From assembly GCA_025736915.1 (NCBI GenBank), contig CP107049.1, positions 1,116,001 through 1,180,000 on the forward strand: a DNA stretch of 64,000 nucleotides, given 5' to 3'. The position numbers and the translations under genes were made by a program. Below, one piece after another: positions 1-64,000 of the stretch. Source of the stretch: Acinetobacter nosocomialis. Lineage in GTDB: Bacteria; Pseudomonadota; Gammaproteobacteria; Pseudomonadales; Moraxellaceae. Below the pieces are notes generated by a model. The model did not search any database. It was not told where the DNA came from and saw only the letters and a list, made by a program, of their open reading frames with translations. How positions within the stretch are numbered: the first letter of the stretch is position 1; each line of letters opens with the position of its first letter.

Positions 1-643
1 AACAGTCGCTGAACTTTCTCAACGTGCTGGTATTAATATGCCAGAAGTTGGTATCTTCCCTTCATATCAGTCTAATGCCTTCGCAACAGGCTGGAATAAA
101 AATGATGCCTTAGTTGCCGTTTCAAGCGGTCTACTTGAGCGTATGAACAAAGATGAGCTACGTGCAGTACTTGCGCACGAGATCGGCCACGTTGCAAATG
201 GTGACATGGTTACTCTCGCACTCATCCAAGGTGTGGTAAACGCCTTTGTGATGTTCTTTGCTCGTGTAGTAGGTGACTTTATCGACCGTAATGTTTTTGG
301 TCGTCAAGACAACGAAGCCCCTGGTATGGGTTATTTCCTCATTACGATGGTTCTAGATATCGTGTTCGGTATTCTAGCTTCAGCTATTGTGATGTGGTTC
401 TCTCGTTACCGTGAATACCGTGCTGATGAAGCTGGTGCACGTTTAGCTGGTAAACAAGCAATGATTTCTGCTTTATTACGTTTGCAAGCTGAAACAGAGT
501 TACCTGACCAAATGCCAAAAGAAATGAAAGCGTTCGCTATTGCGGAAGGTAAAGAACAAGGCTTTAGTTTAGCTGCTTTGTTCCAAACCCACCCAACAAT
601 TGAACAACGTGTGGCAGCTCTACATCAGTTAGATTGCCCATAA
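1..643 (+). CDS. htpX: Protease HtpX, membrane zinc metalloprotease (5' end outside window)
   Basis: This is the C-terminal part of HtpX, an inner-membrane M48 metalloprotease that degrades damaged membrane proteins alongside FtsH. The frame is already open at base 2 and reads [11 protein letters not shown] before the first internal ATG at 38, so the true start lies left of the window. The zinc site HEIGH is encoded at about 176-190. It is followed by a hydrophobic segment, a second one near 330-400, and then YRADEAGA, which carries the third zinc-ligand glutamate. The stop at 641-643 is followed at once by a strong hairpin terminator. About 213 residues are visible, against roughly 300 for the family. 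Identity is secure; regulation cannot be judged because the promoter is outside. Confidence 0.96.
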
Positions 644-653
644 CACAGTAAAT

Positions 654-682
654 AAAAAAGCCTCCTTTTGGAGGCTTTTTTA
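654..682. terminator. Bidirectional terminator between htpX and the DUF4112 gene
   Basis: The hairpin AAAAAAGCCTCC / GGAGGCTTTTTT has a TTTT loop and is flanked by A and T runs, so it can end transcription from both sides. It sits exactly between the converging htpX and DUF4112 genes, whose stops are 641-643 and 683. Confidence 0.85.
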
Positions 683-1258
683 TTAGGTTGAATGAGCAAG
701 TCCCCAAAGAAAACTGATTCCCCACCACATCGCGAAACCAATCAGAATAAGCACAAATACCCCTAATAAATCGGGTATATGTAACCATAGCCAACTCACA
801 ACAGGGTTACGCCAGAAAGCTGACTGTTGCTGCTTCTTTTCAAGCTTTTCGTGTAAATACGGATGAACAACATGCATATCACTTTGAATTACATATTCTT
901 CGCGTATGTGGGTATGAACCACATCTAATGCTTTTCTACTAGGGCGTATAAAAATATCGAAAATAGTCCCTGCAACTGGAACACAACCCACCACAGCATC
1001 GACTACAGCCAATTTTATGACTGGAGTGAGCTTATGCTGCGGTACACCAATTTGCTTGGCTTTATATATGGCATAACAAGTCAGAACAAAACCCGCTACA
1101 TCACCCGCAATAGGAATAGTACTTAGCGCCGCATCGGCACCAATACCCTGCTTTGTAAAAGGGATACGGACGGCGCTATCCATCATGGTGGCGAACTTGG
1201 CCAGATCTCGTTCTAATGCGATGACCTGTTGCTGTGTTAGTTTTTTTTCTTGAGGCAT
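683..1258 (-). CDS. DUF4112 domain membrane protein
   Basis: This 191-residue protein matches the DUF4112 family by its central pattern. That pattern is a MDSAVRIP-like entry, the stretch GADAALSTIPIAGDVAGFVL, and a second copy-like segment with VVGCVPVAGTIFDIF. A last hydrophobic helix (LLGVFVLILIGFAMWWGISFL) lies near the C terminus. Function is unknown for the family. It is likely an inner-membrane protein. It converges on htpX and shares its terminator. No clear Shine-Dalgarno sequence precedes the ATG at 1256-1258, but the N terminus (MPQEKK) is hydrophilic and plausible. Family assignment is from memory of the motif. Confidence 0.8.
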   Translation of the reverse strand: MPQEKKLTQQQVIALERDLAKFATMMDSAVRIPFTKQGIGADAALSTIPIAGDVAGFVLTCYAIYKAKQIGVPQHKLTPVIKLAVVDAVVGCVPVAGTIFDIFIRPSRKALDVVHTHIREEYVIQSDMHVVHPYLHEKLEKKQQQSAFWRNPVVSWLWLHIPDLLGVFVLILIGFAMWWGISFLWGLAHST

Positions 1259-1330
1259 CTAAATCAAATATATGAAGAGAAGTTAAACTTAATATACTTG
1301 ATTTAATGCCTGTTTTTAAATTGTTTGCTT

Positions 1331-4300
1331 TTAACTCGAAGCTTTCGATTTAAACAGTGAGCGTAATAACACGTACATAACTGGAATAAAGAATAAAACC
1401 AGCACAGTACCAAACATCACACCACCTAAAATACTAATACCAATTTCTTGACGACTCACCGCACCAGCGCCCTGTGCAAACACAAGTGGAATCACACCAG
1501 CACCGAAGGCTAAAGAAGTCATTAGAATAGGTCTTAAACGCAAACTCGCGCCTTCTAAAGCCGCCTGAATAGCATTCTTTCCTTTCTCTTGGGCTAATGC
1601 AGCAAACTCAACAATTAAAATTGCGTTTTTACATGACAATCCAATCGTGGTTAGAAGTGCAATTTGGAAATACACATCATTTGGCAAACCAAAGATATAA
1701 GAGAAAATGACACTTCCCCCTACACCTAGCGGAATAGAGGTCATCACGGCAGCAGGAATGCTCAAGCTTTCGTATAACGCCGCTAAACATAAGAAAATAA
1801 AACCTGCCGAAATCAGATATAACCACACCGCCTGATTTGTCGACTTCTGTTCTTCAAAAGACAAGCCTGTCCAAGCCAAACCAATATCTTTTTGCTGGTT
1901 GACGAGTTGCTCAACATCTTTCATAGCCTGACCAGAACTGCTATTACTTGCAACATCAGCCTGTAACTGTAAAGCACTATATCCCATATAGCGTTTTACA
2001 ATTTCCGGTGCCCCGCCCCAGCTAAAGTTCGCAAATGAGCTAAAAGGCACCATTTCATTTTGGCTATTACGCACAGACCAATTATATAAATCTTCAGGTT
2101 TAGATCTGAACTCGGCATCACCTTGAATCATGACACGTTTAATACGGCCCCGATCAATAAAGTCATTTACGTAAGTTCCGCCCCATGCGCTCGACAACGT
2201 ATTATTAATTGCCGAGAGTTCCAAACCATTTGCTAAAGCCTGTTTCTGGTCAATCTTGATATTCAGATTCGCTTTACTATTGGTAGACTGCTTATCAAAA
2301 TTTTCAAAAGTTGAATAGTTTTTACTTTGAGCCTGTAACTGACGGAACATACCATCTAAGAAGTTTTGCCCTTGACCATTTAAATCTTGAATCCAGAAAT
2401 CTAGACCATCAGTTTGACCCAAACCATTTACTGATGGTGGTAAGGTCACGTTAATTTGAGCATTACTAAGATTTCTAAAATATTTCATTGCGCGCTTTTG
2501 TATAGCATCAGCCGAGTCCTCTTTAGCCGTACGTACATCCCAAGGTTTTAAAGCAATAAAGCCTTGCGCTAAGTTTTGCCCTGTACCGGCATTATTTCGA
2601 CCATAACGAATTAAGACCAGATCAACATTCTTATCTTCTTTACTGAGAAAATACTGGCGCACTTGTTCACCAATTTTCTGACTTTCAGACATTGGAGCAC
2701 TATCTACTAGCTTAATTTGAACGCTTAAAATGCCTTGATCTTCTTTAGGGATAAATCCGCTTTTCAAACCACTATAGAACAGCGTAAAAACTGCAATCAG
2801 CGCCAAAAAAATCACGATAACCGATTTACTGTAGTGAATACTCGTTTGAACAAACTTGATATATTTATTTTTAAGTTGATCAATTTTTTGGTTAAACCAC
2901 ACTGCCCAACGCATAGGTTGAGGGTTCGGTTTTAAAATTAATGCACACAATGCAGGCGTTAAAATAAGTGCAACCGTAAGCGATAACGCCATAGCAGCAA
3001 CTAAAGTAATGGAAAACTGACGGTAAATCACGCCAATTGAGCCACCTAAAAAAGACATTGGAATAAAAACAGCAGTTAAAACCAATGTAATGCCGACTAA
3101 GGCACCACTAATTTCACCCATTGACTCAATTGCAGCTTCTTTAGGGCTTAAGTGCTGTTCATGCATAAGCCGTTCAACGTTTTCGACCACTACAATTGCA
3201 TCATCGACCAACAAACCAATGGCGAGTACCAGTGCAAATAACGTTAATGTGTTAATACTAAACCCAAGCACGTATAAAACTGCAAAAGTTCCTAAAATAA
3301 CAACCGGAACGGTAATACTCGGAATAAGAGTAGCGCGCCAGCTTTGTAAAAATAGGAACATCACCAAAATTACTAAAATAATGGCTTCTACAAGGGTCTT
3401 TACAACTTCCTTAATTGACTCTTGAACAAACGGCGTATTATCTCGCGGATAAACGATCTTATAGCCTGCCGGTAGTTTCGTTGAAAGCTGATCTAAGGTT
3501 TGATGGATGAGCTTAGAGGTTTGAATTGCATTCGCACCTGAAGATAAAGAAATACTTACACCCGCGGCAGGATAACCGTTAATCGTGTTAAAAGATTGAT
3601 AGTTCTCTGCACCAAGCTCTACTCTTGCAATATCTTTTAAATAAACATAACTCGCCGTTTTATTCGACTTTACGACAATATTTTTAAAGTCCTCGACTGT
3701 TTTGAGTCGAGAACCTGCGGTCACTTTTGTATTTAAATATTGACCGTCAATGACTGGTAAATCGCCAATCGCACCTGCAGCAACTTGGGTGTTTTGGGCA
3801 GTGATTGCGCTCGCAACATCACTTGGCATTAAATTATATTGCTTTAACTTCTCTGGATTTAACCAGATACGCATCGCATATTGTGAACCAAATATATCTG
3901 TTTCACCCACTCCCTCAATACGGTTCAGGTTATCGACGACATGCGTAGTTAAATAGTCTGACAGCTCGATGTTTCCGGTTTTACCAGTTGAGTCATATAA
4001 GCCAATCACCATAAAAGTATCGCCTAAAGACTTGGTAACGGTAACACCTTGGCGCTGAACTTCATCGGGTAAACGGCGTATGACACCACTAATGCTATTT
4101 TGAACTTGTACCTGAGCAGTATCTGGGTTGGTTCCATTATCGAAACTAATGGTAATTCGGCTACGCCCAGATGAATCACTTGATGAGCTAAAATAGAGTA
4201 AGTGATCAATCCCTTGTATTTGCTGTTCTAAAATTTGGGTAACACTTTGCTCAACCGTTTGTGCATCTGCCCCGCTATAACTTGCCGACACTGTAATTTT

Positions 4301-4426
4301 TGGAGGTGCAATATCGGGATACCGTTCTACGGGCAAATGCATCACCGAAAAAATACCAAAAGCCATAACAATGATCGCCAGTACATTGGCAAAAATGGGG
4401 CGCTGAATAAAAAATTTAGATAGCAT
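1331..4426 (-). CDS. RND multidrug efflux permease (HAE-1, AcrB-like)
   Basis: This full-length 1,031-residue inner-membrane RND pump starts MLSKFFIQRPIFANVLAI, the standard HAE-1 N terminus. The proton-relay residues are present: the TM4 pair Asp408-Asp409 in GLLVDDAIVVVEN, and Lys933 in GLSCKNAILIVEF, matching Asp407/Asp408/Lys940 of AcrB. RND permeases of this class export drugs, dyes or detergents with a periplasmic adaptor and an outer-membrane channel. No adaptor or channel gene lies beside it: the neighbours are DUF4112 and a divergent glpQ. It must therefore borrow partners encoded elsewhere, or its partners lie outside the window. It is clearly not AdeB or AdeJ by N-terminal sequence, so I give no symbol. 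The ribosome site upstream of 4426 is weak. Confidence 0.93.
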   Translation of the reverse strand: MLSKFFIQRPIFANVLAIIVMAFGIFSVMHLPVERYPDIAPPKITVSASYSGADAQTVEQSVTQILEQQIQGIDHLLYFSSSSDSSGRSRITISFDNGTNPDTAQVQVQNSISGVIRRLPDEVQRQGVTVTKSLGDTFMVIGLYDSTGKTGNIELSDYLTTHVVDNLNRIEGVGETDIFGSQYAMRIWLNPEKLKQYNLMPSDVASAITAQNTQVAAGAIGDLPVIDGQYLNTKVTAGSRLKTVEDFKNIVVKSNKTASYVYLKDIARVELGAENYQSFNTINGYPAAGVSISLSSGANAIQTSKLIHQTLDQLSTKLPAGYKIVYPRDNTPFVQESIKEVVKTLVEAIILVILVMFLFLQSWRATLIPSITVPVVILGTFAVLYVLGFSINTLTLFALVLAIGLLVDDAIVVVENVERLMHEQHLSPKEAAIESMGEISGALVGITLVLTAVFIPMSFLGGSIGVIYRQFSITLVAAMALSLTVALILTPALCALILKPNPQPMRWAVWFNQKIDQLKNKYIKFVQTSIHYSKSVIVIFLALIAVFTLFYSGLKSGFIPKEDQGILSVQIKLVDSAPMSESQKIGEQVRQYFLSKEDKNVDLVLIRYGRNNAGTGQNLAQGFIALKPWDVRTAKEDSADAIQKRAMKYFRNLSNAQINVTLPPSVNGLGQTDGLDFWIQDLNGQGQNFLDGMFRQLQAQSKNYSTFENFDKQSTNSKANLNIKIDQKQALANGLELSAINNTLSSAWGGTYVNDFIDRGRIKRVMIQGDAEFRSKPEDLYNWSVRNSQNEMVPFSSFANFSWGGAPEIVKRYMGYSALQLQADVASNSSSGQAMKDVEQLVNQQKDIGLAWTGLSFEEQKSTNQAVWLYLISAGFIFLCLAALYESLSIPAAVMTSIPLGVGGSVIFSYIFGLPNDVYFQIALLTTIGLSCKNAILIVEFAALAQEKGKNAIQAALEGASLRLRPILMTSLAFGAGVIPLVFAQGAGAVSRQEIGISILGGVMFGTVLVLFFIPVMYVLLRSLFKSKASS

Positions 4427-4690
4427 GGCTGCTCGGTATGGTGTCGTTAATTAACAGGAGAAAATGCCGCTTTGAGACCTTGTGATCATCAACGAGCGGT
4501 GTAAAAAAGACAAGTGGAATTAAAACAATAAATGTAATTAAGACAAAAACAAAGCGGGTTTCACTATTTCCAACAAAGCAATAAAGAACCAGTTAAATAG
4601 TGTCACTTAAAATTCATGAATTCTTCATCATCACGTCAAACTAAATCCCAATACTTGAGTCGTTTCAATTAAAACAATATGAGTAGAATT

Positions 4691-5830
4691 ATGTTTAGAA
4701 AAGCACTTTTATGCTTAAGTTTAATTAGCTTGGTCGGTTGTAATGACGATGATAAAACCGAAACAACCCCAACCACACCAGAATATCAACTTCCTAAAAT
4801 TTTAGTCATCGGACACCGTGGCGCAAGCGCTTTACGTCCTGAACATACTTTGGCTTCATATCAAAAAGCCATTGATGATGGTGCAGACTTTATTGAACCC
4901 GACTTAGTGTCAACAAAAGATGGTGTATTGGTTACGCGTCATGAAAATGAAATTGGTGGGACTACCAATATCAGTACCCTTGCCCAATTTGCAGACCGTA
5001 AAACCACCAAAAATATTGATGGTGTAAATTTAACGGGTTGGTTTACGGAAGACCTCACCTTAAATGAATTACAACAAGTTAAAGCACGTGAGCGTATTCC
5101 TGAGTTTCGACCAGCAAATACGGCTTACAATGACCTCTATTCAATTCCGACACTCGAACAAGTCATTGAACTTGCCGAAGCAAATTATAAAAAAACTGGC
5201 AAGATTATTGGTTTATATATCGAAACCAAGCATCCAACTTATTTTAAAAATAAAAATTTGGCTATGGAGGACACACTTCTTAAAACTCTTGCCAAATATC
5301 AATATACACGTGATATCGCACCTATCTATTTGCAATCGTTTGAAGTCAGCAATTTAAAATATTTAAAAGATCAACTTGATCTTCATAAGACGCTTAAACA
5401 TGCACAAATCATTCAGTTATATGATGCAAAAACATCTCGACCAGCCGACTTTGTTGAATCTGGCGTGTCTAAAACATATGGTGATTTAGCCACAGCACAA
5501 AGCTTAAAAGATGTTGCTCAATATGCAAATGGCGTAGGTCCAAGCAAAAACTATATTCTCAGTTTCAATAATGATGGTTCAGTACAAACCACTTCATTTA
5601 TTACAGATGCGCATGCCGCTGGTTTAAAAGTACATCCTTATACTTTCCGCCCAGAAAATAACTTCTTACCACAGCCTTTAAAATGTAGCGATAAACCTGC
5701 TGAACGTTGTCCAACAGGTGCTCTAAAAGAGTTTGAAGCATATTTCAAAGCAGGTGTGGATGGTGTCTTTACAGATGATCCAGCACTCGGCCGTGAAGCA
5801 GTCAATAATTTTGAGAAAGCAACTAAATAG
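4691..5830 (+). CDS. glpQ: Glycerophosphodiester phosphodiesterase, lipoprotein (GlpQ-like)
   Basis: The enzyme hydrolyses glycerophosphodiesters from phospholipid breakdown to glycerol-3-phosphate plus an alcohol. The catalytic GDPD signature HRGASALRPEHTL, followed by the metal-binding ADFIEPDLV, lies just after the signal region. The N terminus is a lipoprotein signal ending in the lipobox LVGC, so the protein should be lipid-anchored. Two starts are possible, ATG 4679 and ATG 4691. I prefer 4691 because GAG at 4681-4683 gives a Shine-Dalgarno at the right distance and leaves a compact signal of about 17 residues; the longer form adds four residues. The product glycerol-3-phosphate would feed GlpD, encoded at 13.6-15.1 kb. 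A terminator follows the stop. Confidence 0.9.
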   Translation: MFRKALLCLSLISLVGCNDDDKTETTPTTPEYQLPKILVIGHRGASALRPEHTLASYQKAIDDGADFIEPDLVSTKDGVLVTRHENEIGGTTNISTLAQFADRKTTKNIDGVNLTGWFTEDLTLNELQQVKARERIPEFRPANTAYNDLYSIPTLEQVIELAEANYKKTGKIIGLYIETKHPTYFKNKNLAMEDTLLKTLAKYQYTRDIAPIYLQSFEVSNLKYLKDQLDLHKTLKHAQIIQLYDAKTSRPADFVESGVSKTYGDLATAQSLKDVAQYANGVGPSKNYILSFNNDGSVQTTSFITDAHAAGLKVHPYTFRPENNFLPQPLKCSDKPAERCPTGALKEFEAYFKAGVDGVFTDDPALGREAVNNFEKATK

Positions 5831-5843
5831 TTAAATGCTTAAT

Positions 5844-5876
5844 AAAAAACAGGGCATTCAATGCCCTGTTTTTTTT
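5844..5876. terminator. Bidirectional terminator after glpQ
   Basis: The hairpin CAGGGCAT / ATGCCCTG with a TCA loop is flanked by A5 on the left and T8 on the right. It lies between the convergent glpQ and the metallo-hydrolase gene. Confidence 0.85.
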
Positions 5877-6837
5877 ACTTATCAAGACTGTTATTAAAAT
5901 ATAAAGGAATCCACTGGTATTGTTCTGCATTCACTTTATACACATGGCCAATGCCTGGGAATGGCAAATGTGGAGCAGCTACCCATTGCTGTTTATTTGA
6001 AATTTCAGCAAACATTTTCAAACGAGTGTTAATTGCCTGCTCAGAATTTACATCAAAATCTACACCAGTTTTTGGAGCATCAAACTGTAAAGAATGTGAG
6101 TGGACAATGTCACCTACAAAGACAATTTGTTGACCTTTACTCTTCAAACGGAAGCTATGGTGACCCGGTGTGTGGCCTTGTGTATTGATCACTTCAAAAC
6201 CTTGAATGACATCGCCATCTTTAAAGGTTTTAAATGCTTTTTTCGCTTCATACGGCGCAAGTGCAGCTTTTACATTTTTAACAGTGCCTAAATAATTTTC
6301 TTTTTGATTTGCTGGTACTGTTTTTTCAGAAGCTGGGTTTAACCAGTAATCTGCTTCACGTTCATGCGCATAAATAGTTGCATTAGGAAATACTGCTTTT
6401 CCATCTTTAGCAATTCCACAAACATGGTCTGGGTGTAGATGGGTTAACAAAACCGTTTTCACATTCGCAAGTTGATAGCCTGCCAGTTCAAGATTTTTAG
6501 CAATTGAACCCAACTGTGGGCCAAAACAACTTGAAGCTCCACTATCAACAAGCGTTAAACTTTTACCGTCATCTACCAAGAATGCATTTACCGAAGTTTG
6601 AATCCCCTTCTCATTAACAGCAGCGTACTTGGTTAAAATTTTAGTCTTCTCAGCCTGACTCAAATTTTTGAACAACTTAGGGTCTAAATAAATGGTGCCG
6701 TCAAGTAAAGAGGTGATGCGGTAATTACCAAATTGATGCTTATAATATCCCGGTACTTGCTGAGCTGAGGCAGGTTCTGCATAGCTTACATGTAAGCCAC
6801 CCATGACAAGTCCTAATGCTACAAATAGTTTTTTCAT
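5875..6837 (-). CDS. Secreted metallo-beta-lactamase-fold hydrolase
   Basis: This 320-residue protein has an N-terminal signal peptide (about residues 1-20, ending SYA), so it is exported to the periplasm or beyond. The dinuclear zinc motif of the fold is complete: His133-x-His135-x-Asp137-His138 in THLHPDH, His222 in GHTPGHH, Asp243 in VGDIVHS, and a late His in APHLPFPG. The overall pattern resembles the lactonase/hydrolase branch of the superfamily (AttM- or AiiA-like layout) rather than a typical beta-lactamase, but substrate cannot be read from sequence. A Shine-Dalgarno (GAAGAG) lies just before the ATG. The gene is monocistronic, convergent with glpQ and divergent from dgkA. Confidence 0.88.
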   Translation of the reverse strand: MKKLFVALGLVMGGLHVSYAEPASAQQVPGYYKHQFGNYRITSLLDGTIYLDPKLFKNLSQAEKTKILTKYAAVNEKGIQTSVNAFLVDDGKSLTLVDSGASSCFGPQLGSIAKNLELAGYQLANVKTVLLTHLHPDHVCGIAKDGKAVFPNATIYAHEREADYWLNPASEKTVPANQKENYLGTVKNVKAALAPYEAKKAFKTFKDGDVIQGFEVINTQGHTPGHHSFRLKSKGQQIVFVGDIVHSHSLQFDAPKTGVDFDVNSEQAINTRLKMFAEISNKQQWVAAPHLPFPGIGHVYKVNAEQYQWIPLYFNNSLDK

Positions 6838-6911
6838 CTCTTCTTCTCTATCAAGTTATAAAGTCAAAATCTTTAAAAAAAGATTTAATATTTTTTTTGA
6901 GGGCCGCGATA

Positions 6912-6917
6912 TATAAT
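6912..6917 (+). promoter_or_regulatory. Probable -10 element of the dgkA promoter
   Basis: A perfect TATAAT lies 29 bases before the dgkA start, in the 108-base gap between divergent genes. No convincing -35 hexamer is seen at the usual spacing, so only the -10 element is claimed. Confidence 0.5.
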
Positions 6918-6945
6918 GCATGAAAAGTGTTAAAAATATAAGTGA

Positions 6946-7320
6946 ATGAATAGTTATTCTCCCTACAAAGGCAAAAGCGGACTAAAGCGCATCTTGAATG
7001 CGACAGGTTATTCAATTTCAGGATTTAAGGCAGCTTATAAAAATGAAGCCGCTTTCCGACAAATTGTTTTAATTAATGTTGTGCTTATCCCTACTAGCTT
7101 TTTCCTAGATGTGACTCGTGGCGAACATGCACTTATGGTCGTTGTATGTTTATTTGCAATTATTGTAGAACTATTCAATTCTGCGATTGAAGCAGTAGTT
7201 GACCGCGTATCACTTGAAAAACATCAACTCTCTAAAAATGCCAAAGATATGGGAAGTGCTGCACAGTTTGTTGCACTGTCTATTATTGCGGTTACATGGC
7301 TTATCATTTTATTAGGCTAA
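6946..7320 (+). CDS. dgkA: Diacylglycerol kinase DgkA
   Basis: DgkA is the small trimeric inner-membrane kinase that turns diacylglycerol into phosphatidic acid, recycling lipid left over from head-group transfers. The 124-residue length is typical. The family signature is intact: Glu75, Asn78 and Glu82 in ELFNSAIEAVVDR, followed by LSKNAKDMGSAAQ at 95-107. Three hydrophobic segments flank it. The N terminus (MNSYSPYKGKSGLKRIL) is the usual amphipathic start. It is a single-gene unit facing groEL. The hairpin that follows carries its T tract on the other strand, so its own terminator is unclear. Confidence 0.95.
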   Translation: MNSYSPYKGKSGLKRILNATGYSISGFKAAYKNEAAFRQIVLINVVLIPTSFFLDVTRGEHALMVVVCLFAIIVELFNSAIEAVVDRVSLEKHQLSKNAKDMGSAAQFVALSIIAVTWLIILLG

Positions 7321-7325
7321 AAAAA

Positions 7326-7353
7326 ACCATGCTTATAAAAGGATAAGCATGGT
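7326..7353 (-). terminator. Second, back-up terminator for groESL read-through
   Basis: The perfect 11-bp stem ACCATGCTTAT / ATAAGCATGGT has a 6-base loop. The A run at 7319-7325 makes a U tract only on the minus strand, so it would stop transcripts running past groEL before they enter dgkA antisense. On the plus strand it has no U tract. Confidence 0.55.
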
Positions 7354-7442
7354 GTAACAAAAAAGAGGAACTACAGCTACTGTTCCTGACTATAAGTTTA
7401 AGAATATCAACTTAACTTTTTCTTAATTTATATAAGAAATAA

Positions 7443-7472
7443 AAAAAATCCCTGCAAATGCAGGGATTTTTT
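7443..7472 (-). terminator. groEL terminator
   Basis: The hairpin ATCCCTGC / GCAGGGAT with an AAAT loop is flanked by A and T runs. It begins 20 bases past the groEL stop. Confidence 0.85.
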
Positions 7473-7491
7473 ATTTAGACGTTGATGTTTA

Positions 7492-9144
<1,653 letters not shown>

Positions 9145-9184
9145 TTAAATACTGAATCTGATAATGAATTGAGTTATGGATCGA

Positions 9185-9475
9185 TTAGCCTTCTAATACA
9201 GCTAAGATGTCTGACTCTTTCATGATTAAGAGTTCTTCACCGTTTACTTTAACTGTTGTACCTGCATAAGTACCAAATAACACCTTGTCACCAACTTTAA
9301 CATCCAAAGCACGTACGCCGTTATCAGTGATTTGACCATTACCTACTGCAATTACTTCACCTTGAGATGGTTTTTCAGCAGCAGAACCTGGCAATAAAAT
9401 ACCGCCAGCAGTTTTGGTTTCTTCTTCTACACGACGAATCACAACGCGATCATGTAATGGACGAATGTTGCTCAT
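9185..9475 (-). CDS. groES: Co-chaperonin GroES (Hsp10)
   Basis: GroES is the heptameric lid of the GroEL chamber. The start was set at ATG 9475 ([12 protein letters not shown], 96 residues). An in-frame ATG at 9487 would add MELI, but the sequence GGAG that serves as Shine-Dalgarno for 9475 overlaps that upstream ATG, and GroES proteins start at the shorter position. The mobile-loop region ([23 protein letters not shown]) and the C-terminal [14 protein letters not shown] are typical. It is the first gene of the groESL operon. Confidence 0.98.
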
Positions 9476-9560
9476 AATTAACTCCATCAGACTTAGTCTT
9501 TTTGATTAATCGTTATTGCCTTAATCCAGAGCAATAACAAAATATTTAGATGTCACTTTT

Positions 9561-9586
9561 GTGGGGATGAAAAAAATGGCTTCAAG
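9561..9586 (-). promoter_or_regulatory. Heat-shock (sigma-32/RpoH) promoter of groESL
   Basis: On the minus strand the sequence reads CTTGAA (9581-9586), a 14-base spacer, then CCCCAC (9561-9566). This closely matches the sigma-32 consensus CTTGAA-N13-14-CCCCAT. It lies about 85 bases upstream of the groES start, which fits a short 5' leader. No CIRCE inverted repeat is seen, so control is more likely by RpoH than by HrcA. Confidence 0.85.
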
Positions 9587-9660
9587 GGGAAATAAGAAAA
9601 ATTTTCTTCTTTTTTGAATATTTTTTAAACAATCAAATATTTAATCTCATCTAAACCAAA

Positions 9661-10419
9661 TCAATCTGAAGTGAATTCAGCCAACTGTTCATTGAACCAG
9701 TAATGCTGAATCTTTCCTGTATTTGAAACTGTATTAAAGCTATTCGGATTGTGATGATATAAACGAGTAGAAGTTGCTGTACCCGCATGAATATCATATA
9801 TAGGATGGTCTATTTCCAGATGGTAAATCTGAGTTAAATCATATATAGCCGTTTTATGAAGATGACCATGCAGCATTCCAAATAATCCGGTTGTACTCCA
9901 CTTTTCTAAAGCAATTTTGCCCAAAACCGGACAATCCTTTATCCCATGCCTATTATCGGGTGGTGTATAAAAAGGTTGATGGAAAACCACCAGCTTTATT
10001 TTATCTTTTGGCGCTTTTTCTAAACGCTCATAAGTATCTTGAATTTGTTCAATCGAAATATGCCCACGTGTGTGATAACGACGACGTATGCTGTTTACCC
10101 CAACAATATAGAAATGTTCGGTTTCTAAAGTCGGTTCTAATTCACCAAAAAAATATCGATACCGAGTAAATGGAGAAAAAAAACGGTTCCAGACATGATA
10201 CAAAGGAATATCATGATTTCCAGGCACTACAAGATAAGGAATATTGAGGCTATCTAAAAATTGCCGACATTTAAAAAATTGTTCATATTTAGCACGTTGA
10301 GTAACATCGCCACTCACGACAATCACTTCAGGCTTTTGCTGAATACAAAAATGTCTTATTGCTTCTAAACACTCTTTTTTTTCTGTCCCAAAGTGTAAAT
10401 CAGACAGATGTAATAACAT
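9661..10419 (-). CDS. Calcineurin-like metallophosphoesterase
   Basis: This 252-residue cytoplasmic phosphoesterase carries the full dimetal motif set: Asp7-x-His9 (SDLHFG), Gly37-Asp38 (SGDVTQ), Gly67-Asn-His-Asp70 (PGNHD), a later His in FHQPF, and GHLH near residue 185. The layout is like CpdA (cyclic-nucleotide phosphodiesterase) and other Icc-type enzymes, but the substrate is not determined by sequence. Its start overlaps the 3' end of the lipid kinase gene by 20 bases, so the two are translationally coupled. A phosphatase acting on a lipid or nucleotide linked to the kinase is one possible reading of that pairing. Confidence 0.85.
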   Translation of the reverse strand: MLLHLSDLHFGTEKKECLEAIRHFCIQQKPEVIVVSGDVTQRAKYEQFFKCRQFLDSLNIPYLVVPGNHDIPLYHVWNRFFSPFTRYRYFFGELEPTLETEHFYIVGVNSIRRRYHTRGHISIEQIQDTYERLEKAPKDKIKLVVFHQPFYTPPDNRHGIKDCPVLGKIALEKWSTTGLFGMLHGHLHKTAIYDLTQIYHLEIDHPIYDIHAGTATSTRLYHHNPNSFNTVSNTGKIQHYWFNEQLAEFTSD

Positions 10420-11338
10420 TCGGCACCATAATATTTAAAGCATTTTTTTCTACAGTGAAATTTAGAGGTGGTTTCATCTCTATGATTTCACCATCTAAAG
10501 CCACTGTGAGTTTCGATTTTTTTTCACATTCCACCACAACATGATCTGCACAAAAACTATATACGTCTTCTGCATCTTCAACTTTACCTTGAACCCATTG
10601 CCAAAGCATATGCAGCAAACTCAGCTTATCACTTTTTGTAATTACAACTCCAGCCACTCTTCCCTGCGCCGCACACTCTGCAATCCTGAGTTTCATATCA
10701 CATAACTGTAGTTGGTTATTTCCAAAGAAAATTAGAGGTGCTTTAACGGGATATTTTTTACCATCTACCGTTATCGACAACTTCATTGACTTATTTTCTC
10801 TTAATAAAACATCTAAAGCTGAGGTATAAGCGTGTAAAGGAAGTCTTCCTAAATATTTATTGTAGAGTTCGCGCTTTTTAATAAAGAGTGGGTATAGACC
10901 TAAACTGGCATTATTCAAATAAATATGATCATTGATGGCGGCTATATGAACCGATCGAGGTGTACCCGTGGCAATAACTTCGGCAGCGTCCAAAAGATCT
11001 AGCGGAATATCTAAAACTTTAGCCACATAATTAAAAGTACCTAAAGGCAAAATTCCCATTGGAATAGAGGTATTTCTAAGTTTAGATGCAACAGCATTTA
11101 AAGTGCCATCTCCACCTGCTGCAACAACTACCCCTATATTTTCGTTTTGTGAATGTCGATGAATCACGTTATTCATCAGATCGTCAAACAATGTATTTTC
11201 ATTTAATTCAAAAACTTGTATCTCAAAACCATGTTCAGTGAGTAAAGTCATCAGTTGCTCATAAACATCTTCATGTTTTGAAGCATGAAATCCTGATTTT
11301 TCGTTATAGATGATCGAAAGAGGTTTCAAAGGCCGCAT
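10400..11338 (-). CDS. Diacylglycerol kinase-catalytic-domain lipid kinase
   Basis: This 312-residue soluble protein has the DAGK catalytic domain (YegS/DgkB/sphingosine kinase family), which is unrelated to DgkA. The nucleotide-binding motif GGDGTLN is at 75-81. The following motif reads PLGTFNYVAK (98-107) where many relatives have GTGND or GTANDFA, so this belongs to the GTFNY-type branch. The C-terminal half includes DGEIIEMKPPLNFTV, typical of the second domain. It overlaps the downstream phosphoesterase by 20 bases and is first in that two-gene operon. The lipid substrate is unknown. Confidence 0.87.
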   Translation of the reverse strand: MRPLKPLSIIYNEKSGFHASKHEDVYEQLMTLLTEHGFEIQVFELNENTLFDDLMNNVIHRHSQNENIGVVVAAGGDGTLNAVASKLRNTSIPMGILPLGTFNYVAKVLDIPLDLLDAAEVIATGTPRSVHIAAINDHIYLNNASLGLYPLFIKKRELYNKYLGRLPLHAYTSALDVLLRENKSMKLSITVDGKKYPVKAPLIFFGNNQLQLCDMKLRIAECAAQGRVAGVVITKSDKLSLLHMLWQWVQGKVEDAEDVYSFCADHVVVECEKKSKLTVALDGEIIEMKPPLNFTVEKNALNIMVPNVITSV

Positions 11339-11729
11339 TTTATTATCGTAAAGTGGGATGTTTATTCTATTTTGTACACAAAATCACCTATTAAAAGTCT
11401 CTTTATGTAAATTTTGAATGATCTTCATTTGTTTAATCAATAATAATTCTCAAGAAAAATTTAAGAGTTAATTTATTGATTTAAAACAAAATAATTTAAG
11501 TAAATAACACACATACAACATAAAAATATAAAAGTAAAAACCTTATAAAAAACTATAAACAAATGATTTTCATCAAAAAATGATCGGAATTCCAAATATC
11601 TAATTGTTAGTCTTTAGTCTTATTTTTTTTATGATTTTATGCTTTAATACAGCCACTTTTTTATTTGATCTTTCATTGTACCCCAATGAATAGACTTGTA
11701 CGTTGTACATATTTTGAATAGGCCTCACC
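11339..11729. other. AT-rich divergent intergenic region with pckG promoter zone
   Basis: This 391-base gap separates the lipid kinase and pckG, which point away from each other, so both promoters should be here. It is very AT-rich. Visible items are a small palindrome ATGA-TTT-TCAT near 11563-11573 and the TGTAC palindrome at 11697-11709. I see no ORF or RNA gene in it. Confidence 0.5.
11697..11709. promoter_or_regulatory. Palindrome TGTAC-N3-GTACA just before pckG
   Basis: A perfect 5-bp inverted repeat, TGTAC GTT GTACA, ends 20 bases before the pckG start codon, overlapping the expected leader or ribosome-binding area. A further TGTAC-like half site (TTGTACC) lies about 20 bases upstream. 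It could be an operator; the regulator is unknown. Confidence 0.35.
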
Positions 11730-13562
11730 ATGACCACAGTGAACGCACCAGAATTCGTTCGTCATCCTAAGCTTATAGCATGGGTTGAAGAAATTGCAAA
11801 CTTAACCAAACCAGCAAAAATCGAATGGTGTGACGGAAGCGAAGAAGAGTATCAACGTCTAATCGACTTGATGATCGCTAACGGCACCATGCAGAAATTA
11901 AACCAAGAAAAACATCCTGGTTCTTATCTTGCAAATTCTGACCCATCTGACGTTGCGCGTGTTGAAGATCGTACTTACATCTGCTCTCAAAATAAAGAAG
12001 ATGCTGGTGCGACAAACAACTGGGAAGATCCAGCTGTTATGCGTGAAAAATTAAATGGTTTATTTGAAGGTTCAATGGAAGGCCGTACGATGTACGTTGT
12101 TCCTTTCTCTATGGGTCCTTTAGGTAGCCATATTGCTCATATCGGTATCGAGTTAACTGACTCTCCTTACGTTGCTGTTAGCATGCGCAAAATGGCTCGT
12201 ATGGGTAAAGCAGTTTATGACGTATTAGGTACAGACGGCGAATTTGTTCCTTGTGTACACACAGTAGGTGCTCCACTTGCTGAAGGTCAAAAAGACGTTG
12301 CTTGGCCTTGTAACCCAGAGAAATATATCGTTCATTATCCAGAGACTCGTGAAATCTGGTCTTTCGGTTCTGGTTACGGCGGTAACGCATTACTTGGTAA
12401 AAAATGTTTAGCTCTTCGTATCGCTTCTGTCATGGGCCGCGAACAAGGTTGGTTAGCTGAACACATGCTTATTCTTGGTGTAACTAACCCTCAAGGTGAA
12501 AAACACTACATCGCTGCTGCATTCCCATCTGCTTGTGGTAAAACAAACTTTGCGATGTTAATTCCACCAGCAGGTTATGAAGGTTGGAAAATCGAAACTG
12601 TAGGTGACGATATTGCTTGGATCAAACCAGGTGAAGACGGCCGCTTATATGCGATTAACCCTGAAGCTGGTTTCTTCGGTGTAGCTCCTGGTACAAATAC
12701 CAAAACTAACCCGAACTGTATGGCAACTCTTCATAAAGATGTTATCTATACAAACGTAGCAGTAACTGAAGATGGTCAAGTATGGTGGGAAGGTCTTTCT
12801 AAAGAAGTTCCAACAAACTTAATAAACTGGAAAGGTCAACCTCACGTAAACGGCGAAAAAGCAGCACATCCAAATGCGCGTTTCACTGTTGCAGCAGGTC
12901 AATGTCCATCTATCGATGCTGATTGGGAAAACCCAGCAGGTGTTCCAATTTCTGCATTCATCTTCGGTGGTCGCCGTGCAGATACAGTTCCTTTAGTTTC
13001 TGAAGCTTTTGACTGGGTTGACGGTGTATATAAAGCGGCAACTATGGGTTCTGAAACTACTGCTGCTGCTGTTGGTCAACAAGGTATCGTTCGTCGTGAC
13101 CCATTCGCGATGCTTCCATTTGCTGGCTACAACATGGCTGACTACTTTGACCACTGGTTAAGCCTTGGTGCAAAAGTAAGCGAGAAAGCTGAAGCTTCTG
13201 GCAACAAATTACCGAAAATCTTCAACGTAAACTGGTTCCGTCGTGATGCTGAAGGCAACTTCGTATGGCCTGGTTTCGGTCAAAACATGCGTGTTCTTGA
13301 GTGGATCATTGACCGCTGTGAAGGTCGTGCAAACGCTGTTGAAACACCAATCGGTTTTGTTCCAACATATGAAGACTTGAACTGGAAAGGCACTGAGTTC
13401 AGTAAAGAACAATTTGACCTTATCACTACTCAAGATAAAGACCAGTGGGTTACTGAAATTGAAAGCCACACTGAGTTATTCAATAAACTTGGTGAGCGCT
13501 TACCAAAAGCATTAAAAGAACGTCAAGCAGCATTACTTGAAGCTGTAAAAACTGGTTTCTAA
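11730..13562 (+). CDS. pckG: Phosphoenolpyruvate carboxykinase (GTP)
   Basis: The enzyme converts oxaloacetate plus GTP to PEP, CO2 and GDP, the entry step of gluconeogenesis when the cell grows on organic acids. The 610-residue length is that of the GTP-type family (ATP-type enzymes are about 540 and unrelated in detail). The P-loop reads PSACGKTN at 266-273, with the hyper-reactive Cys269. The motifs [14 protein letters not shown] and [11 protein letters not shown] are also diagnostic. The leader lacks a strong Shine-Dalgarno. The gene is monocistronic, with a strong terminator behind it and glpD converging on it. It sits near an organic acid symporter and glycerol genes, which fits a gluconeogenic lifestyle. 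Confidence 0.97.
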
Positions 13563-13573
13563 TTGCTAAATAT

Positions 13574-13602
13574 AAAAAAGGCCGCTTTATGCGGCCTTTT
13601 TT
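13574..13602. terminator. Bidirectional terminator between pckG and glpD
   Basis: The hairpin GGCCGC / GCGGCC with a TTTAT loop is flanked by A6 and T6. It ends two bases before the glpD stop codon at 13604, so it serves both converging genes. Confidence 0.88.
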
Positions 13603-13603
13603 A

Positions 13604-15121
13604 TTATGCGGCATCATCTTTTAGTCGACGTTCAGATAAATAAGCTTCTAACACTTTTACCTGTTTCTCATTAAACGCCAAACCTAATTTAGATCTTCGC
13701 CAGAGTATGTCTTCTGCAGTATTTGCCCACTCATATTCACATAAATACTTAACTTCACATTCAAATAAATCGTGACCAAAATTTTGTCCCAATTGTTCTA
13801 TACCATTTCTTTCTTGAAGCATGTTCCAAACTCTTGTGCCATATGCATGTGCCCAACGTTTGGCAAGGGATTCTGAAACTCCATTTACACGTAATTGAAT
13901 CTGGTTGATTAAATCATCTACTGTGGTCCAGTTCTCAGCACCTGGTAATGGCTTATTGGCAGTCCACTCCTCTGCCATTTCACTAAAGAACGGAGACAAA
14001 TGTTCTAAAGCAGCCTCAGCCAGTTTTCGATAGGTCGTAATCTTGCCGCCAAATACTGATAACAATGGTGCGTTAGTATTTTCTGCCTGTAGTGCCAAAG
14101 TATAGTCACGGGTAATTGCCGAAGGGTTATCAGACTCATCATCGCATAAAGCACGTACACCTGAGTACTGACTTACAATATCTGCTCGCGTTAACTGCTT
14201 TTTAAAATGTGAATTTGTGACTGTCAAAAGGTAATCTATTTCTACATCGGTAATCTCTACCTTTTGTGGATCACCTGTGTATTCCTGATCTGTTGTACCA
14301 ATTAGGGTATATTTTTCTAAATATGGTATTGCAAACACGATGCGTCGGTCTTCATTTTGCATAATAAAGGCTTTATGACAGTCATATAGCTTTGGCACAA
14401 CAATATGACTTCCTTGGATCAATCGGATTTGATAAGGCGATCTTAAATTTAGGTTTTCACTAATAATTTCTTCAACCCAAGGACCAGCTGCATTTACTAA
14501 AGCTCTTGCACGTATTTGATAAGACTCAGCTCCACTTTGTAGTTCCAAATGCCACAGTTCTTGTTCTTGATAAGCCTTCACACATCTAGTTCGTGTCACG
14601 ACTTTGGCACCCTGTGCTTTAGCTTGGAGGGCATTTAACACAACAAGACGTGCGTCATCTACAGTACAGTCAGAATATTCAAACCCACGCGTTATAGCTG
14701 GTTTTAAGGGACTATCTTCTTTGAAATAAATAAGATTTGAACCTAATAATTTTTCTCGTTTTCCCAAATGATCATAAAAAAATAGGCCCGCTCGAATTAA
14801 CCACGCAGGACGTAAATGTGGCCGATGCGGCATAATAAAACGCATTGGTGCAATAATATGTGGAGCTTTCGCTAATAGCACTTCTCGCTCTGCTAATGCT
14901 TCTCTGACCAGTCTAAATTCTTTATGTTCTAAATAGCGTAGACCACCATGAATTAATTTACTGCTAGCAGATGAAGTGTGACTGGCTAAATCATCCTTTT
15001 CACATAAAAATACGGATAATCCACGGCCTACTGCATCATTAGCAATACCGACGCCATTAATACCGCCACCAATTACGGCAATATCATATACTTTTGAATA
15101 ATCATTAGATTGTATTTTCAT
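13604..15121 (-). CDS. glpD: Glycerol-3-phosphate dehydrogenase (aerobic, FAD)
   Basis: GlpD is a membrane-associated FAD enzyme that oxidises glycerol-3-phosphate to dihydroxyacetone phosphate and passes electrons to quinone. Its 505-residue length is normal. The N-terminal FAD-binding motif reads VIGGGINGVGIA (16-27). It is followed by the family signature SSASSKLIHGGLRYLEH. The C-terminal region carries the usual helical domain. It lies 153 bases downstream of glpK in the same direction, with room for its own promoter. The nearby glpQ product and the GlpK product both feed this enzyme. GAGAA precedes the ATG. Confidence 0.96.
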   Translation of the reverse strand: MKIQSNDYSKVYDIAVIGGGINGVGIANDAVGRGLSVFLCEKDDLASHTSSASSKLIHGGLRYLEHKEFRLVREALAEREVLLAKAPHIIAPMRFIMPHRPHLRPAWLIRAGLFFYDHLGKREKLLGSNLIYFKEDSPLKPAITRGFEYSDCTVDDARLVVLNALQAKAQGAKVVTRTRCVKAYQEQELWHLELQSGAESYQIRARALVNAAGPWVEEIISENLNLRSPYQIRLIQGSHIVVPKLYDCHKAFIMQNEDRRIVFAIPYLEKYTLIGTTDQEYTGDPQKVEITDVEIDYLLTVTNSHFKKQLTRADIVSQYSGVRALCDDESDNPSAITRDYTLALQAENTNAPLLSVFGGKITTYRKLAEAALEHLSPFFSEMAEEWTANKPLPGAENWTTVDDLINQIQLRVNGVSESLAKRWAHAYGTRVWNMLQERNGIEQLGQNFGHDLFECEVKYLCEYEWANTAEDILWRRSKLGLAFNEKQVKVLEAYLSERRLKDDAA

Positions 15122-15274
15122 TTCTCATATTCTTTTTATTGTTGATCTTATAAAAATTAAAACATCAAATTGATGAAACAACAATCTAAAAAGTAGAATA
15201 ATCAAATTTGAATTGGCAAGCATTTAGCCATTAATTGATTACTCTACTTTTAATTTAACTCGTTAAAGAATAAA

Positions 15275-17167
<1,893 letters not shown>

Positions 17168-18487
17168 ATGGTTGATCAACCTTCTACCGCAACAACTCCA
17201 CATTCTAATTTAGATACAAAAACTCGTCTAAAATCAATTTTGGGCGGTTCTGCCGGTAACCTTGTCGAATGGTACGACTGGTATGTATATGCCGCATTTA
17301 CGCTCTATTTTGCTCATGCCTTTTTTCCAAAAGGGAGTCAAACTGCTCAACTTCTTCAAGCAGCTGCAATTTTCGCAGTAGGTTTCCTTATGCGTCCCAT
17401 CGGCGCATGGATTATGGGGATTTATTCAGACCGTAAAGGACGTAAAGCGGGTCTTACACTTTCCGTTACTTTAATGTGTGTTGGCTCTCTACTCATTGCA
17501 GTTACACCATCTTATGAAAGCATTGGTGTATTCGCCCCATTACTACTGGTTGTTGCACGTTTAATTCAAGGCTTAAGCGTAGGCGGTGAATATGGTGCAA
17601 GCGCTACTTATTTAAGTGAGATGGCAGAAAAAGACCGACGTGGTTTCTTCTCAAGCTTTCAATATGTCACTTTAATTGCTGGACAGCTCACTGCCTTGTG
17701 TGTACTTCTCATTTTACAAATGGTACTTACAGAGCAGCAATTACATGACTGGGGATGGCGTGTACCATTTTTCATCGGGGCTCTTTTAGCCATTGTAGTG
17801 TTCCGTATTCGCCGTGGTTTAATGGAAACCCAATCTTTTAAAAATGCACAAGCAGAAACAGACCAGCCGAAATCAGGCATGTTTGCTTTATTTAAACATT
17901 ATCCAAAAGAAGCATTCACCGTATTATTTTTAACTGCTGGTGGTACTTTAGCTTTCTATACTTACACCACCTATTTACAGAAATATTTAGTGAATACTTC
18001 TGGTTTTACTAAACCTGAAGCTACTCAAATTACCACTTTAGCCCTATTCATCTTTATGTGTTTACAGCCACTGGCAGGTGCATTATCAGATCGAATTGGC
18101 CGTAAACCGCTTATGATTGCATTTGGGGTGACAGGTGTTTTATTCACCTATATTTTGTTTGATGCACTCGCAAACACGCATAACTACTGGACAGCATTCT
18201 GGTTATGTTTAGGTGGACTGGTCATGGTAACTGGCTATACCTCAATTAACGCTGTCGTAAAAGCTGAACTTTTCCCTGCACATATTCGAGCTTTGGGTGT
18301 GGCTTTACCTTATGCAATTGCCAATACTTTATTTGGTGGTACAGCTGAGTTTTTCGCGTTAAGTTTCAAAGAAGCTGGTCATGAATCATGGTTCTTTATT
18401 TATGTCAGTATTATGATTTTCATTTCATTACTGATCTATATATTTATGAAAGACACCAAGCATCATTCAAAAATTAAAGAGCATTAA
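17168..18487 (+). CDS. MFS transporter, metabolite:H+ symporter (KgtP-like)
   Basis: This 439-residue inner-membrane transporter has twelve predicted helices. The N-terminal signature GGSAGNLVEWYDWYVYAAF and the loop SDRKGRKAGL mark the MHS branch of the MFS. That branch takes up organic acids such as alpha-ketoglutarate, citrate or proline/betaine with protons. Alpha-ketoglutarate is the closest match in my memory, but the substrate is not proven. I start at ATG 17168 because GGAG at 17158-17161 is a good Shine-Dalgarno for it; the ATG at 17156 has none and contains that GGAG. It sits beside pckG and the glycerol genes, consistent with growth on organic acids. Confidence 0.87.
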   Translation: MVDQPSTATTPHSNLDTKTRLKSILGGSAGNLVEWYDWYVYAAFTLYFAHAFFPKGSQTAQLLQAAAIFAVGFLMRPIGAWIMGIYSDRKGRKAGLTLSVTLMCVGSLLIAVTPSYESIGVFAPLLLVVARLIQGLSVGGEYGASATYLSEMAEKDRRGFFSSFQYVTLIAGQLTALCVLLILQMVLTEQQLHDWGWRVPFFIGALLAIVVFRIRRGLMETQSFKNAQAETDQPKSGMFALFKHYPKEAFTVLFLTAGGTLAFYTYTTYLQKYLVNTSGFTKPEATQITTLALFIFMCLQPLAGALSDRIGRKPLMIAFGVTGVLFTYILFDALANTHNYWTAFWLCLGGLVMVTGYTSINAVVKAELFPAHIRALGVALPYAIANTLFGGTAEFFALSFKEAGHESWFFIYVSIMIFISLLIYIFMKDTKHHSKIKEH

Positions 18488-18499
18488 TATTTTACAATT

Positions 18500-18530
18500 A
18501 GAGCCAATATCGTCAGTCAATATTGGCTCT
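18500..18530 (+). terminator. Hairpin after the symporter gene
   Basis: The perfect 11-bp stem AGAGCCAATAT / ATATTGGCTCT with a 9-base loop lies 13 bases past the stop. It lacks a T run, so it may be a weak terminator or a 3'-end stabiliser. Confidence 0.5.
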
Positions 18531-18603
18531 AAGCAAGCGAATAAGCACAAACAACACTTCTATTTTATGAGATACTTCATATAAGAAAATAAGGACGATA
18601 CTG

Positions 18604-19026
18604 ATGAATAAAAGTATTTTATGTTTGGCATTAAGTAGTATGTTTATTTTAACTGCTTGCCAGACTACACCTCGCCAATATAATGGTTCAACTGGCTATC
18701 AGATTGAAAACCAAACTAAAACTTCAGCGACTTTAGCTTATACTTTAGCTGGTCGTAGTAACCAGCAACTTGATGAGCGTAAATTACAACGTGCTTGTCA
18801 GAATGTGTTAGGTACTCAGAAAGTTTATAAATTATCAATTTTAAGTATCAACGAAATTCCAAACCCAGCTAAAGATGAGCAGTATGGAATTAAACTTGGT
18901 GAAACTCGTGCTTCTTTTGGTTTATCAAACACACCTAGTTTAAATAATGGTGAAGACTATGCGACTCGCCAAGCACTTGAAGCTCGTCCAAGCACATTAA
19001 AAGTAGTTCGTTATACTTGTTCATAA
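18604..19026 (+). CDS. Small lipoprotein of unknown function
   Basis: This 140-residue protein has a clear lipoprotein signal, with lipobox LTAC placing the acylated cysteine at residue 19. The mature part has no motif I recognise. It contains NQQLDERKLQRACQNVLG and a C-terminal VVRYTCS, so two further cysteines (mid-protein and near the end) could pair. A good Shine-Dalgarno (AAGGA) precedes the ATG. The gene stands alone, with a terminator hairpin just behind it. Probably a conserved Acinetobacter envelope protein. Confidence 0.75.
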   Translation: MNKSILCLALSSMFILTACQTTPRQYNGSTGYQIENQTKTSATLAYTLAGRSNQQLDERKLQRACQNVLGTQKVYKLSILSINEIPNPAKDEQYGIKLGETRASFGLSNTPSLNNGEDYATRQALEARPSTLKVVRYTCS

Positions 19027-19034
19027 AATAAAAA

Positions 19035-19063
19035 AAGACGCTGTTCTTTTACAGCGTCTTATA
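19035..19063. terminator. Terminator overlapping the 3' end of the converging methyltransferase gene
   Basis: The stem AAGACGCTGT / ACAGCGTCTT with a TCTTTT loop follows the lipoprotein gene. Its sequence also encodes the last residues (KTL) and stop codon of the minus-strand methyltransferase, so one hairpin is shared between a 3' UTR and a coding end. Confidence 0.7.
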
Positions 19064-19717
19064 AAAACTTACGTTTCTAAATTCTCTTGCTTCATCCAGA
19101 TCTGGCCACGTAGTAGCACTTCTTTCTTCAATTTTTTCATATTTTGGATGACTAAAATTTTTAACTCGGCTATCTGCTACCCAAACTTCTGGTGCAAATT
19201 TTAAAAATTCGTCTAAGAAAAAGCGATTACATTGGTCATATAACACATCGGCAGCAAGTAAAACATCGACTTGTTCAGCCTTATATAAATCATCTAAATA
19301 TTCGAGTTCTACATCATTAAGTAAAGCATTTTCACGGCAAGCATTTAAGCTAACCTGATCAATATCACAGCAGATTACGCGTTTTGCTCCTGCCATCTTT
19401 GCAGCAATTGCCACTACACCAGAACCAGCTCCGAAATCTAACACCACTTTATCTTTAACATGGTGCGGCTCTGCAAGTATCCACTGAGCCATCGCCAAGC
19501 CTGATGCCCAACAGAAAATCCAATACGGCGTGTCATTCCAGATACGGCGAATAACTTCGTCATCCAATCGATCAGTTGGAAAAACAGGTGGAATCAACCA
19601 TAAAGAAATTGGAGTTTCTGGCAACTGTTGTGCCATTAATTCACAATGAGGAATGACTTCATGTAAGGCTTGAAGTAAATGTTCAGGGGCTTTGGACAGT
19701 TGAAAGGTGCAGCTCAT
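19049..19717 (-). CDS. Class I SAM-dependent methyltransferase
   Basis: This 222-223-residue protein has the Rossmann methyltransferase core. Motif I reads VVLDFGAGSGVVAIAA, then VICCDID (acidic end of strand 2) and LLAADVLYD (motif IV region). The layout resembles the lysine methyltransferases of the ETFB-KMT/METTL20 and PrmA-like group, so a protein substrate is plausible but unproven. I start at ATG 19717 (MSCTFQLS) because GAG lies seven bases before it; a TTG at 19732 is an alternative that adds five residues. The last codons lie inside the terminator hairpin of the converging lipoprotein gene. Confidence 0.8.
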   Translation of the reverse strand: MSCTFQLSKAPEHLLQALHEVIPHCELMAQQLPETPISLWLIPPVFPTDRLDDEVIRRIWNDTPYWIFCWASGLAMAQWILAEPHHVKDKVVLDFGAGSGVVAIAAKMAGAKRVICCDIDQVSLNACRENALLNDVELEYLDDLYKAEQVDVLLAADVLYDQCNRFFLDEFLKFAPEVWVADSRVKNFSHPKYEKIEERSATTWPDLDEAREFRNVSFYKTL

Positions 19718-19864
19718 AAATAAGCTCAACAATTTATAATTACTATTTGATCATCTGCATCGCGAGCAAGACTAAAACAGTAGCTTAAAGCATGATAGTG
19801 ACTAGTTACTAAAAATACGTTAGTTCAATTCCACTGTATTAATTGCTGCAACGGTTTGGTCTTG

Positions 19865-19936
19865 TGTAGCTTCGCTACTCATCCCGAAAGAAAAGTAGCA
19901 TACGAAGTCCTAACATTTGCATTAAATGCTAGGACG
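19865..19936. other. Structured intergenic sequence downstream of folD
   Basis: Two hairpins lie in the gap between folD and the methyltransferase. One is GTAGC-TTC-GCTAC (about 19867-19879). The other is GTCCTA-A-CATTT / AAATG-C-TAGGAC (about 19907-19935). The segment between them contains GTAGC and GAAG, which could pair alternatively with the first hairpin. There is no U tract, so it is not a standard terminator. It may be the folD 3' UTR or a small repeat. Confidence 0.4.
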
Positions 19937-19955
19937 CCGCCGTGAATAAATTAAA

Positions 19956-20804
19956 TTAACCTAAAGCTTTTTCAGCAGCTTCTACAGTTTGACGAATCAA
20001 AGTTGTGATTGTCATTGGACCAACACCACCCGGTACTGGTGTATAAGCAGAAGCAATTTCTTCAATACCTTGTAATTGAATATCGCCAACACCGCCGCCA
20101 TCACGTGGATGGAAGCCAGCGTCTACAACAACTGCACCTTGTTTAATCCAATCTTTTTGAATAAGTTCAGCTTTACCTACAGCACCAACAATAATGTCAG
20201 CTTGTTTCACAAGCTCAGGTAAGTTTTGTGTACGTGAATGGCAAATCGTTACTGTCGCGTTTGCTTGCAACAACATCATTGCCATTGGTTTACCTAAAAT
20301 AGCTGAACGACCAACCACAACAGCATGTTTACCAGCAATTTCGATATTGTTTTCTTTAAGAATCGTCATAATACCAGCTGGAGTTGCTGAACCATATGCA
20401 GCTTCACCCATTGCCATACGACCAAAACCAAGGCAAGTTACGCCATCAACATCTTTTGCCAATGAGATCGCATCGAAACACGCACGCTCATCAATTTGTG
20501 CAGGAACTGGATGTTGTAAAAGAATACCGTGAACATCTGGATTGGCATTAAGCTTTTCGATTTCAGCTAATAATTGTTCTGTTGTCGTTTCTTGTGGTAA
20601 TTCGATTTTTAATGAATCCATACCTACACGGCGGCAGGCATTACCTTTCATACGTACATAAGTTGCAGATGCACCATCATCCCCAACTAAAATAGTCGCC
20701 AAAATCGGGGTACGACCTGTTTTCGCTTTTAAAGCTTCAACACGTACCAACAAATTTTCTTCAATTTGCTTTGCTAATGCACGACCGTCTAAAACCAATG
20801 CCAC
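19956..20804 (-). CDS. folD: Bifunctional methylenetetrahydrofolate dehydrogenase/cyclohydrolase FolD
   Basis: FolD interconverts methylene-, methenyl- and formyl-tetrahydrofolate using NADP in one-carbon metabolism. The signatures are [16 protein letters not shown] (with the catalytic Lys), [15 protein letters not shown], the NADP-binding [17 protein letters not shown] and [11 protein letters not shown] start at GTG 20804 (282 residues), preceded by GGAG at the right distance. Reading further upstream to ATG 20894 adds 30 residues that are not FolD-like. A second folate gene, folP, lies 3.3 kb away in the same direction but is not in an operon with it. Confidence 0.96.
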
Positions 20805-20911
20805 AGCACATCTCCAAGGTAGACATGAATTTAATGTGCTAATAATACATGATAATTTCGACAATTTTATTCTAGATGCTGTTTTTATGTGCATCTTCGC
20901 TCAAAACAGTA

Positions 20912-20939
20912 TTGTTTTTTCTGTAAAGGTTGCTAATAT
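20912..20939 (+). promoter_or_regulatory. Promoter of the tRNA-Cys/tRNA-Leu unit
   Basis: TTGTTT (20912-20917) and TAATAT (20934-20939) are separated by 16 bases and lie 17 bases before the tRNA-Cys gene. Confidence 0.65.
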
Positions 20940-20956
20940 GTGCATCACCAAATGTA

Positions 20957-21030
20957 GGCGGGGTGGCAGAGTGGTCATGCAGCGGACTGCAACTCCGTGG
21001 ACGCCGGTTCGATTCCGACCTCCGCCTCCA
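20957..21030 (+). tRNA. tRNA-Cys (GCA)
   Basis: The 74-base gene has a paired acceptor stem (GGCGGGG with CTCCGCC), encoded CCA at 21028-21030, the T-arm GGTTCGATTCC, and the anticodon GCA at 20989-20991 within CTGCAAC. It is followed after 11 bases by tRNA-Leu, so the two are co-transcribed. Confidence 0.96.
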
Positions 21031-21041
21031 AATTTGGTAAA

Positions 21042-21127
21042 GCCCGGGTGGTGAAATAGGTAGACACAGGGGATTTAAAATCCCCCGCCCTCAAAGCGTG
21101 CCGGTTCGAGTCCGGCCCCGGGCACCA
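21042..21127 (+). tRNA. tRNA-Leu (UAA), copy 1
   Basis: The 86-base gene has a long variable arm (class II), acceptor stem GCCCGGG / CCCGGGC, anticodon TAA in the loop TTTAAAA, T-arm GGTTCGAGTCC and encoded CCA. It is identical over all 86 bases to the gene at 23188-23273. The roughly 60 bases behind it, including the terminator, are also largely shared. Confidence 0.97.
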
Positions 21128-21160
21128 TCTTCAAGTACTGAATATGGTGTCATAAAGAAT

Positions 21161-21181
21161 CCAGCGTAAGCTGGTTTTTTT
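21161..21181 (+). terminator. Terminator of the tRNA-Cys/tRNA-Leu unit
   Basis: CCAGC-GTAA-GCTGG is followed by T7. The same hairpin occurs behind the second tRNA-Leu at 23307-23327. Confidence 0.88.
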
Positions 21182-21187
21182 ATACCT

Positions 21188-21213
21188 AAAAAAAGGGCTA
21201 CGATGTAACCCTC
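21188..21213 (-). terminator. phoD terminator
   Basis: On the minus strand the stem GGGTTAC / GTAGCCC is followed by T7, starting 15 bases past the phoD stop. Confidence 0.7.
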
Positions 21214-21227
21214 TATTTTCTAAAATT

Positions 21228-22991
21228 TTAAGCCGTCTTTTGACCTTGTTTTAACGGCATCAAATTCAGATCCAATACAATATCATTTTGTCTACTTGAA
21301 TCGATTTGATATTCAGCATTTTTAATAGAATCTAAAAATACCCATTCCGAGTGAACTTGTGCCTGATCCAAAGTAACTAGCAAGTATCCTCGTTGGTTTA
21401 AATTACAATAGGCCAATTCATCAATTAATGTAGTAAATGCAAATTCAAACTGCTGTAACTGTGCCAAAGGAATACTTAAATATTTTTCCAAACCAGGAGA
21501 TGATACAGAGCTCGTCGCAAGTTCAACTCCAACATATTTTCCTTTTTGACTATACAAATAAGATGCCCATGCATTATGCGTATCTCCCGCTAGCACAATC
21601 ATCTTTTTATTAAACTCTGCCAATTTGCCATACACAAACTCTCTCTCAGCATAGTAACCATCCCAAGCATCTAGATTGTAAGGTGCGACCGTCATAATTC
21701 TTGCTTTTTCTTGAGCTGTTAATGTTGGATCATTTTGTTGTAAACGAAGTTTTAAAGTGACCAACTCGGTAATTTGTGCGTTCATCTTAGCAAGTGCTTC
21801 AGATGAAGTTCCTCCTGAAGTAATTTGCCCTAAAGATGCCAGTAACTCGGCTGGAATCCACATTTTACTCATTAAGACTTGTTGCCCTACTACATTCCAT
21901 GTTGCTGTAGATTGCTTTAATTTATCGACCAACCAATCTCTTTGCGTATATCCCATTAAAGTACGCGCCAGATTTGTTAAATCTGCTTGAAATTTTGCAA
22001 TATCCAAGCCCGAGGCTGTCATGTAGTCTTTATATTCAAGCTGCTTATCACGCGCGATAATACGCGTATCTAGCATGGTTAATTGAACAAGTGAGCCAAA
22101 GTTAAACTGGCGATAAATATTTAAATGGTCCGTACTAGAAACTGGACGAATCGGCATCCATTCAAAATAAGCTTGCAGAGCAGCTAATTTACGATCTGAG
22201 AAAGGCCCTTCGTTACTTTGATGGTTTTCTGCACCATCACGCCACGCATCGTTCGCCAACTCATGATCATCCCAAATTACAATGAAAGGATGGCGCTGAT
22301 GAGCTGCCTGTAAATCTTTATCCTGACGATAAAGTGCATAGCGTTTGCGATAATCATCTAATTTAATAATTTCTTTATTATTGTCAGCAGGTAACGTACG
22401 ACCTAGTTTTGCAGCATCCTCTGTCGCATAGCCATCTGAACCATATTCATAAATATAGTCACCCAAATGAATAATGACATCGACGTTCTGCTTTGCCATT
22501 TCACGATAAACATAAAAGTAACCCGCAGGATAGTTCGAGCAAGAGCACACTGCAAAGCTTACTTTATTGGTCGATATTGGTAATGTTTTCGTCTGCCCCA
22601 CTGGTGAGACCTTACTTCCAAACTTAAAACGGTAGTAGTACACCGTATCTGCTTGCAAACCAGTTGCATCAACTTTCACTGTAAAGTCATCAGTCTTGCT
22701 TGTTTCAACCATTCCCGTCTTTAAATTTTGTTTAAACTGATTATCGGTTGAAATTTCCCACACAACTTTTAAGCGCACTCCTAAGTCTGTAGGTGTTACA
22801 CGTGTCCATAAGATGACTTTATCCTGCAAGGGGTCTCCACTTGCGACACCATGAAGAAACTCTGCTTGTATTTGCGGACTTTCATCATCGGAACCGTCAT
22901 TGCAACCGGTAAAAGCAACAGGCATAGATAAAGCCCCAAAACCGAGTAGACTTTTTTGAATTAATTCTCGGCGTGAAATTTTCTCTGACAT
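21228..22991 (-). CDS. phoD: Alkaline phosphatase D (PhoD-like), Tat-exported
   Basis: This 587-residue phosphodiesterase/phosphatase of the PhoD family is periplasmic or surface-anchored. The N terminus has a twin-arginine motif (SRRELIQK) and a hydrophobic stretch ending in FTGC at residue 30, so it may be a Tat-exported lipoprotein. Family signatures include HGVASGDPLQDKVILWTRVTP at the start of the mature protein, HLGDYIYEYG, IWDDHELANDAW, and LAGDTHNAWAS near the C terminus; these hold the metal ligands. It lies alone between the two tRNA-Leu copies on the opposite strand. No Pho box could be identified with confidence. Confidence 0.92.
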   Translation of the reverse strand: MSEKISRRELIQKSLLGFGALSMPVAFTGCNDGSDDESPQIQAEFLHGVASGDPLQDKVILWTRVTPTDLGVRLKVVWEISTDNQFKQNLKTGMVETSKTDDFTVKVDATGLQADTVYYYRFKFGSKVSPVGQTKTLPISTNKVSFAVCSCSNYPAGYFYVYREMAKQNVDVIIHLGDYIYEYGSDGYATEDAAKLGRTLPADNNKEIIKLDDYRKRYALYRQDKDLQAAHQRHPFIVIWDDHELANDAWRDGAENHQSNEGPFSDRKLAALQAYFEWMPIRPVSSTDHLNIYRQFNFGSLVQLTMLDTRIIARDKQLEYKDYMTASGLDIAKFQADLTNLARTLMGYTQRDWLVDKLKQSTATWNVVGQQVLMSKMWIPAELLASLGQITSGGTSSEALAKMNAQITELVTLKLRLQQNDPTLTAQEKARIMTVAPYNLDAWDGYYAEREFVYGKLAEFNKKMIVLAGDTHNAWASYLYSQKGKYVGVELATSSVSSPGLEKYLSIPLAQLQQFEFAFTTLIDELAYCNLNQRGYLLVTLDQAQVHSEWVFLDSIKNAEYQIDSSRQNDIVLDLNLMPLKQGQKTA

Positions 22992-23149
22992 AAAATTCTC
23001 TAAGTTTTAAGCAATGAGTGCTTTAAACTTAAGTACATAAGATGAACAGCTGATCTCAGTTTGATGAACAAATCATGACAAAAATTGATTAATTTATATA
23101 AATACAAACAAGAACTGATTGAAAATAAAGCAAACTCTCTCATTTTCTC

Positions 23150-23178
23150 TTGCCAATCGCGCACTTGTCCTCTATTAT
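23150..23178 (+). promoter_or_regulatory. Promoter of the second tRNA-Leu gene
   Basis: TTGCCA (23150-23155), a 17-base spacer, then TATTAT (23173-23178), ten bases before the tRNA. The sequence differs from the upstream unit, so this copy has its own promoter. Confidence 0.75.
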
Positions 23179-23187
23179 TGCGCTCAT

Positions 23188-23273
23188 GCCCGGGTGGTGA
23201 AATAGGTAGACACAGGGGATTTAAAATCCCCCGCCCTCAAAGCGTGCCGGTTCGAGTCCGGCCCCGGGCACCA
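23188..23273 (+). tRNA. tRNA-Leu (UAA), copy 2
   Basis: This gene is identical to the tRNA-Leu at 21042-21127, including anticodon TAA and encoded CCA. It is transcribed alone from its own promoter and ends at the terminator at 23307-23327. Confidence 0.97.
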
Positions 23274-23306
23274 TTTTCAACTATTGAATTTGGTGCCACA
23301 AAGAAT

Positions 23307-23327
23307 CCAGCGTAAGCTGGTTTTTTT
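23307..23327 (+). terminator. Terminator of the second tRNA-Leu
   Basis: CCAGC-GTAA-GCTGG followed by T7, the same element as at 21161-21181. Confidence 0.88.
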
Positions 23328-23349
23328 ATGCCTGTTAAAAATAACACTT

Positions 23350-23690
23350 ATGATAAGAATATTAATATTTATAAACACATTACTCTTTATATCCATTGCA
23401 AGTGCTGGAGATATTTTTAACGGCACAGTCTCATTCAAAAATAATCAGTGGCACTTTATACGCTGTTCTATTACTCAAGATGATTATTTAATTGAAACAT
23501 CTCAAGATATAATCACCCACTTAAAAGCGTTACAGCAACAAGAAAAAACTATTGGATAAACGTAGTAGCAGATGTAAATAAACAGCGGAATGGGAATTTA
23601 ATTTTAGAAGTTGAGAAAGTAATTGAAGTTCATCTCGGAACATCATGTCATTTATTAGATGCAATCGAAAATTTTGAGAATCGAGAGTAA
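23350..23690 (+). pseudogene. Small secreted protein of unknown function, broken by a frameshift in an A6 run
   Basis: The first part starts at ATG 23350 with a signal peptide (MIRILIFINTLLFISIASA) and runs to a stop at 23557-23559. Just before that stop is an A6 run at 23543-23548. If one extra A is supplied, the frame continues as NYWINVVADVNKQ... to the TAA at 23688-23690, giving a coherent protein of 113 residues. The joined protein has one Cys before the break (FIRCSI) and one after it (GTSCHLL), as expected for a secreted disulfide protein. The next gene's stop abuts this stop tail to tail. The family is not recognised. It could be a true mutation, a phase-variable tract, or a sequencing error. 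No strong Shine-Dalgarno is visible. Confidence 0.65.
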
Positions 23691-24005
23691 TTACCACTCT
23701 CGATTCATAACCAACTCTTCCATTTCAAGATCTAAAAATCCTGCATCCTGTACCACCATCATCATTGCCTCAGCAATATAATCAGCAGCACTATCATCAA
23801 GCGATGAATCCAGATCTTCAAACTGTGGCTTCATTTCATTAATTTCATTTACAGTCTGATGAGCATATCGATAAACATCTTGATCAGCTAAAGCAGGTTT
23901 TTGAACTTTCTTGGCAAATTGTTCAATTAACTGCTTAAGTTCAGCGACCAAAATATCTGGATAATATTCATCATCAAACATCGGGAGAAGTAGGTCTTCG
24001 AACAT
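23691..24005 (-). CDS. Small acidic protein, DUF5713-like
   Basis: This 104-residue acidic cytoplasmic protein has no signal peptide or membrane segment. Features seen are MFDDEYYPDILVAELKQLIE near the N terminus, a helical middle, and a C-terminal LEMEELVMNREW. The pattern fits the DUF5713 family as I remember it, whose function is unknown. Its stop codon directly abuts the stop of the broken secreted-protein gene on the other strand, leaving no space for a separate terminator. The upstream gap to folP is 134 bases. Confidence 0.65.
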   Translation of the reverse strand: MFEDLLLPMFDDEYYPDILVAELKQLIEQFAKKVQKPALADQDVYRYAHQTVNEINEMKPQFEDLDSSLDDSAADYIAEAMMMVVQDAGFLDLEMEELVMNREW

Positions 24006-24139
24006 ACAAAAGATTACACAACAGCAAAAACTTGCCGCTTATAACATATTTTCACAAAAATCACGAGATTTTTACCCGACTCACTCTTCCACTTTATTTA
24101 AATAGACAATGATCCAGTCTACTTTTCCAAGATTACATT

Positions 24140-24991
24140 TCAAGCTTGTTGCATAGCCTGCCAAACTAAAACAGCCTCATGCATCGCTTTCACATCATGT
24201 GCTCTTACAATGGACGCCCCTTGCTGAATACTTAACAAATGCCCAGTAACGCTTCCTACAGCACGCTGATCAGCCGCAGCTCCTTTTAAAGCCTCCCCGA
24301 TAAACCGTTTACGAGAAAGACCAGATAAAATTGGATAGCCCAATTCATTAAGTTTCCAAAATTCTTTTAATAGTTTTAAATTTTGCTGAGCATTTTTTGC
24401 AAAACCAAATCCAGGGTCAACAATAATGTTGTGCTTTTTCACCCCGGCAGCCAAAGCCTCATCAATGCGTTGTTGCAGCTCTTGCATCACATCAAGTGTT
24501 ACATCAGTGTACTGATCCAACTGATTCATTGTGGTTGGTTCACCACGCATATGCATAATCACTACAGGGATATCTAACTCTACAGCAGTTTCTAAAGCAT
24601 TCGGACGTGTTAAGGCACGAACATCATTCCAAATATGCGCCCCTGCTGCTTTTGCTGCACGAATAACTTCTGGCTGGCTCGTGTCGATCGATAAAATAAT
24701 ATTATGGTGCGACAAAGCTTCAACCACTGGCACCACACGGCGCACTTCTTCTTCTACTGCAACTTCTGAAGCACCAGGTCGGGTAGACTCACCCCCAATA
24801 TCAATAATAGTAGCGCCTTGTTCAATCATATTAAGCGCGTAGCCAACCGCTTGGTCTAGTTGGTTATGCTTACCACCATCGCTAAAAGAATCTGGAGTAA
24901 CATTTAAAATACCCATGACATGAGGCTGGGATAAATCTAACTGAAGCTGTCCACACTGTAAAATCTGCTTGGGTAAAGATATTAACTGCAT
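24140..24991 (-). CDS. folP: Dihydropteroate synthase
   Basis: FolP joins p-aminobenzoate to the pterin pyrophosphate in folate synthesis and is the target of sulfonamides. The 283-residue sequence has the signature MGILNVTPDSFSDGG (26-40), the STRPGA loop, WNDVRAL, DPGFGFAK, GLSRKRFIG and the C-terminal VRAHDV, all intact. GGAG precedes the ATG by seven bases. It lies downstream of ftsH in the same direction, but a strong terminator at 25086-25115 separates them, so it is probably transcribed mainly from its own promoter. There is no sign of a second, resistant allele. Confidence 0.96.
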   Translation of the reverse strand: MQLISLPKQILQCGQLQLDLSQPHVMGILNVTPDSFSDGGKHNQLDQAVGYALNMIEQGATIIDIGGESTRPGASEVAVEEEVRRVVPVVEALSHHNIILSIDTSQPEVIRAAKAAGAHIWNDVRALTRPNALETAVELDIPVVIMHMRGEPTTMNQLDQYTDVTLDVMQELQQRIDEALAAGVKKHNIIVDPGFGFAKNAQQNLKLLKEFWKLNELGYPILSGLSRKRFIGEALKGAAADQRAVGSVTGHLLSIQQGASIVRAHDVKAMHEAVLVWQAMQQA

Positions 24992-25085
24992 AAAAAGCTC
25001 CGGTTAAAAAACAGCGACTATTTTAGCAAGACTATACGTTACATGCTGTTGATTTCTTTTCAGCTTTACCCAGTTTTAATACAAA

Positions 25086-25115
25086 TAAAAAAAGCCACAT
25101 GACTGTGGCTTTTTC
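25086..25115 (-). terminator. Terminator between ftsH and folP
   Basis: The hairpin AAGCCACA / TGTGGCTT with a GTCA loop is flanked by A and T runs. It starts 11 bases past the ftsH stop on the minus strand. Confidence 0.85.
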
Positions 25116-25125
25116 ATTATTGAAC

Positions 25126-27054
25126 TTAATTCATCGCTGGTAATGGCGGTGGAGTAGATGGACCATCTTTCGGTGGTTCAAATGCCGATACCGGATTTTC
25201 AGCAATATAAACTTTAGGTGGTTGAGGCTCGCGTCCTTCCATGATGTCACGGATTTGCTCACGATCAATAGTTTCCCATTCCATCAACGCTTTAACCATA
25301 GCATGTGCGATATCTTTATTATTTTCCAAGATATCACGAGCAACTTTATATTGTTCATCTAAAATACGGCGCACTTCCTGATCAACCTGTTGTTGAGTTG
25401 CTTCAGAAATTGTACGGCTACCTACGTTACCGAAGAATCCATTTTGATTTTCATCTTCGTAAACCATAACACCCATTTTGTCAGACATACCGTACTTCGT
25501 TACCATCGCACGTGCCATTTTTGTAGCACGCTCAAAGTCATTTGAAGCACCAGTCGATTGCTGCTGAATAAAGACTTCTTCAGCAATACGGCCACCAAAC
25601 AAAATTGCAATTTCGTTTAACATTTTGTCTTTATAGTGGCTAATCTGATCTTGTTCAGGTAGCTGCCAAGTTACACCTAAAGCCCAACCACGCGGCATAA
25701 TTGTTACCTTATGCACAGGGTCAGTACCCGGTAAAATCTCAGCAACAATTGCGTGCCCAGCTTCATGGTAAGCAGTTGCACGGCGTTCTTCTTCGCGTAA
25801 AACCATTGATTTACGTTCTGGACCCATATAGATCTTATCTTTTGCATCTTCAAAGTCATGCATATCGACAGTGTTCTTATTACGGCGAGCAGCAAACAAA
25901 GCAGCTTCATTTACAAGGTTCGCCAACTGAGCACCAGAGAAACCAGGTGTACCACGAGATAAAACTTTAACATCTACGCCAGTGACTGAAGGTAACTTTT
26001 TCAAATGTACATTCAGGATTTGTTCACGACCACGGATGTCAGGTAAACCAACCATAACTTGACGGTCAAAACGGCCTGGACGTAATAACGCTTTATCTAA
26101 TACGTCAACACGGTTTGTTGCAGCAATAACGATTACGCCTTCATTACCTTCAAAACCATCCATCTCTACGAGCATTTGGTTTAAGGTTTGCTCACGCTCA
26201 TCGTGTCCACCACCTGTACCCGAACCACGGTGACGACCTACTGCATCAATCTCATCGATAAAGATGATACATGGTGCATGACGTTTTGCTTGTTCAAACA
26301 TGTCACGGACACGGGACGCACCCACACCCACGAACATCTCAACAAAGTCAGAACCAGAAATGCTGAAGAATGGAACTTTTGCTTCACCAGCAATTGCTTT
26401 AGCTAATAACGTTTTACCAGTACCTGGAGGACCAACCATAAGTACGCCACGTGGAATCGTAGCGCCCAAGCGTTTAAATTTTGCAGGATCTTTCAAGAAA
26501 TCTACAATTTCCACAACTTCTTGTTTCGCTTCATCACAACCGGCAACGTCAGCAAAAGTCACTTTGATTTGGTCTTCGGAAAGCATTTTTGCTTTCGATT
26601 TACCAAAACTCATCGGACCATTTTTACCGCCTGCACCACCACCCATGTTACGCATAAAGAACATGAATAACAGAATGATTAACAGTACAGGGAAACTAGC
26701 AATGAGAAGTTGCATCAAAATGCCTTGACGTTGTGGTGCTGTGCCCTCTACAACAACATTTTGCTTGTTTAAGCTTGGCATAAGTTCAGTGTCTTCAACT
26801 TGCGGACGAACAGTTTCAAACTGAGATCCGTTAGTTTTTTCACCACTAATATTTAAACCGTCAATCGTGACTTGCTTAATTTGGCCAGCATTCACCGCTG
26901 CAACAAAATCTGAATATTTCATTGCAGTAGGCTTATTGCGGTCACTGATATTACTGAAAATTAAAATCAGAACACCCAGTATTATTAGCCACAATACGGC
27001 ATTCTTGAAGTAATCGCTCAAAGCTTTATTCCCATATCGATCTAATTTGATCAT
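25126..27054 (-). CDS. ftsH: ATP-dependent zinc metalloprotease FtsH
   Basis: FtsH is the hexameric inner-membrane AAA+ protease that removes misassembled membrane proteins and controls LpxC and sigma-32 levels. It has two transmembrane segments (about residues 17-37 and 105-125). The Walker A GPPGTGKT is at 208-215, followed by the Walker [10 protein letters not shown] and the second region of homology. The zinc site is His430-Glu-Ala-Gly-His434. I start at ATG 27054 (MIKLDRYGN, 642 residues); a TTG two codons upstream is the alternative. It follows rlmE in the standard rlmE-ftsH operon. Together with htpX and groESL it makes three proteostasis loci in this window. Confidence 0.97.
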
Positions 27055-27155
27055 GCCCAATCTTGGCCGATCGTCTTAAAAACAGCAATTGTCTTGCTTG
27101 CGGATAACCTAAAAGATACAAAATGCACAATTTTTAGGAGCTTGGCAAGTAAACT

Positions 27156-27806
27156 TTATTGCAATGCTTTCTTACGCCCTTGTCCAACCAAAAAAACTTC
27201 TTTAGATCGTGCCCGAGAAGCTGCTGGTTTTGCTGTTTTTAACACATCAAAACTATCAACGACTTGTTTACGAAACTCATCAAATCCTGCGCCTTGGAAC
27301 ACTTTAACAACAAACTGTCCATTGGGACCCAAAACTTTCTGAGCAAAGTCTAAAGCAAGTTCACACAAGTAAATCTGTCTAGGTTGATCAACAGCCCTAT
27401 TACCTGATGTATTGGGGGCCATATCAGAAATTACAATGTCTACTTGTCTTCCGTTTAAAATATTTAACAATTTTTCAAATACAGCTTCTTCTCTGAAGTC
27501 GCCTTGTAAGAAAGTGACATCCGGCAAAGCATCCATAGGCAAAATATCGGAAGCAATAACTAAACCCTTGCTACCAACAAGTTTCCCAGCAATTTGCGAC
27601 CAACTCCCAGGAGCTGCTCCCAAATCAACCACTGTCATGCCTGGCTTGATCAACTTATATTTTTCTTGAATTTCAAGAAGTTTATATGCTGCTCGTGCAC
27701 GATATCCTTCCTTTTGTGCTTTTTTTACAAAAGGATCTTCTAGATGTTCCCTCATCCACGCACGACTACTTTTAGACAATTTTTGGTTTGTGATGCGTGT
27801 TGCCAT
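27156..27806 (-). CDS. rlmE: 23S rRNA (uridine-2552 2'-O)-methyltransferase RlmE
   Basis: RlmE (RrmJ/FtsJ) methylates the ribose of U2552 in the A loop of 23S rRNA late in 50S assembly. The 216-residue protein has the SAM motif [13 protein letters not shown] and the K-D-K-E catalytic set, visible as [27 protein letters not shown] and RSKEVFLVG. It is first in the rlmE-ftsH operon (the gap to ftsH is about 100 bases) and diverges from yhbY, the same arrangement as in enterobacteria and pseudomonads. Confidence 0.96.
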
Positions 27807-27968
27807 AACTCACTAAATATCAAAAAAACTTCTGATTGTTCATTGTACGTGAAAATTACTCTCATTACAGTACGGATGTAACCTAATCTCAATAACTTTT
27901 ACAGTTTTTTTCCAATAATGTTGATCGATTATTTATACAGTTTTTCGTACATTTGATTTTAAGTTTTT

Positions 27969-27977
27969 TGCTATACT
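27969..27977 (+). promoter_or_regulatory. Extended -10 promoter element of yhbY
   Basis: TGC-TATACT is an extended -10 element 28 bases before the yhbY start. A TTGATT upstream is only 13 bases away, too close for a normal -35, which fits an extended -10 promoter. Confidence 0.55.
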
Positions 27978-28005
27978 AAGTCGTTTTTAAAATCAGGTAT
28001 TTTTA

Positions 28006-28329
28006 ATGGCCGCTTTATCTATTCATGAACGTAAACGTTTACGTCAAATTGGTCACGTGCTTAATCCGGTTGTCATGATTGGTGGACAAGGCTTAACAGA
28101 TGCTGTAATCGAAGAAACTCTTCGTGCTTTAAATGATCATGAACTCATCAAAGTAAAAATTGCTGGTGAAGACCGTGAAGCTCGTGCAGCTGTAATTGAT
28201 GCAATTGTAGAAGCGACTGGTGCTGAAGCTGTGCAAAAAATCGGTAAAATCGTTTTACTCTACAAAAAAGCAGCTAAGCAAAACCAACACTTATCTAACC
28301 TCGTTCGTCACGCTCACTTAGCAAACTAA
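28006..28329 (+). CDS. yhbY: Ribosome assembly RNA-binding protein YhbY
   Basis: This 107-residue CRM-domain protein binds pre-50S ribosomes. The fold signature is clear: an N-terminal ERKRLRQIGHVLNPVVMIG, the GGQGLTD loop (GxxG-type RNA-binding motif), HELIKVKIAGEDRE, and the C-terminal KIGKIVLLYKKA. It is divergent from rlmE, another 50S maturation gene, as in many gammaproteobacteria. The DOMON-like gene follows after 14 bases in the same direction and is probably co-transcribed. Confidence 0.93.
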   Translation: MAALSIHERKRLRQIGHVLNPVVMIGGQGLTDAVIEETLRALNDHELIKVKIAGEDREARAAVIDAIVEATGAEAVQKIGKIVLLYKKAAKQNQHLSNLVRHAHLAN

Positions 28330-28343
28330 CTTATTGACTACTT

Positions 28344-28880
28344 ATGGCAAGTTACGAACTTTCAGCTTTTGATCGTTTTCATGCTGTTTCTGTTGTTGGC
28401 GCAATTGAACAGCAAGCCCCGCATACATTAAATGTGGGTTTTTGGATTCGTGATCCAAACCAACTTATTATCTGGCCCCAAGAAGTCTCGGCTCATCCTC
28501 GTCAAGATTTTTTGTGGGAAGAGACTTGTTTTGAAATTTTTATCGGCGTGCATGATGAAGATTTCTACCGGGAAATTAACCTTTCCCCTTCTCAAGCATG
28601 GCAAACCTACCAGTTTGAAGAATATCGATATCCGGAAAGCATGCCTCCCCTCGTTGCTTACGATATTGAACTAAATCATCTCAAGCGTACCCATTATGGT
28701 TTAAATGTAAGTCTTGATTTAGGCCAGTTTATGCAGCAGCACCGTTTGAAATGGGCAAACCTTTATTTAGGTTTAACTGCTGTTTTAAAAACAAAAGATG
28801 GTATGCAGTACTATGCAATGCAGCATAGTGGAAAAAATGCTGATTTTCACAATAAACGTGATTGGCTGCATCAGTTTTAA
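28344..28880 (+). CDS. DOMON-like domain protein
   Basis: This 178-residue protein matches the DOMON-like (carbohydrate/haem-binding-like beta sandwich) family. Recognisable features are GFWIRDPNQLIIWP, DFLWEETCFEIFIG, YREINLSPSQAWQTYQF, and the C-terminal HSGKNADFHNKRDW. There is no signal peptide, so it is cytoplasmic, and the ligand is unknown. It begins 14 bases after yhbY without a clear Shine-Dalgarno, which suggests translation coupled to yhbY. It ends at a strong bidirectional terminator. Confidence 0.8.
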   Translation: MASYELSAFDRFHAVSVVGAIEQQAPHTLNVGFWIRDPNQLIIWPQEVSAHPRQDFLWEETCFEIFIGVHDEDFYREINLSPSQAWQTYQFEEYRYPESMPPLVAYDIELNHLKRTHYGLNVSLDLGQFMQQHRLKWANLYLGLTAVLKTKDGMQYYAMQHSGKNADFHNKRDWLHQF

Positions 28881-28885
28881 AAAAT

Positions 28886-28917
28886 AAAAAAGCGAGAAAT
28901 TAATTCTCGCTTTTTTA
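28886..28917. terminator. Bidirectional terminator after the DOMON-like gene
   Basis: The hairpin AAAAAAGCGAGAA / TTCTCGCTTTTTT with an ATTAA loop lies between converging genes. Confidence 0.87.
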
Positions 28918-28938
28918 TTGAATTTTAATTTTAAATCT

Positions 28939-29526
28939 TTAGTGATCTCTTGCTTTGTTCCAAGCCTCAACCGCATTATTTTTAGTGCGCTTTAAGCTCT
29001 CACTTAAAGAGTCTTTATGTTTTAAAGAAATCTGGCTAATGTCACCCTTAAGTTCTTTAGTCACTTTCGTTAAATCTTCAATTAATGCATTAATTTCAGC
29101 TTTCAATGTATTTTTCAATTCATTCAATCCTTCTTGAGAAGTATTGAACTGAGCTTTAATCACATCAAGACGTTGCAAAATATCTTGTTTAATCTGAGCA
29201 AACTGGTTTTGAATGTTCTGATTCAACTCTTGAGTTTCAGCCTCAATTTTTTCTTCAGTCTCGCTAATTACAGCTTTGACTTGTTCTTGAGTTTCTACAA
29301 TAGCTTCTTTAACTTGCGAAGTTGCTTCATGAGCGACTTCTTTCACCTGTTCTGTTTTTTCAGCTACAACTTCTTTTACCTGTGTTGCTTTAGTACTCAC
29401 TGCTTTTTTAGCTCGAGTTGTTGTTTTCGCTACAGCTTCTTTTGCTTCAGTTACTTCGGTCTTAACCGTCTCTGCTACAGACGAAGCATTCTCAGCTATA
29501 TCTTTTGAAACTTGATTATTGCTCAT
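28939..29526 (-). CDS. Lys/Glu/Ala-rich coiled-coil protein (LEA/apolipoprotein-like)
   Basis: This 195-residue protein is low in complexity and almost entirely helical, with heptad-like repeats such as VKEVVAEKTEQVKEVAHEAT. It has no signal peptide, no cysteine and no membrane segment. Such sequences resemble late-embryogenesis-abundant or apolipoprotein-like proteins that protect against desiccation or coat membranes; that link is by composition only. The C-terminal third (about 100-195) is less repetitive and could be a defined helical bundle. A good Shine-Dalgarno (GAGGAAATAGC-ATG) indicates strong translation. It is a single-gene unit divergent from carA. Confidence 0.7.
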   Translation of the reverse strand: MSNNQVSKDIAENASSVAETVKTEVTEAKEAVAKTTTRAKKAVSTKATQVKEVVAEKTEQVKEVAHEATSQVKEAIVETQEQVKAVISETEEKIEAETQELNQNIQNQFAQIKQDILQRLDVIKAQFNTSQEGLNELKNTLKAEINALIEDLTKVTKELKGDISQISLKHKDSLSESLKRTKNNAVEAWNKARDH

Positions 29527-29695
29527 GCTATTTCCTCATATTGTTTATTTTTTAGCTAGCATTACAATAAGTGGAATTGACTTATTTCAGCCACCAGATT
29601 GTTAGACAATTTGCTAAAAGTATCAATTTCAGACAAGCGGATGAATTTTTTTGCAAAAAGCAAGCAAGGAATTATATTTTTTAATAGAAAATAAA

Positions 29696-29724
29696 TAGAC
29701 TTTTTAGGGTTCCATGCGTATAAT
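29696..29724 (+). promoter_or_regulatory. carAB promoter
   Basis: TAGACT (29696-29701), a 17-base spacer, then a perfect TATAAT (29719-29724). Transcription would start near 29731, giving a leader of about 110 bases before carA. Confidence 0.7.
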
Positions 29725-29739
29725 GCGCTGTTAAGTTAC

Positions 29740-29814
29740 AAGCGGGCAGACCGATAGGGAGGGGCATGTTTTTTTAGAACATCGCCTATCTTTTTTAGGT
29801 CTACTCGCTTTTTT
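29740..29814 (+). promoter_or_regulatory. Structured carAB leader: putative transcription attenuator with mini-ORF
   Basis: The leader folds into a long hairpin. AAGCG (29740-29744) and AGACC (29748-29752) pair with CGCTT (29806-29810) and GGTCT (29798-29802). Inside, GATAGG (29753-29758) pairs with CCTATC (29785-29790), and ATGTT pairs with AACAT. The inner hairpin is followed by T6 (29791-29796), and CGCTT runs on into TTTT, so either could act as a terminator before carA. A purine-rich GGGAGGGG precedes ATG-TTT-TTT-TAG at 29766-29777, a possible three-codon leader peptide with a T7 run. The layout suggests pyrimidine-sensitive attenuation. It could also be the end of a short independent sRNA. 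Confidence 0.6.
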
Positions 29815-29839
29815 ACAGCCGAAATTCAGGAGCTTTGGT

Positions 29840-30979
29840 TTGAGCACCCCCGCCATTTTAGCCCTCGCAGATGGAACGATCTTTAAAGGAACGTCAATCG
29901 GCGCAACGGGAAGTACGACTGGAGAAGTCGTTTTTAACACAGCCATGACAGGCTATCAAGAAATTTTGACTGACCCAAGTTATGCACAACAAATTGTGAC
30001 ATTAACTTACCCTCATATTGGTAACACTGGTTGCAACGAAGAAGACGTTGAATCTGGTCGTATCCATAAAGTATGGGCGAATGGTTTAATTATTCGTGAC
30101 CTTCCACTACTACACAGTAACTTCCGTTCTGAGCAGTCGTTAGGTGAATATTTGCAGGCGCACAATGTTGTTGCAATTGCTGATATTGATACACGTAAAC
30201 TCACTCGTATCTTACGTGACAAAGGTGCACAAAATGGTTGCATCCTTGCTGGCGAAAATATTACTGAAGAAGAAGCGATTGCTAAAGCTCGCGCTTTTGG
30301 TGGTTTAAATGGTTTAGACCTTGCCAAAGAGTGCTGTGATCCTACAGGTTTTGAATGGTCTGAAGGTTCATGGGTATTAGGTAAGGGCTTTACTCAACCT
30401 GAGTTAAAATACCATGTGGTTGCATACGATTATGGTGTCAAAACCAACATCTTGCGTATGCTTGCAGACCGCGGTTGCAAACTTACAGTTGTTCCTGCTG
30501 AAACTCCGGCTGAAAAAGTATTAGCACTTAATCCAGATGGCGTATTCCTTTCAAACGGTCCTGGTGACCCAGCGGCTTGTGACTACGCAATCGAAGCTGT
30601 AAAAACTATTGTTGAAACCACAACATTACCTGTATTTGGTATCTGTTTAGGACACCAAATCTTGGCACTCGCTTCTGGTGCAAAAACTGTAAAAATGAAT
30701 CATGGTCACCACGGTGCAAACCATCCTGTACAAAATCTTGAAAACGGTACAGTGATGATCACCTCTCAAAACCATGGTTTTGCTGTAGATGCAGAGACAT
30801 TACCGGCTAACTTAAAAGCAACGCATAAATCATTGTTCGATGGCACCTTACAAGGTATCCACCGTACTGACAAACCAGCTTTCAGCTTCCAAGGTCACCC
30901 TGAAGCAAGTCCTGGTCCACATGATTGTGCACCTTTGTTCGATCACTTCATCGAACTTATCGAAGCATCTAAACAGTAA
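29840..30979 (+). CDS. carA: Carbamoyl-phosphate synthase small subunit
   Basis: CarA is the glutaminase subunit that hydrolyses glutamine and channels ammonia to CarB for carbamoyl phosphate, used in both arginine and pyrimidine synthesis. The start is TTG at 29840 ([12 protein letters not shown], 379 residues), supported by AGGAG seven bases upstream and by the normal family N terminus. The class I amidotransferase nucleophile is Cys269 in GICLGHQ, with the His and Glu of [13 protein letters not shown] near the C terminus. It is the first gene of carAB, 14 bases before carB, behind the structured leader at 29740-29814. Confidence 0.97.
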
Positions 30980-30993
30980 TTACGGAGCGAATA

Positions 30994-33900
30994 ATGCCTA
31001 AACGTACGGATATTAAAAGCATCTTAATTATTGGTGCTGGCCCGATTGTGATTGGACAGGCATGTGAGTTTGACTACTCAGGTGCTCAAGCATGTAAAGC
31101 ACTTCGTGAAGAAGGCTACCGTGTTATTTTGGTTAACTCTAACCCAGCGACCATTATGACTGACCCTTCAATGGCGGATGCAACTTACATTGAGCCAATT
31201 ACTTGGCAAACTGTTGCTCAAATCATTGAAAAAGAGCGTCCAGATGCAGTCCTTCCAACTATGGGTGGACAAACTGCATTGAACTGCGCACTTGCACTTG
31301 ATGAAAACGGCGTATTAGCGAAATACAACGTAGAACTTATTGGTGCAACGAAAGAAGCGATTGAAAAAGCTGAAGACCGTAAACTCTTCGACATCGCTAT
31401 GCGCAAAATCGGTTTGGAATGTCCAAAAGCTGCTATTGCTGAAACCATGGAAGAAGCTTTGGAAATCCAATCTCGCTTTGGTTTCCCAGTAATTATCCGT
31501 CCATCATTTACAATGGGCGGTTCAGGCGGCGGTATTGCATATAACCGTGAAGAATTCCTTGAAATTTGTGAACGCGGTTTCGACCTCTCTCCTACTCACC
31601 AGTTATTGATTGATGAATCTTTAATTGGCTGGAAAGAATACGAAATGGAAGTTGTTCGTGACAAAAACGACAACTGTATTATCGTATGTGCGATCGAAAA
31701 CTTTGACCCAATGGGTGTTCACACAGGTGACTCAATCACTGTAGCACCAGCTCAAACATTAACTGACAAAGAATACCAATTGATGCGTAATGCTTCAGTT
31801 GCGGTTCTTCGTGAAATTGGTGTTGAGACAGGTGGTTCTAACGTTCAGTTCGGTATTAACCCGAAAGACGGCCGTATGGTTGTGATCGAGATGAACCCTC
31901 GTGTATCTCGTTCGTCTGCGCTTGCTTCTAAAGCAACTGGTTTCCCGATTGCAAAAATTGCTGCGAAACTAGCTGTTGGTTATACTCTTGATGAATTGAA
32001 AAATGACATCACTGGTGGTGTAACTCCTGCGAGCTTTGAACCAGCAATTGACTATGTTGTAACGAAGATTCCTCGTTTTAACTTTGAGAAGTTCCCACAA
32101 GCAGAACCAGTTCTTACCACTCAGATGAAGTCTGTTGGTGAAGTCATGGCAATTGGCCGTAACTTCCAAGAATCTGTACAAAAAGCATTACGTGGTCTTG
32201 AGGTTGGTGTAAGCGGTTTTGATGAAAAAATCGAAGCTGGTGCAACAAACGTAAAAGAAACGATTTTAAAAGAGCTTAAAGTTCCGGGTCCTGAGCGTAT
32301 TTGGTACGTAGCAGATGCATTCCGTCATGGCTTCTCTTTAGATGACGTATTTGAAGCAACTAAAATTGACCGTTGGTTCTTGATTCAAATTCAAGATATC
32401 GTCAACACAGAAGCTCAAGTAAAAACTTTAGGTTTTGGTGACTTAAACGCGGATAACATCCGTTCGTTCAAGCGTAAAGGTTTATCGGACCTTCGTATTG
32501 CTCACCTCATGGGCATTTCACAAAAGCAATTCCGTAAACAACGTTGGAACTTGGGTGTTTATCCAGTTTACAAACGTGTTGATACATGTGCTGCCGAGTT
32601 TGAATCTGGCACAGCATATATGTATTCAACTTACGATGAAGAATGTGAAGCAAATCCATCAAATCGTGACAAGATCATGGTAATTGGTGGTGGTCCAAAC
32701 CGTATTGGTCAAGGTATCGAATTTGACTACTGCTGTGTACACGCTGCTCTAGCTATGCGTGAAGACGGTTATGAAACAATCATGGTGAACTGTAACCCTG
32801 AGACTGTTTCTACCGACTACGACACATCAGATCGTTTGTACTTCGAACCTGTAACACTTGAAGATGTTCTTGAAATCGTTCGTACTGAGAAGCCAAAAGG
32901 CGTAATCGTACAATACGGTGGTCAGACTCCACTTAAGTTAGCACGTGCTTTAGAAGAAGCTGGTACTCCTATTATCGGTACTTCTCCAGATGCAATTGAC
33001 CGTGCAGAAGACCGTGAACGTTTCCAACAAATGATTCAACGTTTACAGCTTCGTCAACCAAACAACAGCATTGTAAAATCTGCTGAAGAAGGTATCTCTG
33101 AAGCTGCGAAAGTTGGTTATCCGTTAGTTGTTCGCCCATCTTATGTATTGGGTGGTCGCGCAATGGAAATCGTGTATAACGAAGATGAACTTAAACGTTA
33201 TCTTCGCGAAGCAGTACAAGCTTCTAACGAAGCCCCTGTTCTTCTTGACCGTTTCCTTGACGATGCAACTGAAGTTGACGTTGACTGTGTATCTGACGGT
33301 AAAGATGTGGTGATTGGCGGTATCATGCAGCACATCGAACAAGCAGGTATTCACTCAGGTGACTCTGCGTGTTCTATTCCTCCTTACTCTCTGTCTCAAG
33401 AGATTCAGGACGAAATGCGTCGTCAAACAGTGGCTATGGCAAAAGAACTTGGTGTTGTTGGCTTGATGAACGTTCAATTCGCAGTTAAAGGCGATGACGT
33501 TTATGTTCTTGAAGTTAACCCACGTGCTTCACGTACTGTGCCGTTCGTATCGAAATGTATTGGTGAATCTTTAGCAAAAGTAGCTGCTCGTTGTATGGCG
33601 GGTCAATCACTTGAATCTCAAGGCTTTACTAAAGAAATCATTCCAACACACTTTTCTGTGAAGGAAGCAGTTTTCCCATTTGCTAAATTCCAAGGCGTAG
33701 ATCCTATGCTTGGACCTGAGATGAAATCTACAGGTGAAGTAATGGGTGTTGGTAAGACATTCGGTGAAGCATTCTATAAAGCTGTTTTAGGTTCTAATGA
33801 CCGCTTACCAGGCCTGCCAACTGAAGGCGAAGAAAAGATTGCTTTCTTATCTGTCCGTGAATCTGATAAGAAATATATCGCGGATATCGCTAAAAAGTTT

Positions 33901-34224
33901 GTAGCATACGGCTTCAAACTGGTAGCAACAGGTGGAACTTATAAAGTGCTTAAAGAAGCAGGTTTGGAATGTGAACCTGTAAATAAAGTAACTGAAGGTC
34001 GTCCACACATTGTTGACCGCTTGAAAAATGGCGAAATACACCTTATTGTCAACACTACTGAAGGCAAACAAGCTCAATATGACTCTGCAATGATTCGTCG
34101 TGCTGCCCTACAAGGCAAAGTGTATTACACAACGACTATCAATGGCGCAGAAGCAGTTTGCCAAGCCTTTGCTGTGAAATTGCCAATGGATGTATACCGC
34201 TTGCAAGATTTAACTGTAGGTTAA
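30994..34224 (+). CDS. carB: Carbamoyl-phosphate synthase large subunit
   Basis: CarB makes carbamoyl phosphate from bicarbonate, ammonia and two ATP. The 1,076-residue protein has the duplicated ATP-grasp architecture. The first half starts [30 protein letters not shown] and has [13 protein letters not shown]. The second half starts [21 protein letters not shown] and has [12 protein letters not shown]. The C-terminal allosteric MGS-like domain begins near [18 protein letters not shown] (30985-ish) precedes the ATG. It follows carA in the same operon and ends at a strong terminator. Length and motifs are normal. Confidence 0.98.
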
Positions 34225-34237
34225 TTTTTTTCCGATA

Positions 34238-34270
34238 AGTCCCGCCACCTTATCGGTGGCGGGATTTTTT
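34238..34270 (+). terminator. carAB terminator
   Basis: The hairpin CCCGCCACC / GGTGGCGGG with a TTATC loop is followed by ATTTTTT, 17 bases past the carB stop. Confidence 0.9.
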
Positions 34271-34311
34271 CATTTTTTTAACTGTGTTTTCTCAACTTAA
34301 GAGGGACCGAA

Positions 34312-34788
34312 ATGCAACGTTATCCAATGACCCCTGAAGGTAAAAGCGCCTTAGAGAAAGAATTACAACATCTGAAATCTGTTGAACGTCCGCGTATTAC
34401 TCAAGCGATTGCTGAGGCACGTGAACATGGGGACTTAAAAGAAAACGCAGAATATCATGCTGCTCGTGAACAGCAAGGTTTCTGTGAAGGCCGTATCCAA
34501 GATATCGAAGGAAAATTGGGTGCTGCACAAGTCATCGATGTTAAAGACTTAGAACAAAACGGTCGTGTTGTATTCGGTGTTACGGTAACGATTGAAAACC
34601 TTGATACTGAAGAACGCAAGACTTATAAAATTGTTGGTGATGATGAGGCTGATTTTAAAATTAATAAAATCTCAGTGAACTCACCAATCGCTCGCGGCCT
34701 TTTGGGTAAAAATGAAGGTGATGAAGTAAAAATCACCACTCCTCAAGGCGAAGTTGAGTATGAAGTTGTAAGTGTAGAATATCTCTAA
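34312..34788 (+). CDS. greA: Transcription elongation factor GreA
   Basis: GreA enters the secondary channel of RNA polymerase and triggers cleavage of backtracked transcripts. The 158-residue length is standard. The coiled-coil N-terminal domain carries the acidic tip [15 protein letters not shown], and the C-terminal FKBP-like domain has [23 protein letters not shown] strong Shine-Dalgarno (GAGGG) precedes the ATG. It lies just behind carAB, a common arrangement in gammaproteobacteria, but the carAB terminator separates the two. Confidence 0.97.
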
Positions 34789-34802
34789 GATACTGCCCTT
34801 GA

Positions 34803-34826
34803 ACCCCTCTTCCTGAGGGGTTTTTA
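34803..34826 (+). terminator. greA terminator
   Basis: ACCCCTC-TTCCT-GAGGGGT is followed by a T run, 15 bases past the greA stop. Confidence 0.85.
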
Positions 34827-34863
34827 TTTAATATGGTTTAGCTCATTTTTTGGATAATAGATT

Positions 34864-35496
34864 ATGGATACGTCTCTGATTAACACACCAGTCCGTCATT
34901 GGTGCGAATTTGAGTTTATTTCCAAAACTGTAAAAAATCCGAATATCCATATTAAAGGTAATTATTCTTACTACTCAGCCTATTGGGATCAAGGTTTTGA
35001 ACGTTGTGTCGTACGCTATTTACACGACAAAGCTTCGACCCCAGACAAACCTATCGATCAGCTTTATATTGGTAATTTTGTGTGTTTTGGGGCTGAGTGC
35101 GTGATTATGATGGGTGGTAATCAGCTGCATAGACCAGACTGGATTTCGACTTTCCCTTTTGATACCCGCAGTTTTTTAGCTGCTGGTGATACTATAATTG
35201 CAGATGGCTGTTGGATTGGAAGCCGTGCAATGATTATGCAAGGTGTAAAAATCGGTGAAGGTGCTGTTATTGCAACTGGAGCCGTCGTAACAAAAGACAT
35301 TCCACCCTATGCAATTGTTGGTGGTGTACCAGCAACAATTATTAAATACCGGTTTCCTCCCGAGCAAATAGAGAAACTACTCGCTTTAAAGCTTTATGAT
35401 TTAGACGAAAAACAAGTTTTAAAAATGCGGGAATATTTGCAAACTGATGATATTGATGCTCTAACAGCACATATTGAAAATTTACGAGACAAATAA
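34864..35496 (+). CDS. CatB-related O-acetyltransferase (left-handed beta-helix)
   Basis: This 210-residue enzyme is of the xenobiotic/CatB acetyltransferase group within the hexapeptide-repeat family. It has an N-terminal Tyr-rich strand region ([10 protein letters not shown]), then [18 protein letters not shown], then hexapeptide repeats such as [46 protein letters not shown]. The catalytic His is probably His89 in [16 protein letters not shown]; most relatives read GGNHxxDW, so there is a small insertion before the His here. The acceptor (chloramphenicol, streptogramin or a natural metabolite) cannot be told from sequence. It sits in a core-genome position, which argues for a housekeeping role. 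Confidence 0.82.
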
Positions 35497-35618
35497 AATG
35501 TATTCTCAAGTTTTTCTTGTTTAAAAATCACAAATGATTACGTCCTCGAATTTAAATCGTAAGAAAAGAAGTATAAAGTATTGAATAAATAAGCATCATT
35601 ACAATAAGGAACAATCTC

Positions 35619-36056
35619 ATGTTATATCAACATATTCTTGTACCAATTGACGGTTCTGAAACTTCCATGGTCGCTATGAAGGAAGCGATCAAACTTGGAA
35701 AAGCATTAAATAGTAAAATTACTATCGTACAGGTCATGGCACTTGATCCAATTATTGCAGATCTTTATGTGAAGACTGGTCAAACCAACGAACTAATTGA
35801 GCGGACTAGAACATACTTACTCGATATTTTAGAACAAGCCAAACAACAATTTTTACAAGAAGGCCTTACTGTAGAAACCAAATTACTTGAAGGTTTCGTT
35901 GTTCACGAAGAAATTATTCAAGCTGCACAAGAACTTAATGCTGACCTGATTGTAATGGGCTCTCATGGCCGTACAGGCGTGCGAAAACTTGTTTTAGGAA
36001 GTGTCGCACAAAAAGTTTTAGGTGAAAGCCATATTCCAGTTTTAATTGTTCGCTAA
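35619..36056 (+). CDS. Universal stress protein (UspA family)
   Basis: This 145-residue single-domain Usp begins YQHILVPIDGSETSMVAM, the usual first strand and loop. It ends with the ATP-binding signature GSHGRTGVRKLVLGSVAQ (G-2x-G-9x-G-S type), so it should bind ATP. UspA-type proteins accumulate in stress and stationary phase. AAGGA precedes the ATG. It is a single-gene unit with a terminator hairpin just behind it. Confidence 0.93.
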   Translation: MLYQHILVPIDGSETSMVAMKEAIKLGKALNSKITIVQVMALDPIIADLYVKTGQTNELIERTRTYLLDILEQAKQQFLQEGLTVETKLLEGFVVHEEIIQAAQELNADLIVMGSHGRTGVRKLVLGSVAQKVLGESHIPVLIVR

Positions 36057-36060
36057 AAAT

Positions 36061-36101
36061 TGCCTGTCTGGCTCAATTCAGCCAGATAGGCACCTATTTT
36101 T
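36061..36101. terminator. Terminator after the usp gene
   Basis: The 13-base stem TGCCTGTCTGGCT / AGCCAGATAGGCA (one mismatch) with a CAATTC loop is followed by ATTTTTT. Its T run overlaps the stop end of the converging gene at 36094. Confidence 0.82.
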
Positions 36102-36840
36102 TAAAAGGAATAATGTCTTCTCTTGATTGCTCAACCGTTATTGTTTTTTTACTTTTAAAAGCATCCCAAGAATAATGTTTATAGTTTAACTGCCATAAAT
36201 AGTAAGATTGGCCGATATCTTTAAACCTAATATTTAATGTCATCCATGTTTCATCATGGCAATGCGGTGACTTCTTATACTCTTGTTCTGAAAAGCATGC
36301 CCGAATCATTTCATTCGAAGAAAAAGCAATATCTTTTAATGCAACCTGATACTGCCCTTTAGGCTTAAGCTCAACAAAATCAGCATTTTCCTCAAAACGC
36401 CCTCCTCCAGAATAACCAGTAAACCATGTGTTTAGCACTGCTATGGCATATTCACTTTTATTAAGCGGATATAGTGCTGGAAAGATTTTGAGTCCATTAG
36501 GGCCTAAATCATCAGAATGTGGCTCTTTATTACTATGTTCATAATTTTTAAAATTCCACTGATTTATTACTGTGTATTGGTTATTTAGCTTTTTAACTTG
36601 AGCAATTTGCGGAGTCTCATCTATTAAATAATAAGTCTGATCTTGTGTATTTTTGGCTTTCCATAGCTTAGCTTCATCGCTACATTTCTGGCTCAACTGC
36701 TGACAAATCGAATGTATATCTTGTGATGAAGCTTTCACATTTATAAAAGGTTGAGCTGAAATAGCCTGCTCTGCAAAACTCGATTGCGCTGTTAAACCTA
36801 GTAGTAACATGGCTACACTCCGCCATTTATAATTCTGCAT
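36094..36840 (-). CDS. Secreted protein of unknown function
   Basis: This 248-residue protein has a signal peptide ending SSFAEQA (cleavage around residue 24). It has four cysteines in the mature part, in SICQQLSQKC and in ACFSEQEYKKSPHC, which look like two disulfide pairs. The middle includes YAIAVLNTWFTGYSGGGRFEENADFVEL, a motif I do not recognise. Probably periplasmic. It converges on usp, and the ATL repair gene lies 24 bases upstream in the same direction, so the two may share a transcript. Confidence 0.7.
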   Translation of the reverse strand: MQNYKWRSVAMLLLGLTAQSSFAEQAISAQPFINVKASSQDIHSICQQLSQKCSDEAKLWKAKNTQDQTYYLIDETPQIAQVKKLNNQYTVINQWNFKNYEHSNKEPHSDDLGPNGLKIFPALYPLNKSEYAIAVLNTWFTGYSGGGRFEENADFVELKPKGQYQVALKDIAFSSNEMIRACFSEQEYKKSPHCHDETWMTLNIRFKDIGQSYYLWQLNYKHYSWDAFKSKKTITVEQSREDIIPFKK

Positions 36841-36864
36841 TTGTATTTGTTCTCTTTAATCGTT

Positions 36865-37206
36865 TTAAGGTTGCCATGCAAACTGCTTTAAGTTCACTTT
36901 GCCATTCAACAAATAGATTCCTTCAGCTTCAAGCTTTAACTGCTGAACATTTTTACCTTTTTCATTAAATTTACTTAGGCTAATTTTACCTTGTGAGTTA
37001 ATAACACGGTACCAAGGAACTTGATGGTCTGCTTCAAGATGCTTAAGAACATAACCCACTAATCTGGCGTGTTTAGGTAACCCCGCCATACGTGCTATTT
37101 GTCCGTAAGTTGCTACTTTTCCATATGGAATGAGAGCGATGACTTCTAAAATTTGTCGATGTAGTTCATACTGAGTTGTCAAAATGGAATCCATAAAAAT
37201 TGACAT
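36865..37206 (-). CDS. Alkyltransferase-like protein (ATL/MGMT family without active Cys)
   Basis: This 113-residue protein has the DNA-binding C-terminal domain of O6-methylguanine-DNA methyltransferase. It is seen in IPYGKVATYGQIARMAG (helix-turn-helix) and in PWYRVINSQGKIS, where the MGMT active site would read PCHRVI. The catalytic Cys is Trp65 here, which defines the ATL proteins that bind O6-alkylguanine and hand it to nucleotide excision repair without removing the alkyl group. Two starts are possible, ATG 37206 or ATG 37194 (MDSILTTQYEL); neither has a clear Shine-Dalgarno. It lies 62 bases from the divergent lipoprotein protease. Confidence 0.85.
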   Translation of the reverse strand: MSIFMDSILTTQYELHRQILEVIALIPYGKVATYGQIARMAGLPKHARLVGYVLKHLEADHQVPWYRVINSQGKISLSKFNEKGKNVQQLKLEAEGIYLLNGKVNLKQFAWQP

Positions 37207-37267
37207 CGTTCATATCATATAAAAATTTACTTTAAATCTCTTTAAAAGAATATGCAGAGACAATGCG

Positions 37268-37990
37268 ATGAATATGAAAAAAACCTTACTGATGATTACA
37301 GGGACACTTCTGTGTGTTTCTTGTACGACCCGCCCTCCTCTACAAACGCCAGATTTATCAGAGGAACCTGCCAATAATAGACCTGTAGTTCCAGTCACTT
37401 TCGTTTTTACTACTGACAATCCTTCTGCTGCACGCTTTGATAACCTGACACAAATGCGAAAAGAAGTCCGCATCTTAAATAAATACTATTTAGATGACCA
37501 AGGAAATAAAATATTTAATTTCAAATTAAATCGTTATATTTCTTACCAAGATTTTTCAAAAATGCACTGCGAACTTGGTAATGAAATAAACCAAGCTCGT
37601 CCTATTTCTGTAGGCTCTATTCCCGCAAGTGCCAATGCATGTTTCCCTAAACGCACAGCACGTAAAGAAGTCATCATCTTTATATACGATGCATATTCAA
37701 AAAACTTAGAGTTTGATGATGTTACCAGTCGGACATTCCGTAATAATGGAAAACCCTTTATTTTATTAGACTGGAATCGTTTAAATTACAATATTCAAGC
37801 AGGTAGTATTCATGAAATGGGCCACGCTTTCGGCTTAAAACATGTATGTGCACCTAATGCTACCAAAACTACCCCGACCAATATTATGGCCAGTGCTGAA
37901 TGTAAATTAGGCAGTGGTGGATTAAGAAACTTAGGCTTTACGCAAGCACAGCTTCAAACCATTTTATCTAGTTATAAACAATATACTTAA
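37268..37990 (+). CDS. Lipoprotein zinc metalloprotease (HExxHxxGxxH)
   Basis: This 240-residue protein starts with a lipoprotein signal (lipobox region LCVSC, acylated Cys19) followed by a Pro-rich linker. The motif His182-Glu-Met-Gly-His186-Ala-Phe-Gly-Leu-Lys-His192 is a complete metzincin-type zinc site, with a later Met (TNIMAS) that may be the Met-turn. It is therefore likely an active envelope-anchored protease. Pairs of cysteines (MHCELG, ANACFP, KHVCAP, SAECKL) may form disulfides. The substrate is unknown. Its last four bases overlap the stop of the converging CapA-family gene. Confidence 0.8.
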   Translation: MNMKKTLLMITGTLLCVSCTTRPPLQTPDLSEEPANNRPVVPVTFVFTTDNPSAARFDNLTQMRKEVRILNKYYLDDQGNKIFNFKLNRYISYQDFSKMHCELGNEINQARPISVGSIPASANACFPKRTARKEVIIFIYDAYSKNLEFDDVTSRTFRNNGKPFILLDWNRLNYNIQAGSIHEMGHAFGLKHVCAPNATKTTPTNIMASAECKLGSGGLRNLGFTQAQLQTILSSYKQYT

Positions 37991-39711
37991 AATTTAATTT
38001 CAATATACGCCCCCAAGCTATCTTGGGTAGTAATGTAATCTTCATGGGCCAGTAAAGATGTCATATAAGTACTGGCCTTTGAAAAATTCTCAGTATCTAC
38101 AGGGTACGGTTGCCAAAAAGTTTTTAAGTTATCCGTATAAATTGGATAAAGTCGAAACAAGTCCTTTGCTAGATCTAGTCTCGCTATACAGCCAAATGGC
38201 AAAGCACTTTGCTGTTCATACTCTCCATCACTATTAAACACAGCATTGCCTATACCCAACACAACTGGCTTATGGTTGATGATCTGAATGGGTTGAATAG
38301 TATGAGCACCATGACCAATGATCAGGTCAGCCCCTGCTTGTGTAAGAATCGCAGCAAGTTTAATTTGCTCTTTTGTGGGAGGTTTGAAGTCGATTCCCCA
38401 ATGGCAAATAACAATAATTTTATGCTTAGGATGAGCCTGCTTATAACTCACTATTTGCTCAAGTAAAACACCATTTAAGCAAGCTACTCCACTTCGCGAT
38501 CCTAATGCATAGAAATCATAGTCTAGATAAGCGGTGTCTCTATGCCAGTAACCATTAAAAATCGCATAGTGCTTATTTTCAAAAGATATTTCAAAGTAAT
38601 TGTGGGCATCTTTTTGATTTAGTCCAGCACCTATATATAAAACATTCGCCTGATCTAACTGTTGTAATGTATAGGCCAATCCTTCATCGCCATAATCTTT
38701 CAAATGATTATTTGCCAACACCAAATAGTTAAGATGAACGTTATTAAACTCTTCTAATGTCTTTTTAGCATCGGCTTTTAGAATGAATGGCTTTTTATCT
38801 TTTAATGGTGATTGGTTTTCTAGAGAAAAGACTGCTTCAAAGTTAGCTATATTTATGTCATTTTTACCTAAAAATGGCTGTATTTTTTCAAATGAATAGT
38901 GATATCCATATTGTTGTAAAGCATCCATTTTCCCTCTAGATTTACGCTTTTCAGTATACATTTCACCGAAATAAGTATCTCCAAGAATATTGATGATCCC
39001 AGTCTGTGAAGTACAACTCTTCGCGTTTACATACTCTTCTTGGAAATAGTGATAATAAGGAACCAAATGCTCGAGACGGTGAATGTCATCTAAAAAAGAG
39101 AAAAAGCCAATGCTCTGGTTATCTTCAAGATAAGTAATATAAATTTGTCTAACTGTATGTGAGATATATAAAACCGAAGTGAGTACCGGATGAGCAAGTA
39201 AAGGCGTAATGGGTTGATATACTTTATTTTTAAAAGAAAGGTTTTTAATAAAGAAAAGTTTTTTTAGCTCGGCTGGATAGCTATAAATGTGCTGTACTAA
39301 TAGAAAGAGTTTTTTTAATTGATTAGATGAATTTAAAGTTAAATGATAGTTTCTTGCTCTTTGAGACAAGATCAATTGTGCTTGCTCAACTGAACCAAAA
39401 AGCATATTGCTTAAAGCATGTTTGACATCATTTGCCTGAGTAAAAATTAAGAATTGCAAGAGCTCGACAAATGTATATGTTTCATTTTTTTCTAAACCTA
39501 AATTTTGCTCACCAATTTGCTTAAGCTTTTGCTCAGATACAACATAGGTCTTATCTGCTTTGATATTTTTTTGATGAAACTGCTCTAATGCATAATCAAT
39601 GAGCAATAAAGTTGAAATGTCTCCATCAATTTCAAATTCCCAAACTGTATCATCAAAGTTCGTATTATCTAGAGCTGCCAATAACTTAATTTCAAACAGA
39701 GGATCAGTCAT
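37987..39711 (-). CDS. CapA-family protein with N-terminal extension
   Basis: The C-terminal two thirds of this 574-residue protein is a CapA/PgsA-type metallophosphatase-like domain. Its motifs are ILGDTYFGEMY (usually GDVMLGR), ANFEAVFSLE, LANNHLKDYGDEG, VICHWGIDFKPP and GHGAHTIQPI. CapA proteins act in poly-gamma-glutamate or related polymer synthesis. The first 200 or so residues have no recognised domain. There is no obvious signal peptide or membrane anchor, unlike classic CapA. The ATG overlaps the stop of the upstream gene (ATGA, 4 bases), with the Shine-Dalgarno GGAGAGGAG inside that gene, so the two proteins are translationally coupled. At its 3' end it overlaps the lipoprotein protease by four bases. 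Confidence 0.8.
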   Translation of the reverse strand: MTDPLFEIKLLAALDNTNFDDTVWEFEIDGDISTLLLIDYALEQFHQKNIKADKTYVVSEQKLKQIGEQNLGLEKNETYTFVELLQFLIFTQANDVKHALSNMLFGSVEQAQLILSQRARNYHLTLNSSNQLKKLFLLVQHIYSYPAELKKLFFIKNLSFKNKVYQPITPLLAHPVLTSVLYISHTVRQIYITYLEDNQSIGFFSFLDDIHRLEHLVPYYHYFQEEYVNAKSCTSQTGIINILGDTYFGEMYTEKRKSRGKMDALQQYGYHYSFEKIQPFLGKNDINIANFEAVFSLENQSPLKDKKPFILKADAKKTLEEFNNVHLNYLVLANNHLKDYGDEGLAYTLQQLDQANVLYIGAGLNQKDAHNYFEISFENKHYAIFNGYWHRDTAYLDYDFYALGSRSGVACLNGVLLEQIVSYKQAHPKHKIIVICHWGIDFKPPTKEQIKLAAILTQAGADLIIGHGAHTIQPIQIINHKPVVLGIGNAVFNSDGEYEQQSALPFGCIARLDLAKDLFRLYPIYTDNLKTFWQPYPVDTENFSKASTYMTSLLAHEDYITTQDSLGAYIEIKF

Positions 39712-41363
39712 TTCTCCTCTCCTTCGAAATCTTTTACATAGGCTATGTAGCCCGATAAGTTATGTTCTTGGTCATCTATTCTTACTCTAAAGCGATCATG
39801 TCGTACATAAAAAGCATGCAATATTTTATCTGGACGCGCCATGTACATCGCTATTTCTGGATAGAAAAAGCCTGTGGTTTGAAACTCAGCCCGAAATGTA
39901 ATGAGCTTTTTTAACTCGTGCATATATGCTTGTTCAAAAAGTTTTTGATGGCCTTGCTCTTTTAAACGATTTACCATTTTATAAGCAGCCATGAGCATTT
40001 CTAACAAAGTGGCATACGTTGTTTTTCTATTTCGAATAAAAATAAAATGTTTTAAATAATTATTTAAACCAAAAATAAAATATTTTTCTTCAGGACATAT
40101 TTTTGTAAGCTCATTGGTACAGTAACTTAACCAATGATCATGATATTTTTCATATCTTTTATAAATAAAGTTTTCAAACATTAATTTAACGGTATCTAAT
40201 AATCTTTTATCCTGATTAATTTGATATAACCTGAGCAAAGCTAATGCTGCTTCTCCATCGTAATAAATAATTCTAAACTTTTCTTTTAAATCATAGTTTG
40301 GATAATTTAATACATGAGTAGTTAATCCATCTGAATCAACTAATTTTAAAATACCATTTGCAAGTTTCTCTGCATATTTTAAATAATCCGCTTTTTGAGA
40401 AATTTCCTGATATTTCGTTAACATTAAAATAGCTGCTGCGTTTGCACCTAATTTAATTTCAAACTCCCCTTCTTTTCCATCACTCATAAAAGCAGTGATA
40501 GAGTCTTTTTCTTTATAAAAGTGAGTAAGTGCATATTGGATGGCACTCACAATTTTAGGCCAATATTCAGGTTTATTTTGTACTTCGAAAGTTTCTAATA
40601 ACGCATAAAGTGATGTGCAATGACGTACCGTATTGTAGTTGCGGATATCTCGATCGAAGGCAGGAAAATAACCATAAATGAATTTGCCATTTTCTTGAAT
40701 CTGGCTGTGCAAAAAAGCTGCATTTTTCTCAATCAGCTCTCTAAAATGCAGCTTCTTGTTGATCGCAATACCTCTAATACCATTTGCATCATAACGGCTT
40801 GCTAAATTAATAAACTTTCCATTTTCATAAAAGGTTGCATAGGTATCGAAAGTCCAAACATCTTGTAGCTCTTGTAGTCTAATATGTGATTGAACAGCAT
40901 TATATTTTTGCTTAATTGCATAGTTCAGATTGGTTTCATCAAAAAAGTTGGGTTTGTCATAACTTAAGCCCCGGATAATTGCTTTGCCATATATCTCTTG
41001 CTCAAGAAAAACTACCGAACATGCTTCATCAAATGCAATTCCTCTACGATAGTGGTTATTGTGAAATTGATGATGAACAAGTTGTTCTATTTGACTCCAA
41101 CTTTGTTTTTCTAGGTTGTACGCAACATCAATTTTTATATAGTCTGAAAGTTGATCTGGAGAAAACTGTCTATCAATAAAATCGAGTAATTGTATAGTTG
41201 CTTGTGAAAAAGCTGTTTTTTCGGTATGCCAGACATTACATCTTTGATCTTTAGGACCAAATGATATAAACAAAATTGTTTCTTCTGGAAGGTCTGGAAC
41301 ATGCTGAATGAAATGTTCCAACCAAAGCTTAAGTTGTCTTTTAAAGTCTAAAAATACCGACAC
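39708..41363 (-). CDS. Alpha/alpha-toroid (six-hairpin glycosidase-like) protein partnered with CapA
   Basis: This 551-residue protein has no signal peptide. From about residue 230 it shows repeated helix pairs with YNTVRHCTSLYALLETFE, EFEIKLGANAAAILMLTKYQ and IIYYDGEAALALLRLYQ. This is the pattern of an (alpha/alpha)6 barrel, as in glycoside hydrolases, epimerases and lanthionine-synthase-like proteins. The N-terminal 200 residues include RRGIAFDEACSVVFLEQEIYG. Function is unknown; with the coupled CapA-family protein, modification of a surface polymer is a fair guess. It starts 146 bases downstream of bap on the same strand, but a terminator lies in between. Confidence 0.65.
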   Translation of the reverse strand: MSVFLDFKRQLKLWLEHFIQHVPDLPEETILFISFGPKDQRCNVWHTEKTAFSQATIQLLDFIDRQFSPDQLSDYIKIDVAYNLEKQSWSQIEQLVHHQFHNNHYRRGIAFDEACSVVFLEQEIYGKAIIRGLSYDKPNFFDETNLNYAIKQKYNAVQSHIRLQELQDVWTFDTYATFYENGKFINLASRYDANGIRGIAINKKLHFRELIEKNAAFLHSQIQENGKFIYGYFPAFDRDIRNYNTVRHCTSLYALLETFEVQNKPEYWPKIVSAIQYALTHFYKEKDSITAFMSDGKEGEFEIKLGANAAAILMLTKYQEISQKADYLKYAEKLANGILKLVDSDGLTTHVLNYPNYDLKEKFRIIYYDGEAALALLRLYQINQDKRLLDTVKLMFENFIYKRYEKYHDHWLSYCTNELTKICPEEKYFIFGLNNYLKHFIFIRNRKTTYATLLEMLMAAYKMVNRLKEQGHQKLFEQAYMHELKKLITFRAEFQTTGFFYPEIAMYMARPDKILHAFYVRHDRFRVRIDDQEHNLSGYIAYVKDFEGEEK

Positions 41364-41463
41364 TCGAATTAAGTCCCTATTCGTTATTTGTTGTTCTATA
41401 AAATTCTCAATACATCATAGCATGAACTCTCTAAAAGCTCAGTTAACGTATTGTTTAAACATA

Positions 41464-41492
41464 AAAAAAGAGAACCCTAGGGTTCTCTTTTT
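41464..41492. terminator. bap terminator, perfect palindrome
   Basis: AGAGAACCC TAGGGTTCTCT with flanking A5 and T5 is a near-perfect self-complementary 28-29-mer, 17 bases past the bap stop. It is symmetric, so it works on either strand and can also form an intermolecular duplex. Confidence 0.85.
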
Positions 41493-41509
41493 ATTTGGTT
41501 AATTATCTA

Positions 41510-41940
41510 TTAATAGATAATTTGACCGTTGTTAAGAAGATCATTAAGCGTTAATGATGTTCTAGCTTGATCCAAATGAATCGTCAACAATTGTGTACTT
41601 GAATAAGTTAAACCTAAGCCATCACGGTCTACACTAATTGTGGCATTTTGTGTGGCAGCGTCATAGCTTACAGATACATACTGACCAATAGTTAAACTGT
41701 TTGGATGAGTAAGTAACAAGTTACTAATATCGATCTTATCAGCTTGGCTATCAGTTGTTGTATTACCTACATGGAAATCAGTCCATGTATCTTTACCACC
41801 AGCTGTTGTGTTACCACCTGTTGGGCTATTCACACTAGCAGCAGTCAACGTGTTGTAAATCAAGGTATCCGAGCCATTTCCAAGCGTAAATGTATCATTT
41901 GCTCCTGTACTTACAGCTAGGCTATTCAACTCTTGACTTA
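41510..41940 (-). other. bap: C-terminal type I secretion target domain
   Basis: It encodes about residues 6150-6293. It contains one RTX-like glycine/aspartate turn ([13 protein letters not shown]), a [10 protein letters not shown] motif and DKIDISNLL, typical of the T1SS C-terminal target domain of large adhesins. It ends in [14 protein letters not shown]. Confidence 0.8.
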
Positions 41941-44900
41941 AGTTGATGGTTAATGTGCTAGTTGACTCTGCACCAGTCACTGATACAAGTTTATAGTTAA
42001 TTGTATCAATCGTAGCATTCGCCGCAGTATCAAGCGCTTTATAGTAGTACGAACCATCATGGTAGAGATACAACGTACCTTCACCTGTATTGATCGCCTG
42101 ACCAGCAGCAATTTGGTAATTTCCTGGTGTAACTTCTACATATAGTTGAGAAGCAGCTGAAGTATCTGCTACTCCACCAGTTGTGTCGCCTAACAAGATA
42201 TTACCGTGAATCCAATCAGACTGACCATCAGGTGTATATTGATTTAGGTGTGTTACCGTAGTTGATACTTGCGTATCAATAGTTACAGTACCTATCGCTA
42301 TAGTGGTTAATGTATAAGACACGCGATACAGACCTGCATCTAAATGAGGTACTGTTTGATCAATAATAGCACCACCTAACCCAAGAGAGGCTAATGCAGT
42401 TTGTGAACCTGAATAAACAGTATTTACCCAAGTAGCACCACCATCATTGGATTTTTGAATAACGTAACTTACTGTTGGTCCTAATCCTGCCCCAGCAGCA
42501 AGTAATGCTTTGATACTCACATTATCCACAGTATTAGCAGCCACAGTGAATGAGTTAGAGTTCACTGTTTGACTACCAATCAATGTTACTGATGGATTAG
42601 CTACCGGTACATCAACAGCTGCATCGGTCACTTGTTTCATACTAACAGTTGCATGATTAATATCAGCATTTGCTACAGGTAACGGAATTACCGCATCTGC
42701 ACCAGGGTTAGCATTGTTCCAAGTAATATTCACATCTGGAGAACCAATTTGGATATGCAATGTTGCTGTGTCTGTTCTACCAGTTACAGGGTCTGTCACT
42801 GTATAGGTAAAGCTATCAACTTTTCCTATATTTTGTGTGTTCGCTGTAGCTTGATAACTGTAAGTACCATCAGCATTAATCGTTAAGGAACCATAAGCAC
42901 CCACAATAACTGTTGATGAACCTACATTCACAGCCGATGTATTACCTGTTTCAGAAGACACAGAAGTCACAACTGTCGTAGTCGTAATATAGTCTGGCGT
43001 ATAGTTTGGTCCATATACAGCCGAGTTGTCGTCTGAAAGAACATTGCCTGTAACCGGAGTTACAACCAAGTTAGGTACTTGCGTAATATCACCATTATTC
43101 AAAGTAATACTTGCAGTGACACTACCTAGAGCAGTTAGAAGCGTATTGCTTTCCATAAATAGCTCATAGCTACCAGAACCTAAATTATCAACTTTGAATT
43201 TCACTTCAGAGCCGAAGATACCTAATAGGTCAAGCACACCAGTATTTGCACTATCTGCAATTACCGTACGAGTACCGTCTGGATTTACTCGTGTTAATAC
43301 CACATGTAAACCATCAACAACTGTAGCTACTGAACCAAAGTTAACCGAGATGATAGCTTCAGACACATGTCCTTCAGCTACATTAAAAGTTGCTGTACCT
43401 TGTTTAGAACCAACAACAACGCCACCAACACCTAACAACCAGCTATAGCTAATCGCGTTATTAAGAACTTGTTGTGTAGTCGGGTAAACCATATCAATTG
43501 CTGCTGAAGCAACGTTATCCATTGCATCAACTGGAACATGACCTGTAATAACCGCAGGTTGTGATGGATCTGCTGCATTCCAAGTCATAGCAACCTTGTT
43601 ACTATCCAAGTGGACATACAAGATAGCTTGAGATGTATTACCTGTTGCTGGGTCTAGTAACGTATACGAGAACTGATCCACTTTACCAAGGTTGAGACCA
43701 TCTGCATTTGGTGTATAGGTATAATTACCATGTTGATCAATGACTAACGTACCGTAAGTACCAGTGATTGTAGTTGTACCCGTCGCATTAACAGCATTTC
43801 CGTTCACCGCTGAGATCACTGCATTATTGCTTGCAGCATCTACTGCACCATTAATACCTGCATCTTTGATGACGTTACCAGAGATCGGATCAACTGAATA
43901 TCCAGATACAACATATGGGTTATACACATCCATTGTACCTGTCAATGTACCACCAATACCCACACCTGCCAGACCACTGTAACCCATGAATGCACGATAT
44001 TGTCCTGGATCTAGCCCTTCAATGACTGCGGTTGGAGTACCTCCTATTAGAGATAAGCTAACTAAAGTCGCTTGTGGGTTGTTTCCGCCAATAGATACCC
44101 ATTGTCCTGTTGCAGCATCATATTTTTGAACAACAATCGAATAGTCATTCAATACACCAGCGTTGAGTAAACCACTGAATGTAAATGTCGCAGTACCTTG
44201 ACGGTCAGCATCTACATTAAATGCAACTGTTGGGTTACCAAGAAGTTGTAAATTTAGACCTGCTAACGATACTGCTGCTAAATAACTTGCACTACCAAGC
44301 GCTACATCATTCGCAACAAGTAAAGATTCTGGGTTAATTTCAGCAACTGCCAAGTTATCTGCAGCTTTAACAGAACTTAATTGAATGTTAAGTGCTGCTT
44401 GGGCCACATCACCAGTTACAGAATCTTTTAAGGTATATACAAAGTGATCGACTTGCCCAACTCCAGAAGCATTTTGATTTGGAGTATAAACGTATGAACC
44501 ATCAAGGTTGATCACCAACGTACCGTATGTACCATTAATGACTGTGCCATTAGCAAGAACAGGTTGGTTATTAACTTCACTCACAACTGTATTTGGAGTT
44601 ACGACATCAGCTTGCCCGCTTGAGTTAATATCTACAATCACATTACCGTCCGCAGTTTCTGTATAGAAACTACCGATTTGAGTTGTATCATAAATATCCA
44701 TAGTACCTGTTAAAGTACCGAGTAAACCAATACCTGCTAGACCGTTATAAGTCATGAATGCACGGTATTGACCTTGCTCAAGCCCATCGATAACAACACC
44801 TGGTGTAGAACCTAATAAAGTCAGGTGAAGAATATCTGCTTGACCACCACCATATATAGAAGTCCATTGACCAGTAGCTGTATCAAATTTTTGTACAACT

Positions 44901-47900
44901 AATGAGTAATCAGATAGAGCATTGACCCCAATTAAAGCACTGTAGGTGAATGTCGCATTACCTTCTTGATTGGCAGCTACATTAAAGTTAACCGCTTCAG
45001 AACCAAGTTGTAGGTTAAGACCAGCAAGTGATACAAGCGCCAAGTAAGTTTTGCTACCAAGAGCCGCATCATTTGCAATTTGTAATGGTTGTGGAGCCAG
45101 AACAGCCGTATCAAAGTTGTCATATGCAATGATAGAAGAACTTGCAATTGTATAACTTTGGGTAGCTTGCAAATTACTACTGTTGCCAGCAGCATCCGTA
45201 AAGGTTGCTTTTGCATCAACGGTCAAATCAGTATCAGCTACAAGCTGGCTACCAGGTACACCTATTGTCCATGTTCCACTTACTGGATCTACTACAGCTG
45301 TGTAGTCTGTGCCATTAACGTTAACAACAACCGAAGTAATAGTTGCATCAGCAGGAATAGTCACCGTTCCAGTAATATTTACTGTTCCTGCAGTCTCAAC
45401 TGGACTAAGGACGTTATCACCTGTAATCGGATTAAACGCAATTGCAGCCGTATTAATGTCTGGTGGCGTAGTATCCACAGTTACTGTGACATCAGTAGCA
45501 TTATCGATATTGCCTTGTGCATCTACTGCTTGTGCATGGATAGTCACTGGGCCGTCTGCAGTTACTGCGATTGCTGCTGTGATATAACCATTGCTCAAGT
45601 CAGTTGCATTAACAGTGTAGTTAGTGCCGTTAACGTTTACGACAGTACCTACCGCTGCATCTGGACCTAATCCTACACGGGCATTAAAGCTACCGTCAGT
45701 GCCAAGTTCTGCTGCATTGATGATGCCATCAATGTTTAAGTCATCCGGTACTGTGATCGCACTAATCAAATCAGCTGGTGTGGTATCTACAGTCACAGTG
45801 ACATCTGTTGGGCTGCTGATATTACCTTGCGCATCCACTGCTTGGGCATGAATGGTGATTGGACCATCCGCTGTCACAGGAATGGCTGCAGTGATATAGC
45901 CATTGCCAAGATCAGTCGCATTGACAGTATAGTTAGTGCCGTTAACGTTTACGACAGTACCCACCGCCGCATCTGGACCCAACACTACACGCGCATTGAA
46001 GCTGCCGTCTGTGCCAAGTTCCGATGCATTGATAATGCCATCAGTATTTAAGTCATCCGGTACTGTAATCGGACCAAGTAAGTTCGCTGGTAGCGTATCT
46101 ACTGTCACGATTACATCTGCTGGACTGCTGATATGACCTTGTGAATCTACTGCTTGGGCATGGATGGTAATTGGGCCATCCGCTGTCACAGGAATTGCTG
46201 CAGTGATATAGCCATTCGTCAAGTCAGTCGCATTGACAGTGTAGTCAGTGCCGTTAACATTCACGACAGTGCCCACCACTGCATCTGGACCCAATGCAAC
46301 ACGGGCATCAAAGCTGCCGTCTGTGCCAAGTTCTGCTGCATTGATAATACCGTCACTATTTAAGTCATCTGGTACTGTAATCGGACCAAGTAGATTCGCT
46401 GCTGCAGTGTCTACAGTCACGACCGCACTGCCAGTACCCACATTACCTGCAAGGTCTGTTGCTGTCACAGTCACGGTATGGGGACCATCGGTCAACACTG
46501 GAAGTGTATTGTCTGCAAGTGTCCAGCTACCATTGCCATTGTTCACCGCAGTATAGTTCACACCATTTACAGTCACGACCACAGTTGCTGTTGGATCGTT
46601 CACTGTACCTGTTAATTCAGGTGTGCTGTCATTGGTGGTTACATCACTTAAAGCGACTGTCGGCGCAGTAGCATCTAAAGTTACAGTGACATCTGTCGAA
46701 GTACTGATATTACCTTGCGCATCCATTGCTTGGGCATGGATGGTGATTGGCCCATCTGCTGTCACAGGAATCGCTGCGGTGATATAGCCATTCGTCAAGT
46801 CAGTTGCACTCACTGTGTAGTCAGTGCCATTAACATTCACGACAGTGCCCACCACTGCATCCGGACCCAACGCGACACGGGCATCAAAGCTGCCGTCTGT
46901 GCCAAGTTCTGATGCATTGATGATGCCATCAATGTTTAAGTCATCTGGTACTGTGATCGCACCAAGCAAGTTCGCTGGAGTTGTATCCACAGTCACAGTG
47001 ACATCTGTTGGAGTACTGATATTACCTTGTGCATCCACTGCTTGTGCATGGATGGTAATCGACCCATCTGCTGTCACAGGAATCGCTGCGGTGATATAGC
47101 CATTCGTCAAGTCAGTTGCACTTACTGTGTAGTCAGTGCCGTTAACATTCACGACAGTGCCCACCACTGCATCCGGACCCAACGCGACACGGGCATTGAA
47201 GCTGCCGTCTGCGCCAAGTTCTGCTGCATTGATAATGCCATCAGTATTTAAGTCATCTGGTACTGTGATCGCACCAAGCAAGTTCGCAGGAAGCGTATCC
47301 ACTGTCACAGTGACATCGGTAGGACTGCTGATATTACCTTGCGCATCCACCGCTTGTGCATGGATGGTAATCGACCCATCTGCTGTCACAGGAATCACTG
47401 CGGTGATATAGCCATTCGTCAAGTCAGTTGCACTTACTGTGTAGTCAGTGCCGTTAACATTCACGACAGTACCCACCGCTGCATCTGGACCTAACGCGAC
47501 ACGGGCATTGAAGCTACCGTCTGCACCAAGTTCTGCTGCATTGATGATGCCGTCAGTGTTTAAGTCATCCGGTACTGTGATTGCACCAAGCAAGTTCGCT
47601 GCTGCAGTATCTACAATTACAGTGACATCTGTCGGAGTACTGATATTGCCTTGCGCATCCACCGCTTGTGCATGGATGGTAATTGGGCCATCAGCAACCA
47701 CTGGGATCACTGCGGTGATATAGCCATTCGTCAAGTCAGTTGCACTTACTGTGTAGTCAGTGCCGTTAACGTTTACGACAGTACCCACCGCTGCATCTGG
47801 ACCCAACGCAACACGGGCATTGAAGCTATTGTCTGCACCCAATTCTGATGCATTGATAATGCCGTCAGTATTTAAGTCATCCGGTACTGTAATCGCTCCA

Positions 47901-50900
47901 AGTAAGTTCGCTGGAAGCGTATCTACAGTTACAGTGACATCTGTTGGGCTGCTGATATTACCTTGCGCATCCACTGCTTGTGCATGGATGGTAATTGCAC
48001 CATCTGCTGTCACAGGAATTGTTGCGGTGATATAGCCATTGCCCAGGTCAGTCGCACTCACTGTGTAGTCAGTACCGTTAACATTCACAACAGTACCCAC
48101 GGTTGCGTCAGAACCCAACGCAACACGGGCATTGAAGCTACCATCTGCACCAAGTTCTGATGCATTGATAATGCCATCAGTATTTAAGTCATCTGGTACT
48201 GTAATCGGGCCAAGTAAGTTCGCTGGTAGCGTATCTACTGTCACGATGACATCTGCTGGACTGCTGATATGGCCTTGGGCATCCACTGCTTGTGCATGGA
48301 TAGTGATTGGACCATCCGCTGTCACAGGAATTGCTGCGGTGATATAGCCATTCGTCAAGTCAGTTGCACTCACCGTGTAGTCAGTGCCGTTAACGTTTAC
48401 GACAGTGCCCACCACTGCATCTGGACCCAACGCGACACGGGCATCAAAGCTGCCGTCTGTGCCAAGTTCTGCTGCATTGATAACACCGTCACTGTTTAAG
48501 TCATCCGGTACTGTAATCGCACCAAGTAGGTTCGCTGCCGCAGTATCTACAGTCACAACCGCACTGGTTGTACTCAGATTACCTGCTGGGTCGGTTGCTG
48601 TCACAGTCACGGTATGTGGACCATCGGCCAACACTGGAAGTGTATTGTCTGCAAGTGTCCAGGTACCGTTGCCGTTATTAACCGCTGGATAGTTCACACC
48701 ATTTACAGTCACGACCACAGTCGCTGCTGGATCATTCACTGTACCTGTTAATTCAGGTGTGCTGTCATTGGTAGTTACATCACTTAACACAACTGTTGGC
48801 GCAGTAGTGTCTAAAGTTACAGTGACATCTGCTGGACTGCTGATATTACCTTGTGCATCCACCGCTTGTGCATGAATGATAATTGGACCATCTGCTGTTA
48901 CAGGAATTGCTGCGGTGATATAGCCATTCGTCAAGTCAGTTGCACTCACCGTGTAGTCAGTGCCGTTAACATTCACGACAGTACCCACCACTGCATCCGG
49001 ACCCAACGCAACACGGGCGTCAAAGCTGCCGTCTGTGCCAAGTTCTGCTGCATTGATGATGCCATCAATGTTTAAGTCATCTGGTACTGTAATCGCACCA
49101 AGTAAGTTCGCCGGTGTCGTGTCTACAGTTACTGTGACATCTGCCGGGCTGCTGATATGACCTTGTGAATCCACTGCTTGGGCATGGATGGTGATTGGGC
49201 CATCTGCTGTCACAGGAATTGCTGCGGTGATATAGCCATTCGTCAAGTCAGTTGCACTCACTGTGTAGTCAGTGCCGTTAACGTTTACGACAGTGCCCAC
49301 CACTGCATCCGGACCCAACGCGACACGGGCATCAAAGCTGCCGTCTGTGCCAAGTTCTGATGCATTGATGATGCCATCAATGTTTAAGTCATCAGGTACT
49401 GTAATCGCACCAAGTAGGTTCGCTGCTGCAGTATCTACAGTCACCACCGCACTGGTTGTACTCACGTTACCTGCTGGGTCGGTTGCTGTCACAGTCACAG
49501 TATGTGGACCATCTGCCAATACTGGAAGTGTATTGTCTGCAAGTGTCCAGGTACCGTTGCCATTATTGACCGCTGGATACTCCACACCATTTACAGTCAC
49601 CACAACAGTCGCTGTTGGATCGTTCACTGTACCGGTTAATGCAGGTGTACTGTCATTGGTGGTTACATCACTTAACGCAACTGTCGGTGCTGTCGTATCG
49701 ATAGTCACCACTGCACCTGTTATCCCCACATTACCTGCAGGGTCGGTCGCTGTCACAGTTACCGTATGTGGACCATCGGTCAACACTGGAAGCGTATTGT
49801 CTGCAAGTGTCCAGGTACCATTGCCGTTATTGACTGCTGGATAGTCCACCCCATCTACAGTCACCACCACAGTCGCAGTCGGATCATTCACTGTACCGGT
49901 TAATGCAGGTGTGCTGTCGTTGGTTAACACGTCACTCAAGGCAACGGTCGGTGCCAATGCATCTACAGTGCCTGTACCTGGTAATGATGGGTTACCTGCT
50001 GGGTCGGTTGCTGTCGCAGTCACTATTTGACCATCAAGCAAGTCACCTGGGTTTGGCGCTGTCCACTTACCATCAGGGCCTGCAACTACAGTTGCTGTTG
50101 TGCCATCAGGGAAGCTCACCGTTACGGTTGATCCCGCTTCTGCTGTACCTGTGATTGGATTAGTCGCATTGATTGGATCAATCACTGGTGCATTTGGTGC
50201 TGCCGTATCGACAGTCACGATGACATCTGCCGGGCTGCTGATATGACCTTGTGAATCCACTGCTTGGGCATGGATGGTGATTGGGCCATCTGCTGTCACA
50301 GGAATTGCTGCGGTGATATAGCCATTCGTCAAGTCAGTTGCACTCACTGTGTAGTCAGTGCCGTTAACGTTCACGACAGTGCCCACCACTGCATCCGGAC
50401 CCAACGCGACACGGGCATCAAAGCTGCCGTCTGTGCCAAGTTCTGCTGCATTGATGATGCCATCAATGTTTAAGTCATCAGGTACTGTAATCGCACCAAG
50501 TAGGTTCGCTGCTGCAGTATCTACAGTCACCACCGCACTGGTTGTACTCACATTACCTGCTGGGTCGGTTGCTGTCACAGTCACGGTATGTGGACCATCT
50601 GCCAATACTGGAAGTGTATTGTCTGCAAGTGTCCAGGTACCGTTGCCATTATTGACCGCTGGATACTCCACACCATTTACAGTCACGACCACAGTCGCTG
50701 CTGGATCATTCACTGTACCTGTTAATTCAGGTGTGCTGTCATTGGTAGTTACATCACTTAACACAACTGTTGGCGCAGTAGTGTCTAAAGTTACAGTGAC
50801 ATCTGCTGGACTGCTGATATTACCTTGTGCATCCACCGCTTGTGCATGAATGATAATTGGACCATCTGCTGTTACAGGAATTGCTGCGGTGATATAGCCA

Positions 50901-53900
50901 TTCGTCAAGTCAGTTGCACTCACCGTGTAGTCAGTGCCGTTAACATTCACGACAGTACCCACCACTGCATCCGGACCCAACGCAACACGGGCGTCAAAGC
51001 TGCCGTCTGTGCCAAGTTCTGCTGCATTGATGATGCCATCAATGTTTAAGTCATCTGGTACTGTAATCGCACCAAGTAAGTTCGCCGGTGTCGTGTCTAC
51101 AGTTACTGTGACATCTGCCGGGCTGCTGATATGACCTTGTGAATCCACTGCTTGGGCATGGATGGTGATTGGGCCATCTGCTGTCACAGGAATTGCTGCG
51201 GTGATATAGCCATTCGTCAAGTCAGTTGCACTCACTGTGTAGTCAGTGCCGTTAACGTTTACGACAGTGCCCACCACTGCATCCGGACCCAACGCGACAC
51301 GGGCATCAAAGCTGCCGTCTGTGCCAAGTTCTGATGCATTGATGATGCCATCAATGTTTAAGTCATCAGGTACTGTAATCGCACCAAGTAGGTTCGCTGC
51401 TGCAGTATCTACAGTCACCACCGCACTGGTTGTACTCACGTTACCTGCTGGGTCGGTTGCTGTCACAGTCACAGTATGTGGACCATCTGCCAATACTGGA
51501 AGTGTATTGTCTGCAAGTGTCCAGGTACCGTTGCCATTATTGACCGCTGGATACTCCACACCATTTACAGTCACCACAACAGTCGCTGTTGGATCGTTCA
51601 CTGTACCGGTTAATGCAGGTGTACTGTCATTGGTGGTTACATCACTTAACGCAACTGTCGGTGCTGTCGTATCGATAGTCACCACTGCACCTGTTATCCC
51701 CACATTACCTGCAGGGTCGGTCGCTGTCACAGTTACCGTATGTGGACCATCGGTCAACACTGGAAGAGTATTGTCTGCAAGTGTCCAGGTACCATTGCCG
51801 TTATTGACTGCTGGATAGTCCACCCCATCTACAGTCACCACCACAGTCGCAGTCGGATCATTCACTGTACCGGTTAATGCAGGTGTGCTGTCGTTGGTTA
51901 ACACGTCACTCAAGGCAACGGTCGGTGCCAATGCATCTACAGTGCCTGTACCTGGTAATGATGGGTTACCTGCTGGGTCAGTCGCTGTCGCAGTCACTAT
52001 TTGACCATCAAGCAAGTCACCTGGGTTTGGCGCTGTCCACTTACCATCAGGGCCTGCAACTACAGTTGCTGTTGTGCCATCAGGGAAGCTCACCGTTACG
52101 GTTGATCCCGCTTCTGCTGTACCTGTGATTGGATTAGTCGCATTGATTGGATCAATCACTGGTGCATTTGGTGCTGCCGTATCGACAGTCACGATGACAT
52201 CTGCCGGGCTGCTGATATGACCTTGTGAATCCACTGCTTGGGCATGGATGGTGATTGGGCCATCTGCTGTCACAGGAATTGCTGCGGTGATATAGCCATT
52301 CGTCAAGTCAGTTGCACTCACTGTGTAGTCAGTGCCGTTAACGTTCACGACAGTGCCCACCACTGCATCCGGACCCAACGCGACACGGACATCAAAGCTG
52401 CCGTCTGTGCCAAGTTCTGCTGCATTGATGATGCCATCAATGTTTAAGTCATCAGGTACTGTAATCGCACCAAGTAGGTTCGCTGCTGCAGTATCTACAG
52501 TCACCACCGCACTGGTTGTACTCACGTTACCTGCTGGGTCGGTTGCTGTCACAGTCACGGTATGTGGACCATCTGCCAATACTGGAAGTGTATTGTCTGC
52601 AAGTGTCCAGGTACCGTTGCCATTATTGACCGCTGGATACTCCACACCATTTACAGTCACCACAACAGTCGCTGTTGGATCGTTCACTGTACCGGTTAAT
52701 GCAGGTGTACTGTCATTGGTGGTTACATCACTTAACGCAACTGTCGGTGCTGTCGTATCGATAGTCACCACTGCACCTGTTATCCCCACATTACCTGCAG
52801 GGTCGGTCGCTGTCACAGTTACCGTATGTGGACCATCGGTCAACACTGGAAGAGTATTGTCTGCAAGTGTCCAGGTACCATTGCCGTTATTGACTGCTGG
52901 ATAGTCCACCCCATCTACAGTCACCACCACAGTCGCAGTCGGATCATTCACTGTACCGGTTAATGCAGGTGTGCTGTCGTTGGTTAACACGTCACTCAAG
53001 GCAACGGTCGGTGCCAATGCATCTACAGTGCCTGTACCTGGTAATGATGGGTTACCTGCTGGGTCGGTTGCTGTCGCAGTCACTATTTGACCATCAAGCA
53101 AGTCACCTGGGTTTGGCGCTGTCCACTTACCATCAGGGCCTGCAACTACAGTTGCTGTTGTGCCATCAGGGAAGCTCACCGTTACGGTTGATCCCGCTTC
53201 TGCTGTACCTGTGATTGGATTAGTCGCATTGATTGGATCAATCACTGGTGCATTTGGTGCTGCCGTATCGACAGTCACGATGACATCTGCCGGGCTGCTG
53301 ATATGACCTTGTGAATCCACTGCTTGGGCATGGATGGTGATTGGGCCATCTGCTGTCACAGGAATTGCTGCGGTGATATAGCCATTCGTCAAGTCAGTTG
53401 CACTCACTGTGTAGTCAGTGCCGTTAACGTTCACGACAGTGCCCACCACTGCATCCGGACCCAACGCGACACGGGCATCAAAGCTGCCGTCTGTGCCAAG
53501 TTCTGCTGCATTGATGATGCCATCAATGTTTAAGTCATCAGGTACTGTAATCGCACCAAGTAGGTTCGCTGCTGCAGTATCTACAGTCACCACCGCACTG
53601 GTTGTACTCACATTACCTGCTGGGTCGGTTGCTGTCACAGTCACGGTATGTGGACCATCTGCCAATACTGGAAGTGTATTGTCTGCAAGTGTCCAGGTAC
53701 CGTTGCCATTATTGACCGCTGGATACTCCACACCATTTACAGTCACCACAACAGTCGCTGTTGGATCGTTCACTGTACCGGTTAATGCAGGTGTACTGTC
53801 ATTAGTGGTTACATCACTTAACGCAACTGTCGGTGCTGTCGTATCGATAGTCACCACTGCACCTGTTATCCCCACATTACCTGCAGGGTCGGTCGCTGTC

Positions 53901-56900
53901 ACAGTTACCGTATGTGGACCATCGGTCAACACTGGAAGAGTATTGTCTGCAAGCGTCCAGGTACCGTTGCCGTTATTGACTGCTGGATAGTCCACCCCAT
54001 CTACAGTCACCACCACAGTCGCAGTCGGATCATTCACTGTACCGGTTAATGCAGGTGTGCTGTCATTCGTCAACACATCATCTAGCGCAACCACAGGTGC
54101 CGTAATGTCTGCAGAGACTGTACCTGAACCTGGCAATGAGGTATTGCCTGCAGGGTCGGTTGCTGTCGCAGTTACTGTTTGACCATCAGTCAAGTCACCT
54201 GGGTTTGGCACTGTCCATTTACCATCAGGACCTACAATCACAGTTGCTGTTGTGCCATCAGGGAAGCTCACAGTCACGGTTGATCCCGCTTCTGCTGTAC
54301 CTGTCACTGGATCAGTGGCATTGATTGGATCAAGAACCGGTGCATTTGGTGCTGTGGTATCGATAGTCACCACTGCACCTGTTGTACCCACATTACCTGC
54401 AGGGTCGGTCGCTGTCACAGTTACCGTATGTGGACCATCAGTCAACACTGGAAGCGTATTGTCTGCAAGTGTCCAGGTGCCATTGCCATTATTGGTTGCT
54501 GGATAGTTCACACCATCTACAGTCACCACCACAGTCGCACTCGGATCATTCACTGTACCGGTTAACGCAGGTGTGCTGTCATTCGTCAACACATCATCTA
54601 GCGCAACCACAGGTGCAGTAATGTCTGCAGAGACTGTACCTGAACCTGGCAATGAGGTATTGCCTGCAGGGTCGGTTGCTGTCGCAGTTACTGTTTGACC
54701 ATCAGTCAAGTCACCTGGGTTTGGCACTGTCCATTTACCATCAGGACCTGCAACTACAGTTGCTGTTGTGCCATCAGGGAAGCTCACAGTCACGGTTGAT
54801 CCCGCTTCTGCTGTACCTGTCACTGGATCAGTGGCATTGATTGGATCAAGAACCGGTGCATTTGGTGCTGTGGTATCGATAGTCACCACTGCACCTGTTG
54901 TACCCACATTACCTGCAGGGTCGGTCGCTGTCACAGTTACCGTATGTGGACCATCGGTCAACACTGGAAGCGTATTGTCTGCAAGTGTCCAGATACCGTT
55001 GCCGTTATTGACTGCTGGATAGTCCACCCCATCTACAGTCACCACCACAGTCGCAGTCGGATCATTCACTGTACCGGTTAATGCAGGTGTGCTGTCGTTG
55101 GTTAACACGTCACTCAAGGCAACGGTCGGTGCCAATGCATCTACAGTGCCTGTACCTGGTAATGATGGGTTACCTGCTGGGTCAGTCGCTGTCGCAGTCA
55201 CTATTTGACCATCAAGCAAGTCACCTGGGTTTGGCGCTGTCCACTTACCATCAGGACCTGCAATCACAGTTGCTGTTGTGCCATCAGGGAAGCTCACAGT
55301 CACGGTTGATCCCGCTTCTGCTGTACCTGTCACTGGATCAGTGGCATTGATTGGATCAAGAACCGGTGCATTTGGTGCTGTGGTATCGATAGTCACCACT
55401 GCACCTGTTGTACCCACATTACCTGTAGGGTCGGTCGCTGTCACAGTTACCGTATGTGGACCATCGGTCAACACTGGAAGCGTATTGTCTGCAAGTGTCC
55501 AGGTGCCATTGCCATTATTGGTTGCTGGATAGTTCACACCATCTACAGTCACCACCACAGTCGCACTCGGATCATTCACTGTACCGCTTAACGCAGGTGT
55601 GCTGTCATTCGTCAACACATCATCTAGCGCAACCACAGGTGCAGTAATGTCTGCAGAGACTGTACCTGAACCTGGCAATGAGGTATTGCCTGCAGGGTCG
55701 GTTGCTGTCGCAGTTACTGTTTGACCATCAGTCAAGTCACCTGGGTTTGGCACTGTCCATTTACCATCAGGACCTGCAACTACAGTTGCTGTTGTGCCAT
55801 CAGGGAAGCTCACAGTCACGGTTGATCCCGCTTCTGCTGTACCTGTCACTGGATCAGTGGCATTGATTGGATCAAGAACCGGTGCATTTGGTGCTGTGGT
55901 ATCGATAGTCACCACTGCACCTGTTGTACCCACATTACCTGTAGGGTCGGTCGCTGTCACAGTTACCGTATGTGGACCATCGGTCAACACTGGAAGCGTA
56001 TTGTCTGCAAGTGTCCAGGTGCCATTGCCATTATTGGTTGCTGGATAGTTCACACCATCTACAGTCACCACCACAGTCGCACTCGGATCATTCACTGTAC
56101 CGCTTAACGCAGGTGTGCTGTCATTCGTCAACACATCATCTAGCGCAACCACAGGTGCCGTAATATCTGCAGAGACTGTACCTGAACCTGGCAATGAGGT
56201 ATTGCCTGCAGGGTCGGTTGCTGTCGCAGTTACTGTTTGACCATCAGTCAAGTCACCTGGGTTTGGCACTGTCCATTTACCATCAGGACCTGCAACTACA
56301 GTTGCTGTTGTGCCATCAGGGAAGCTCACAGTCACGGTTGATCCCGCTTCTGCTGTACCTGTCACTGGATCAGTGGCATTGATTGGATCAAGAACCGGTG
56401 CATTTGGTGCTGTGGTATCGATAGTCACCACTGCACCTGTTGTACCCACATTACCTGCAGGGTCGGTCGCTGTCACAGTTACCGTATGTGGACCATCGGT
56501 CAACGCTGGAAGCGTATTGTCTGCAAGTGTCCAGGTACCGTTGCCGTTATTGACTGCTAGATAGTCCACCCCATCTACAGTCACCACCACAGTCGCAGTC
56601 GGATCATTCACTGTACCGGTTAATGCAGGTGTGCTGTCATTCGTCAACACATCATCTAGCGCAACCACAGGTGCCGTAATATCTGCAGAGACTGTACCTG
56701 AACCTGGCAATGAGGTATTGCCTGCAGGGTCGGTTGCTGTCGCAGTTACTGTTTGACCATCAGTCAAGTCACCTGGGTTTGGCACTGTCCATTTACCATC
56801 AGGACCTGCAACTACAGTTGCTGTTGTGCCATCAGGGAAGCTCACAGTCACGGTTGATCCCGCTTCTGCTGTACCTGTCACTGGATCAGTGGCATTGATT

Positions 56901-59900
56901 GGATCAAGAACCGGTGCATTTGGTGCTGTGGTATCGATAGTCACCACTGCACCTGTTGTACCCACATTACCTGCAGGGTCGGTCGCTGTCACAGTTACCG
57001 TATGTGGACCATCGGTCAACACTGGAAGCGTATTGTCTGCAAGTGTCCAGGTGCCATTGCCATTATTGGTTGCTGGATAGTTCACACCATCTACAGTCAC
57101 CACCACAGTCGCACTCGGATCATTCACTGTACCGGTTAACGCAGGTGTGCTGTCATTCGTCAACACATCATCTAGCGCAACCACAGGTGCAGTAATGTCT
57201 GCAGAGACTGTACCTGAACCTGGCAATGAGGTATTGCCTGCAGGGTCGGTTGCTGTCGCAGTTACTGTTTGACCATCAGTCAAGTCACCTGGGTTTGGCA
57301 CTGTCCATTTACCATCAGGACCTGCAACTACAGTTGCTGTTGTGCCATCAGGGAAGCTCACAGTCACGGTTGATCCCGCTTCTGCTGTACCTGTCACTGG
57401 ATCAGTGGCATTGATTGGATCAAGAACCGGTGCATTTGGTGCTGTGGTATCGATAGTCACCACTGCACCTGTTGTACCCACATTACCTGCAGGGTCGGTC
57501 GCTGTCACAGTTACTGTATGTGGACCATCGGTCAACACTGGAAGCGTATTGTCTGCAAGCGTCCAGGTACCATTGCCATTATTGGTTGCTGGATAGTTCA
57601 CACCATCTACAGTCACCACAACAGTCGCACTCGGATCATTCACTGTACCGCTTAACGCAGGTGTGCTGTCATTCGTCAACACATCATCTAGCGCAACCAC
57701 AGGTGCCGTAATGTCTGCAGAGACTGTACCTGAACCTGGCAATGAGGTATTGCCTGCAGGGTCGGTTGCTGTCGCAGTTACTGTTTGGCCATCAGTCAAG
57801 TCACCTGGGTTTGGCACTGTCCATTTACCATCAGGACCTGCAACTACAGTTGCTGTTGTGCCATCAGGGAAGCTCACAGTCACGGTTGATCCCGCTTCTG
57901 CTGTACCTGTCACTGGATCAGTCGCATTGATTGGATCAAGAACCGGTGCATTTGGTGCTGTGGTATCGATAGTCACCACTGCACCTGTTGTACCCACATT
58001 ACCTGCAGGATCAGTTGCAGTCACAGTCACGGTGTGTGGACCATCGGTCAACGCTGGAAGCGTATTGTCTGCAAGTGTCCAGGTGCCGTTGCCATTATTG
58101 GTTGCCGGATAGTTCACACCATCTACAGTCACAACCACTTTCGCAGTCGGATCATTCACTGTACCGCTTAACGCAGGTGTACTGTCGTTGGTTAATGTCG
58201 TGGTGACAGTCACAGTTGGTGCAACTGCATCTACTGTACCAGTTGAAGGAGTTGATGGGTTACCAGCAGGGTCGGTTGCAATAGCTGTAACTTTATCACC
58301 ATCTTTAAGATCACCTGGGTTTGGCGCTGTCCATTTACCATCAGGGCCTGCAACGACAGTTGCTGTCGTACCATCAGGGAAAGTTACTTTAACTGTTGAA
58401 CCTGGTTCTGCTGTACCTGTCACTGGATCAGTCGCATTGATTGGATCAATTACCGGTGCAGTTGGAGCTGTGGTATCGATAGTCACAACTGCATTTGTTG
58501 TACCTACATTACCTGCAGGGTCTGTTGCAGTCACAGTCACGGTGTGTGGACCATCGGTCAACGCTGGAAGCGTATTGTCTGCAAGTGTCCAGGTGCCGTT
58601 GCCATTATTGGTTGCCGGATAGTTCACACCGTCTACAGTCACAACCACTTTTGCAGTCGGATCATTCACTGTACCGCTTAATGGAGGTGTACTGTTATTG
58701 GTTAATGTCGTGGTGACAGTCACAGTTGGTGCAACTGCATCTACTGTACCAGTTGAAGGAGTTGATGGGTTACCAGCAGGGTCGGTTGCAATAGCTGTAA
58801 CTTTATCACCATCTTTAAGATCACCTGGGTTTGGCGCTGTCCATTTACCATCAGGGCCTGCAACGACAGTTGCTGTCGTACCATCAGGGAAAGTTACTTT
58901 AACTGTTGAACCTGGTTCTGCTGTACCTGTCACTGGATCAGTCGCATTGATTGGATCAATTACCGGTGCAGTTGGAGCTGTGGTATCGATAGTCACAACT
59001 GCATTTGTTGTACCTACATTACCTGCAGGGTCTGTTGCAGTCACAGTCACGGTGTGTGGACCATCGGTCAACGCTGGAAGCGTATTGTCTGCAAGTGTCC
59101 AGGTGCCGTTGCCATTATTGGTTGCCGGATAGTTCACACCGTCTACAGTCACAACCACTTTTGCAGTCGGATCATTCACTGTACCGCTTAATGGAGGTGT
59201 ACTGTCATTGGTTAATGTCGTGGTGACAGTCACAGTTGGTGCAACTGCATCTACTGTACCAGTTGAAGGAGTTGATGGGTTACCAGCAGGGTCGGTTGCA
59301 ATAGCTGTAACTTTATCACCATCTTTAAGATCACCTGGGTTCGGCACAGTCCATTTACCATCAGGGCCCGCAACTACAGTTGCTGTCGTACCATCTGGGA
59401 AAGTCACTTTAACAGTTGAACCTGGTTCTGCTGTACCTGTGACTGGATTGGTCGCATTGATTGGATCAATTACCGGTGCAGTTGGGGCTGTCGTATCTAC
59501 TGTATAAGATTTTGACTCATTAATATTGCTGCTGTTACCTGCTGCATCAGTAAAAGTAACTTTTGCATCAATTGTTTTATCGCTATCTGCAATTAAACCA
59601 CTGCCTGGTACAACTACACTCCACGTACCTGCTGCTTTGTCTACATTTGCAGTGTAAGTTACACCATTAACAACTACGGTAACGACAGTATTTGCAGCAT
59701 CTGTCGGAATATTTTTTAAACTACCCGTAACAGTAACATTACCCGCAGCTTCTGTTGAATTAATAATATTATCTGAAGTTACAGGATCAACAGAGAAAGT
59801 AACGCCATTTGTATTTGGCGGCGTAGTATCTGCAGGAGAAGAGTCATTACTGCTACCACTATTTGATGCAGCAGCAATGATACCACCTGCAACAAGAGGT

Positions 59901-60391
59901 ACTGCTGCCCACAACCATGGGTTCACACCTGCATCGTGATAAAGTAATGGCTGAATTGAAGAAATAGGTTGGTAAATAACATCAGACACTAATGCCTGCG
60001 GTGCTTCTGCTGGTAGAGCTGCTGGTAAATCTTCACCTAAAAGTGCTTGCGGCTCTACATCGCTGTCAGCATCCGCATCTGCATCACTGTCAGCATCCGC
60101 ATCATTTTCGGCATCTTTAAATTTTGCCCAAATGAGTTGGCCATTTTGGTCTTGAAAAACAAGACTATTATCGGCTGGCTCAGCTGTTCCACTAAAGAAG
60201 CCTTCAATAACAATAGTTTCACCATTTTTTAGGCGAATTACTGCATTGGTACCCTCCCTATTTACTACCAACACATCACTGGCAGCCACTTTTACCAACA
60301 CAACTGATGCTTCTGAAAGTTTTGCAGAAGTTCCCTCTGTTGTTGCCAAGGTTTTGTGACTGTCCTTGGCAATAATTTGTATCTCAGGCAT
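41510..60391 (-). CDS. bap: Giant biofilm-associated adhesin, Bap family, type I-secreted
   Basis: One open frame of 6,293 codons. The N terminus (1-95) is the BapA-prefix-type domain, followed by an Asp/Ala-rich linker (about 94-115) and a hydrophobic segment [18 protein letters not shown] (158-175). From about residue 300 to 4975 the protein is 51 Ig-like repeats of three classes: 14 A (about 84 residues, DPINAT...GPDGKW), 21 B (88 residues, [14 protein letters not shown]) and 16 C (104 residues, with an EF-hand-like loop). Two related non-repeat Ig domains cap both ends. Four larger VCBS/cadherin-like units follow (about 5090-6160), then a C-terminal type I secretion signal with [16 protein letters not shown]. 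Bap mediates cell-cell adhesion and biofilm in A. baumannii; the 307-0294 version is about 8,600 residues. A Shine-Dalgarno (AAGGAA) precedes ATG 60391. HlyB/D-type exporter genes are not nearby. Confidence 0.95.
41940..45130 (-). repeat. bap: four large divergent VCBS/cadherin-like units
   Basis: Each unit ends in the pattern [17 protein letters not shown]...G-VD-FSYTL-D--TG. The first two are closest to each other ([22 protein letters not shown]); the last two are more divergent and begin with a short W-NNA/W-NAA segment. Unlike the A/B/C array, they are not nearly identical at the DNA level. Confidence 0.75.
48547..50520 (-). repeat. bap: 1,974-bp tandem duplication, unit 1
   Basis: This stretch is almost identical to 50521-52494. 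Even rare local variants (for example the [21 protein letters not shown] repeat and the GNISSPADV ending of a C repeat) recur at +1,974. Only a few substitutions were noticed, such as near 49790/51767 and 49998/51972. Confidence 0.85.
50521..52494 (-). repeat. bap: 1,974-bp tandem duplication, unit 2
   Basis: This is the second copy of the block at 48547-50520. It is followed by a further related 1,086-bp block (about 52494-53579), which lacks the 888-bp B+C+C part. Confidence 0.85.
54100..59500 (-). repeat. bap: tandem A+B repeats of 510/516 bp (N-terminal half of the array)
   Basis: A and B repeats alternate with a strict period. The period is 510 bp at the N-terminal end (58201, 58711 and 59221 start the same text, and neighbouring copies differ by only about one base). 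Further in it is 516 bp (for example 54136, 54652, 55678, 56194, 56710, 57226 and 57742, with one 510-bp step). Confidence 0.9.
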
Positions 60392-60846
60392 ATGTTCATT
60401 CCTTTTATATTATTGATTTAAATGATTTTTGTATAATTCTTTTTACTTAATCTTTCTAAGTTTTTGACCTACAACTTAAAAACATTAAGTAATGTGATCA
60501 TTTTTACATTACCCACTTTAAAATAAAAAAAATAAATACTAAAGTCCTTAAAGAAAAAATTTTAATTAATACAAATTTTATATAAATAAAATTTTGTCTT
60601 TTATTTTTCATAATTCCTATAAAATAAGAACTAACTATATTATTTATAAAATAAATTTAATTTTTTATTATCCAATATTTGTTGAAAATTATTTTAATTA
60701 AAAGTTTTATATAACAAGTTTCAATATCTTAATAAAATAAAATATATTATTAATTAATAATATGCAGAAAAATGGCTTTAGTTAATATTTTACTATTACA
60801 CTAAAGCCTTATTTTTTAATTTAAATAACAATACCTTTAAGTTTAT
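60392..60846. other. Extremely AT-rich spacer upstream of bap
   Basis: These 455 bases hold the bap promoter and the antiporter 3' end. By eye the GC content is only 15-20 per cent, far below the flanking genes. It holds a 20-bp perfect palindrome ATATTATTAATTAATAATAT at 60744-60763 and the antiporter terminator at 60769-60814. No ORF or RNA gene is seen. Such DNA is a typical target of H-NS-like silencers. Confidence 0.55.
60769..60814 (-). terminator. Terminator of the antiporter gene
   Basis: On the minus strand GGCTTTAG pairs with CTAAAGCC across an 18-base loop and is followed by ATTTTT. It lies 33 bases past the antiporter stop. Confidence 0.6.
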
Positions 60847-62355
60847 TTAAAAATTATCTGGACTCTCAAAACGTTTTACTTCTTGCAACTTATTCGGATC
60901 ATGCATAGTTGCAATACCATCTTCTGTTTTCTGGTCAACGATTACATCGGGATTAAAGATAGTAATCGTTTCTCTTCCTAATGCGTCTTCCCCTACGATA
61001 TATTGAAAGCCACGGCGGTTCATTTTATGGCATAGTTTCTGGTAAAAACCTTTAAGGCCTTCTGTTTCTTCATTAGGATTGTAATAAAATGCATTCATTA
61101 CCGCTGGTAGGCCAAGACCACACACCACACCAGATAACAATACGCTAATAAAAGTATATCCAATCAGAATACTACTATAAGGGCTAAGTGCTGGAATATT
61201 CGCGACTGCCAAAATTAAAGCAAGTGAAATCCCTCCTCGTACCCCACCCCAAGACAAAATGGTTAAACTACCATTGTAGCTTTTGGTCTTACGCATTGTT
61301 GGGAAGAAAGCAAAAGACATAAAATTTGCTGCAAAGCGTGAAATATGCAAAATAAAGAAAGCGACTATTCCACCTAAAATCAAGCTAAAGTTTAAATCAA
61401 GAATAAATAGCTCAAGACCAATTAAAGTAAATAAGAATGAGTTAATAATTCCTTCTACAGTATGCCAAAAATGGTTAACTTCCCTAATTTCTCGCTCTTC
61501 ACGGATTTCTTTCCACTTATTACCAACGATTAAACCGCCAATCACACAAGCAATCGGTGCAGATGCATGAGCAAATAAAGCAACTAAATATGCTCCGCTA
61601 GCAAGTAAGGCAGTTGTTAAGATCAGAGATTCCATTTCATGTTTGCCACGTAATAGACGTAATGTTCCTATACCAAATGCCCATCCAATACCGACAGCAA
61701 CCACAATTTCATAAAGCAAAGCTTCTAATGTAGCAACTAATGAAAAATGTTCACCTTGTAAAACATTCAATAACGTCATAAATAATGCAATACACATCGC
61801 GTCATTAAATAAAGACTCACCCTCTAATTTGACAATAAGATGATGGGGTGCGCGAATTGAACTTAAAACACCTTTAATACCGATCGGGTCTGTTGCACCC
61901 AATGCCGCACCTAATAACAGAAGAACTAAAATTGGCACATGATGACCAACCAGCAATTGGAAGCCGTAAAGTAAACCACCAAACAATACCGCACAGATGA
62001 CTAGCGCAATAGTCGCTAGTATACTAATTTGTCTCCAATAACTTCTTAAGTCTGAAATTTTAAATTTCAGTGCAGAAGATGTCAGAATAAAACAGATGAC
62101 GCCATTAATTAAAAAGTCGTAAAAATCGATATGACGTACTGCTTCTTCAATATTATGAATATTAATAGTAATAAACTGATTACCATTTAAGAGACTGGCT
62201 CCCCATTGCAAAATAAAGACAAAAATTGCAGAAACAAGAGGCACGCCAATAGCTTGAGGGAAGCCTAAAATACGCTTATTGAATATAGTAGTTGCAATTG
62301 ATAAGGCAAATACAACCGTAAGTGCTTGTAATAAGAAAAAATTACCCATGAACAC
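60847..62355 (-). CDS. Cation:proton antiporter, NhaP/CPA1 family
   Basis: This 502-residue inner-membrane exchanger swaps Na+ or K+ for H+. About twelve hydrophobic segments are followed by a hydrophilic C-terminal tail of about 85 residues (from NEETEGLKGFYQKL). CPA1 signatures are the GATDPIGIKGVL motif, GESLFNDAMCIALF (with the essential ND), and the late SWGGVRGGISLALIL. The ion cannot be determined from sequence. It is in the same direction as bap and upstream of it, separated by the AT-rich spacer and a terminator. Confidence 0.92.
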   Translation of the reverse strand: MFMGNFFLLQALTVVFALSIATTIFNKRILGFPQAIGVPLVSAIFVFILQWGASLLNGNQFITINIHNIEEAVRHIDFYDFLINGVICFILTSSALKFKISDLRSYWRQISILATIALVICAVLFGGLLYGFQLLVGHHVPILVLLLLGAALGATDPIGIKGVLSSIRAPHHLIVKLEGESLFNDAMCIALFMTLLNVLQGEHFSLVATLEALLYEIVVAVGIGWAFGIGTLRLLRGKHEMESLILTTALLASGAYLVALFAHASAPIACVIGGLIVGNKWKEIREEREIREVNHFWHTVEGIINSFLFTLIGLELFILDLNFSLILGGIVAFFILHISRFAANFMSFAFFPTMRKTKSYNGSLTILSWGGVRGGISLALILAVANIPALSPYSSILIGYTFISVLLSGVVCGLGLPAVMNAFYYNPNEETEGLKGFYQKLCHKMNRRGFQYIVGEDALGRETITIFNPDVIVDQKTEDGIATMHDPNKLQEVKRFESPDNF

Positions 62356-62537
62356 CCTTCTTCTGGGTCAATGACCAAATAAGAAAACCTAGACAGCTGA
62401 ACTGAACAGAATGACAAAATAGGCACTTTATATGTGCCCAAACAGTTAAAAATTGAAATATAAGTTTAACGAATTACTTTAATCATTCTATCGATCAGTT
62501 AAATTTCTTAACATTAATTATGAATCAGAGGGGTATT

Positions 62538-62580
62538 AAAAAGATGAGTCTATTAAAAATGCTTTAATAAACTCATCTTT
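62538..62580 (-). terminator. Terminator of the zinc metallopeptidase gene
   Basis: AAAGATGAGT / ACTCATCTTT with an inner TATTAAA / TTTAATA stem forms a long hairpin. On the minus strand it is followed by a T run, directly past the stop at 62585. Confidence 0.75.
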
Positions 62581-62584
62581 CGCA

Positions 62585-63484
62585 TTAGATAGAATTATTA
62601 AAAGTATCACATTGATTGATATCACCAGACTTTAAGCCCACTTGAAACCAATGCATCCGCTGCTCACTCGTACCATGGGTGAAGCTATCAGGAACAACTT
62701 GGCCAGTTGCACGTTTTTGCAAATAGTCATCGCCAATTTTTTGAGCTGCATCCATTGCTTCTTCAACATCACCAGACTCTAAAAACTGAGTACGTTGTTG
62801 ATTATGATTTGCCCATATACCTGCTAAACAGTCGGCTTGTAACTCTTGACGCACAGATAGTTGGTTACCCTCTCTTTGACTAACTTGCGAACGCGCTTGT
62901 TGCACTTGAGAAGAAATACCAAGCAAGGTTTGAACATGATGACCTACTTCATGAGCAACAACATAGGCTTGGGCAAAATCCCCTGCCTCATCTTGGCGAG
63001 TAAGCTCTGATTTATTTTGTTCACCCGAGATACCCATTTGCTCACGCATATCTTTAAAAAATTCGGTATCAATATAAACTTTCTGGTCGGCTGGACAATA
63101 AAAGGGTCCCATAGCAGATTGAGCGGTACCACAACCTGAGCGAGTCACTCCACTAAATAAAACCAACTTTGGCGGTGTATAAGTTTTACCTAACTGCTTA
63201 AATATAGGTGTCCACGTATCTTCTGTATCAGCTAATACAGTTCCAACAAAATCTGACGCTTCTTTTTGCTCAGGTGTTAAACTTTCTGGTGAAGTTGCAT
63301 TTGATTGTTGTGAAGCAGTAACCTGCTGCGTTGCCTGATAAGCCATTTGTGGATCAACGCCAAAAAATTTCCATGCGACAAATGCCACAACCAAACCAAT
63401 AATACTAATACCACCTGCTTTAACGCCGCCCCCACCTCGACGGTCCTCAACATTGGTACTGACTCTACGATCTCTCCAACGCAT
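62585..63484 (-). CDS. ypfJ: Neutral zinc metallopeptidase (YpfJ/KPN_02809 family)
   Basis: This 299-residue membrane-anchored protein begins RWRDRRVSTNVEDRRGGG, the family N terminus. A single transmembrane segment follows (about 25-43), then a Gln/Ser-rich linker. The zinc-site sequence His178-Glu-Val-Gly-His182-His lies in VVAHEVGHHVQTLLG. Downstream are QELQADCLAG, which supplies the third ligand, and FTHGTSEQRMHWF. The peptidase domain should face the periplasm. A strong Shine-Dalgarno (GAGGGAAGTT) precedes the ATG. The substrate is not known. Confidence 0.93.
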   Translation of the reverse strand: MRWRDRRVSTNVEDRRGGGGVKAGGISIIGLVVAFVAWKFFGVDPQMAYQATQQVTASQQSNATSPESLTPEQKEASDFVGTVLADTEDTWTPIFKQLGKTYTPPKLVLFSGVTRSGCGTAQSAMGPFYCPADQKVYIDTEFFKDMREQMGISGEQNKSELTRQDEAGDFAQAYVVAHEVGHHVQTLLGISSQVQQARSQVSQREGNQLSVRQELQADCLAGIWANHNQQRTQFLESGDVEEAMDAAQKIGDDYLQKRATGQVVPDSFTHGTSEQRMHWFQVGLKSGDINQCDTFNNSI

Positions 63485-63512
63485 AACTTCCCTCTTCTTT
63501 TAAATGGCCTGA

Positions 63513-64000
63513 TTAGTCAGAAGCTTTTGGCCACATTTTCTGTATTAAACTCACCACAAGCAACACAACTGCACCAGCAATCATACCAATCACAAAGTTC
63601 ATTAATGTCGGTGTTAAAGCACCAATAATATTTCCTACTGCTGGTATAGTTTCTACCTGATCAACCGTATCTTCAGTAACATGGTGAAGTAAAGGAATCG
63701 TATGATTAATAATCCCTCCACCTACTAAAAACATTGCAATAGTTCCAACAATAGAAAGTAGCTTCATTAAAAGAGGAGCAAAAGCAAGTAAACCACGTCC
63801 TAGAGTTTGTTTGAAAGAAGCAGCTTGTTTTGTTAAATATAATCCTAAATCATCAATCTTAACAATCACGCCAACCAAGCCATAAACGCCAAGCGTCATC
63901 ACAACTGCAATAATGCTAAGAACACTAACTTTAGTTAATAACGTAGCAGTCGCCACTGTACCTAACGAGATTACGACAATTTCAGCTGATAAAATAAAAT
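63513..64000 (-). CDS. DUF808 family membrane protein (YedI-like), 5' end outside window
   Basis: This is the C-terminal part of a DUF808/YedI inner-membrane protein. The frame stays open to base 64000, reading FILSAEIVVISLGTVATATLL before the first GTG that could be taken for a start at 63956, so the real start lies right of the window. About five hydrophobic segments are visible, with FAPLLMKLLSIVGTIAMFLVGGGII, HHVTEDTVDQVETIPAVG and the terminal VSLIQKMWPKASD, all typical of the family. Function is unknown. It lies 28 bases upstream of ypfJ in the same direction and may be co-transcribed with it. Confidence 0.88.
   Translation of the reverse strand, partial: FILSAEIVVISLGTVATATLLTKVSVLSIIAVVMTLGVYGLVGVIVKIDDLGLYLTKQAASFKQTLGRGLLAFAPLLMKLLSIVGTIAMFLVGGGIINHTIPLLHHVTEDTVDQVETIPAVGNIIGALTPTLMNFVIGMIAGAVVLLVVSLIQKMWPKASD

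Follow-up and report, generated by a model that had tools for sequence, protein, structure and literature searches.

What do two overlapping genes directly behind a giant adhesin gene contribute to that adhesin? In Acinetobacter nosocomialis, the window (the whole stretch of DNA analyzed, 64,000 nucleotides) carries bap (41510..60391, minus strand), which encodes an adhesin of 6293 aa. It is followed on the same strand, after a gap of 146 bp, by a gene for a toroid protein, hereafter TOR (39708..41363; 551 aa, GTG start), and a gene for a CapA-like protein (37987..39711; 574 aa). Both reading frames and their ATGA stop/start overlap (39708..39711, minus strand) were confirmed, as was the placement of the pair directly downstream of bap. 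A terminator-like hairpin with a stem of 12 bp and a T tail (41465..41492, minus strand) lies in this gap, so that bap and the pair need not be transcribed together. On sequence inspection, the CapA-like protein showed no visible export signal, as a preliminary description of this locus had stated, and the same was true of TOR. Across 50 Moraxellaceae loci, CapA adjoined the toroid gene in 26, and 14 of these 26 had the 4-nt overlap.

We analyzed the two proteins separately. Residues 200–551 of TOR (39711..40766, minus strand) form an (alpha/alpha) toroid domain, and the earlier toroid label holds for this region. Its closest folds were AGE-type sugar epimerases (Z 30.1, rmsd 2.7, 318 aligned) and GH76 enzymes (Z 27.0), and the AGE and GH76 entries of the fold list share about 9–15% identity with TOR; a family missing from such lists proves nothing. 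Unlike these enzymes, TOR belongs to no Pfam family, is linked to Asp-repeat proteins, and has an additional N-terminal alpha/beta domain (residues 1–199; 40767..41363, minus strand), which lies outside the span of the fold matches and may have an AMMECR1-like fold. No Pfam or NCBIfam family matched TOR up to E 10, and a TOR profile search against solved structures gave nothing better than E 0.13. GH76 or GH88 matches below cut-offs were seen in four TOR relatives. Many polar residues are invariant in TOR, within what is an enzyme fold. The database label poly(glycerol-phosphate) alpha-glucosyltransferase carried by TOR relatives proved misleading: no glycosyltransferase domain was detected in the window's TOR or in a Staphylococcus TOR (L198), whereas TOR-GT4 fusions (L121; Klebsiella L325) do contain one. 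TOR relatives are scattered across Pseudomonadota and Firmicutes, and TOR-like DNA was also observed in eight phage records.

The CapA-type identity was confirmed by Pfam PGA_cap (PF09587; 143.1 bits against a gathering cut-off of 27). The corresponding domain (residues 236–574; 37990..39006, minus strand) has a calcineurin-like fold resembling that of the lasso peptide epimerase MslH (Z 29.8). Residues D245, E292, N335, H336, D339, H437, and H470 were invariant in a 31-sequence alignment, and, among the metal-ligand and His/Asp-dyad positions of MslH, E44, N87, H88, D91, and H295 align with E292, N335, H336, D339, and H470 of CapA, although such residues also occur in phosphoesterases. MslH D11 and H259 have counterparts in CapA by motif only, and H261 is unmatched. 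CapA differs from MslH in scoring far below the equivalog cut-off (NF038314; 32.2 bits versus 700), in its fusion to a second domain, and in its proposed substrate, a giant adhesin. That second domain accounts for the N-terminal extension of 200 residues that the preliminary description had left unexplained; the extension is present, at about 225 residues, and residues 4–226 (39034..39702, minus strand) have the fold of the DD-carboxypeptidases PBP5 and PBP6 (Peptidase S11). The comparison with PBP6 gave Z 18.8, rmsd 3.0, and 209 aligned residues, and a profile match to DD-carboxypeptidase was found (E 2.1e-4), with a Peptidase S11 Pfam score below the cut-off (14.7 versus 27.6 bits). In contrast to PBP5 and PBP6, CapA and the seven relatives compared have lost all three catalytic motifs (SxxK, SxN, and KTG), and CapA lacks the visible export signal. 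This makes the extension a pseudoenzyme, DD-carboxypeptidase-like but dead.

The PGA_cap domain, shared with CapA/PgsA of poly-gamma-glutamate capsule synthesis, suggests that the pair could be a remnant of capsule or poly-gamma-glutamate synthesis that lies beside bap by chance. However, the window's CapA is coupled to a toroid protein and lacks a visible export signal, and the whole genome contains no PgsB/CapB over the cut-off (best match 20 bits versus 222.7). Together with the toroid-adhesin link across two phyla described below, this makes such an origin very improbable, and capsule or poly-gamma-glutamate synthesis was also rejected as the main reading of the locus. As previously described, no ligase was seen in the neighborhood of the pair. 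Profile searches of the whole genome identified one MurF gene above its cut-off, located elsewhere, with no second MurF and no YheC/D ATP-grasp over their cut-offs.

The genes around TOR relatives point to the adhesin itself. In 42 of the 50 Moraxellaceae loci, the toroid gene lies directly 3' of a Bap-type gene on the same strand, and 23 of 25 TOR loci in Firmicutes adjoin a surface protein with Asp-dipeptide repeats, either (DA)n, (DS)n, or (DG)n. Asp-repeat ORFs in Firmicutes accounted for 21 of 50 next to TOR compared with 3 of 286 farther away (p 9e-17), and tracts were present in seven of nine named records examined. Of the 15 toroid loci taken from the class and phylum samples, only 5 had a tract in the stretch examined, several of these loci being contig ends; a further locus (L133), a tract-less partial toroid match missed by the profile, was dropped from this set. 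No tract was found at the TOR-CapA-MurF fusions (L118 and L120, which share one genome with L119), at Variovorax L329, or at A. gerneri L172. Only 17 of the 50 Moraxellaceae loci show a tract in the DNA examined, because the Bap N-terminus was mostly out of reach, and the counts for Acinetobacter are not independent since the loci are related. The surface-linked reading of the preliminary description was not refuted by a common occurrence of the pair away from surface genes, although at some toroid loci the stretch examined contains no surface gene. Overall, the link between TOR genes and proteins with (D-A/S/G)n tracts is well supported.

Bap of the window contains such a tract at residues 97–112 (60056..60103, minus strand), a feature missed in the earlier reading, which we propose as the target site. 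These 16 residues are conserved, and the same tract is present in two orthologues (L264 and L265). An Asp-dipeptide tract was found in all 21 TOR-linked Acinetobacter Bap N-termini, some of which are on a different contig from TOR because assemblies break inside bap, compared with none of 20 from TOR-less genomes (20 places from 17 genomes, covering the first 233–598 residues of Bap). None of the eight readable unlinked Bap paralogues had a tract, a count that leaves out L302 (wrong frame). Similarly, no tracts of at least five pairs were detected in 20 longer adhesin stretches from TOR-less genomes (72,811 residues), comprising 11 of the same proteins and nine others. Ten additional Bap N-termini were read from genomes that carry the toroid gene, and five had a tract within the first 371–592 residues; of the remaining five, three (L090, L085, and L084) have one elsewhere at the locus, L286 was covered incompletely, and L288 has no established TOR adjacency. 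A survey of Acinetobacter BAPs from 2015 called a DA-repeat insertion curious and, in its accessible text, left it unexplained (PMC4647330).

The genes could also be functionally unlinked conserved neighbors, or a module that has decayed to inactivity in the Acinetobacter calcoaceticus-baumannii complex. The lack of a second MurF and of a YheC/D ligase over cut-off in the genome would fit such decay, as would a broken capA in A. baumannii VB958 and an in-frame stop in TOR of one A. seifertii genome. However, 0 of the 32 CapA matches listed contain a stop codon, and 20 of the 21 TOR-linked Bap N-termini retain a short tract (14–18 residues), so that we consider this explanation hardly credible.

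The ligases missing from the window, MurF-like and YheC/D ATP-grasp, occupy the corresponding position in relatives, which the earlier reading had also overlooked. MurF models were the best match for all 11 ligases scanned, each under the curated cut-offs, and at L083 a YheC/D ATP-grasp is fused to a Mur ligase beside an Asp-repeat protein. DD-carboxypeptidase-like partners with all three motifs intact occur at five distinct loci. A rule that MurF-like ligases go with DA repeats was rejected, the data showing only a trend (low-Ser tracts in 9 of 11 ligase loci versus 17 of 36 without a ligase, p 0.08).

All 12 loci with a GT4 partner had Ser-containing repeats, compared with 9 of the 35 that lacked GT4 (p 6e-6), at a threshold of 30% Ser that was chosen after the data were known. 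The 47 loci compared are the 49 of 87 with a visible tract minus two duplicates, with L134-L177 excluded, and two GT4 calls are contig-end fragments (L072, 102 aa; L206, 169 aa). Both GT4 partners scanned matched SdgA/SdgB best (187–219 bits against a cut-off of 800). SdgA/SdgB, which glycosylate staphylococcal serine-aspartate repeat proteins, likewise represent dedicated enzymes beside an (SD)n adhesin; however, TOR, CapA, MurF-like, and ATP-grasp partners are absent from the accessible text of the system's descriptions (PMC3794999, PMC8360574), and TOR also accompanies Ser-less DA and DG tracts. One may ask whether glycosylation is the whole function, with TOR processing the adhesin sugar like its AGE and GH76 relatives and the ligases and CapA decorating that sugar. 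The closest folds of TOR and the GH76/GH88 matches below cut-off are consistent with this, as are the GT4 enzymes of the SdgA/B type, which often accompany TOR and are in some cases fused to it, and a GT2 gene near TOR in S. pasteuri (L205). However, 26 of the 47 loci combine a tract in which Ser fills no more than 30% of the non-Asp positions with a toroid operon in which no GT4 was detected; DA makes up nearly the whole of many of these tracts, and one consists of DG. We thus regard glycosylation alone as unlikely. Ser glycosylation of the SdgA/SdgB type can explain only Ser-containing repeats, whereas TOR, across two phyla, goes with repeats of all three kinds (DA, DS, and DG), which points to modification of the constant Asp.

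Alternatively, TOR, with or without CapA, might be a dedicated chaperone or export adaptor that binds the acidic tract and makes no chemical change. TOR does occur without any profiled partner enzyme beside DG or DA proteins (L124, L178, and L190), and CapA is fused to a DD-carboxypeptidase-like domain that has lost its catalytic motifs. In contrast, the invariant polar residues of TOR lie in an enzyme fold, and its partners belong to classical enzyme families, several with intact motifs. A purely binding role accordingly seems quite unlikely.

We consider it probable that the pair is a pared-down form of a widely scattered module that works in the cytoplasm, modifying the neighboring adhesin's Asp-dipeptide tract before export. 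The preliminary description had suggested a polymer- or peptide-modification step, possibly cytoplasmic; a peptide modification tied to the adhesin fits the Moraxellaceae and Firmicutes loci, and polymer synthesis found no support. The chemistry is inferred from folds and partner enzymes. TOR would be the core enzyme, recognizing the tract and acting on the constant Asp or the backbone. CapA, which has catalytic residues of MslH that are common to ordinary metallophosphoesterases, may alter stereochemistry or remove a group in the tract, while its dead PBP-like domain may bind a D-residue product or substrate. In relatives, Asp carboxylates might be coupled to an amino compound by MurF-like and ATP-grasp ligases, and Ser may be glycosylated by SdgA/B-like enzymes. 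Export would follow, by type I secretion in Gram-negatives and as cell-wall proteins in Firmicutes. In the window, TOR and CapA alone remain, in keeping with the short tract of Bap.

A more specific version is tentative and would represent a type of protein modification for which we found no description. Asp side-chain carboxylates of ribosomally made dipeptide repeats may serve as acceptors for peptidoglycan-type chemistry, in which MurF-like ligases would attach D-Ala-D-Ala or its kin, cytoplasmic DD-carboxypeptidases would trim it, dead PBP-like domains would bind it, CapA-type epimerases would set stereochemistry, and TOR would prepare the tract; the window pair would represent a ligase-free branch acting on a short tract. 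Cyanophycin synthetase, which combines an ATP-grasp and a Mur ligase acting on poly-Asp, may offer a mechanistic likeness to L083. The L083 ligase is, however, closer to MurF models than to cyanophycin synthetase, and its substrate is ribosomally made.

In a literature search that mostly did not extend to subscription papers, none of the papers listed dealt, by title or abstract opening, with Asp-repeat adhesins linked to a toroid or MurF-like enzyme. The TOR family is broad and unnamed, and adhesins with Asp-dipeptide repeats are found in staphylococci, Acinetobacter, Klebsiella, and elsewhere; whether these repeats are modified is directly testable by mass spectrometry. If the D-Ala-D-Ala reading is true, the adhesin would be exported with D-amino acid decorations, which could resist proteases or be handles for cell-wall transpeptidases.

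The Acinetobacter genome containing the window is 3.87 Mb in size, and three consecutive genes lie on the minus strand of the window: bap (41510-60391, 6,293 aa), a toroid-protein gene (TOR; 39708-41363) that begins 146 bp past bap, and capA (37987-39711). The ATGA overlap of TOR and capA downstream of bap, proposed in the preliminary description, was confirmed, and a 12-bp hairpin with a T tail lies between bap and TOR. The repeat region of bap (46001-58000) has a G+C content of 49-52%, compared with 33-47% in the flanking 2-kb blocks. A convergent predicted lipoprotein gene (37268-37990, plus strand) ends inside the final bases of capA; by inspection its product carries an HExxHxxGxxH metzincin motif, with matrixin and reprolysin matches under cut-offs. 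This gene is the convergent neighbor at all 24 window-type loci, and its product may process the adhesin.

Proteins adjoining TOR share tracts of Asp-dipeptide repeats, (DA)n, (DS)n or (DG)n, which we read as a shared substrate feature. In Firmicutes, a tract was present at 23 of 25 TOR loci, in 21 of 50 ORFs adjoining TOR versus 3 of 286 farther off (p = 9e-17). In Acinetobacter, the comparison used the homologous Bap N-terminal module, present in 78 of 119 genomes, as its handle. A tract of at least 14 residues was found in all 21 TOR-linked Bap N-termini, versus none of 20 from TOR-less genomes (17 genomes; first 233-598 residues read) and none of the 8 readable unlinked paralogues. When 20 adhesin stretches of TOR-less genomes were read further (72,811 residues; 11 of the same proteins and 9 others, three not reaching the protein end), no stretch had five pairs and a single one had four. 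Because of the common ancestry of these loci, p values exaggerate their independence. The window's own genome encodes a second protein with the Bap N-terminal module (G000:C1:902528-902782; ~729 aa, 31% identity), in which the 584 residues read contained no Asp tract.

Among nine named records fetched with flanks, seven showed a tract (an S. aureus plasmid, Klebsiella aerogenes, Listeria, Agrobacterium, Nitratireductor, S. epidermidis and Sulfitobacter). No tract was seen in the Variovorax record and its flanks; in A. baumannii VB958, the Bap N-terminus lies outside the fetched stretch. Counting against a general association, only 5 of 15 toroid loci in the class and phylum samples had a tract in the stretch read, several of these loci being contig ends or draft bins. 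A tract was visible in 17 of 50 Moraxellaceae loci, as bap usually extends beyond the flank read, and the 21.6 kb at the A. gerneri locus (L172) contained no Bap and no tract.

AlphaFold predicted both proteins with confidence (mean pLDDT 89.4 for CapA and 92.2 for TOR). The original toroid label holds for TOR residues 200-551, whose (alpha/alpha) toroid most resembles those of cellobiose 2-epimerase-like enzymes (Z 30.1) and of GH76 (Z 27.0). The window protein had no match to Pfam or NCBIfam models up to E 10, a few relatives had GH76 or GH88 matches below cut-offs, and our literature search found no publication on the family. Many relatives in plasmid records are labeled poly(glycerol-phosphate) alpha-glucosyltransferase, although no glycosyltransferase domain was present in two TOR proteins checked; the label may stem from fusions of TOR with GT4 glycosyltransferases, such as Klebsiella tagE. 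In one A. seifertii genome, the toroid gene (L061 3444-5099, the same place as L135) is interrupted by an in-frame TAG.

CapA residues 236-574 match MslH (Z 29.8, rmsd 3.5, 311 aligned), a metal-dependent lasso peptide epimerase whose residue roles we take from PMC10406935. MslH E44, N87, H88, D91 and H295 correspond in the printed alignment to CapA E292, N335, H336, D339 and H470, all invariant across 31 CapA sequences, including that of the window. The N-terminal extension, previously described as unexplained, is now accounted for: residues 4-226 adopt a PBP5/PBP6 fold (Z 18.8, rmsd 3.0, 209 aligned), that of S11 peptidases, for which the sequence evidence is weak (Pfam 14.7 bits; profile E 2.1e-4). 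The SxxK, SxN and KTG motifs are absent from this domain in the window protein and the seven relatives shown. In A. baumannii VB958 (CP040041, L332 7653-9378), capA is frameshifted into two reading frames and the toroid gene is a single open frame; capA was matched in one piece in three other A. baumannii records.

At 42 of 50 Moraxellaceae loci, TOR is the next gene 3' of a Bap-type gene and shares its strand. CapA comes immediately after it at 26 of the 50 (24 window-type, 2 with an ATP-grasp gene behind), and at other loci the following genes vary: a MurF-like ligase-CapA fusion, a YheC/D ATP-grasp, an active-type S11 enzyme, GT4 or an acetyltransferase. Outside Moraxellaceae, TOR also occurs as a fusion with MurF-like, ATP-grasp or GT4 domains, accompanies type I secretion genes (Klebsiella, Agrobacterium, Nitratireductor, Sulfitobacter), or has a cell-wall protein gene on one side and a sortase gene on the other (true of both small genes of this kind that were checked, L184 and L190). 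A ligase partner is indeed absent from the window, as first described, but ligases occur in relatives, so the form in the window seems to be a reduced one. A single polypeptide combines CapA with both the dead S11-like domain and a MurF-like ligase in A. haemolyticus and two draft-bin species (L072/L142, L155, L169). MurF models were the best match for all 11 ligases scanned, each below cut-offs. At five distinct loci the S11 partners retain SxxK, SxN and KTG and by inspection have no signal peptide, and at a Virgibacillus toroid locus (L208 12155-14334) a D-alanine--D-alanine ligase gene lies 23 bp behind a YheC/D ATP-grasp gene. Judging from family names, D-amino acid chemistry appears to be a recurring theme among TOR partners. 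Single ~1606-aa proteins join toroid, CapA and MurF-like parts (L118 6168-10988, L120 6442-11274, L125 485-5311), with no Asp-dipeptide tract nearby in the stretch read. Cassettes behind the toroid gene at L082 (7252-11669), L084 and L087, with genes for an unknown 587-aa protein, HAD, a nucleotidyltransferase and an APH-type kinase, resemble a small sugar or cofactor pathway.

Tract composition varied with the partner. Across 47 deduplicated loci with visible tracts, Ser exceeded 30% of non-Asp tract positions, a threshold set after the data were seen, at 12 of 12 loci with GT4 versus 9 of 35 without (p = 6e-6). Both GT4 proteins scanned best matched SdgA/SdgB, which were shown to add GlcNAc to SD repeats (PMC3794999). 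Because TOR accompanies DS, DA and DG tracts alike, it should act on Asp or the backbone.

The closest named TOR relative is from A. nosocomialis (95% identity). Of the 119 genomes in the genus sample, 31 have a CapA relative and 39 a toroid relative, and the toroid search found 3 of 369 genomes in the class sample and 14 of 398 in the phylum sample, own genome counted. In the species-genome collection, a pattern scan retrieved 458 relatives, the best 80 of which were fetched and included Moraxellaceae, Pseudomonas, Bacillales and Staphylococcaceae; 54 plasmid records extend the range to Agrobacterium, Klebsiella, Listeria and Enterococcus, among others.

From the observed folds, gene linkage, tracts and partner pattern, we infer a series of reactions. 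Inside the cell, TOR would recognize the tract and act on it, CapA, perhaps an epimerase, would change it further and bind the product with its dead PBP-like domain, and the modified adhesin would then be exported. Earlier work described SD-rich "beta-BAPs" and a DA insertion in the BAPs of A. baumannii and A. haemolyticus, leaving both unexplained (PMC4647330), and in staphylococci sdr genes are followed by glycosyltransferase genes (PMC8360574). Compared with such known systems, TOR/CapA belongs with the dedicated modification of adhesin repeats, and it would represent a new category altogether should Asp tracts be confirmed as the site of MurF-type or epimerase chemistry.
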